Of a stretch of DNA of 29,242 nt, positions 1 through 29,242 are shown in pieces. This DNA is from a virus. Numbering within the stretch: position 1 is the first letter of the stretch; every line of letters begins with the position of its first letter. A program made the position numbers and the translations under genes. The notes below the pieces were generated by a model that was not told the DNA's origin, made no database searches, and worked only from the letters and a program-made list of their open reading frames with translations. The stretch is from IMG/VR virus record IMGVR_UViG_3300044858_003202, positions 1 to 29,242 of that record. One strand, 5' to 3'.

Positions 1-42
1 GTGCCGCCGCCCGGTGCGCTTTAACGCACCCACGTCGTCCTA

Positions 43-1194
43 TTATGAGCGGCCCTTGTTGCGCGCAAGCCCCGCCGTCAATCTTTCCAGCTCGCCGCCA
101 GGCTTGGACAGCTCGGCATACTGCCTCTGCTCCGCGCCGGTCCCGGTGCGCAGCCTGTGGATCTCGGCGATCCGTTTGGCCGGATCAAAGTCGGTCTTGC
201 CGGTGGCCGCAGCCAGGAAGTACGGATCCTCGACGTGCTGCAGGCCGATCTGGGCGAACATCCGCTGGACGAGCGGGTGATCGAAGAGGGCGTGGCCGCT
301 CTCCAGCTTCATGCCCATGAAGCGCTCAAACTCGGCCTCGTCATCGACCGGGAAAAACTTCTTCGCACCGGCAATGCCGAGTGCGATCTTGTTGTCGTAG
401 GCAGCATCACCCCAGAGCTGACGCATCTCGCGCTCGGTCTCAAGCGCCAGATCCGCAGCGGTCTCTTCGCTCTTCACCGCCGCGTCAGCGCTCATCTCGT
501 AGTAAAGCTGGTGAGCAAAGTTCACGATGTCGTTCGGTTTCGCGCCTTTGCCTAAAGCCTCATGCACGCGGTTCGTGATGTTGGTCAGCGCGCTCTTGTC
601 GTAGTCGGTGGGCTCGTATCCTTTCGGTGGCGCTGCCGTGATCTTGTAATCTTCCACCTTCTCGGGGAGACCGATGGCCTTGTTGTAGGCGGCGAGTTCT
701 TCCGGCGTCGCGTTGGCGTCGGGGATCTTAACCTTGCCGCCTTCAGTCAGCTTCGCCTGCGCACTCTGCCACGCTTTGAAAGCCTGCTGCGGATCCGCAA
801 AGCGATTGAGAAACTCAAGCGCCTTCGTGTCGTCACCGGCCATCGCCTTCTTGAACGTCTCCCAGTCGCCGGTCGGCGCATTGAGACGGGCGAACATCGC
901 GTCCTCAGTCTCGAAAGCCTTCAGTTGCTCAAGCCGCTCGGTGTTGTCGCCGACAAACTTGGTGCGCCAGTCGTCGCCAGTGGGGGCCGGTGGCGGCGCA
1001 ACCGGCGGGGGCGGCGGCGCGACTGGCGGCGACAATGGCGGCGGCGGCGGTGGCGGTGAGCTGTTATCGACCGGCGGCTGAAGCGCGGATCCACCGCCGC
1101 CCATTCCGCCGCCGTCGTTGCCGCCGGGATCGCCGAAGCACAAGCCGCTAATCCGGTCGATAATCGATGTCGTGTTTAAAATGTTACGTCTCAC
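43..1194 (-). CDS. Putative capsid scaffolding protein
   Basis: Likely the scaffold that organises capsid subunits during head assembly. It is 383 residues from a GTG at 1194, preceded on the minus strand by AGGAG at good spacing. A longer TTG start at 1212 would run deeper into the upstream gene and has no better ribosome site. Residues 15-75 are glycine- and proline-rich and look disordered. The remainder is charged and helical, with the segment ATPEELAAYNKAIGLPE typical of phage scaffold-like proteins placed between portal and capsid genes. It overlaps the Bbp19-like gene by 11 bp, consistent with translational coupling. The family call comes from recalled sequence style and position, not a search. 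A minor head protein is the alternative. Confidence 0.6.
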   Translation of the reverse strand: MRRNILNTTSIIDRISGLCFGDPGGNDGGGMGGGGSALQPPVDNSSPPPPPPPLSPPVAPPPPPVAPPPAPTGDDWRTKFVGDNTERLEQLKAFETEDAMFARLNAPTGDWETFKKAMAGDDTKALEFLNRFADPQQAFKAWQSAQAKLTEGGKVKIPDANATPEELAAYNKAIGLPEKVEDYKITAAPPKGYEPTDYDKSALTNITNRVHEALGKGAKPNDIVNFAHQLYYEMSADAAVKSEETAADLALETEREMRQLWGDAAYDNKIALGIAGAKKFFPVDDEAEFERFMGMKLESGHALFDHPLVQRMFAQIGLQHVEDPYFLAAATGKTDFDPAKRIAEIHRLRTGTGAEQRQYAELSKPGGELERLTAGLARNKGRS

Positions 1195-1519
1195 TGGTCT
1201 TCTCCTCTTCAATCGGGAAACGCATCAGCACCGCGTCGCCGATCAACGCTATTGAAACACCGACCGCCTGGGCTCCAGCCCGAAAGGCTCCGGTGTTTGT
1301 GTTCTCGCCAGTGAACGTGACGCCACCGACGTTGCAGAGCTGGCCGAGGATGTAGGTGATCGCGCGCCGCTGCTGGCTCGCGTCCGCATGTCCGCGCGTG
1401 ATCGCGCGTATTGCCACCACCTCGTCGATTGTCGGGGGCTTTGCCCCAAGAAACTTGAGCGTTGCATCAATAGAATTGTCAGGCGTGATGACACGCCTGC
1501 GCTTAGGTTCAGCCGCCAC
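1184..1519 (-). CDS. Bbp19-like phage structural protein
   Basis: A 111-residue protein between portal and scaffold. The central and C-terminal part (about residues 50-95) reads QRRAITYILGQLCNVGG, then TFTGENTNTGAFRAGAQAVG. This matches the pattern I recall for Bbp19-like phage proteins (an R..V...L...GV segment, then FTG....F..G...VG). These sit beside portal genes and are presumed structural; the exact role is not known to me. The GTG start at 1519 has GGAG seven bases upstream and overlaps the end of the portal gene by 11 bp. The N-terminus is basic (PKRRR). The family assignment is a recalled resemblance. Confidence 0.5.
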   Translation of the reverse strand: MAAEPKRRRVITPDNSIDATLKFLGAKPPTIDEVVAIRAITRGHADASQQRRAITYILGQLCNVGGVTFTGENTNTGAFRAGAQAVGVSIALIGDAVLMRFPIEEEKTSET

Positions 1520-3254
1520 GCGCCATCTCCACTATGGGCGCATTGGGACTAGGTAGCTGCGGAGCCGAGTTTGGATCCAAGCCGCTCTGGCCAGCGCCTT
1601 GTTGTATGGCCATGTTCGCCATCATCGTTTGCTGCATCATCTGCTCGCGCTCTTCGCGCTCGCGTTCGACGTCGTCTTCGTTGCGCACCCACGACTGAGG
1701 CACGATGGCCGTCAGCGCGGCGCGGTCCATCGTGTCATGATCGATGAGATCCATGACGCCTGGATTCAGCTGCACGCGAGCCGCCAAGTACTGGGTGGCT
1801 TCCATCGCCTTCTCAAACTCAATGCGCGCGTACGCGGCGCTGAGCGGCGTCTCAAACTCAAAATCTACCTCAGCTTCCCACAGTTCTTCCGGCGGTTCGG
1901 GATAGCCGCCGCTCTTCGTCGGACCACTGACGTCGTAGATCCGCTCAAAGATCGGCTCCATGAGGCGACCGTTGTCAGCTTCCATCGGCTCAAACACGGG
2001 CGACGCGTCGCGCATGTATTGCTCCCAGAGACGACCGGCCTCGTAGGCGGTCATCTCCTTCGTCACCTGTGGGAAGTTGATGATGTTCTGCAGGAACGCG
2101 CGCGCCAGGAACGCCTTACGATCTTCGGCGTACGCCATACCGAAGTCAGGGCGACCGACCGGCAGCGCCTCGATGGGCGAGCGCGAACCGTACTCCATTG
2201 TCGGATCGTAGAACGTGACGCCGTTGGCGCGGAGCTGCACCTCGCCAGCGATGCCGTCATCGGGCGCAATGAGCGGCGGTGAGACGAGCTTCTCCAGACC
2301 CTCGATGATCGACAGGGCGGTTTGGTTGAGACCACGGGCAGTGGCGAGCGAGACGCTGGTGCAGGGGCTGCGGCCACGCGGCTCACCGCTGACGTTCATC
2401 CACTCGCGCACCCAATACGGGAATGTGCGGAAGTATGGCTGGACGCCGGTCTTCGGTTTCAGCTCTTCCTTGAAGAGAGGCGCTATGTACATCACCGCGT
2501 ACTTTGCTTCGCGCGGCATGGACCCAGGTTCGCCCTGGAAATATTTCACTGGATAAACGCAGCGAATGATCTCGATCTCGCGGTGCGGATCCTTCGCCAT
2601 CTCCTTGACCATCTCGCGCGGCAGCTCCAGACCCATCTGGTCGAGCTGTATCAGCGAGTGCTTTAGCTTCTCGTAGAACTCATCGATCTGCCCATCGATG
2701 TTCTTGTACCAAGCGCAGTCGCGCGGATGCAGGAGATTGAAGATGAGCCCGTCACGCTTGCTGTTGTAGGTGTGCGTGACGATGGAAACGCCGAACGCGA
2801 CATAGTCGTTGTCGCTCGCGGTCATCGTCGCAGTGAAGTTTGCGTTGGCATTGTAGATCACATCGCGCGTGATCTTCGTTACTTGCTCACACCAGATCCG
2901 CACCGGATCCATCTTGTTGAGGGCGCTTGGCTTGGCTCTTGTCTTGAACCACTCGCGGCCACGCGGTCGAATCAGAGCGCCGATTTGGTTGGCGAGGTTT
3001 CGACGGAGCAGCATCGGCTCTTCATCGAAGATCTCGTAGTAGCGCTCGTCGCCGGGCGTGTTGGTTGTGATGAAGTCAGCGCGCTCTGGGTAGAAGTACT
3101 CGGCGATGGCTTGGCACAGCCGGTTCATGCCGTCCTGATTGGAGAACGCCTTGCTTGATCGCAGCAAGACGTCGTCCACGGTCCATCGCGGCATTCTGCT
3201 GTTAGAAGCATTCAGCCCGACTTTGCGGATCGTACGCGAATAGGACTGTGTCAC
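1509..3254 (-). CDS. Phage head-tail connector (portal) protein
   Basis: Forms the dodecameric portal through which DNA is packaged and ejected. At 581 residues it resembles the bacteriophage head-to-tail connecting family of podovirus type. N-terminal features include RRNLANQIGALIRPRGREWF, followed by an alpha/beta core with the stretch GVSIVTHTY. The C-terminal 60 residues are rich in Gln, Met and acidic residues (EREEREQMMQQTMM). It lies three bases after an 80-residue gene and directly downstream of the terminase genes, the usual packaging order. The start is a GTG at 3254 with GAGG upstream. An in-frame ATG about 20 codons later (MPRWTVDD) is a weaker alternative. Confidence 0.88.
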   Translation of the reverse strand: MTQSYSRTIRKVGLNASNSRMPRWTVDDVLLRSSKAFSNQDGMNRLCQAIAEYFYPERADFITTNTPGDERYYEIFDEEPMLLRRNLANQIGALIRPRGREWFKTRAKPSALNKMDPVRIWCEQVTKITRDVIYNANANFTATMTASDNDYVAFGVSIVTHTYNSKRDGLIFNLLHPRDCAWYKNIDGQIDEFYEKLKHSLIQLDQMGLELPREMVKEMAKDPHREIEIIRCVYPVKYFQGEPGSMPREAKYAVMYIAPLFKEELKPKTGVQPYFRTFPYWVREWMNVSGEPRGRSPCTSVSLATARGLNQTALSIIEGLEKLVSPPLIAPDDGIAGEVQLRANGVTFYDPTMEYGSRSPIEALPVGRPDFGMAYAEDRKAFLARAFLQNIINFPQVTKEMTAYEAGRLWEQYMRDASPVFEPMEADNGRLMEPIFERIYDVSGPTKSGGYPEPPEELWEAEVDFEFETPLSAAYARIEFEKAMEATQYLAARVQLNPGVMDLIDHDTMDRAALTAIVPQSWVRNEDDVEREREEREQMMQQTMMANMAIQQGAGQSGLDPNSAPQLPSPNAPIVEMARGG

Positions 3255-3257
3255 TGT

Positions 3258-3500
3258 TTAGCCTCGACCAACTTCGACGCCCTCGCGCGCATCGGGAGCG
3301 ACCGGCACATCTGACAGACGACCCGACACATTGCCGAGGCGCTTTTTGTAGAATGTCATCAGCGTCGATGATCGACCGCGTCGGTTCATCAGCTGCTTGA
3401 TGGCGTCGAACTTTGCCTGCTGCACCGCCGCGCCGCCGAGATCCGGCATCGGCGTGATGCGCTCTGCCTTCGGCATACTGGGCATCTTAGGTTTCTTCAT
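3258..3500 (-). CDS. Small conserved phage protein between terminase and portal
   Basis: An 80-residue basic protein starting at an ATG with GGAG eight bases upstream. It begins KKPKMPSMPKAERITPMPD and has a central RRGRSSTLMTF segment. A similar GR(S/A)STIL pattern occurs in short proteins encoded beside portal genes in many podovirus-like genomes, so it is probably a minor virion or assembly protein. There is no membrane segment or enzymatic motif. It ends three bases before the portal gene. I do not know a defined function. Confidence 0.7.
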   Translation of the reverse strand: MKKPKMPSMPKAERITPMPDLGGAAVQQAKFDAIKQLMNRRGRSSTLMTFYKKRLGNVSGRLSDVPVAPDAREGVEVGRG

Positions 3501-3587
3501 CGCTTCAACTCCAAAGCGCCGAGGCAGTAGCTATTGCCTGTCAAGATCCGGCGCGTCGAGATCCCCCGCGTGCGGGGATACCGCCTT

Positions 3588-5195
3588 TTAGCTGCGTCTC
3601 TTGTGAAACCTGTCTTTGGCCTTGTCGTAGCCGGTCGTCACCACCGGCCTCTTCACACTATCGGGCGAGCGCCTGCGGTTCTTGGATTTGCGCTCGCGAA
3701 GCAGATCGGGGTCCGCGTACGCCCACGCCAGGACGACAGCATCGCCATCGTCAGGCGACCGCCCGAGGCGCTTCTTCAGCTCCTCCTTGTCCTCGATCTG
3801 GATGACGGCAGCGGTCTCGGTTGGCTTGCGGCGCACAGACGTCAGATCCGCGAGCAGATCGCCGTCAGGCGGCAGTGCGATGTTGTCACCAGTGTCTGGA
3901 TCTAGAGCTTCGCGGAACGACCACCACCATTCGGCGCGTTTATTCTTGAACGTGAACTTGCCACTGCGATCTCGGCGCTGAGATCCGCTCGCGCCGATGC
4001 ACGACTGTACATTCGCGCCGTTGCTGTCGAGGTGTTCGAACGCGGATCCACCCCAGCCGCCGCCGCAGTCGATGTTGATTGTCGCGCCATCGGTCACGTT
4101 GCGGATGACGAGAGCGGCAACGTCTGCGCCGTTCTTCGTGTTGATGCCTTTCTCGCGGATGAGAGGTGCAAAGAAGAAATTGTAGAGCGGCGACAACACG
4201 GTCTTGTCTGGACCGCCCTGCGCGATGTCCACGCCCATCGCGGTCATCGGGCCTTTGTTCAGATCCTTGCGCGCTTCCCATCGCTGCTGAGCCTTGAGCG
4301 CCCACTCAGTCGGGATGACTTGCCACTCGTGGTCTTGCAGGCCTGCGCCGAAGTTGCCGTCTCTGAACGCTGAGCGATACGGCTCGGGCAGAGCGGCGAG
4401 CGTTGCGCGATAGTCGTCACGCTCGATGAGATCTGGATTGTCGCTGAGCTTTGCCGGGATGAACGTGCGCGAGCGCAGCTTGATCTGCTCACCGTTGACC
4501 TCGACGAAGCCGGGCTCTTCGTACCAGACGTCTTCGCCGTTGATCGTCGTCACCCAACGCAGCTCACCGGCTGGCACCGGATACATTGGATGCTGCGGAT
4601 CAAGCCACGGACCCCAATACTTGATGACCCACCGGCCTTCAGCAGTGACCGGCGGGTTGCCGGTGCAGATCATGCGCGTGCGCTGGCCAGTCTTCGTTGA
4701 TCGGTTCCACGTCATGAGGAAGCGCACGAGGTGCTCTTCAAATTGCGTGATCTCATCGAACGCATAGTAGTCAGCCGGTCGGCCCTGATAGGCTTCGGCC
4801 TCGGTTGCGTTGCTGAACGCGGCGAACTCAAGCTCTTTGCCGTTTGGCCTGCGCCACAAGTGAGCCTGCTTATGGAAGCCACCCCAGCTGCCGAGGATCT
4901 CGGCGAGACGCGGTGCGAGACCGCCGACGCCGTAGAAATCTTTGAACTGACGACGGAAGATCCGCGATGTGGTGGCGACGTTGAGAGCGACGCCCAAGAT
5001 CAGATCGCTTTTGCCGCCACCGGCAGCGCCGCCATAGAACAGCTCATCAGCCTCACTGAGATAAGCCATGAGCTGCGGGCCTGGGTTCGGCACCCAGCGA
5101 AACTCTTTGGTCTCGTCCCTGACAGCCTCGGAGACTTCCTTCTTCTTCTCATCAGGCAGCGCGTTGTAGGCCCTCAAGACGTCTTCAAGCTGCAT
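3588..5195 (-). CDS. terL: Terminase large subunit (ATPase-nuclease)
   Basis: The motor that translocates DNA into the prohead and cuts it. Walker A GGAAGGGKS lies at about residues 55-63 and the Walker B-type stretch YYAFDEIT near 143-150. The C-terminal nuclease half has an RNase H-like start, MGVDIAQGGPDKT, near 320, then INIDCGGGWGGS and a late DAVVLAWAYAD. This layout fits the Terminase_6 type. I start it at the second of two tandem ATGs (5195 or 5198) because GGAG sits at ideal spacing. An upstream in-frame ATG at 5228 would overlap the small subunit by 44 bp without a better site. The chosen form is 535 residues. Confidence 0.93.
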   Translation of the reverse strand: MQLEDVLRAYNALPDEKKKEVSEAVRDETKEFRWVPNPGPQLMAYLSEADELFYGGAAGGGKSDLILGVALNVATTSRIFRRQFKDFYGVGGLAPRLAEILGSWGGFHKQAHLWRRPNGKELEFAAFSNATEAEAYQGRPADYYAFDEITQFEEHLVRFLMTWNRSTKTGQRTRMICTGNPPVTAEGRWVIKYWGPWLDPQHPMYPVPAGELRWVTTINGEDVWYEEPGFVEVNGEQIKLRSRTFIPAKLSDNPDLIERDDYRATLAALPEPYRSAFRDGNFGAGLQDHEWQVIPTEWALKAQQRWEARKDLNKGPMTAMGVDIAQGGPDKTVLSPLYNFFFAPLIREKGINTKNGADVAALVIRNVTDGATINIDCGGGWGGSAFEHLDSNGANVQSCIGASGSQRRDRSGKFTFKNKRAEWWWSFREALDPDTGDNIALPPDGDLLADLTSVRRKPTETAAVIQIEDKEELKKRLGRSPDDGDAVVLAWAYADPDLLRERKSKNRRRSPDSVKRPVVTTGYDKAKDRFHKRRS

Positions 5196-5715
5196 CATCG
5201 TGCTCCAGCGTCGGCGGCTCTGACGCATTCGCTAGGCCCATTGCCAGCACGAGAGCGACACGCCGCGCAGTGTCGCGTCCGTTGTTGTCGTTGATCTCGA
5301 TGGGACCGCCACCGATGCCGCCGAGTTGTAGCGCTTCGCCAAACATCTCAGGCGCTCGCTTGCTCATGAGCTTGAAGCGCGTCTCAACGCGCAATCGAGC
5401 GCGTGCAATGTACTCGGTGTTGGCTACCTCAAAGTCATCGCCGTTCCTGTTCTGCTTGGTGATCGTGTCGTTGCCGCTGTCGTCGGATATCTCAAGCGTC
5501 TCATCGGCCAGGGCCAGCGCGTGAGCGCGCGATGCGATGCGATACTCGGCCTGGAAGGCGGCGAACTCAGCCTTATCGCTGGCGATCCAGCGGTACACTG
5601 TCGAACGATGCGGCATATCTTCCGCCGAGCACACTTGCAGGATGGTGTCGCCACCCGCGAAGCGCGTCAGGATCTTCTGACCCAGTTCGACAGTGTAGTC
5701 CGTTGGCCGCGCCAT
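5185..5715 (-). CDS. terS: Terminase small subunit, Sf6-like
   Basis: Recognises the packaging site and feeds DNA to the large subunit. The 176-residue protein has the layout of Sf6-type small terminases. An N-terminal helix-turn-helix spans about residues 8-50 (the MPHRSTVYRWI stretch is the recognition part). A helical oligomerisation region follows (ASRAHALALADETLEI). A final segment (RARLRVETRFKLMSKRAPEMFG) matches the usual RL.VD.RKW..SKL.PK.YG pattern. It overlaps the large-subunit start by about 11 bp. The start ATG has AGGG close upstream and also AAGGA further back. Confidence 0.85.
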   Translation of the reverse strand: MARPTDYTVELGQKILTRFAGGDTILQVCSAEDMPHRSTVYRWIASDKAEFAAFQAEYRIASRAHALALADETLEISDDSGNDTITKQNRNGDDFEVANTEYIARARLRVETRFKLMSKRAPEMFGEALQLGGIGGGPIEINDNNGRDTARRVALVLAMGLANASEPPTLEHDDAA

Positions 5716-5719
5716 TTCC

Positions 5720-6103
5720 CTAGCTTCCTTCTGGTAGCCCCGGCAGCACCAGCTTCTTCTTAGTGCGCGGCATCCAGATCTTGGATCCCGCTTGCGCTGC
5801 CGTGATCATCGCTTCTGCGATGTTGATTGTCGTCGCCGGATCCCAGCGCACCCACTGGATCAGCCTGTTGAAGCGCATGACGACGAAGCCATCATCGGTG
5901 TGGCCGATGGCTGTCTCGATGTCGCCGCCGCCGACGCCGGTCTCCATCGCGCTCGGCGTGCGATCACCGTCGGTGTCGCGCTGACCACCCTCCAAGAGAC
6001 GATGAGCGCTGGCAAACGCGACGAAGAGGCGCTTCTCGTCGCCAGCAGTGCCAGCGTCGAGGATCTCACGCAGAACCGTGATGTGGTCTTCGGTCGGGAT
6101 CAT
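5720..6103 (-). CDS. Hypothetical protein, upstream of terminase
   Basis: A 127-residue protein I do not recognise. The N-terminal half is helical and charged. A glycine-rich centre (GVGGGDIETAIGH) is followed by a region with the hydrophobic run FVVMRFNRLIQWVRW and a helical AEAMITAAQAGSKIW. The end is basic (PRTKKKLVLPG). There is no signal peptide or membrane span. Its ATG overlaps the stop of the preceding coiled-coil gene (ATGA), and its stop lies five bases before the terminase small subunit, so it is expressed with the packaging genes. Confidence 0.75.
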   Translation of the reverse strand: MIPTEDHITVLREILDAGTAGDEKRLFVAFASAHRLLEGGQRDTDGDRTPSAMETGVGGGDIETAIGHTDDGFVVMRFNRLIQWVRWDPATTINIAEAMITAAQAGSKIWMPRTKKKLVLPGLPEGS

Positions 6104-6453
6104 CGGCCTGCTTCCATAGAGCCGCCAGCATCGCCGCCCCAGAACTGGTCTGCCTTGACTGAGGCTTCCTCCAGCGCGGTCGGTGATACCGGCGGCACCT
6201 CGCCGAGGCTGTAGATGTGCGCCGCCATAGCTTGCGCCAGGGCGTCACGCTCCTCGCGACGGTCACGAGCGATCTCCTCAGCTGAAGTGACCGCGCGCTC
6301 AGCGACGCGTTGCGCTTCTTGCGCGAGAGCGAGGCGCTTCTTCGCCTCAACAATATTGGCGTCGGCCTGCTTGATCTCGCCGCCGATGTTGTCGGCGCGC
6401 GTCTTCATGTCGGTCAGCGTGACCGGGATCTTCCAAGTGCGTTCGTTTTGCAT
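6100..6453 (-). CDS. Hypothetical coiled-coil protein
   Basis: A 117-residue protein started at the ATG at 6453, which has AGGAG eight bases upstream; an in-frame ATG 21 bases earlier lacks one. Residues about 15-85 form a long charged heptad-like helix (ADANIVEAKKRLALAQEAQ, then AERAVTSAEEIARDRREER), so a coiled coil is likely. The C-terminus (PPVSPTALEEASVKADQFWG) looks extended. No family is recognised. It overlaps the downstream gene as ATGA. Confidence 0.72.
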   Translation of the reverse strand: MQNERTWKIPVTLTDMKTRADNIGGEIKQADANIVEAKKRLALAQEAQRVAERAVTSAEEIARDRREERDALAQAMAAHIYSLGEVPPVSPTALEEASVKADQFWGGDAGGSMEAGR

Positions 6454-6470
6454 GGTCGTTTCTCCTTCGA

Positions 6471-6710
6471 TCACGGAAGCGCCGCGCGGACGCCAGCGTC
6501 CTTGGCTTCAAGCAGCTTGCGCAGAGCGACGGTGCGCTCAGCGTTGCGCGGTGTCGTTTCTACGATGTGCCGCGCGAGATCGCAGAACGGTTTGGAGCGC
6601 TCTTGCAGGATGGTGGGCAAGTGCGCGTAGTGGAAGAAGCGCAAGATCGGATCAGCAGCGAGCTGATCGGCGGTGAACTCTTGCGGCGCTGGGTGGATCT
6701 CATTGGTCAT
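6471..6710 (-). CDS. Acb2/Tad1-like helical hairpin protein (candidate anti-defence sponge)
   Basis: A 79-residue, all-helical protein. The core FFHYAHLP (residues 25-32) is followed by a helix to about 50, a turn TTPRNAERT, and a second helix VALRKLLEAKDAGVRAAL. This resembles the F.YH.P...Q..R / LA..I....P...E...AL..L.EA...A.AA pattern I associate with the Acb2/Tad1-type hairpin. Characterised members sequester cyclic nucleotide signals and block CBASS or Thoeris immunity. The similarity is recalled, and binding residues cannot be confirmed by eye. AAGGAG lies seven bases before the ATG. A strong RNA hairpin (6731-6760) lies just upstream of that site. Confidence 0.6.
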   Translation of the reverse strand: MTNEIHPAPQEFTADQLAADPILRFFHYAHLPTILQERSKPFCDLARHIVETTPRNAERTVALRKLLEAKDAGVRAALP

Positions 6711-6730
6711 GTGTCGTCTCCTTCGTGAGT

Positions 6731-6760
6731 GCGGGCCGCACCCGGATGGATGCGACCCGC
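6731..6760 (-). other. 13-bp RNA hairpin between genes
   Basis: Read as minus-strand RNA, GCGGGUCGCAUCC pairs over all 13 positions with GGGUGCGGCCCGC around the four-base loop AUCC. Two of the pairs are G-U, so the structure is complete only in the minus-strand transcript; on the plus strand those positions would be C-A mismatches. No U-run follows, so it is not a standard terminator. It ends about ten bases before the ribosome site of the Acb2/Tad1-like gene and could be a processing or stabilising element. Confidence 0.6.
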
Positions 6761-6767
6761 CTCGTGT

Positions 6768-6854
6768 TTAGATCTTGGCGGCGGCGGTCTTCTTCTTCGC
6801 GACTTTCTTCGCGACCTTCTTCGCCTTCTTCACAGTCTTCTTCTTAGCAGCCAT
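6768..6854 (-). CDS. 28-residue lysine-rich, histone H1-like peptide
   Basis: A tiny gene with an ideal ribosome site (AGAGGAG, eight bases before the ATG at 6854). The product, starting MAAKKKTVKKAKKVAKK, consists almost only of Lys, Ala, Val and Thr in a repeating KK.AKK pattern like bacterial histone H1-like tails. Such peptides bind nucleic acid by charge. A role in phage DNA condensation or host nucleoid interaction is inference. A longer in-frame reading upstream would be arginine-rich nonsense without a ribosome site. Confidence 0.6.
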   Translation of the reverse strand: MAAKKKTVKKAKKVAKKVAKKKTAAAKI

Positions 6855-6879
6855 GTGGCCATCTCCTCTTCGACCGGGT

Positions 6880-7224
6880 TTAGCCCGGCGGTGGTGGATC
6901 CTCCGCTGGAGGATCTTCTGGCGGCGGGGGTTCCGGCTCCGGTGGGGGTGGAGGCGGCGGTGGTCGCGGCGTGTTTGCCGCTGCAACCCCGTACGCAGAA
7001 GCTTGTGCGATGAACCCGAGCGCGCTTGTGAAATCAGCCTCTGCTTCGGGTTGCTCGTTGCGGCCAGCCATCAGCTCGTTTGCGAGAGCAGCCGCAAGTG
7101 CTTGGATATGAAGAGCACGGCTCCACTCCGGTGCGAATGGATCGAGGCCGACGAACAACGCCGCGTCGCGATCAATCGAGAAGACGGCCATTTGGCCTGG
7201 GAAAAAGTGGATCTCAACGCGCAT
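6880..7224 (-). CDS. Hypothetical protein with proline-rich tail
   Basis: A 114-residue protein of unknown family. The first 80 residues look folded (VEIHFFPGQMAVFSIDRD, then a helical AALANELMAGRN and an alanine-rich helix FTSALGFIAQASAYGVAA). The last 30 are nearly all proline and acidic residues, a flexible extension. Its ATG overlaps the stop of a 38-residue membrane peptide (TGATG), so translation is probably coupled. There are no catalytic motifs. Confidence 0.7.
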   Translation of the reverse strand: MRVEIHFFPGQMAVFSIDRDAALFVGLDPFAPEWSRALHIQALAAALANELMAGRNEQPEAEADFTSALGFIAQASAYGVAAANTPRPPPPPPPPEPEPPPPEDPPAEDPPPPG

Positions 7225-7340
7225 CAGAAACGCCCTCCGAGGGATAGTATGGCCACGAGCGGCAACGCGATGAGGCAGGCGATGGCCCAGAGGACGAGCT
7301 TCGCCAAGCTGATGAGGAAGTTTAGGACCGCATCAGTCAT
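7224..7340 (-). CDS. 38-residue single-span membrane peptide
   Basis: A short gene starting at an ATG that overlaps the stop of the preceding gene (ATGA) and ending in a TGA that overlaps the next ATG. The product has a short polar start (MTDAVLNFLIS), then an uninterrupted hydrophobic stretch (LVLWAIACLIALPLVAILSL) and a short GGRF tail. This is a clear transmembrane helix with a tiny periplasmic or cytoplasmic end. Its neighbour upstream also has one membrane helix. A lysis accessory role such as a small holin is possible but unsupported. Confidence 0.7.
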   Translation of the reverse strand: MTDAVLNFLISLAKLVLWAIACLIALPLVAILSLGGRF

Positions 7341-7747
7341 GGCGCGTTCGCCGGTTCGCGCGGGCATCGACCGTCTCGACCGCGTACGCCTTCACGGCAC
7401 GCTTGCTCGCGGGCCTCTTCGGTGTTGCGGAGGTACTCCTCGACGCGGTCTTCGTTGATTGTAGCGGGCAGGCCGGGCTCGACCGTGCGAGCAACGATGC
7501 GATCAGCGACAGCGCCAGCGGTGAACATGCCGCGCTCTTGCACCGCTGACGTGTAGACCCCCATCAAGAAAGCGCCGACGATGGCCCCGGCGAATGCGTA
7601 AGCGAAGGCTTTGTGCCGCTCGCCGATCTTAACGCCTTCGGCCCGAGCCTCTTCACGGATCCGCTCACGCTCAGCCTCAGCAGCGCGCTGCGCCGCCTCG
7701 CGGCGAGCGTCTGGTGAAAGCTGCGTGACGACAGGAAGCTTGCTCAT
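7337..7747 (-). CDS. Hypothetical membrane-anchored protein
   Basis: A 136-residue protein. Residues 1-45 are a charged, probably coiled helix (REAAQRAAEAERERIREEAR). One membrane helix follows (AFAYAFAGAIVGAFLMGVYT). A C-terminal domain of about 70 residues has two cysteines (QACREGVRGRDGRCPRE) that could form a disulphide if exported. AGGGGG precedes the ATG. It is coupled to the 38-residue membrane peptide. The order coiled helix, membrane helix, Cys-containing tail is compatible with a membrane or envelope role. No family is recognised. Confidence 0.72.
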   Translation of the reverse strand: MSKLPVVTQLSPDARREAAQRAAEAERERIREEARAEGVKIGERHKAFAYAFAGAIVGAFLMGVYTSAVQERGMFTAGAVADRIVARTVEPGLPATINEDRVEEYLRNTEEAREQACREGVRGRDGRCPREPANAP

Positions 7748-7788
7748 GAGATCCCCCTTGCATCGGGTTTTGCGACAACGTCAAGCGT

Positions 7789-8028
7789 TTAGTTGGCCTG
7801 AGTACTACTGCCGGGAGGCGTGCGGTCGATGTCACTCGGTGTGACGGTCGTGTCCCTCGGGCGCTTCGTGTAATAGCCCGACACGTTTGTCGGCACCGCC
7901 TCAGGCTGAGCCGTGGCACCACTAGATCCTCGACCGCCCGACGTATCGGTCACCGGCCACATGCCGAGAGGCTGGAAGTTCTGCGCCCCCAGGCGAATGT
8001 TCTTCCCGATCCTAGCGAAGATGCTCAT
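7789..8028 (-). CDS. Hypothetical small protein
   Basis: A 79-residue protein with an amphipathic start (MSIFARIGKNIRLGAQNF) and a long low-complexity, Ser/Thr/Pro/Gly-rich remainder (GGRGSSGATAQPEAVPTN, SGYYTKRPRDTTVTPSDID). GGAG lies seven bases before its ATG. It begins only 11 bases from a divergent plus-strand gene start. No family is recognised. It may be a disordered minor virion or adaptor protein. Confidence 0.6.
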   Translation of the reverse strand: MSIFARIGKNIRLGAQNFQPLGMWPVTDTSGGRGSSGATAQPEAVPTNVSGYYTKRPRDTTVTPSDIDRTPPGSSTQAN

Positions 8029-8039
8029 AGGTGTGCTCC

Positions 8040-8231
8040 ATGTTCACGCTGATCTTCGTCATCATGCTTCCGTTCGATGGTCGCCTGAACGTCGTCTATG
8101 TCGAAGCGCCGCCCGAGCGCTTTGAAAGCATCGAAGAATGCGTCGCGTGGCGCGATGTGCTTCGACTCGATGCCCTCGCCGCCGGTTGGGACGTGACCGT
8201 CGCTGAGTGCGTGCCTGACGATCTGGTCTAG
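8040..8231 (+). CDS. Lone rightward small gene inside the leftward cluster
   Basis: A 63-residue protein starting at an ATG with AGGTG six bases upstream. It has a hydrophobic start (MFTLIFVIMLPF), then LNVVYVEAPPERFESIEECVAW and a CV pair near the end. The pattern of a short hydrophobic strand followed by F.S...C..W...L....GW.V...CV is one I have seen in small phage proteins of unknown role. It fills the only gap between the 79- and 502-residue leftward genes. Its stop overlaps the stop of the latter within CTAG. No clear promoter is visible, so expression is uncertain, but composition and exact fit argue for a real gene. Confidence 0.5.
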   Translation: MFTLIFVIMLPFDGRLNVVYVEAPPERFESIEECVAWRDVLRLDALAAGWDVTVAECVPDDLV

Positions 8232-9736
8232 TAACGGATCCTTGCGCCCACGCCCCGGTCGCTCACGCCAACCTCGGCGCTCCCCACCCCGACAGTGCCA
8301 GCGCGGCGTAATCGGCGCGCTAACTCACTCTCGCTTTCGGCGCTGCCCTCACCTCGCGGTCTAATCGGCAAGATCCGCTCGCCCGTGAAGAGATCGCGCT
8401 GTTCGCCTCCGTCACCGAGATCGATGCCATCGGCGCGGTTGCGGCGAGCGTCGTCCTCTTGCTGTTGCGCGGCGACATCGCGCGATGTCATCAGCGTGCC
8501 GCGACCGCCAGCGATGGTCTGCTTGCTGTTGCCGGGTTTGTCGTTACGCCGCTCTGGGCGCGTGGGGCGATTAGCGGCCTCTTCACGCAGATTGCGCGCC
8601 TCATCGGTGATGCGAGCGCGAGCAATGACAGCCTCCGCGATCCGGCGCGGGATATCGAGTACGTTTGACGGCTGACCCGGCGTGGCGTCACGCGCAGCCA
8701 CAGTACGAGACCTGCCCTGATTACGCTCGGCTAGGTTTCTTTCTATGATTTGCCGCAGCTCAAAAGTAGCAGTCTCGCGCTCAGCTGGTGTGATCTGCTG
8801 ACGCGCCCATTCCGGCGCTTCCTCAAACGAGAAACGACTGTCTTCTGTCACTCTCCGTCCGCTGCTCCGGTCAACTGGAGCGCCTAGACGCTGGCCGACA
8901 ATCACGGGCTGACCATCGGCGTTAACGCCTTGATCGACGTTGCGATAGGGATAATCCGCACCTTCATTCACCGGGCCGCGACCTCGCACATACGCAGGAT
9001 CGAGCGTGTACTCAGCGTCAGCAGGCGCAAAGCCAGGGCGACCCTGGGATCCCGCACTCCATTGACGGCGCGCCATCGCTACGCCCTCGACGCTGAGCTG
9101 GTCGGGTGTCGCGCCGTCCAGCGTTGAGATCGCATTGTACCAGTCGGCGAACGTGTCGAATGCACGCGGGTTCTCGTTGACGTAGTCTCGCAGCGTGACG
9201 CGCTGACTGTCGCTGATCGGGATGTTCTGGCCATCAACGCGCACAGTGAACGGACGCTGAAGCACGCCGCGACGGCCAGGGCCTTGGCCACGCGTCAGCT
9301 CTGCGCCGTTGCCGTATGGCTGCTGTTCACTGACTGCAGCGTTGCGTGCTCGCGCGTCTGAGACGCGGTTGTCGGTCGCCATATCGATGGCTGCTCGCAG
9401 ATCACCTCGTGCTGCGAGCGGTGAGCTGCGCTCAACGCGCCGCTGAGGTGCGCCACCGGCTGCTGCGACAGCTGCTGCTCTCTGCATGGTGAAGGATCGC
9501 GACGATGCGTTATCGACGTCAGGGCGCGCAGCACGACCGCTGAGATAGTCGGCTGCAGCTTGCGGCCCACGCTCACGCGTGACGCGTTCACGATCTTGGC
9601 GCGCTTCGCTATCGCGCTGGCGATTGCCGTCCATGTTTCTCTGAACCATTGCGAGGCCCTCAGAGATGCGCTCACCCATCGTGGGGCGGCGTTGGCCTTG
9701 CGATCTGGCCGGTCGGGTGCGTCGAAGCTCTGTCAC
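8228..9736 (-). CDS. Large arginine/glutamine-rich hypothetical protein
   Basis: A 502-residue protein started at a GTG with AGGAGG five bases upstream. Most of it is low complexity and highly charged: Arg, Gln, Asp, Gly and Ala dominate, with stretches such as RQRDSEARQDRERVTRERG. A more ordered island near residues 165-235 (FTVRVDGQNIPISDSQRVTL, RAFDTFADWYNAISTLDGAT) may be the only folded part. There is no membrane span or enzyme motif. Length and style fit an internal virion or ejected protein, but that is a guess from position upstream of the packaging genes. It meets the rightward small gene tail to tail. Confidence 0.72.
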   Translation of the reverse strand: MTELRRTRPARSQGQRRPTMGERISEGLAMVQRNMDGNRQRDSEARQDRERVTRERGPQAAADYLSGRAARPDVDNASSRSFTMQRAAAVAAAGGAPQRRVERSSPLAARGDLRAAIDMATDNRVSDARARNAAVSEQQPYGNGAELTRGQGPGRRGVLQRPFTVRVDGQNIPISDSQRVTLRDYVNENPRAFDTFADWYNAISTLDGATPDQLSVEGVAMARRQWSAGSQGRPGFAPADAEYTLDPAYVRGRGPVNEGADYPYRNVDQGVNADGQPVIVGQRLGAPVDRSSGRRVTEDSRFSFEEAPEWARQQITPAERETATFELRQIIERNLAERNQGRSRTVAARDATPGQPSNVLDIPRRIAEAVIARARITDEARNLREEAANRPTRPERRNDKPGNSKQTIAGGRGTLMTSRDVAAQQQEDDARRNRADGIDLGDGGEQRDLFTGERILPIRPRGEGSAESESELARRLRRAGTVGVGSAEVGVSDRGVGARIRY

Positions 9737-9790
9737 GGGATCCTCCTCGGACCCCCTGCATGCGTCAGCTCTGGACGACGCGCAAGCAAA

Positions 9791-9818
9791 TCGGCCCCAA
9801 CATTGCTGCTGGGGCCGA
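9791..9818 (-). terminator. Terminator-like hairpin after the RuvC-like gene
   Basis: Perfect 9-bp inverted repeat TCGGCCCCA / TGGGGCCGA with a ten-base loop. On the minus strand it is followed by ATTTGCTT, a short U-rich run. It lies in the 140-bp gap between the RuvC-like gene and the 502-residue gene, so it probably ends or attenuates the replication-module transcript. No strong promoter for the downstream genes was recognised nearby. Confidence 0.55.
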
Positions 9819-9876
9819 CCTTGCGACGGTGAGGGATACCACTCCGACTGAGCCGGTCGGGGCGATAACGCAAGTG

Positions 9877-10395
9877 TTAGCCGGGCATCGGAGCCCGTTC
9901 AAGCCTTTCCGCGTAGAGGGCGATCAAAGCAGCCTCGGCCCGGCCATCGTCCTTCTTGCGGCTGAGGTGATCGGCCTGTTCGGGGAACGCCGACATCGCC
10001 AGCTTGCGCGACAGATCCTTGTCGGCGGTCGCGCCCATTGCCTTCTTCCAGCGTTGCACTGTGACGATGCTGATCGGAATGCCGATACCGACGACAACGC
10101 CGTAGACGATGCCCCAGCCGCAGCCGGTCTTCCATGCCTGCATGGATCCATCGCGCGCCATCGGTCCCGACTGCTCGATGATCACCCTACGATCCAGCCG
10201 AGGCGCGTGCTTTAGAAGCAGACTGCGCAGCGCAAACGCATCAACCTCGCGCTTCTTTGTCTTGCCGCGCGTGATCGCCAGCGTTGGCATGTCGTGAAAT
10301 GAGAGACGCCTCTCAGGATGATAGCTCTCGTCAAGCGTTGGATCGTAGATCGCGATTGCCCCGTCGAGGCCGGGATCGATGCCGATGTAGATCAT
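9877..10395 (-). CDS. RuvC-like Holliday junction resolvase
   Basis: Resolves branched DNA before packaging. The fold is RNase H-like: first strand MIYIGIDPGLDGAIAIYD with catalytic Asp7, second motif RRVIIEQSG with Glu74, and a C-terminal RKKDDGRAEAALIALYA with acidic residues near 149-155. At 172 residues it has typical RuvC length. I use the ATG at 10395, which has AGGAG eight bases upstream and overlaps the previous stop as ATGA, rather than a GTG three codons earlier. It lies at the end of the replication group, which fits a late-replication role. Confidence 0.85.
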   Translation of the reverse strand: MIYIGIDPGLDGAIAIYDPTLDESYHPERRLSFHDMPTLAITRGKTKKREVDAFALRSLLLKHAPRLDRRVIIEQSGPMARDGSMQAWKTGCGWGIVYGVVVGIGIPISIVTVQRWKKAMGATADKDLSRKLAMSAFPEQADHLSRKKDDGRAEAALIALYAERLERAPMPG

Positions 10396-10748
10396 GGGAA
10401 CCACTCCTGCCTGGACATTGGCTTCACGTTCGCCCTGATGATCACCTCGCCATCATCCCAAGTCACAGCGCGATGGCGCGCAAAGTAAGTGTTCACATCC
10501 TGCCCGTCTGCGATGGCTTTTTTGATGACAACTGACGCCCTCTCCCCGCACACGCCGACCGCTTCGCCTATCTCCCTGTAGCTCAAGCCAGCCATGCGAG
10601 CGCGGCGCATCGCCTCTTGCCTCCGATCAGCAAAGCGCAGAATGGAATACTCACCGCCTTCGTCTGGCGGCGGGATATTCCATCCGCGAAACTGTTTTAG
10701 GTAGAGCATCGCAGCTTCTTTCGTCGTCATCTCTAGATGGCTGGCCAC
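10392..10748 (-). CDS. Helix-turn-helix protein
   Basis: A protein of up to 118 residues with a clear helix-turn-helix near residues 45-80: RRARMAGLSYREIGEAVGVC then ERASVVIKKAI, resembling sigma-factor or repressor type HTHs. The N-terminus (MLYLKQFRGWNIPPPDEGGE) and C-terminus (DDGEVIIRANVKPMSRQEW) flank it. It is probably a small DNA-binding regulator or replication accessory. The start is uncertain: a GTG at 10748, or an ATG at 10730 just after the upstream stop. It overlaps the RuvC-like gene as ATGA. Confidence 0.72.
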   Translation of the reverse strand: MASHLEMTTKEAAMLYLKQFRGWNIPPPDEGGEYSILRFADRRQEAMRRARMAGLSYREIGEAVGVCGERASVVIKKAIADGQDVNTYFARHRAVTWDDGEVIIRANVKPMSRQEWFP

Positions 10749-11053
10749 TGTGAGAGCCCCCGCGTCTTCGCGCCCGGCTCCAGAGCAACGCGCACGCGGC
10801 GCGCAATACTCATGACCAGACGGCCTTCTTCTTTTCTCGGGATGTTGCAGCTATCGAGCGCATACTCGATGTCGGTCAGCTCCCGAGTTTGTTGATCGGC
10901 CTGTTCACGAGCTGCCCGCAACGCTGCGCGAGCCTCCTGCGCTTCGCGATAGATGACTATGCAAAGCGCAACAGCCGCAAACGGCACAGCTACGCCTAGC
11001 GCCCTGGCCCCGATAACGAGCCCCTCGATGAACGATTGGTCTATGCTGGTCAT
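10733..11053 (-). CDS. Hypothetical single-span membrane protein
   Basis: A 106-residue protein from the ATG at 11053, chosen because AGGAG lies six bases upstream and the start overlaps the stop of a preceding small gene (ATGA). A short N-terminal helix leads into a membrane helix (residues about 14-36, containing ALGVAVPFAAVALCIVIY). A coiled-coil-like stretch (REAQEARAALRAAREQADQQ) and a basic C-terminus follow. The architecture resembles inner-membrane spanin-like or other small envelope proteins, but there is no partner to confirm it. Confidence 0.65.
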   Translation of the reverse strand: MTSIDQSFIEGLVIGARALGVAVPFAAVALCIVIYREAQEARAALRAAREQADQQTRELTDIEYALDSCNIPRKEEGRLVMSIARRVRVALEPGAKTRGLSQWPAI

Positions 11054-11193
11054 AACCCGCTCCTGAACTTGCGATAGCATCTGTTCTGCTTGGTCTTCAG
11101 GCGATCCAGAATGCACTTCTTCGACGGACACCATGTGCCAGATGCAGGACACATCACGCGTACCGGCAGCTGGATGACGGCCTTCTTCTTCAT
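11050..11193 (-). CDS. Small cysteine-containing basic protein
   Basis: A 47-residue reading frame (MKKKAVIQLPVRVMCPASG...) with four cysteines: one at about 15, then the CPSKKC pair, then C about 13 residues on. The C-terminus is Lys/Arg-rich (RLKTKQNRCYRKFRSG). A zinc-binding or nucleic-acid role is possible. It fills the gap between two leftward genes, and its TGA overlaps the next ATG. An alternative in-frame ATG at 11211 would add six residues; neither start has a strong ribosome site. No family is recognised. Confidence 0.45.
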   Translation of the reverse strand: MKKKAVIQLPVRVMCPASGTWCPSKKCILDRLKTKQNRCYRKFRSGL

Positions 11194-11217
11194 GGCGCGC
11201 TCACTTGCCATCGACGT

Positions 11218-11628
11218 TCATAGCGCTTGCTCGAATGGATACGCGCCGCACGCATCGCATTCGTTCTTTGCGTTCGGGCCAATACTCGATCCGCAGTCAG
11301 CGCATTTGTACGCGGTCTCTGATGGTTGCGTCTCCGGTGGCGATGGCCCCCATGCGTACACTGTGACCGGCGGCGCAGGCGGTTCGTTGTCGCTCTGCTT
11401 CACGATGCCGAGGATCCCGGCGATCTGGTCGTACTCGCCCATGAGCTTTGAGATCTCACGGTCGAGAACTTTCAGACGCGCACGCAGCGCATTGTCCTGC
11501 GCCTTGCGCGCCTTGATCACCTCGGTGAGCGGCACGGCTGCCAGTGGCGCAGCCACTGGCTTCTTCTTCGCCACGCTGCGAGGCTGACGCGGTGCGCGCG
11601 GTGCTAGCTTAGCGTCGTTATTTTGCAT
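11218..11628 (-). CDS. Coiled-coil protein with C-terminal zinc ribbon
   Basis: A 136-residue protein. The basic, Pro/Ala-rich N-terminus (residues 1-33) is followed by a helical, coiled-coil-like region (ARKAQDNALRARLKVLDREI). A proline-rich linker leads to a C-terminal CADCG...CDACG module with two Cys pairs 13 residues apart, a typical short zinc ribbon. AAGGAG lies eight bases before the ATG. The product probably binds nucleic acid or a protein partner. It follows the Gp157-like gene in the same leftward unit. No named family can be given. Confidence 0.7.
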   Translation of the reverse strand: MQNNDAKLAPRAPRQPRSVAKKKPVAAPLAAVPLTEVIKARKAQDNALRARLKVLDREISKLMGEYDQIAGILGIVKQSDNEPPAPPVTVYAWGPSPPETQPSETAYKCADCGSSIGPNAKNECDACGAYPFEQAL

Positions 11629-11690
11629 GATCTGGTCTCCTTTAACGCACTGGATATCAGCACGCTGATGATGCCGCTACTCGAAAGCGA

Positions 11691-12740
11691 TCACTCGTCG
11701 TCCCAGCTGATGCGCAGTGACGGTTTGCCCTCGGTGAGCACAGCGCCCGGCACGACCGACGGCACTTTGAGGGCGCGACCCACCTTGGCCTTGTCGATCT
11801 CGGTCTTCAGAAATTGAGACGGCACGAGCTTGGGATCCACGATGGAGACGGTCTCAGCGCCCTTGGCCAGCGTCGCTACACCGATGGCGCACTTGAACGT
11901 CTTACTGTCGCCGTTCGCCAGAGCGAGCTTCACGTTCTCGCGGATGGTGTCCTGCAGCGCCGTCATCGCGTCGATCACATCCTGCAGATCGCGCAGATCG
12001 ATCATGCTCTCGATCATCGCCACCTCCCAGTTGCTGACGCTCCCGCTCTTCTGAGCTGCTGCGAGATCATCACGCATCTGGTTGAGCCGGCGGTTCCCCG
12101 GCACCATCAAGACGCGGTCCCTGGCTCGCGCGTGCGCGTGCGCGAGTGTGTCGCTTAATGGAGGAACCGAAGGCACGTCGGCAGGGGCGTCGTCGCTGAA
12201 CAGTGCGTGACGCATCTCCATCATCAGGTTGTGATTGGCCTCGGCCTTGGCGTTGTCGGGCGGCGTCTTGTTGGCGTGGATGTAGGCGTATGCCTCAAAT
12301 ACCTTCTCGGCCTTCAGCAGCGCATCTTCGGCGTCACGGACCACGATTGCCATCGCGCGGTCGAGCCGCTCCTGTGGCCCCATCGGCTCACGCTCAGCGA
12401 TCAACCCCGGCAGACCCTGCCGGGCCAGCGCCGCCTCGACCGGAGGAGCCGAGGGCATCTGGCCGCGCAGATGCGCCCTAACCACCGCCGCCGGAGTGCC
12501 GACGGTCTCAAGCGCCAGAACCTCATCGATCTCGTCCAGCACCTCAGCCGTGTTCACCGGGGCTCTGCCGTGCGCCGCCAACGCCGCCTCGACCGAGCGC
12601 ACCTCGTCATCGGTCATCGGTCGAGCGTCACCATCGGCCAGCGCCACGCGCCGTGCCGGTGTGATCGGGCTGCGTCCACTGCTCAGCACGCGCGACTGAG
12701 CAGTCGGCTTGATCGGCGATCCTGGGGGTCTCTTGGTCAT
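11691..12740 (-). CDS. Gp157-like phage protein
   Basis: A 349-residue protein. The first 60 residues are disordered and basic, and the middle is helical. The C-terminal third matches the Gp157 pattern as I recall it: a helical repeat ending LALANGDSKTFKCAIG, then ATLAKGAETVSIVDPKLVP, DKAKVGRALK, VPGAVLTEGKPSLRI. Gp157-type proteins are encoded near phage recombination and ssDNA-binding genes, and their biochemical role is unclear. The start ATG has AGGAG nine bases upstream and overlaps the stop of a 13-codon micro-ORF. Gene order (directly after the primase-helicase and repeat region) supports a replication role. Confidence 0.55.
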   Translation of the reverse strand: MTKRPPGSPIKPTAQSRVLSSGRSPITPARRVALADGDARPMTDDEVRSVEAALAAHGRAPVNTAEVLDEIDEVLALETVGTPAAVVRAHLRGQMPSAPPVEAALARQGLPGLIAEREPMGPQERLDRAMAIVVRDAEDALLKAEKVFEAYAYIHANKTPPDNAKAEANHNLMMEMRHALFSDDAPADVPSVPPLSDTLAHAHARARDRVLMVPGNRRLNQMRDDLAAAQKSGSVSNWEVAMIESMIDLRDLQDVIDAMTALQDTIRENVKLALANGDSKTFKCAIGVATLAKGAETVSIVDPKLVPSQFLKTEIDKAKVGRALKVPSVVPGAVLTEGKPSLRISWDDE

Positions 12741-12865
12741 GTGGTAAGTCTCCTGACGTGTTGTTGGGCTGTTGTCATTTCCTCCCCCCTAAAGGGGGGA
12801 GGGAAAAAATGACAACGGGATAGCCGCGTTGTCATTTGCTGTTGTCATTGTTGTCTTTTTGCCAT
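12737..12865 (-). other. Chain of three coupled micro-ORFs with an SD-sequestering hairpin
   Basis: Leader of the Gp157-like gene. On the minus strand a strong AGGAGG precedes an ATG at 12865 that opens a six-codon frame (MAKRQQ). Its TGA overlaps the ATG at 12848 of a 19-codon frame (MTTANDNAAIPLS...), which ends in TAG at 12789. The ribosome site GGGGGGAGG then precedes an ATG at 12778 opening a 13-codon frame whose TGA overlaps the Gp157-like ATG. The GGGGGGAGG and its ATG are paired, in RNA, with upstream CCTCCCCCC and GTTGTCAT, and the 19-codon frame stops in the loop. A leader-peptide or coupling device is my inference. None of the peptides is recognised. Confidence 0.4.
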
Positions 12866-12967
12866 CTAGCCTCCTGAAATCATTCGAGAAAAAATGACAA
12901 CACGCAATGACAACACCGTGTGGTAATTACCACCATTGTTGTGCTTGTTGTCATCGCTTGTTGTCAT
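12771..12967. repeat. Eight GTTGTCAT repeats (candidate origin iterons or operator cluster)
   Basis: Eight exact copies of GTTGTCAT or its complement ATGACAAC fall in 197 bp: plus-oriented at 12771, 12828, 12841, 12947 and 12960; minus-oriented at 12809, 12894 and 12907. A partial copy lies at 12850. The cluster also holds a 14-bp perfect palindrome GTGGTAATTACCAC (12920-12933), and a 9-bp CCTCCCCCC/GGGGGGAGG inverted repeat flanked by an outward pair of the repeats. The stretch is visibly A+T-richer than its surroundings and lies directly downstream of the primase-helicase gene. Repeats plus an initiator-type gene fit an iteron origin; a repressor array is the alternative. Confidence 0.6.
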
Positions 12968-12990
12968 TGCTTTGAAATCAACGACTTAGC

Positions 12991-13011
12991 GTGTGACCTA
13001 GGTGTGACCTA
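12991..13011. repeat. Tandem GTGTGACCTA pair
   Basis: Two exact copies of GTGTGACCTA with an 11-bp period, one helical turn, at the edge of the repeat-rich control region. They overlap the stop codon of the primase-helicase gene. This could be a second protein-binding site for whatever acts on the neighbouring GTTGTCAT cluster. The function is unproven. Confidence 0.45.
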
Positions 13012-14985
13012 ATCCTGATCCTCCTGCTCGATCAGCTCCCAGGACCCGGTAGCCGGGTGCTGCTTCACCAGACCGCGATCCTCCAGCATGCGCAGCTGGC
13101 GCGTGAGGTTGCCGCGATCCTTTCCTAGCTGACGCGCGAGAACCGACACGCCAACGCTCCCAGAGCCACGCAGGGCGCTGATGATGGCCAGATGGCCACG
13201 CGTGAGGGTCGGCTCGCGGATCGACGTGGGCGATGATTTCTGGCCGATTGTGGGGATCCTCGATCTGAGCAACTCGCCGGTCAGCGGGTGCGGTGCCTCG
13301 GCGGTCGCCATGACGAACCCGAGCGGGGCGTGCTCCTCGGCCTCCTTCTGCTTCTTCGTGATGATATCGACGTAGTCCGAACCCGGCTCGCGGCGCAGCT
13401 TGAAGCCAGCATCGAGCGCGGCACGGAAGGCGCTGGATCCGCGCTCGTCCTTCCCATCGTCCTTGCCGGTGTGGTGGACGATTAACACCATCGCGTCCTT
13501 GGTGAGGCGGCTAACGCCTTTGACGAAGGCGTTCATGTCCTGGGTCTTGTTCTCGTCGCCGGTCCCGAAATTGCGCGCGAGCGTGTCAACGATGATCAGG
13601 CCGACATCGCCGACGAACGTCTTCATGTCTTCGATCAGCTTGCCCACCGCCTCGGGCTGGAGAAAGTTCACCGGCACCGGCAGCAGCATGAACTGATCGG
13701 TGTCGCGACCGGCTGCGCGCTCTTGCTGCCAGATCAGGGCGCGAGATCCGAACCCGTATTGTCCCTCGGCGCAGATGTAGAGCACCTTGCGTTGCTTGGT
13801 GGCGAACCCGTGCCACGGGATCCCGTGCGCAACGCTGAGGCCCAGATCGAGAGCGATGAACGTCTTGAATGTACCGGGCGCTCCGAAGATCGCCGACATA
13901 CCGCGCTCGATCAGAAACTGATCGATGATGTACTCGGGCGCAGGCTGCGCGAGCAGTTGCGCGATGCTCATGAACGGGCTAACGCGCCCTTCTGACCCCT
14001 GTGATTGGGGCAGCGCGGGCGCGGCGACATCGCCAGCTGGTTTGAACTTTGCCGCCGCGCCCGCAACGAGGTTCTTCAGCTGGATCAGACGCTCTGGCAC
14101 GTTGACGCCAGCAGCGCGCACCGCACCGGCCATCACACCGTACACATCATCAGGGCTCATGCCCTGTGCAATCAGGCGTGCTGTCGCCTTGCGTGCATTC
14201 TCGTGGAATTGATGCGGCTCAACGCTGAACGCGATCAGATCTTGCGTCTCTATCGTCGGCTCAGCGGTGCTGAAATCGTAGAGCGGGTTGCGCGGCGCTT
14301 CACTCTTCGACTGGCGCAAGCAATGGATCAGCTCATCCAATGTGTATGGCGCTTGGCGCGTGGCGGCATCATAGAAGCCGGTCATCTCCAGCGTGCGCTC
14401 AGCCTTAAGCGGCCACGCCACGCTGCCGATGAAGCGCATCACGCGCGATCTGTTGATCACCGTCTTGTCGCCGCCCAGCTCAAGCGCGAGCTTGCGCTGG
14501 ATCTGCATGTGAACGTCGAAATCCTCGCACGGCTCATCGAGCGTCCACCACATCTGACCACGCGTGTGTGGATGGTGGCCGGTGTAGGTCACGATGTTTG
14601 GCGTGATGCCCAGATCGGTAGCCTTCTTTATCGCGCGCTCAAGAGCGCCCGGCTTATCGAAGTCAGCCCAGCACGCGACGATGGATTGAACATGCTCGTC
14701 CTTGGCGCGCTTGCCTGGGTATGTGTTTGACTTGCGCAGGCCAGCGCTGATGTAGACGTTGCAGTTCGGCGACGCATTCATGCGCGCCGCGTCCTGCACC
14801 AGCTGGTCTAGATCACCGACATCGTACTGACGCGCGAACTCCAGAGCGTGAGGCGCGCGAACGCTTGTCCAGCACAGCTCGACAAGGCCACGCATGCCCA
14901 GCGTGTTGAAGATCTCGCTGACGAAGCGCTCCATCGCTTCGCGGTCAGGCCTGCACGGTAGTTGGTGCAACACGTCTTCGCTCAC
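13009..14985 (-). CDS. Primase-helicase fusion with C-terminal winged helix
   Basis: A 658-residue replication protein with three parts. Residues about 70-200 look like an archaeo-eukaryotic-type (RepB-like) primase: CWADFDKPG with the DFD metal motif at 108-110, and RSRVMRFIGSVAWP at 179-192. Residues about 340-560 are a RecA-like ATPase (RepA/AAA_25 type): Walker A GAPGTFKT at 368-375, LIIVDTLARNF at 463-473, and LIVHHTGKDDGKDERGSSA. The last 70 residues form a winged helix (VGVSVLARQLGKDRGNLTRQL). The GTG start at 14985 has AGGGGG upstream and overlaps the previous TGA. It probably primes and unwinds at an origin, plausibly the repeat cluster next to its end. Confidence 0.82.
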   Translation of the reverse strand: MSEDVLHQLPCRPDREAMERFVSEIFNTLGMRGLVELCWTSVRAPHALEFARQYDVGDLDQLVQDAARMNASPNCNVYISAGLRKSNTYPGKRAKDEHVQSIVACWADFDKPGALERAIKKATDLGITPNIVTYTGHHPHTRGQMWWTLDEPCEDFDVHMQIQRKLALELGGDKTVINRSRVMRFIGSVAWPLKAERTLEMTGFYDAATRQAPYTLDELIHCLRQSKSEAPRNPLYDFSTAEPTIETQDLIAFSVEPHQFHENARKATARLIAQGMSPDDVYGVMAGAVRAAGVNVPERLIQLKNLVAGAAAKFKPAGDVAAPALPQSQGSEGRVSPFMSIAQLLAQPAPEYIIDQFLIERGMSAIFGAPGTFKTFIALDLGLSVAHGIPWHGFATKQRKVLYICAEGQYGFGSRALIWQQERAAGRDTDQFMLLPVPVNFLQPEAVGKLIEDMKTFVGDVGLIIVDTLARNFGTGDENKTQDMNAFVKGVSRLTKDAMVLIVHHTGKDDGKDERGSSAFRAALDAGFKLRREPGSDYVDIITKKQKEAEEHAPLGFVMATAEAPHPLTGELLRSRIPTIGQKSSPTSIREPTLTRGHLAIISALRGSGSVGVSVLARQLGKDRGNLTRQLRMLEDRGLVKQHPATGSWELIEQEDQD

Positions 14986-15209
14986 GTTTTCCCCCTCGAC
15001 CGACGCGCGCGCAGACCTTTGTCCGCTGCGCTCATCAGAAAGTTCTCTTGCTTCTCGCTGAGGGCCATCGCCAACCCCCAGCGGATCACGCGATTGCGTG
15101 TGTCGTCAACAAAGTTCTGGGCGTAGTCATCAATCCCGTCGTGTTCGGCATCCCGACACATCGACAGGATGTCTTCGACATCCCATGGGCTATGTTTTAA
15201 CTGGCGCAA
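14982..15209 (-). CDS. Small hypothetical phage protein
   Basis: A 75-residue protein with the pattern W.VEDILSM... near the start and LSEKQENFLMSAADK near the end. Similar short W..DFL / LS.KQ...L frames recur next to phage replication genes, with unknown function. Conservation of that tryptophan supports using the TTG start at 15209, although no good ribosome site precedes it; an internal ATG (codon 17) would lose it. The basic tail ends GLRARRSRGK. It overlaps the primase-helicase start as GTGA. Confidence 0.62.
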   Translation of the reverse strand: MRQLKHSPWDVEDILSMCRDAEHDGIDDYAQNFVDDTRNRVIRWGLAMALSEKQENFLMSAADKGLRARRSRGKT

Positions 15210-15447
15210 CGAGACGCTCGACCACTAGCCCTTGAAAGAGGATGTTTGCGGCTCGGAGGTTTTGAAACTCCATGAACTTCACACCACCGTTCGCCTCCTG
15301 CAGATCCTCGATGAACCTGTTCATCACCATCGACATACCGACCATGACTTCGATGGGCGTGTAACCAGACGCATCCAGGCCGTAAATGTACGCCCCTATC
15401 TCGTTGGCTGCTTCAACGCACGCTACCCGTTCGCCTAAAGTATCCAT
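15190..15447 (-). CDS. Hypothetical helical protein
   Basis: An 85-residue, mostly helical protein with no recognised family (VACVEAANEIGAYIYGLDAS, then EVMVGMSMVMNRFIEDLQEA). The methionine-rich centre is mildly hydrophobic but too polar for a certain membrane span. Its ATG overlaps the stop of the preceding 24-residue frame (TAATG), with GAGGAG upstream, so it is translated as part of the replication operon. Confidence 0.68.
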   Translation of the reverse strand: MDTLGERVACVEAANEIGAYIYGLDASGYTPIEVMVGMSMVMNRFIEDLQEANGGVKFMEFQNLRAANILFQGLVVERLVAPVKT

Positions 15448-15521
15448 TAATAGTTCTCCTCTTGATACGGACAGTCATGGACGGTGGCGGTCATCGCGAC
15501 ACCAGGGAACTCTTTGATCAT
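15447..15521 (-). CDS. 24-residue micro-gene
   Basis: A short frame (MIKEFPGVAMTATVHDCPYQ...) that exactly fills the gap between the Cas4-like nuclease and the next gene. It has a strong AGGGGG four bases before its ATG. The ATG overlaps the nuclease stop (ATGA), and its TAA overlaps the following ATG. It may be a genuine small peptide or simply a coupling frame that also carries the GAGGAG of the next gene. Confidence 0.4.
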   Translation of the reverse strand: MIKEFPGVAMTATVHDCPYQEENY

Positions 15522-16342
15522 TGGTCCCCCTTTCGCACCGGCCCGAGATCACCGCCGAGCGGTGTGCCGTCATGGCAGTGATCGCGGAAGTCGCAGAACT
15601 TGCATGGATACTTTTCAGGGTCCGATCCAGCGCGCGGCAGTAACTCGCCACAGCGATTGGCTTCAAGGATCTGGACGGCGCGATCCGACGCCCACTGCGC
15701 GCGCTCTTCATCGAACGGCACCGGCTCGTGGTGCAGCTCCATCGTGTCGGCGTTCAGAACCGAGTAAAGCTCGGGGTGCTCAAGCTCCATGTACGCCTGA
15801 TAGAGATAGCCTTGCGCCGCGTACTTTGGGTACGCTTCGGTGATGCCTTTAGCGACGCAGCTGGCGAACCCTTTCGCGCCGAGCGCCTTGCACTCCCAGA
15901 TGCATGGATAGAGCAGGCCCGGCAGATACGGGCCGTCCATGATGATGCCATCCAGACGTCCACGGATCTGCCCCTTGGCCAGCTGGAAGCCATACTGGCG
16001 TCCGTCCTTGGGGCTGGTGACACGCAGATCGAAACCGGCGTCACGCATCAGCTTGGCGACATAGTCTTCAAAGATGTGGCCGCGCGCGAAGATCCGCAGC
16101 AGCTTGCCACTGGGCGGTGAGCCCTCAACCCTCGTCGTTTGGTATTGAACGCGGCGCAGGCACTCGTCGCCAACCGACGACGGGCTGATGTTGTAGGCGC
16201 GCGGCGGCTCAGCGATGTGAGCATCGACCAAAGCTTGATCGATCAGCGTGTTGACGAGCGCGGCGAACTCGGCGCGATCAGCTTTTGAGTGGCGCTGTTG
16301 CGCAGTGTGGTTGAAGTCTTTCAAAACGAACGTGTCGGTCAC
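15518..16342 (-). CDS. Cas4-like PD-(D/E)XK nuclease with Fe-S cysteines
   Basis: Probably the recombination exonuclease of the phage. From the GTG at 16342 (AAGGAG six bases upstream) it has 274 residues. Motifs in order: a lone Cys61 (GDECLRRVQY), GHIFEDYV near 88, IRGRLDGIIMD with Asp131, IWECKALG with Glu150 and Lys152, and a helix with QGYLYQAYM. The end reads YPCKFCDFRDHC (Cys247, 250, 256). One early plus three late cysteines is the Cas4/AddB-type iron-sulphur arrangement. It lies near the Sak4-like ATPase and a DUF669-like protein, which fits a single-strand-annealing recombination set. No Cas1 or repeat array is present, so a CRISPR role is not indicated. Confidence 0.8.
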   Translation of the reverse strand: MTDTFVLKDFNHTAQQRHSKADRAEFAALVNTLIDQALVDAHIAEPPRAYNISPSSVGDECLRRVQYQTTRVEGSPPSGKLLRIFARGHIFEDYVAKLMRDAGFDLRVTSPKDGRQYGFQLAKGQIRGRLDGIIMDGPYLPGLLYPCIWECKALGAKGFASCVAKGITEAYPKYAAQGYLYQAYMELEHPELYSVLNADTMELHHEPVPFDEERAQWASDRAVQILEANRCGELLPRAGSDPEKYPCKFCDFRDHCHDGTPLGGDLGPVRKGDQ

Positions 16343-16352
16343 TGGCGGCTCC

Positions 16353-16667
16353 TTAGAATGGTGGCGATCCGTCGTCGGTCGCGAGGGTGAAAGAGACAAC
16401 TCGGAGAGGCACCGCAGCTCTCACGCCGATAGCGAGGAAGCGCACCACCTCAACCTTGCTCCACTCAGAGAGCGGCTTGTCGCTGATACCCATCTCGGTT
16501 GCGAGATCGAAGAGCCTCGGCAGTCCGTGCTCAAGTCCCGACAGCTCATCCTCGGAGAGGAGGGCGTCGCCGACTTGCATGAGGAGCTGGTCGAGGGTGG
16601 CTTGCGCCACCCTCTTCCGTTCGGCCATGATCTCGATCTGGCCCTGCGTGCGGTGGAAGCCGCTCAT
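16353..16667 (-). CDS. Hypothetical phage protein (possible DUF6511-like end)
   Basis: A 104-residue protein. After a helical N-terminus (residues 14-55, with LLMQVGDALLSEDEL) it carries ISDKPLSEWSKVEVVRFLA followed by RAAVPLRVV, a W.K.EV..FL motif common in small alphaproteobacterial phage proteins. I weakly associate it with DUF6511. No catalytic residues are evident. Its ATG overlaps the stop of the DUF669-like gene (ATGA), placing it inside the recombination operon. Confidence 0.65.
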   Translation of the reverse strand: MSGFHRTQGQIEIMAERKRVAQATLDQLLMQVGDALLSEDELSGLEHGLPRLFDLATEMGISDKPLSEWSKVEVVRFLAIGVRAAVPLRVVSFTLATDDGSPPF

Positions 16668-17287
16668 GACCAGTTCGGGCGCTTCGGCGCGCCACCCGGT
16701 GCCTTGCTAGCAGCTGGCTTACCAGCGGCAGGCTTCGCTACTGCAGGCTTTGCCGCCGTCTTCGGCGCAACCTTCTCCGTCTCGTCGGCACCAGCGACAG
16801 CGTGAACCTTCTTGATCTTGTTCTTGTCGCTGTACTGGGGATCCTTCGACTTCTCGACACCGACATCGATCCAGAACTCCAGGCCATCAAGCTCAAACAC
16901 GCTGTCGAACTTGCGTGCGTTGATCGCTGCTTCGCTCTCGTCGGTCGGCGCGTAACCGCGACCAGCCTCAAGGATCTGGCGCATCGTACCCTTGGCGATG
17001 TTGATCGCCTTCTCTTGGCCGTCGGTCAGCTGCGTGCCTTTGACCGCGCCGAGGATCAGATTTTGCCAAAACTTGCGGCCAACGTACTTACCGTCCTCGG
17101 TCTCGGTGATCGTGAACTCCAGCTGGAGCATCAGGAGGCCGGTCGATGTGCGCTTAAAAGCGTTCTCTGGCGTGTCCTCATCACCGGCCTTGACCGTCGT
17201 CGTCACGCACGCAGTGAGGCCAGCAGGCAGGAGATCGAAATCGCCGTTGCTGGCTTCCGCGTCACTAAAATCGTACATATCACTCAT
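16664..17287 (-). CDS. DUF669-like protein, probable ssDNA-binding protein
   Basis: A 207-residue protein with the layout of DUF669-type phage proteins: an N-terminal FDLLPAGLTACVTTTVKAG strand, LLMLQLEFTITETEDGKYVG, RKFWQNLILG, then a helical AINIAKGTMRQILEAGRG and a final strand ELDGLEFWIDVGVE with YSDKNKIKKV. These are thought to act as OB-like ssDNA-binding partners of recombinases. The last 40 residues are a repeated Lys/Pro/Ala tail (AAKPAVAKPAAGKPAASK) ending NWS, not the acidic SSB tip. It sits between the Sak4-like ATPase and the nuclease gene. Confidence 0.7.
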   Translation of the reverse strand: MSDMYDFSDAEASNGDFDLLPAGLTACVTTTVKAGDEDTPENAFKRTSTGLLMLQLEFTITETEDGKYVGRKFWQNLILGAVKGTQLTDGQEKAINIAKGTMRQILEAGRGYAPTDESEAAINARKFDSVFELDGLEFWIDVGVEKSKDPQYSDKNKIKKVHAVAGADETEKVAPKTAAKPAVAKPAAGKPAASKAPGGAPKRPNWS

Positions 17288-17349
17288 TGGTTTTTGCCTT
17301 TGCTTTGCTGTTCTTCTTCGTGTTGGCGCTGATGCCCGAGGCTCGAAGA

Positions 17350-17625
17350 TTAGCCCGACGACTGATCGCGCACTTGATCAGCCAATCCGATGATGAACTC
17401 CGCGTACGCATGCGCAGCTGATTTCAGCTCGACAGTCGCGAGGATCATGTCGAGCGCTATCGCTGCGCCCTCTTGTGTCTTTTGGTTATCGTCCTCGCGA
17501 AGCTGAACCATGAGGTCTTCAAGCACGCTAAGATGTGTGCTGGGGATGAGCTGCGAGATCGATACGATGCGGTTCAGCTCCTCGGCGACATCGATCAGCA
17601 CGGTTTGCATGGGCAGATCTCTCAA
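17350..17625 (-). CDS. Small hypothetical protein with TTG start
   Basis: A 91-residue, largely helical protein of unknown family. It begins LRDLPMQTVLIDVAEELNR when read from a TTG at 17625. That start has a near-perfect AGGAGG six bases upstream and overlaps the stop of the Sak4-like gene (TTGA). The ATG five codons later is too far from the ribosome site. The centre (LEDLMVQLREDDNQKTQEG) is acidic. It belongs to the recombination operon by position. No motif indicates its role. Confidence 0.68.
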   Translation of the reverse strand: MRDLPMQTVLIDVAEELNRIVSISQLIPSTHLSVLEDLMVQLREDDNQKTQEGAAIALDMILATVELKSAAHAYAEFIIGLADQVRDQSSG

Positions 17626-18428
17626 GCTTCGCCTCCTAGTTTTCGGATCAGGTCGCCAAGGTGCGGCGGCTCGTAAGGATCGAGCTTGCCACTGCGGTCC
17701 TTGATCGGAAAGGTGCCTTTGATGTGGGCATTGCCGACATCAGGCGAGCACAAGAACACGCGCGTCGGCGCGTCGTCGCCGTCGAACGTGACCATGTGCA
17801 GGGCGATCACCTCATCAACGATGGGCGGGATCTCCTTTGCCGCCTTCTGCCCGTCGATCTGCAGGCCCCAGAAGGAGCGCTTGAAATCATCGACGGTCTC
17901 TTCAAGGACGCCAACCATGACGACGTTCTTGGTCTTCGCGTGCTGCAGCTGCGTGATCCAGCTGATCATCTCGCGACCAAGGAGGCCATAAGCGCCGAGC
18001 AGATTGGGCGCGCCCTGCGCATTGTAGGCCTCGGGCTGCTGCTGCGCCCACACGAGGCACAGGCGCGCGGCGACCGTGATGCTATCGACAAAGTACGTCC
18101 GGTACTTGTCGAGCTGCCCGTCGTCGCCGAACTCGGACACGACGTGTTCGTAGTGAGCAGCACCGTACACCTTGTCTTCGGTGAGGTTCGGGTTTGCGCC
18201 ACCCAGGAAGCACGCGAGATCGCGGCATTCCTTCCATGTGCGAGCGCGCACGCTATCGACCGGCACATCTCGCACCGAGAGATCGCCAGCTTCTAAGTCC
18301 CAGAACAACGTGGTCTCTGGGTTAAGGGTGCGCAGCAGCGACGTCTTACCGACACCACTACGACCGCCGATCAGGATCTTGGGAGCGCCGCGTTCGGCGA
18401 GACGCTCGTCTGCTGTGATGATCTTCAT
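17622..18428 (-). CDS. Sak4-like RecA-type ATPase (recombinase)
   Basis: A 268-residue AAA_24/Sak4-type ATPase. Walker A is GGRSGVGKTS (21-30), TLFWDLEAGDLSV follows, and the Walker B strand is YRTYFVDSIT (about 109-118). A later helical part (LGREMISWITQLQHAKTKNV) and VVMVGVLEETVDDFKR complete the core. Sak4-type proteins anneal or pair single strands together with an SSB, and a DUF669-like gene follows closely. Its ATG overlaps the stop of the helix-turn-helix gene upstream (ATGA). A generic phage ATPase of unknown use is the alternative. Confidence 0.8.
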   Translation of the reverse strand: MKIITADERLAERGAPKILIGGRSGVGKTSLLRTLNPETTLFWDLEAGDLSVRDVPVDSVRARTWKECRDLACFLGGANPNLTEDKVYGAAHYEHVVSEFGDDGQLDKYRTYFVDSITVAARLCLVWAQQQPEAYNAQGAPNLLGAYGLLGREMISWITQLQHAKTKNVVMVGVLEETVDDFKRSFWGLQIDGQKAAKEIPPIVDEVIALHMVTFDGDDAPTRVFLCSPDVGNAHIKGTFPIKDRSGKLDPYEPPHLGDLIRKLGGEA

Positions 18429-18652
18429 TGGTCGTCCATCTCCTTTAGGATCTTCGCCGCCGCTACGATGCGACCGACCGACGTTTGGCGCTTGCCCCTG
18501 ATGATCGACGGCAGCGTGCGTGTGTCGCCGAAGATCGTTTTGGAGACGGCCTTGAGGGTGGTCTTACGTTTTTTGGCTGTGGCCCGCGCGTCAGCGACGA
18601 ACCGGGTGAGTGCTGCGTTGAGCAGCTCTTGTGTGGTGTAGTCTTGATGCAT
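18425..18652 (-). CDS. Small helix-turn-helix regulator, first gene of the leftward operon
   Basis: A 75-residue protein from the ATG at 18652. It has an N-terminal helix (DYTTQELLNAALTRFVADAR), a basic linker (AKKRKTTLKAVSKTIFGDTR) and RTLPSIIRGKRQTSVGRIV, which together look like a compact HTH or Cro-like DNA-binding domain. It is the promoter-proximal gene of the leftward series, the usual place for a phage regulator. No Shine-Dalgarno precedes this ATG, and the predicted start of transcription lies only a few bases away, so a leaderless mRNA is plausible. A start 13 codons earlier would lie inside the promoter. Confidence 0.65.
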   Translation of the reverse strand: MHQDYTTQELLNAALTRFVADARATAKKRKTTLKAVSKTIFGDTRTLPSIIRGKRQTSVGRIVAAAKILKEMDDQ

Positions 18653-18790
18653 GGGACGGGCGCTATGCGGGAGGCTGTGGCCCCCAGTCAACCCCCAATC
18701 TGAAAGATATCCACAGGCAAGGAGGCCACAGCCTCTTTACTCTTCCTCAACCCACAAGCTATAGGGCTCGCCCTGCAAAGGAGCACAAGC
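18653..18790. promoter_or_regulatory. Divergent promoter region with 12-bp inverted repeat
   Basis: Control region between the two main transcription directions. Rightward: TTTACT (18736-18741), 18-bp spacer, TATAGG (18760-18765), then AAGGAG and ATG at 18791. Leftward: TTGACT (complement of 18686-18691), 18-bp spacer, CATAGC, with a start a few bases before the ATG at 18652. The perfect 12-bp inverted repeat GAGGCTGTGGCC (18671-18682) / GGCCACAGCCTC (18724-18735) puts one arm in the leftward spacer and the other directly upstream of the rightward -35. Between the arms lies ATATCCACA (18707-18715), one mismatch from a DnaA box. A lysis/replication-type switch is inference. Confidence 0.6.
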
Positions 18791-19036
18791 ATGACCGAAG
18801 CAGACCTTAAGGCCGTCGCCGACCGCGCGGCAAAGCAAACCGAAAGCCTGAACAAGACAGCATACCCAGGATGCCGGGAGATGCTCGCGCGCGCCCTGGA
18901 GAATGTTGACTATTTCACTCAGGAGAAGACAGTCAGCCTCAGTGGGGCTCGGCACTGGATCGTCCAGGCCAAGCTGGAGCTTGATCACATGCACACCGCC
19001 CTCGTTCGGGCCGAAACATCAACACTGGAGGGCTGA
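18791..19036 (+). CDS. Hypothetical protein, first gene of the rightward arm
   Basis: An 81-residue helical protein of unknown family (DLKAVADRAAKQTESLNKTA, then ARALENVDYFTQEKTVSLSG and KLELDHMHTALVRAETSTLE). AAGGAG lies seven bases upstream of the ATG, and the promoter region described at 18653-18790 drives it. The GcrA-like gene starts two bases after its stop, so the two are cotranscribed and it may act with that regulator. Confidence 0.7.
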   Translation: MTEADLKAVADRAAKQTESLNKTAYPGCREMLARALENVDYFTQEKTVSLSGARHWIVQAKLELDHMHTALVRAETSTLEG

Positions 19037-19037
19037 G

Positions 19038-19706
19038 ATGAGCGCATATTCCGCAGGCCAGATCGACAAGCGCGCGGCTGCGCCGCCGAAAGAGCAAGAA
19101 CGCAAACGCACAACCAACTATCCGTGGGACGCCGAGCGCGACGCGTTCGTGTACGAGCAAGCGAGGCTCGGCGCGTCCGCCGGTAAGATCAGCAAGATGC
19201 TGGGCCAGCGATGGCCGAACGACATTCCGCCAAGCCGCAACGCCGTCGTCGGCAAGCTGTCGCGGGCGAAGGGTGACCGCCCACCTGTGAGGGATAAAGG
19301 TGGTCGCCCTAAGCCTAAGAGCAGCTACTTTAAGATCGATCACAGCGGGTCCACCGCGCCGACGCCGGTAAACTCCGAGGCGCTACCGCCATCGAACGTC
19401 GTTCGACTGGACGTCCAGACCAAGGAAGCAGCCCGCAAGCTGGGGCCACTTGCTAAGTCCGACGGCAACCCCCTCTCCATCACGGACATCCGGCACGGCC
19501 TCTGCCACTACCCTATTGGGGATCCGAAGCTCCCAGGCTTCGCCTACTGCGGGCGCGCTGCGTTCGTTAAACCATGCCGCCGTGTCGGTGAGGATGGCGT
19601 GACGCCCTACTGCGAAGACCACCGGCTCCTCGTCTATGACCCAAAGGAAGATCAGCGCCGAGACAACGAGCTTAAGCGCATCAAGCAATCCCTCAACCGC
19701 TACTAG
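19038..19706 (+). CDS. GcrA-family cell-cycle transcription regulator
   Basis: A phage homologue of GcrA, which in Caulobacter-type bacteria binds sigma70-RNA polymerase and activates promoters with methylated GANTC sites. The 222-residue product has the N-terminal HTH (WDAERDAFVYEQARLGASAG, then SRNAVVGKLSR at 66-76, matching GcrA TRNAVIGKVHR). A variable basic and proline-containing linker follows. The C-terminal signature is CHYPIGDP (156-163), FAYCGR (168-173) and PYCEDH (190-195). It is longer than typical GcrA (about 170) because of 27 extra N-terminal residues and insertions. GGAGG precedes the ATG. Longer readings upstream lie inside the preceding gene. It may redirect host transcription. 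Confidence 0.88.
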   Translation: MSAYSAGQIDKRAAAPPKEQERKRTTNYPWDAERDAFVYEQARLGASAGKISKMLGQRWPNDIPPSRNAVVGKLSRAKGDRPPVRDKGGRPKPKSSYFKIDHSGSTAPTPVNSEALPPSNVVRLDVQTKEAARKLGPLAKSDGNPLSITDIRHGLCHYPIGDPKLPGFAYCGRAAFVKPCRRVGEDGVTPYCEDHRLLVYDPKEDQRRDNELKRIKQSLNRY

Positions 19707-19715
19707 GAGACCCCC

Positions 19716-20216
19716 ATGAAGACCCTCTCACCAATGCAGTACATCATGATCGCTGCGCTCTTCATCGTTGTCGGCATCAGCTTCTTCGCATGGCTCTGGC
19801 CAAGCACCCCGCGACCGGACCCCCGCGATGCGCCCGACGGCTATACTGCCGTCTACGATCAGCGCCGGGGCTATCACATCCGGCACGAAGAGCGCGTCGG
19901 TTGGTACGAGGTTGAGTTCGCCAGCTCCGACGGCCAGCCTATCGAGCTGACCGTATCGGTCCTCTTCCGTGCGGATCCTCAGCAAGAGATCGATCTCGAC
20001 CGGATGATCGAGGGATCGGTCTCGACTTACACCCGCGACGCCTTTGTCTCGGTCGGATCCCGCCCGGCGTTTACCGCCGAAGCCATCAGATCCGGCGAAG
20101 CCACCGGCCCCCTCCTCGCTGCGGTTTATGCGACCATCGCCGGGCCGCTCCATAGCGAAGAGGGCGTGATCATCTTGGACATGTCGGTCGTCGGACCCCA
20201 GGCCCAGGAGGGTTGA
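19716..20216 (+). CDS. Membrane-anchored small SPFH/band-7-like protein
   Basis: A 166-residue protein with an N-terminal membrane helix (YIMIAALFIVVGISFFAWLW) followed by an exported or cytoplasmic domain. The domain has VGWYEVEFASSDGQPIELTV, SVLFRADPQQEIDLDRMI, a helix ending RPAFTAEAIRSGE, and a final strand GVIILDMSVVG. This order recalls a minimal prohibitin/stomatin (SPFH) fold, though it is shorter than family members and lacks their long coiled coil. The resemblance is by eye only. It starts nine bases after the GcrA-like stop. The SNF2 promoter's -35 overlaps its stop codon. Confidence 0.55.
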   Translation: MKTLSPMQYIMIAALFIVVGISFFAWLWPSTPRPDPRDAPDGYTAVYDQRRGYHIRHEERVGWYEVEFASSDGQPIELTVSVLFRADPQQEIDLDRMIEGSVSTYTRDAFVSVGSRPAFTAEAIRSGEATGPLLAAVYATIAGPLHSEEGVIILDMSVVGPQAQEG

Positions 20217-20248
20217 CACCTGGATGTCCAGTTGATATCCAGACCGCC
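20213..20248 (+). promoter_or_regulatory. Promoter and operator 1, before the SNF2 helicase
   Basis: Consensus -35 TTGACA (20213-20218), 17-bp spacer, -10 TATCCA (20236-20241). The palindrome CTGGATGTCCAG occupies 20220-20231 within the spacer. A half site TATCCAG follows. The expected transcription start falls at or next to the ATG at 20249, and no Shine-Dalgarno is present, so the mRNA may be leaderless. The -35 TTG is not a start codon, although it opens a longer reading frame. Confidence 0.75.
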
Positions 20249-22369
20249 ATGACAAATCAGATCACAATCGAGTACGTCGAGCGCGCCGCCCGTTGGGAGG
20301 CGCGCTTTGCGTACAATCCTGCTCTCATTCAAACCGCCAAGGGTCTCAAGTTTCGCTGGGATCCGAGCGCTCGCGTATGGTGGACGAAGGACGAGCTGGC
20401 CGCTCAAGCCTTCAAGGGTGGCGACGCCCTCGACGTCTGGAACGTGGCCGAAGCTGCGCGGATCGAGAAGGTTAACGCCGAGCGCGCGGCTCAAGCCGCA
20501 GCTGCCGCCGGTAGCCTTGAGGCATCGCGCGCGACTGACGCGATGATCGACATCCCATCCAACGCAGGCCTCAACTACCTGGGCTATCAGCGCGGCGGCA
20601 TTGCCTACGCGATGGAGCGCGACGCCACCCTGATCGGCGACGAGATGGGTCTGGGTAAGACGATCCAAGCCATCGGCGTCAGCAACGCTGACGCTTCGGT
20701 GCGCAAGGTGCTGGTGATCTGTCCAGCGTTCCTGAAGATCAACTGGCAGCGCGAATGGCGTAAGTGGTGCGTGAAGCACCTGAACGTCTCGGTCGTCGGT
20801 AAGAAAGGCTGGGTCGCCGAGTGCGATTTCGCCGACGTCGTCATCATCAACTACGACATCCTGCACAAGTATCGCGCCGAGATCGATGCGCGTCAGTGGG
20901 ATCTGCTCGTCGTTGACGAAGCGCATTACCTCAAGAACCCGAAAGCCAAGCGCACCAAAGCGGTACTTGGATCCAAGGAGCGCGGCCAGGAAGCGACCGC
21001 TGGTCTCGTGGCCCGCCGTCGTGTATTCATGACCGGCACGCCAATCCTCAACAGACCGATTGAATTGTGGCCGCTGGTGCAAGCTCTCGATCCGCAGGAT
21101 CTGGGCCGCAATTTCTTCGCCTTCGCGAAGCGCTACTGCGCCGCCTACAATAACGGCCACGGCTGGGATTTCACCGGCAGCTCTAACCTCGATGAGTTGC
21201 AGCAAAAGCTGCGCGCCAAGTTCATGGTGCGCCGCCTGAAGGCCGACGTGTTGGCTGAGCTGCCGCCGAAGCGCCGTCAGATCGTACCGCTCACGTCACC
21301 TGAGATTGCCAAGATCGTCGGCAAAGAAGGCACCAGCGCTGCGCGCTACGAAGCGCTGATGGCTGAGCTGGCTGTCGCCGAGGCGCTCGCCCTGGTCGAT
21401 AGCAAGTACGAGGCGCGTGTCGCTGAGCTGCAAGATGAGACTGGCTTTGCCTTCGAAGAGATGGCCCAGGCTCGTCACGACATCGCTCTCGCGAAGGTTG
21501 GCGCTGCCATCGAGTACATCCGCGAAGCCATCGAAGAGCTGGGTTGTGTGGCGATCATGTGCCACCACCAAGATGTCGCCGAGCAGATTGCCGAAGCGTT
21601 CGCCGATCTCGGCAGCGTCGTCGTCCACGGCAGTAAGAGCGTCGAGGCCCGCCAAGCTGCGGTCGATGCCTTCATGACCGGCCAAGCCAACGTCTTCATC
21701 GGCACCATCAAGACCGCCGTCGGTTACACGATCACGCGCACTGCCAGTATGTTCTTCGTCGAGCTTGACTGGGTGCCGGGCAACGTCAGTCAGGCTGAAG
21801 ACCGCATTCACCGCATCGGTCAGGTTGGCAGCGTACTCATCCAGCACCTCGTGGCCGATGGCAGCATCGATGCGCGCATCGCCAACGTCCTTGTCGATAA
21901 GCAGGATGTGATCGACCGCGCCCTCGACATCGAAGGCGACGCCATCGTGGCAGAGCCGAAGCTGGAAAGCTTCGCGCCAGTCTCGCAGGCCACCGTCGCC
22001 AAGGGTTGGGAGGCCGTGCAGGAGCGCGAGTTCACGAAGCGGGTGTACAGTGACAGCGACCGTGTCAGCGCCGCCTACGCCCTGCGTGCGTCGAACCTAG
22101 AGCGTGTCGCCAAGGTGCTGACGCAGAGCCAGATCGATGCGGTCCACACCGCCGTGCGTATGCTGAACGACGCCAACTACGACAGCGCCACCGAGCGCAA
22201 TGGCGTCGGCTACAATCAGGCCGACACCGGCATCGGTCGCGCTCTGGCCCGCATGGAAACGCTGACGCCGGAAGCCGCTGCTCTCGGCGCTCACATCGTG
22301 CGCAAGTACAAGGGCCAGTATGGCCGCGATCTCTACGATCAGATCTTCACCGACGGAGGCAAGGCATGA
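20249..22369 (+). CDS. SNF2-family DEAH helicase
   Basis: A 706-residue superfamily 2 ATPase of SNF2/SWI type. Motif I is IGDEMGLGKT (about 129-138), motif II LLVVDEAHYLKN (DEAH near 223), motif III FMTGTP. The C-terminal motor has VFIGTIKTAVGYT and the motif VI form QAEDRIHRIGQVGS. Phage members are thought to act in replication or recombination by remodelling protein-DNA complexes. I choose the ATG at 20249 because the upstream TTG is the promoter -35. About 125 N-terminal residues precede the motor (a HARP-like strand region followed by an alanine-rich helix), and a C-terminal helical part follows it. It is coupled to the next gene (ATGA). Confidence 0.88.
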   Translation: MTNQITIEYVERAARWEARFAYNPALIQTAKGLKFRWDPSARVWWTKDELAAQAFKGGDALDVWNVAEAARIEKVNAERAAQAAAAAGSLEASRATDAMIDIPSNAGLNYLGYQRGGIAYAMERDATLIGDEMGLGKTIQAIGVSNADASVRKVLVICPAFLKINWQREWRKWCVKHLNVSVVGKKGWVAECDFADVVIINYDILHKYRAEIDARQWDLLVVDEAHYLKNPKAKRTKAVLGSKERGQEATAGLVARRRVFMTGTPILNRPIELWPLVQALDPQDLGRNFFAFAKRYCAAYNNGHGWDFTGSSNLDELQQKLRAKFMVRRLKADVLAELPPKRRQIVPLTSPEIAKIVGKEGTSAARYEALMAELAVAEALALVDSKYEARVAELQDETGFAFEEMAQARHDIALAKVGAAIEYIREAIEELGCVAIMCHHQDVAEQIAEAFADLGSVVVHGSKSVEARQAAVDAFMTGQANVFIGTIKTAVGYTITRTASMFFVELDWVPGNVSQAEDRIHRIGQVGSVLIQHLVADGSIDARIANVLVDKQDVIDRALDIEGDAIVAEPKLESFAPVSQATVAKGWEAVQEREFTKRVYSDSDRVSAAYALRASNLERVAKVLTQSQIDAVHTAVRMLNDANYDSATERNGVGYNQADTGIGRALARMETLTPEAAALGAHIVRKYKGQYGRDLYDQIFTDGGKA

Positions 22370-22587
22370 GCGAGCTTGACTATAAGGGGCGGAAGATCCG
22401 CCGCCGACCTACGCATTTCGTGGCGGTCATCGTAGCCCACGAGAATGCATTCACCACGCGCAAGATTGCGTGCGGCCTGGACGAAGAGAACGCCCTGATC
22501 GCGACTGAGGTGAAGGAGCAAGTCACCTGTAAGCGTTGCCAGCGTTCGCCTTACTTTGATCCGGCGCTCTATCGGGGGCGCTACTAA
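22366..22587 (+). CDS. Small hypothetical protein with CKRC motif
   Basis: A 73-residue protein. It begins with a basic strand (YKGRKIRRRPTHFVAVIVA), then HENAFTTRKIACGLDEENAL, then VTCKRCQRSPYFDP. The CKRC pair with an earlier Cys and His could bind zinc; the pattern I..CG...V.CKRC recurs in short phage proteins of unknown role. Its ATG overlaps the SNF2 stop, and its TAA overlaps the next ATG. Confidence 0.7.
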   Translation: MSELDYKGRKIRRRPTHFVAVIVAHENAFTTRKIACGLDEENALIATEVKEQVTCKRCQRSPYFDPALYRGRY

Positions 22588-22736
22588 TGAACGAACGCGA
22601 GAAGCAGATCGTGAACGAACTGATCACCGCCATCGAGCGTCAGCTCAGCGGGACAGGGCGCGGCATCCCACCATCAGAACGGCTTGAAGAAGCCATCGCC
22701 GCTGCGCGTGCTATCATTGAGGGAGAGAAGGCATGA
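22587..22736 (+). CDS. 49-residue helical protein
   Basis: A short gene starting within TAATG and ending within ATGA. The product has two helices (EREKQIVNELITAIERQL and ERLEEAIAAARAIIEGEKA) joined by GTGRGIPPS. The two-sided overlap and regular amphipathic pattern support translation. No family is recognised. Confidence 0.6.
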   Translation: MNEREKQIVNELITAIERQLSGTGRGIPPSERLEEAIAAARAIIEGEKA

Positions 22737-22918
22737 AGCTTGAAGATCTCGGCACGCCCGGCGAGCGCCGCGCCGCCCGCGCACTAATTGAGACCCCAGG
22801 CGTCTGGGTTCTCAGCCGCTACACCTACCGAGCCGTCGAGCTTCTCTTTCAGGAAGTCGGCAGGGAGGTGCCGCGCAATGTCTATTACGACGTACGCACG
22901 CCGGAGGTGGAAGCATGA
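22733..22918 (+). CDS. Small hypothetical protein
   Basis: A 61-residue protein (KLEDLGTPGERRAARALIET, then LSRYTYRAVELLFQEVGREV). Its start overlaps the previous stop as ATGA, with GGGAGAG a few bases upstream, and its end overlaps the next start as ATGA. The fold is probably one or two helices. The function is unknown. It is part of the SNF2 transcript. Confidence 0.65.
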   Translation: MKLEDLGTPGERRAARALIETPGVWVLSRYTYRAVELLFQEVGREVPRNVYYDVRTPEVEA

Positions 22919-23109
22919 CCATCGATCAGAATACTTTTAAGGCGCTGCTGAAGCAGCTCTCAGAGGAAGATCTAGAGCGCTGGGCGCAGGATCTTGCGCT
23001 CCACGGGTCAGGTGGTATCCGACAAGACAAGGACGGTAACGTAAGCTATGTGCCGTTTCTTGAGATCTATCGGATGGAACTGGAGGCCCAGAGTGAAACG
23101 AAGCATTAA
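22915..23109 (+). CDS. Small hypothetical protein
   Basis: A 64-residue acidic protein (FKALLKQLSEEDLERWAQDL, then GGIRQDKDGNVSYVPFLEIY). The pattern is a helix followed by a G..QDKDGNV.Y beta turn. It is coupled at its start by ATGA, with GGAGG upstream. The last 17 bases overlap the next gene. No family is recognised. Confidence 0.65.
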   Translation: MTIDQNTFKALLKQLSEEDLERWAQDLALHGSGGIRQDKDGNVSYVPFLEIYRMELEAQSETKH

Positions 23110-23299
23110 GCGCGAGCGGACGCAGGCTCAGATCGATGCTGAGCTGCGCCGCGAAGAGACCAGCACGAAGACGCTGGTGCGTCACAGCGCCGAGAGCGCT
23201 GCCGCCCTGGCAAAGCTGCGTCGCGTATTCAGCGAGAGCGACCCAGAGATCCTGCGCATGGCGCTGGTAGAGATGGCATCGAAGAAGAGGGGCCGATAA
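23093..23299 (+). CDS. Small basic helical protein
   Basis: A 68-residue protein from a GTG with GGAGG six bases upstream. The sequence is Lys/Arg- and Glu-rich (RERTQAQIDAELRREETSTK, then AALAKLRRVFSESDPEILRM, ending SKKRGR) and helical. It might be a small nucleic-acid or protein-binding helper. It ends in TAATG with the following ribbon-helix-helix gene, so the two are translationally coupled. No family is recognised. Confidence 0.62.
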   Translation: MKRSIKRERTQAQIDAELRREETSTKTLVRHSAESAAALAKLRRVFSESDPEILRMALVEMASKKRGR

Positions 23300-23520
23300 T
23301 GATCAAGAAGTCCATGCGTATTAACGGCCTGCGCACCAGCCTCGCTCTGGAGGCCGTCTTCTGGGATGGCCTTGAGCAGCTCGTTGATGAGCGCAAGACC
23401 ACGCCGCCAAAGCTGGTCGCGCAGATCGGCGAGACGCGCACTGACCCCACGATGTCGCTGGCCGCTGCAGTGCGCGTCTACCTTTACTCTCACGCGCGAG
23501 GCAGGAGCCAGAGCCGGTAG
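23299..23520 (+). CDS. RHH_4-type ribbon-helix-helix DNA-binding protein
   Basis: A 73-residue protein matching the alphaproteobacterial RHH_4 type. The ribbon strand is KKSMRINGLRTSLALE; helix 1 is AVFWDGLEQLVDE; helix 2 with LVAQIGETRTDPTMSLAAAVRVYLY completes the fold. Dimers of such proteins bind short palindromes through the paired strands. The gene closes the SNF2 transcript, and the next palindromic operator begins five bases after its stop. That makes it the leading candidate for the regulator of the seven right-arm operators (inference). A long insertion-free helix pair and short basic tail (HARGRSQSR) fit the family. Confidence 0.78.
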   Translation: MIKKSMRINGLRTSLALEAVFWDGLEQLVDERKTTPPKLVAQIGETRTDPTMSLAAAVRVYLYSHARGRSQSR

Positions 23521-23524
23521 GCAT

Positions 23525-23571
23525 CTGGATGTCCAGTTGACTATTAAACGCTGCCGTGGTAAGGCTCCTCG
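23525..23571 (+). promoter_or_regulatory. Operator 2 and weak promoter before the SprT-like gene
   Basis: CTGGATGTCCAG at 23525-23536 is followed by TTGACTATTAAACG. Two promoter readings are possible: -10 TATTAA (23542-23547) with a poor -35, or -35 TTGACT (23537-23542) with a weak TAAGGC at 23560. This is the only one of the seven operators without a clean promoter, so it may need an activator or act on read-through from the upstream genes. Confidence 0.55.
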
Positions 23572-23587
23572 CCTGACGACGAGGAGC
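23564..23587 (+). other. Hairpin covering the SprT-like ribosome site
   Basis: GCTCCTCG (23564-23571) pairs perfectly with CGAGGAGC (23580-23587) around an eight-base loop. The 3' arm contains the GAGGAG that serves the ATG at 23596. In RNA this would hide the ribosome site, so translation could be conditional. If transcription began at the later of the two candidate promoters, the 5' arm would be partly lost. Confidence 0.55.
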
Positions 23588-23595
23588 AAGACCAC

Positions 23596-24333
23596 ATGGC
23601 ACGAGCAAAAGACACACAACGCAGCAAGCTCTACAAGGCAGAGCGCGCTGTGTTTTCGTACTACCCTGGCCGCGTACTGAGCGGCGCGCCGGGCGCTACG
23701 CCCGGTGCAATGAAGCTCGGCAACCGCGTGTCGGTTGAAGAGATGGAAGCGCTGCACTGGAAGATCGGGATGTCGAAGCGCCTGAACACGAAGTATCGTG
23801 GCGGTCGCCCAGGTCGCTCGGTCACGGTGAAGATCGACACCCGCCGCAAGCGCGGTGGCGCTGCCAGCTACGGCGGCTACGTCAAGTACGGCCCGCCTGC
23901 GATGCTCGATTGGATCGTGTGCCACGAGATGGCTCACGAGCTGAACGACATCTTCTCGACCAACGAGAACCCGTACGAGCGTGCGTCGCACGGCTGGCGC
24001 TTCGCCGCGATCTACCTCGACGTCGTGAAGTTCATCATGGGCAAGGAAGCTCACGATCAACTGAAGGCCAGCTTCAAGGCCCACGGCGTCAAGTTCACCA
24101 AGCCGGTGAAGCGTGCGGTGAAAGCAGCGACGCCAGCTCAGATCGCGGCTCGCGCCGCGTTCGCCGAGAAGGCTCGGGCTCGCGCCGAAGCGAAGCGCAT
24201 CGCGAAGTGCGAGGCGTGGATCGAAGCGCAGACCACGTTCTACCTTAACGACGCGAAGCGCTGGAACGTCCCGATGACCGAGGCCGAGGCGCGAGCCAAA
24301 GCCTGGAAGTACGTCCCGTCAAACTTGCTGTAG
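23596..24333 (+). CDS. SprT-like zinc metallopeptidase
   Basis: A 245-residue protein with the SprT/Spartan-type active site VCHEMAHEL (His110, Glu111, His114) and a downstream SHGWRF whose His132 is the likely third ligand. The preceding strands (RSVTVKIDTRRKRGGAASYG) match the edge-strand region of such peptidases. SprT-type enzymes degrade proteins bound to or crosslinked to DNA. A long basic Ala/Lys helix (residues 170-205) and a C-terminal segment of about 35 residues follow. No zinc ribbon is visible. The ribosome site GAGGAG is nine bases upstream within a hairpin. The unit ends in a strong terminator. Confidence 0.8.
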   Translation: MARAKDTQRSKLYKAERAVFSYYPGRVLSGAPGATPGAMKLGNRVSVEEMEALHWKIGMSKRLNTKYRGGRPGRSVTVKIDTRRKRGGAASYGGYVKYGPPAMLDWIVCHEMAHELNDIFSTNENPYERASHGWRFAAIYLDVVKFIMGKEAHDQLKASFKAHGVKFTKPVKRAVKAATPAQIAARAAFAEKARARAEAKRIAKCEAWIEAQTTFYLNDAKRWNVPMTEAEARAKAWKYVPSNLL

Positions 24334-24337
24334 AAAG

Positions 24338-24366
24338 AAAGGCCCCGCTTCGGCGGGGCCTTTACT
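24338..24366 (+). terminator. Terminator with UUCG loop, fused to the next promoter
   Basis: AAAGGCCCCGC / GCGGGGCCTTT, an 11-bp stem closed by a TTCG tetraloop, then ACTTTT. The final TTT of the stem is also the start of the TTTACT that serves as -35 of the following promoter, so termination and re-initiation signals overlap. Confidence 0.85.
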
Positions 24367-24389
24367 TTTCTGGACATCCAGATTATACG
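24361..24389 (+). promoter_or_regulatory. Promoter and operator 3
   Basis: -35 TTTACT (24361-24366), 17-bp spacer, -10 TATACG (24384-24389). The palindrome CTGGACATCCAG fills 24370-24381. The bases after the -10 (ATGGGCTCAC) are nearly identical to those of operator 4 and similar at operators 5 and 6. Confidence 0.75.
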
Positions 24390-24412
24390 ATGGGCTCACG
24401 AGGAGCACACAG

Positions 24413-24715
24413 ATGCAAGCACAAGCATGGCACAACCGCGTAGTCACCAAGCTGATGGTCTCGGCCCGAGGCGATCTGATGTTGACTTCGCCCGGCGGCG
24501 ATCTCGCCACTCGTCGCTATTGGGACGAGAACAACAAGGAGCTTCCCCAGGAAGTCTGCCGACCGATGGAGATCCTGGCACGCATCAAGCCTGACGGGTG
24601 GACGCTCACGCCCGAGGGTTGCCAGTACATTCTGGAGAACTGCCCACCGCAGGACGTTCGCGAAGCGAACAAGCTGGTGAAGGTGCGAGACGCACTGGAT
24701 CTCTCCCGCCGGTAA
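24413..24715 (+). CDS. Hypothetical protein, operator-3 unit
   Basis: A 100-residue protein of unknown family. The first part is beta-like (VVTKLMVSARGDLMLTSPGG); the rest is mixed, with WTLTPEGCQYILENCPPQDV and a helical end (ANKLVKVRDALDLSRR). Two cysteines lie nine residues apart. GAGGAG sits eight bases before the ATG. It is a complete single-gene unit with its own promoter, operator and terminator, which suggests an accessory, moron-like gene. Confidence 0.75.
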   Translation: MQAQAWHNRVVTKLMVSARGDLMLTSPGGDLATRRYWDENNKELPQEVCRPMEILARIKPDGWTLTPEGCQYILENCPPQDVREANKLVKVRDALDLSRR

Positions 24716-24721
24716 ACTGAA

Positions 24722-24750
24722 AAGCCCCGCTGAAAGGCGGGGCTTTACTT
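24722..24750 (+). terminator. Terminator fused to the operator-4 promoter
   Basis: AAAGCCCCGC (24722-24731) and GCGGGGCTTT (24738-24747) form a 10-bp stem with loop TGAAAG. The trailing TTTACTTTT again doubles as the -35 TTTACT of the next promoter. Confidence 0.82.
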
Positions 24751-24773
24751 TTCTGGACATCCAGATTATATGA
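24745..24773 (+). promoter_or_regulatory. Promoter and operator 4
   Basis: -35 TTTACT (24745-24750), 17-bp spacer containing CTGGACATCCAG (24754-24765), -10 TATATG (24768-24773). The 31-base stretch from the -35 onward is almost identical to that of operator 3, which suggests recent duplication of the module between unrelated genes. Confidence 0.75.
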
Positions 24774-24797
24774 TGGGCTCACCACGGAGTTAGAGCG

Positions 24798-25139
24798 ATG
24801 ATCGACCAAAACATTGACGAACGCGCGGCGGCTGATTGGGGCGCTTTGTCCTGCCGCGAGCAGGACGCGGTGAACGAGGGCGCTTTCGGGCAGGCGAGCG
24901 ATGCGGTTCGCCGGTTCATGGATCGCGGCCTGGACTTGTCGGAAGCGCAGGAGCGCGCGGCGGCTGACTTCGACGCCATCGCGAAGGAAGCACGAGAGCG
25001 TGAGGTGTACGAAGCACGCCGCGTGATGACGCTGAAGCGCGCATCATTAGTTGCCGCCGCTCGCAAGCGCATGGTTGCGGCACGCACAACCGCGTTCGTC
25101 TGCGGCTTGTGCTCCTCGTTCGTCTGGGACGTGGAGTAA
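24798..25139 (+). CDS. Hypothetical helical protein, operator-4 unit
   Basis: A 113-residue, highly charged, alanine-rich helical protein (DERAAADWGALSCREQDAVN, then SEAQERAAADFDAIAKEARE and RRVMTLKRASLVAAARKRMV). It ends with a hydrophobic, cysteine-containing segment (AFVCGLCSSFVWDVE) in which CGLC could bind metal. GGAG precedes the ATG. It is a single-gene unit with its own operator and terminator. No family is recognised. Confidence 0.72.
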   Translation: MIDQNIDERAAADWGALSCREQDAVNEGAFGQASDAVRRFMDRGLDLSEAQERAAADFDAIAKEAREREVYEARRVMTLKRASLVAAARKRMVAARTTAFVCGLCSSFVWDVE

Positions 25140-25149
25140 ATCAGAGAGC

Positions 25150-25181
25150 AAACGCCCCATCGAAAGGTGGGGCGTTTGACT
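25150..25181 (+). terminator. Terminator fused to the operator-5 promoter
   Basis: AAACGCCCCA (25150-25159) and TGGGGCGTTT (25168-25177) form a 10-bp stem with an eight-base loop. The distal TTTGACTTTG provides the T-rich tail and, at 25176-25181, the TTGACT used as -35 by the next promoter. Confidence 0.8.
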
Positions 25182-25204
25182 TTGTCTGGATGTCCAGTTA
25201 TACA
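25176..25204 (+). promoter_or_regulatory. Promoter and operator 5
   Basis: Near-consensus promoter: TTGACT (25176-25181), 17-bp spacer, TATACA (25199-25204). The palindrome is in the opposite central orientation, CTGGATGTCCAG (25186-25197). The initiation region reads ATGGGCC, as at operators 3 and 4. Confidence 0.8.
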
Positions 25205-25229
25205 ATGGGCCTCCACAACGAGGTGCAAC

Positions 25230-25616
25230 ATGCAAGTTCAAGACGCAGCCAGCTTCATCTTCGCCGGTAACGCCACGGTCACCGTGGTCTCCAAGAAGAC
25301 CCAAGCTCGTTACACCTACCGGGTCCGCAAGGCCAAAGATGGCGACACGTTCTTCGCCTCTCTCCTCGCTGGCCCCAACAACGAGGTAGACTACGTCTAC
25401 CTCGGCCTCGCTTCACAGCGCGGCGTTCGTCTCACCGCCAAGTCCCGCATGAACGCGGACAGCCTGCCGGTGAAAGCACTGGACTTCGCGATCCGCAATC
25501 CGAACCACGCGGATCTGGAGATCCACCACGAAGGCCGGTGCGGTCGCTGCGCTCGGAAGCTCACCGTTCCCGAGAGCATCAAGACCGGCCTCGGTCCCGA
25601 GTGCGCCAAGCGCTAA
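25230..25616 (+). CDS. DUF6011-like protein
   Basis: A 128-residue protein. The C-terminus carries a short zinc-binding-type signature GRCGRCARKLTVPESIKTGLGPEC, split here as GRCGRCARKLTVPES and then IKTGLGPECAKR. This G.C..C.R.LT.P.SI..G.GP.C pattern is what I know as DUF6011. The N-terminal 85 residues are beta-rich (ATVTVVSKKTQARYTYRVRK, VDYVYLGLASQRGVRLT) and may be a separate small fold. The domain is widespread in phages and its role is unknown. GAGGTG precedes the chosen ATG; earlier in-frame starts lie within the promoter. Confidence 0.78.
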   Translation: MQVQDAASFIFAGNATVTVVSKKTQARYTYRVRKAKDGDTFFASLLAGPNNEVDYVYLGLASQRGVRLTAKSRMNADSLPVKALDFAIRNPNHADLEIHHEGRCGRCARKLTVPESIKTGLGPECAKR

Positions 25617-25622
25617 CCTGAG

Positions 25623-25647
25623 AGCCCCGCCGCAAGGCGGGGCTTTT
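25623..25647 (+). terminator. Terminator after the DUF6011-like gene
   Basis: AGCCCCGCC / GGCGGGGCT, a 9-bp stem with a GCAA tetraloop, followed by TTTGCTTT. Unlike the three preceding terminators it is not followed by the palindromic operator. Confidence 0.85.
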
Positions 25648-25670
25648 GCTTTAAGTAGAGGAGACATCAC

Positions 25671-25859
25671 ATGACCAGCGAAGATTGGGCCGACGAAGAA
25701 GAGACGTGTGGCGTCGCCATCGCCGAGCGCATCGCTCGCGCCCACGGCACCACACTGGCCGCGCTACAAGGCACGGGCGATGACGCCGGGTGGGTTGTGG
25801 TCGAGGTGAAGGATGGCATGGTCAGCCGTCGCCAGCTGCTGGAAGCGCTGGGCTATTGA
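25671..25859 (+). CDS. Small acidic hypothetical protein
   Basis: A 62-residue acidic protein (DWADEEETCGVAIAERIARA, then GWVVVEVKDGMVSRRQLLEA). The fold is probably one helix plus a beta hairpin. GAGGAG lies eight bases before the ATG. It lies between a terminator and the next promoter but has no operator or evident promoter of its own, so it may depend on terminator read-through. Its stop codon TGA is embedded in the -35 (TTGACC) of the next unit. No family is recognised. Confidence 0.68.
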   Translation: MTSEDWADEEETCGVAIAERIARAHGTTLAALQGTGDDAGWVVVEVKDGMVSRRQLLEALGY

Positions 25860-25884
25860 CCTATCTGGACATCCAGATTATACA
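25856..25884 (+). promoter_or_regulatory. Promoter and operator 6
   Basis: TTGACC (25856-25861), 17-bp spacer with CTGGACATCCAG (25865-25876), TATACA (25879-25884). This is a strong sigma70-like match. The -35 overlaps the last codons of the preceding gene. Confidence 0.8.
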
Positions 25885-25916
25885 ATCGGCCAACGACAAC
25901 ACACGGAGCTGACCAC

Positions 25917-26456
25917 ATGACCACACATTTCCAAGCTATCGCACCCGACGGCACAATCCTCCGTCGCTCATCGCAGAGCCGTACGTACGCGTACATGACT
26001 GCGGTGCGCAGCAAGCGCGAACCAAACAAGTGGACCGACGCCGGTTGGGCGTCGCGCCTGGATCTCGCGAACGCGGTCACAAGCCGCTACGCTAAGAGCG
26101 GCAATTTTGTCGAGGCGAAGACGCTGAAGGTTGAAGTCATCACGAACGCGAAGGCGAACGAGATCAAGAAGAGCAAGGTGACCGACGCCGATAAGCGCGC
26201 GACGAAGGTTGCCGCTAAGCTTCGCAAAGCTGGCATCATCGCATCGAAGAGCGGCACGCATGTTCGCGTTCACGTCCCGCTCATCAATCTCGGCGACGAC
26301 CATCCGGCCCGCGTTCCTGGCTGGTATTTCGATTACTTTAGCGAGGGCTCAAAGATCAACCGCCGCAGCCAACGCATCGCGCGGCTCATTGCGCGCCACG
26401 CAGCGGCGCAAGTCGGTTACCAGCTCGACAAGAATTGCTGGACCGTTGTTCTCTAG
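25917..26456 (+). CDS. Hypothetical basic protein, operator-6 unit
   Basis: A 179-residue lysine- and arginine-rich protein. The N-terminus (TTHFQAIAPDGTILRRSSQS) looks beta-like. The middle is basic and helical (NEIKKSKVTDADKRATKVAA, KLRKAGIIASKSGTHVRVHV). The C-terminus has RRSQRIARLIARHAAAQVGY and a final strand NCWTVVL. The basic helices suggest nucleic-acid contact. GGAG precedes the ATG. It has its own operator and terminator. No family is recognised. Confidence 0.73.
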   Translation: MTTHFQAIAPDGTILRRSSQSRTYAYMTAVRSKREPNKWTDAGWASRLDLANAVTSRYAKSGNFVEAKTLKVEVITNAKANEIKKSKVTDADKRATKVAAKLRKAGIIASKSGTHVRVHVPLINLGDDHPARVPGWYFDYFSEGSKINRRSQRIARLIARHAAAQVGYQLDKNCWTVVL

Positions 26457-26479
26457 GTCGCTCCCGACCAACTAACTTG

Positions 26480-26506
26480 AAGCCCCGCGAGAGCGGGGCT
26501 TTTTTT
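26480..26506 (+). terminator. Terminator after the operator-6 unit
   Basis: AAGCCCCGC / GCGGGGCTT, a 9-bp stem with a GAGA tetraloop, followed directly by a long T-run. This is the most classical of the right-arm terminators. Confidence 0.9.
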
Positions 26507-26511
26507 GTACG

Positions 26512-26541
26512 CTGGACATCCAGAGCGAGTTGCGTTATAGA
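26512..26541 (+). promoter_or_regulatory. Promoter and operator 7
   Basis: CTGGACATCCAG (26512-26523) overlaps the -35 here: TGGACA (26513-26518) is one base from TTGACA. A 17-bp spacer leads to TATAGA (26536-26541). So the operator is shifted one position relative to the others but still covers a core promoter element, as expected for repression by exclusion. Confidence 0.72.
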
Positions 26542-26577
26542 ATGCGCCGCCCCGGAGAGGGCAAGGAGCTGACCAAC

Positions 26578-27297
26578 ATGATTAACTTTAAAGATCTGAA
26601 GGGCCACCAATGGGCCTCCATCGGCATCGGCGTCTTGATCGTCGTCGCTGTCATCACCGTCGAGACACGCTCCATCGTGGGTGCGCTTCACGAGAACGAC
26701 GGTTTCGCTGGCATCAGCTGGGCCATGATCTCGGGCATCTTCGCTTTGCTCGCTGTCGTGTCCTTCGCAGTCGCTGGCTCGCTGAAGGAAGACTACCGTG
26801 GCCACGTCCGCGCTCGCGCCTTCCCGGCTCGCGTGCTGGCCATCGCCCTAGCGATTGTCCCGGCGTCGTTCTTCGGTTCGGCTGTGAAGGCCGACAACAT
26901 GCAGGACGAGTGGCTCGCCTACTCGACGCCTGCAATGGCGGGCCACCCGTCGTCGTACCAACTGGATCTCGACGTTGTCGAAGACCCCCAGTCGGATGTG
27001 ATGGAGCGTAACGCTGCTCGCTGGCGCATCCAAGAAAAGACGCCGGGCTCAATCGCTCTGTCTGTTCTGGACTTTGAGTTCTGGATGGCGATCTTCTTCC
27101 AGGCCATCCTACTCTTCGGTGCCGACGTGCTTCGCATTCCGGCCCCGATGACGAAGGCAGAGTTCGAGCACCTGAAGCGCAGCGCCGCTGCGAAGCAAGG
27201 TGCGGAAACCCGCCGCCGTCGCGCTGCTGAGAAGAAGGCAGCTGAGAAGAAGAAGGCGGGCGGCCTCAAGATCTTCGCTGGCGGTCGCAAGGACTAA
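26578..27297 (+). CDS. Four-helix membrane protein with basic tail
   Basis: A 239-residue membrane protein from the ATG at 26578 (AAGGAG nine bases upstream). Four hydrophobic helices are visible: WASIGIGVLIVVAVITV, WAMISGIFALLAVVSFAVAG, RVLAIALAIVPASFFGSAV and WMAIFFQAILLFGADVL. A polar loop of about 65 residues lies between helices 3 and 4. The C-terminal 50 residues are strongly basic (RRRRAAEKKAAEKKKAGG), likely cytoplasmic. A host-envelope modifying or exclusion role is conceivable for such an accessory unit but not shown. It is the last gene of the rightward arm. Confidence 0.78.
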   Translation: MINFKDLKGHQWASIGIGVLIVVAVITVETRSIVGALHENDGFAGISWAMISGIFALLAVVSFAVAGSLKEDYRGHVRARAFPARVLAIALAIVPASFFGSAVKADNMQDEWLAYSTPAMAGHPSSYQLDLDVVEDPQSDVMERNAARWRIQEKTPGSIALSVLDFEFWMAIFFQAILLFGADVLRIPAPMTKAEFEHLKRSAAAKQGAETRRRRAAEKKAAEKKKAGGLKIFAGGRKD

Positions 27298-27317
27298 GGC
27301 CAGCGCCCACCAAAGTG

Positions 27318-27347
27318 AAACGCCCCGGCTAATCGCCGGGGCGTTTT
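27318..27347 (+). terminator. Terminator at the end of the rightward arm
   Basis: AAACGCCCCGGC / GCCGGGGCGTTT, a 12-bp stem with loop TAATC and a following TTTTGCATTT. It separates the rightward units from the convergent DnaK unit and may work in both directions. Confidence 0.88.
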
Positions 27348-27444
27348 GCATTTCAGGCACCGCTTCTGCGCTAGCGTTTGCCGCGCTCTCTTTCTGAGGA
27401 CGGATCCTCGTCAGATCGGCGCGCGACAGCGCGCGGCGCAGGCG

Positions 27445-27579
27445 TCAGATAAATGTGATGAGACCGTCGATCCAGGGCGCGAGTTTATTCCAACCAAAAT
27501 AGACGACGACGGAAACGGCCAGCCACTTGAGCACAAAGTTCAAGGCGTTGGTGAGCGACGCTTGGTCTAGCTTGATCAT
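27445..27579 (-). CDS. 44-residue membrane peptide coupled to the DnaK-like gene
   Basis: A short leftward gene whose ATG overlaps the stop of the DnaK-like gene (ATGA). The product starts with a polar helix (MIKLDQASLTNALNFVLKWL), then has the hydrophobic segment AVSVVVYFGWNKLAPW and the end DGLITFI. This gives one probable membrane helix. Coupling to an HSP70 suggests a partner or a small membrane factor. A holin-like role is an alternative. No family is recognised. Between it and the terminator at 27347 lies about 100 bp with only a short GCGCGC inverted repeat. Confidence 0.62.
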   Translation of the reverse strand: MIKLDQASLTNALNFVLKWLAVSVVVYFGWNKLAPWIDGLITFI

Positions 27580-29117
27580 GCTGCTGCTTCCTCTTCATCA
27601 ATGTCACGCAGGCCCTGGATCTCGCTGGCCGTCATGCCGGTGTCGGCGTGAACGGAATGCGTGACCTCGGTCTTCGTGGCGGGGTTGCGAGCGGTGACCG
27701 TGAGCATCCCGTCGTCGTTGACGTCGAGCTGCACGCGGAGCAGGGGTTCGCTCTTCACCTGTTCCTGCATGTCGTTGACGATCAGCGTCGCGACGCGGCG
27801 CTGGCCGTGATAGACGCGCACCGCTGCCTCTGCAGCTTCGCGGTTCGCAATGCCGAAGACTTTCTCCTCGCGCGCAGGCAGCGGCGTGTTAGCCCTGATG
27901 AGCGGGATGAGAGCGCCGCTGCCCACCTGAACCGAGAACGGCATCGTCGTGTTGTCAGTCAGCGCCACGCTCTTCAGCGTACCGGCAAGAGCAGCACCTT
28001 GCAGCGCGCAGCCAAGAGCGACGGCGGCGATGGGGTCGATGCGGCGCGACGGCACACGTCCGAAGATCTCGCGCACCAGCTCACCGACGGCAGGCGTCCG
28101 CGTCATGCCGCCGACCAGCACCACCTCATCGATGTCGCGCACATCAACCTTCGCAGCGCGCAGCGCCTCGCGGCACGGGCCGCGCGTCCGATCGATCAGG
28201 TCGAGCACCATGTTCTCATAGTCGGCGCGGTCGATGGTCTCATCGAGATCCAGCAGCAGCGGCCTGTGCGCAATGTTCCGAGCGTAGATCCGGTGAGCGC
28301 CTTGAGCGCTGAGGCTTTCCTTCGCCTTCTCGGCAGCGAGGCGCACGCGGTTGCGTGCGCTTGGGTCGTCGCGAAGATCGATGCCGTGCTTCTCGCGGAA
28401 GCGCTGCAGCAGCCAGCTCATGATGCGCTGGTCGAAGTCTTCGCCACCGAGAAAGGGATCGCCAGCTGTGGCCAGTGGGCGGAAGCGCTGACCGGCGATC
28501 TTCAAGATCGTGATGTCAAACGTGCCACCGCCGAGATCGTAGATCGCGATGGTGCGATTGCTCGCGCGGTCCACACCGTATGCCACCGCAGCAGCCGTCG
28601 GCTCGGGCAGCAGGCGCACAGCCTCCAGCCCGCCGAGCTTGGCCGCGCGCCGGATCGCTTCCTTCTGATCGAGATCGAAGTGAGCGGGTACGCCGACGAC
28701 GCAGCGGTTGACGTCTTCACCGAGTGTCTGGCGTGCGGTCTCACGCAGCTTGGCGAAGACGTGGGAAAGGAGATCGACCGGATCGTGGATCTTGTCAGGT
28801 CCGCGCACGAACGCTTCGCCCTGCGGCCCTGGCACGATGTCGTACGCAACGAGCTTGGCCCATTCGAGGATCTGCGGATCGTCGGCCTTGCGCCCGAGCA
28901 AGCGCTTAAGTCCGGTGAACGTGTACTCGGGATTGGTCTCAAGCTGATCGCGGGCGATAGCTCCCACGACGATCTCACCGTTCTGCGCGATGCTCACCAC
29001 GGTGGGGATCACACGCTCGCGCTCGTCCAACGCCAGGATCCTGGCCGCACCCTGATCGAGGGCGGCGACGACGCTGGTGCTGGTGCCGAGATCGATGCCT
29101 ACGATGCGGTCGGCCAT
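27576..29117 (-). CDS. HSP70/DnaK-type chaperone lacking the lid domain
   Basis: A 513-residue HSP70. The nucleotide-binding domain is complete: GIDLGTSTSVVA (7-18), VGVPAHFDLDQKEAIRRAA (141-159), LLPEPTAAAVAYG, IYDLGGGTFDITI (192-204) and VLVGGMTRTPAV (333-344). A short substrate-binding beta domain follows (about 385-490, with NTPLPAREEKVFGIANREA). The protein then stops, where DnaK (about 638) continues into an alpha-helical lid. The usual hydrophobic linker is degenerate (LKSVALTDNTTMPFSV). AAGGAG precedes the ATG. No DnaJ or GrpE is seen. HSP70 genes are rare in phages; capsid or replication-complex folding is a plausible use. Confidence 0.88.
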   Translation of the reverse strand: MADRIVGIDLGTSTSVVAALDQGAARILALDERERVIPTVVSIAQNGEIVVGAIARDQLETNPEYTFTGLKRLLGRKADDPQILEWAKLVAYDIVPGPQGEAFVRGPDKIHDPVDLLSHVFAKLRETARQTLGEDVNRCVVGVPAHFDLDQKEAIRRAAKLGGLEAVRLLPEPTAAAVAYGVDRASNRTIAIYDLGGGTFDITILKIAGQRFRPLATAGDPFLGGEDFDQRIMSWLLQRFREKHGIDLRDDPSARNRVRLAAEKAKESLSAQGAHRIYARNIAHRPLLLDLDETIDRADYENMVLDLIDRTRGPCREALRAAKVDVRDIDEVVLVGGMTRTPAVGELVREIFGRVPSRRIDPIAAVALGCALQGAALAGTLKSVALTDNTTMPFSVQVGSGALIPLIRANTPLPAREEKVFGIANREAAEAAVRVYHGQRRVATLIVNDMQEQVKSEPLLRVQLDVNDDGMLTVTARNPATKTEVTHSVHADTGMTASEIQGLRDIDEEEAAA

Positions 29118-29242
29118 TACGCGTTCTCCTTGTTATTTTCGTAGTACTCACGGGCCAGCGGGTCATCGAGGTCATCCTCAGTTACCGGCTCCTCTGGTTG
29201 GGCCTCAGGAGCCCCAGGATCGACGTTGTCGGTTTCCGGCGC
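29117..29242 (-). CDS. C-terminal part of an acidic protein (runs off the window)
   Basis: The last 41 codons of a leftward gene that enters from beyond the right edge. The visible tail is acidic and proline-rich (PETDNVDPGAPEAQPEEPVT, then EDDLDDPLAREYYENNKENA). Its TAA shares one base with the DnaK-like ATG (TAATG), and the AAGGAG of that gene lies in its last codons, so the two are coupled. The acidic end could be a chaperone-interaction or virion tail segment, but the family cannot be judged from the fragment. Confidence 0.7.
   Translation of the reverse strand, partial: APETDNVDPGAPEAQPEEPVTEDDLDDPLAREYYENNKENA

Follow-up and report, generated by a model that had tools for sequence, protein, structure and literature searches.

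Recurrent palindromes on the right-arm promoters of a phage as putative operators of one repressor

The palindrome CTGGA-YR-TCCAG recurs on the right-arm promoters of the window (the whole stretch of DNA analyzed, 29,242 nucleotides), and we propose that its copies are the operators of one repressor, with a probability of roughly 0.7 on the basis of the sequence. The whole explanation that we prefer, in which a phage-encoded repressor, likeliest the ribbon-helix-helix protein RHH_4, would shut the right-arm promoters, falls just short of an even chance. Within the collections searched, the set of palindromes appears to be a private regulon of the phage. The layout is familiar from other systems, while the sequence of the palindrome and the likely protein are new.

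Palindrome occurrence

The exact sequence CTGGAYRTCCAG was found at eight places in the window (19407, 20220, 23525, 24370, 24753, 25186, 25865, and 26512), the copy at 19407 having a CG centre, while Markov models of order 1, 2, and 3 predicted 0.007, 0.007, and 0.015 copies, respectively (i.e., ~0.01). When up to two mismatches were allowed, 13 copies were found against 3.96 expected, and none of 100 shuffles reached 13. The first-pass annotation had listed seven copies of CTGGA(CA/TG)TCCAG, all of which were recovered exactly, with one position corrected from 24754 to 24753; its statement that no copy lies elsewhere is right for the CA- and TG-centred forms, and the CG-centred copy falls outside its pattern. 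Seven of the eight exact copies are wholly non-coding, albeit non-coding DNA comprises only 8.0% of the window in a hand-drawn gene map based on the ORF list (binomial probability of 1.6e-7). Thus, the copies are not scattered through coding regions at a similar density. The single coding copy (19407..19418, + strand), which is inside the gene for a GcrA-like protein and has no promoter, is possibly a chance occurrence.

Promoter geometry and proposed regulation

The features described in this paragraph are all on the + strand. The promoter TTGACA-17-TATCCA (20213..20241), with a perfect -35 and a poor -10, holds the operator candidate 20220-20231 in its spacer, followed by an imperfect second half-palindrome at 20231-20242, and the first gene under it encodes an SNF2-type helicase (20249..22369). 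The copy at 23525-23536 lies between the genes for RHH_4 and an SprT-like protein (23596..24333; Pfam match below the curated cut-off), where the promoter is weak or absent and no convincing pair of hexamers was seen. The operator candidate 24370-24381 belongs to TTTACT-17-TATACG (24361..24389), upstream of a 100-aa protein (24413..24715) with no Pfam or PHROG match, and 24753-24764 to TTTACT-17-TATATG (24744..24772), upstream of a 113-aa protein (24798..25139) with no match above the cut-off in Pfam or PHROG. TTGACT-17-TATACA (25176..25204) holds 25186-25197 and precedes the gene for a DUF6011/phrog_20259 protein (25230..25616); TTGACC-17-TATACA (25856..25884) holds 25865-25876 and precedes that for a 179-aa protein (25917..26456) with no Pfam or PHROG match. 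Finally, the operator candidate 26512-26523 provides its own TGGACA as the -35, followed by 17 bp and TATAGA (26512..26541), ahead of the gene for a protein of ~240 aa (26578..27297), a membrane protein as judged by eye with weak Pfam and PHROG matches. Terminator-like hairpins at 24338..24363, 24721..24746, and 25149..25178 overlap the next -35 with their 3' ends, and another (26479..26502) is located just upstream of 26512.

The inverted repeat is therefore within a core promoter as originally described, namely in 17-bp spacers at five of the seven sites and overlapping the -35 at 26512, with a weak promoter at 23525. The share of 4000 random places that scored at least as high as a promoter was 0.7% each for 20220, 25186, 25865, and 26512, 3.8% each for 24370 and 24753, 8.6% for 23525, and 76% for 19407. 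The pattern TT[GT]AC-17..19-TA[TC] matched seven times in the window on both strands, and five of the matches are palindrome promoters; the remaining two are a palindrome-free promoter at 18736 and a place on the - strand at 15386. A stricter promoter scan listed none of the palindrome promoters (one promoter found in the region against 2.1 expected). The placement was initially regarded as fixed, and this stands in that six of the seven sites hold core positions; on the other hand, the distance from the palindrome centre to the -10 is loose, being 10.5, 11.5 (questionable), 8.5, 8.5, 7.5, 8.5, and 18.5 bp in map order.

Since the palindromes occupy core elements of near-consensus promoters, a bound protein would block polymerase, and a distance to the -10 that varies from 7.5 to 18.5 bp is more in keeping with blocking than with a fixed contact. 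The right-arm rightward promoters would fire with the host sigma-70 polymerase soon after entry, and a repressor, as it accumulates, would cover the spacer or the -35 and shut all the units in one step, the repressor's own operon included, which would constitute negative feedback. One regulator, most simply a repressor, was also the earlier proposal, and with non-coding sites on the best sigma-70 promoters it is still the best reading; binding and regulation themselves, as well as the choice of repression over activation, the identity of the binder, and the timing, are what we infer.

The sites could instead be repeats that remained after terminator-promoter cassettes were duplicated or exchanged, the 12-mer having no binder. 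At four sites, a terminator-like hairpin comes immediately before, and the stretches 24337-24399 and 24719-24782, which hold the sites 24370 and 24753, are 89% alike over 65 bp, so that the seven sites do not represent seven independent events. However, the flanks differ at 20220, 23525, 25865, and 26512 while the 12-mer there is exact, and six of the seven sites hold core promoter positions. We thus consider such an origin very improbable.

RHH_4 as the candidate binder

The first-pass annotation put no name to the regulator; the window encodes at least three candidates, namely RHH_4, the GcrA-like protein, and a small HTH-like protein. RHH_4 (73 aa; 23299..23520, + strand) matched Pfam PF13467 with an E-value of 2.9e-17 and 62.9 bits against a cut-off of 25, and PDB 3kk4 with an E-value of 0.0057. 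Its AlphaFold2 model (pLDDT of 92.8), which has both ribbon strands in one chain, was aligned by VIA-align, in a comparison that re-examines Foldseek matches only, to 3kk4 with a Z of 9.0 and, more weakly, to single-chain Arc (1u9p) with a Z of 6.0. The gene is in the row behind the 20220 promoter, a putative operon, and ends 4 bp before the site 23525. The protein would therefore be made from the operon that it may control, and its predicted fold is like those of Arc-type repressors. From gene position and predicted fold, we tentatively regard RHH_4 as the likeliest binder of the palindrome, although we would put this somewhat below even odds. Most of the supposed target genes are not adjacent to the RHH_4 gene.

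The family itself is widespread in Alphaproteobacteria; 262 of the 385 genomes sampled matched the RHH_4 protein of the window. Among 37 related virus records, RHH_4 was found in one, a near-identical copy of the virus studied here, and a tblastn search against 50,697 phage records gave no match. The name RHH_4 was not met in a literature search on the family. A 5-2-5 operator plan looked promising as a rule of the family on three plasmid loci, but failed on larger sets and was rejected. At least two identical 5-2-5 palindromes were found upstream of the RHH_4 gene in three of 147 loci (L186, L278, and L279) against two in downstream controls, in a comparison in which the gene start was assumed for three loci and some loci at contig ends had short upstream DNA. 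Loci with at least one such palindrome upstream versus downstream numbered 32 versus 37 of 80 in genomes, 14 versus 7 of 23 in viruses, and 4 versus 6 of 8 in plasmids; the rule failed again when 20 of the 23 viral loci were viewed in detail, and likewise on a set of 27 loci drawn from the 30 closest ones in genomes. As these 147 other loci show no general operator pattern, the link between RHH_4 and the palindrome is unproven.

L186, on a Xanthobacter plasmid, is kept as a single case. Three TCGTA-(TG/CA)-TACGA palindromes, with the 5-2-5 plan and the centre seen in the phage, lie just upstream of its RHH_4 gene, with no further copy in 144,762 bp; they also face another small ORF with no Pfam family match. 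In Azospirillum and Indioceanicola, similar palindromes (TGTGAAG-N2-CTTCACA) precede RHH_4 genes of which the ribbons differ, implying that these palindromes may belong to another regulator.

If RHH_4 binds the palindrome, a family widespread in Alphaproteobacteria would gain its first DNA target, and early shut-off of the Aca kind would here rely on a ribbon-helix-helix protein. The palindrome would then also serve as a tag for recognizing small, functionally uncharacterized genes of the right arm, which may be for anti-defence.

The GcrA-like protein

In the main rival reading, the GcrA-like protein of the phage (223 aa; 19035..19706, + strand) is an activator and the palindromes are its sites. 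This protein, first made from the palindrome-free 18736 promoter, would bind the spacer palindrome regardless of methylation, place its C-terminal domain on sigma region 2, and open the right-arm promoters as delayed-early units. It matched PF07750 above the cut-off (E-value of 7.6e-13; profile positions 3-153 of 155), and aligned with Caulobacter GcrA (PDB 7ye1, E-value of 6.3e-07) over both domains including the C-terminal one, as a GcrA protein with its sigma-interacting domain would. In the available portions of the literature, GcrA and the sigma-70 polymerase form a complex, and the promoters at which GcrA acts are methylated (PMC7403470; PMC7987155). The gcrA operon promoter is the sole near-consensus match of the promoter pattern on the + strand that has no palindrome. 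GANTC is nearly absent from the window, with three occurrences outside the right arm (1763, 2969, and 8164) against 41.5 expected under the highest-order Markov model or 102.5 from composition, so that host-type GcrA sites would be unavailable. Neither the target promoters nor the palindrome itself contains GANTC, however, and this counts against the reading. Promoters so near to consensus should need no activator, and the varying distance from the palindrome to the -10 is a further point against activation. The idea that promoter palindromes mark GcrA-encoding phages in general was considered and rejected: no recurrent palindrome above shuffles was found in the phage records G003, G027, and G048, and the one in G002 is different, with six of its ten copies inside ORFs of at least 100 aa. 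A GcrA search of genome contigs gave 22 stretches, none of which is a relative. Altogether, activation by the GcrA-like protein is unlikely. That the phage captured a host GcrA, retargeted it to an unmethylated private palindrome, and purged its own GANTC, with GcrA driving phage genes only, appears more doubtful still. If the GcrA-like protein does bind, an epigenetic cofactor would have been taken over and given a new target.

The HTH-like protein and other repressors

The palindromes may also be operators of a repressor other than RHH_4, be it the HTH-like protein, a protein of the host, or one that the phage encodes outside the sequence seen; we regard this as rather unlikely. The HTH-like protein (18425..18652, - strand) is small and basic, was recognized by eye only, and belongs to no Pfam family or PHROG; its model (pLDDT of 74.9) is too poor for a structure search. 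Its gene opens the leftward unit of a divergent promoter pair, where phages commonly keep a regulator. Nevertheless, this pair bears operators of a different kind and no CTGGA palindrome. The leftward promoter TTGACT-18-CATAGC (18662..18691, - strand) holds GGGGCCACAGCCTC at 18671-18684 in its spacer, and a second copy at 18722-18735 is just upstream of the rightward promoter TTTACT-18-TATAGG, which heads the gcrA operon; this copy and the promoter together span 18722..18765 on the + strand. GRGGCCACAGCCTC occurs exactly twice in the window, both times in this pair. As the HTH-like protein has an operator pair of its own next to it, we count this in favor of RHH_4 as the CTGGA binder.

The window is a phage record and the virus is incomplete. 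The binder may thus be encoded beyond the sequence seen, which favors a repressor from outside, but a Pfam scan of seven of the ORFs in adjoining DNA gave no known DNA-binding family. Two overlapping contigs extend the window by ~18 kb, with no further site there. A host protein is disfavored by low counts of the motif: of 190 alphaproteobacterial genomes, 107 contained it, with a maximum of 14 (in a 6.0-Mb genome) against a maximum of 9 for the reversed control. These 190 genomes gave no sign of a host regulon, the motif being at background only, albeit the true host may be outside the set.

Comparison with known systems

The ribbon-helix-helix repressors Arc, MetJ, and CopG bind short symmetric operators, and the Arc operator is located between the -35 and -10. 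The window differs in operator sequence, in the use of multiple promoters, and in the RHH_4 model having both strands in one chain. Phages of the phiC31 type carry conserved inverted repeats (CIRs), dispersed palindromic operators on early promoters, which as generally described differ in sequence, repressor family, and host.

Aca1-Aca10, in the available part of the source, are small phage DNA-binding proteins whose own operon has an inverted repeat within its core promoter, at which they block polymerase (PMC9410906). The inverted repeat in a core promoter resembles this arrangement, and a candidate regulator, RHH_4, lies in the gene row behind 20220. The Acas described there are of the helix-turn-helix type and act on one acr-aca operon (PMC9410906), whereas the window has seven marked places and no acr gene was identified. 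Since the candidate is RHH_4 and not helix-turn-helix, it may work like an Aca but is not classed as one. For archaeal viruses, the accessible text describes an early anti-defence regulatory sequence with Aca8 before many small, mostly single early genes, for which joint shut-off by one viral repressor was proposed (PMC11065993). One regulatory sequence before many small genes is common to both, but the archaeal system has TATA/BRE promoters and a wHTH protein (PMC11065993), while the promoters of the window are of the bacterial sigma-70 type, and its regulatory sequence and candidate protein are different. The stoperators of cluster A mycobacteriophages, which encode immunity repressors, likewise let a single phage repressor act at many scattered sites; in the part of the account at hand they are asymmetric and end elongation (PMC9283540), unlike the palindromic sites on core promoters seen here, which are confined to 19407-26523. 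The GcrA homologue of phiCbK offers a precedent for phage-encoded GcrA, a factor acting on sigma-70 promoters, but in the sections available methylated GANTC is what GcrA of the host uses, and the targets proposed for the homologue are host genes rather than a phage palindrome (PMC3556154, PMC7987155).

Related viruses

The first-pass annotation had likened the system to those of temperate phages, which found no support: Phage_integrase, the only family considered, was present in none of three records (G000, G001, and G025; ~47 kb together, from the same or a near-identical virus and possibly fragments). The motif search that it had advised in related genomes yielded one near-identical copy, and none of the scans of viral contigs gave a diverged relative that bears the sites. 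Pattern scans of these contigs returned 34 and 53 stretches and, besides the near copy, two matches were seen only in L364, where both are a single place read from either strand, and in L369, which is an unrelated repeated stretch. The near-identical contig covers the right arm (in the pieces L001, L010, and L038) and differs at one base over 14168-29242, so that no independent relative keeps the sites. A further contig, L112, is 78% alike in the left arm only.

Distribution and promoter context of the CTGGA sites

The palindrome CTGGAYRTCCAG occurs in eight exact copies in the window, against 0.007-0.015 expected under Markov models of order 1-3. An exact search recovered all seven places listed by the first-pass annotation (20220, 23525, 24370, 24753, 25186, 25865, and 26512; the fourth corrected from 24754) and an eighth copy, CTGGACGTCCAG, at 19407 within the GcrA-like gene. 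Seven of the eight copies are wholly non-coding, and non-coding DNA comprises 8.0% of the window (binomial probability 1.6e-7; the split follows a gene map drawn by hand from the ORF list). The centre is CA at 24370, 24753, 25865, and 26512 and TG at 20220, 23525, and 25186, CA and TG being one base step on opposite strands. As both orientations occur at nearly equal spacing (TG at 25186 and CA at 25865), a symmetric binder fits the array.

As previously claimed, five palindromes lie inside the 17-bp spacers of promoters, namely 20220 (TTGACA/TATCCA), 24370 (TTTACT/TATACG), 24753 (TTTACT/TATATG), 25186 (TTGACT/TATACA), and 25865 (TTGACC/TATACA). At 26512 the palindrome itself supplies the -35 (TGGACA-17-TATAGA). 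The promoter at 23525 had been described as weaker, and our search found no good promoter there. A plain promoter pattern matched the window seven times on both strands, five of the matches being the CTGGA spacer sites; a sixth falls at 18736, on the palindrome-free rightward promoter from which the gcrA operon is driven. None of the palindrome promoters was listed by a stricter promoter scan of the window. The five spacer sites are upstream of the inferred transcription start and would thus act as DNA, not RNA. Terminator-like hairpins at 24338, 24721, 25149, and 26479 are each directly 5' of a palindrome promoter, and the -35 overlaps the hairpin end at three of these four junctions. Thus, much of the right arm is a row of small units, each comprising a terminator, a promoter with its operator, and a gene. 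The start codon of the SNF2-type helicase gene (20249) is close to the transcription start expected from the promoter at 20213 (region 20236-20249), and the helicase mRNA may be leaderless, judging from the sequence.

The window corresponds in full to a virus record of 29,242 bases. The gene content is that of a tailed phage (terminase, head-tail adaptor, primase-helicase, RuvC-like resolvase, Cas4-like exonuclease, Sak4-like protein, and SNF2-type helicase), and Phage_integrase was matched in none of three records. From GcrA and RHH_4, we infer an alphaproteobacterial host. One other contig possesses all eight sites (99.7% identity over 15,485 bp), but it differs at a single base over 14168-29242 and is therefore no test of conservation. 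This near copy extends 9.4 kb past the right end of the window, and a second contig, G025 (99.99% identity over 12,368 bp), extends 8.6 kb past the left end; neither extension contains a further palindrome. Among viral contigs, the promoter-context pattern was found in 34 stretches, with more than one match in this virus only. Across 190 alphaproteobacterial genomes the motif stood at background level, with copies in 107 of them and no more than 14 in any one (of 6.0 Mb). As far as the collections searched show, the CTGGA system is private to this virus. On the opposite strand, 27576-29117 carries a gene that is DnaK/Hsp70-like by eye, with its best match to phrog_22485 (no assigned function; E 3.6e-122).

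Repression or activation

The sites listed in the first-pass annotation proved real and far above chance. We regard them as most likely the operators of one phage repressor, the binder itself being putative. The promoters are near-consensus with the usual spacer length, polymerase would be blocked by a protein bound there, and the spacing between palindrome and -10 is variable, all of which favours repression. That the gcrA operon has a promoter lacking the palindrome is compatible with a repressor and an activator alike.

In archaeal viruses, a single regulatory sequence precedes many small early genes and Aca8 has been proposed as the repressor (PMC11065993). The present array may work like the Aca systems, including archaeal Aca8, but does not belong to them by the HTH criterion. 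The literature searched, with most subscription journals outside it, yielded nothing on the CTGGA motif or on RHH_4 targets.

Candidate regulators

A small basic protein (18425-18652) is HTH-like by eye and matched no Pfam family. The divergent promoters beside its gene (18662-18765) carry a different operator pair, GRGGCCACAGCCTC, with GGGGCCACAGCCTC at 18671 inside the spacer of the leftward promoter and GAGGCCACAGCCTC at 18722 just upstream of the rightward -35. By elimination, this pair would suit the small HTH-like protein and leave the CTGGA sites to RHH_4 or the GcrA-like protein.

The RHH_4 protein (23299-23520; Pfam E 2.9e-17) is encoded in the gene row behind the 20220 promoter, and its gene ends 4 bp before the 23525 site. 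Its AlphaFold2 model (38-sequence alignment; pLDDT 92.8) comprises two strands and three helices in a single chain. 3kk4 (Z 9.0, rmsd 2.2, 73 aligned) and the permuted single-chain Arc 1u9p (Z 6.0, rmsd 3.0, 70 aligned) were the top structural matches; at Z below 8, as the comparison tool warns, the score may reflect no more than a common arrangement. A Foldseek search with the model found no match at E <= 0.001. We compared the DNA upstream of RHH_4 genes. In a Xanthobacter plasmid locus (L186, 577-636), three TCGTA-(TG/CA)-TACGA palindromes lie within ~75 bp upstream of an RHH_4 gene, sharing the 5-2-5 plan and the centre of the CTGGA sites, with no further copy in 144,762 bp; they also adjoin a divergent small ORF that is RHH-like by eye and matched no Pfam family. 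Across 147 RHH_4 loci no general rule emerged, as at least two identical 5-2-5 palindromes were found upstream in 3 and downstream in 2. The case for RHH_4 is thus one of position, family, and fold, not of covariation.

The GcrA-like protein (19035-19706) matched its Pfam family with an E of 7.6e-13. GANTC, the CcrM methylation site, occurs 3 times in the window versus 41.5 expected from the highest-order Markov model or 102.5 from base composition. Against composition, GANTC is also low in related contigs (L111, 5 vs 76; L112, 0 vs 43; L158, 9 vs 36), including the GcrA-encoding G027 (10 vs 68), mildly low in the GcrA-encoding record G048 (139 vs 209), and near expectation in two other GcrA-encoding records, G002 (232 vs 228) and G003 (64 vs 81). 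Many 6-bp palindromes are also absent from the phage, so that restriction avoidance may explain part of the GANTC scarcity. Of the 50 virus records in one set, 5 contained GcrA, the near copy among them (3 of the 50 had entered the set as hits of the GcrA search); of the 36 in a second set, none did. The phiCbK-like phages encode a GcrA homologue, for which host genes are proposed as targets (PMC3556154). In the GcrA-encoding phage G002 (L166-L168), ten TCAGA-N4-TCTGA palindromes occur between 4157 and 54822 (maximum of 7 in five shuffles), four of them outside ORFs of at least 100 aa. In G027 (L161), a TTGACG-spacer that resembles a promoter and carries a long inverted repeat lies near 1302, with the GcrA match of that contig beginning ~290 bp downstream.
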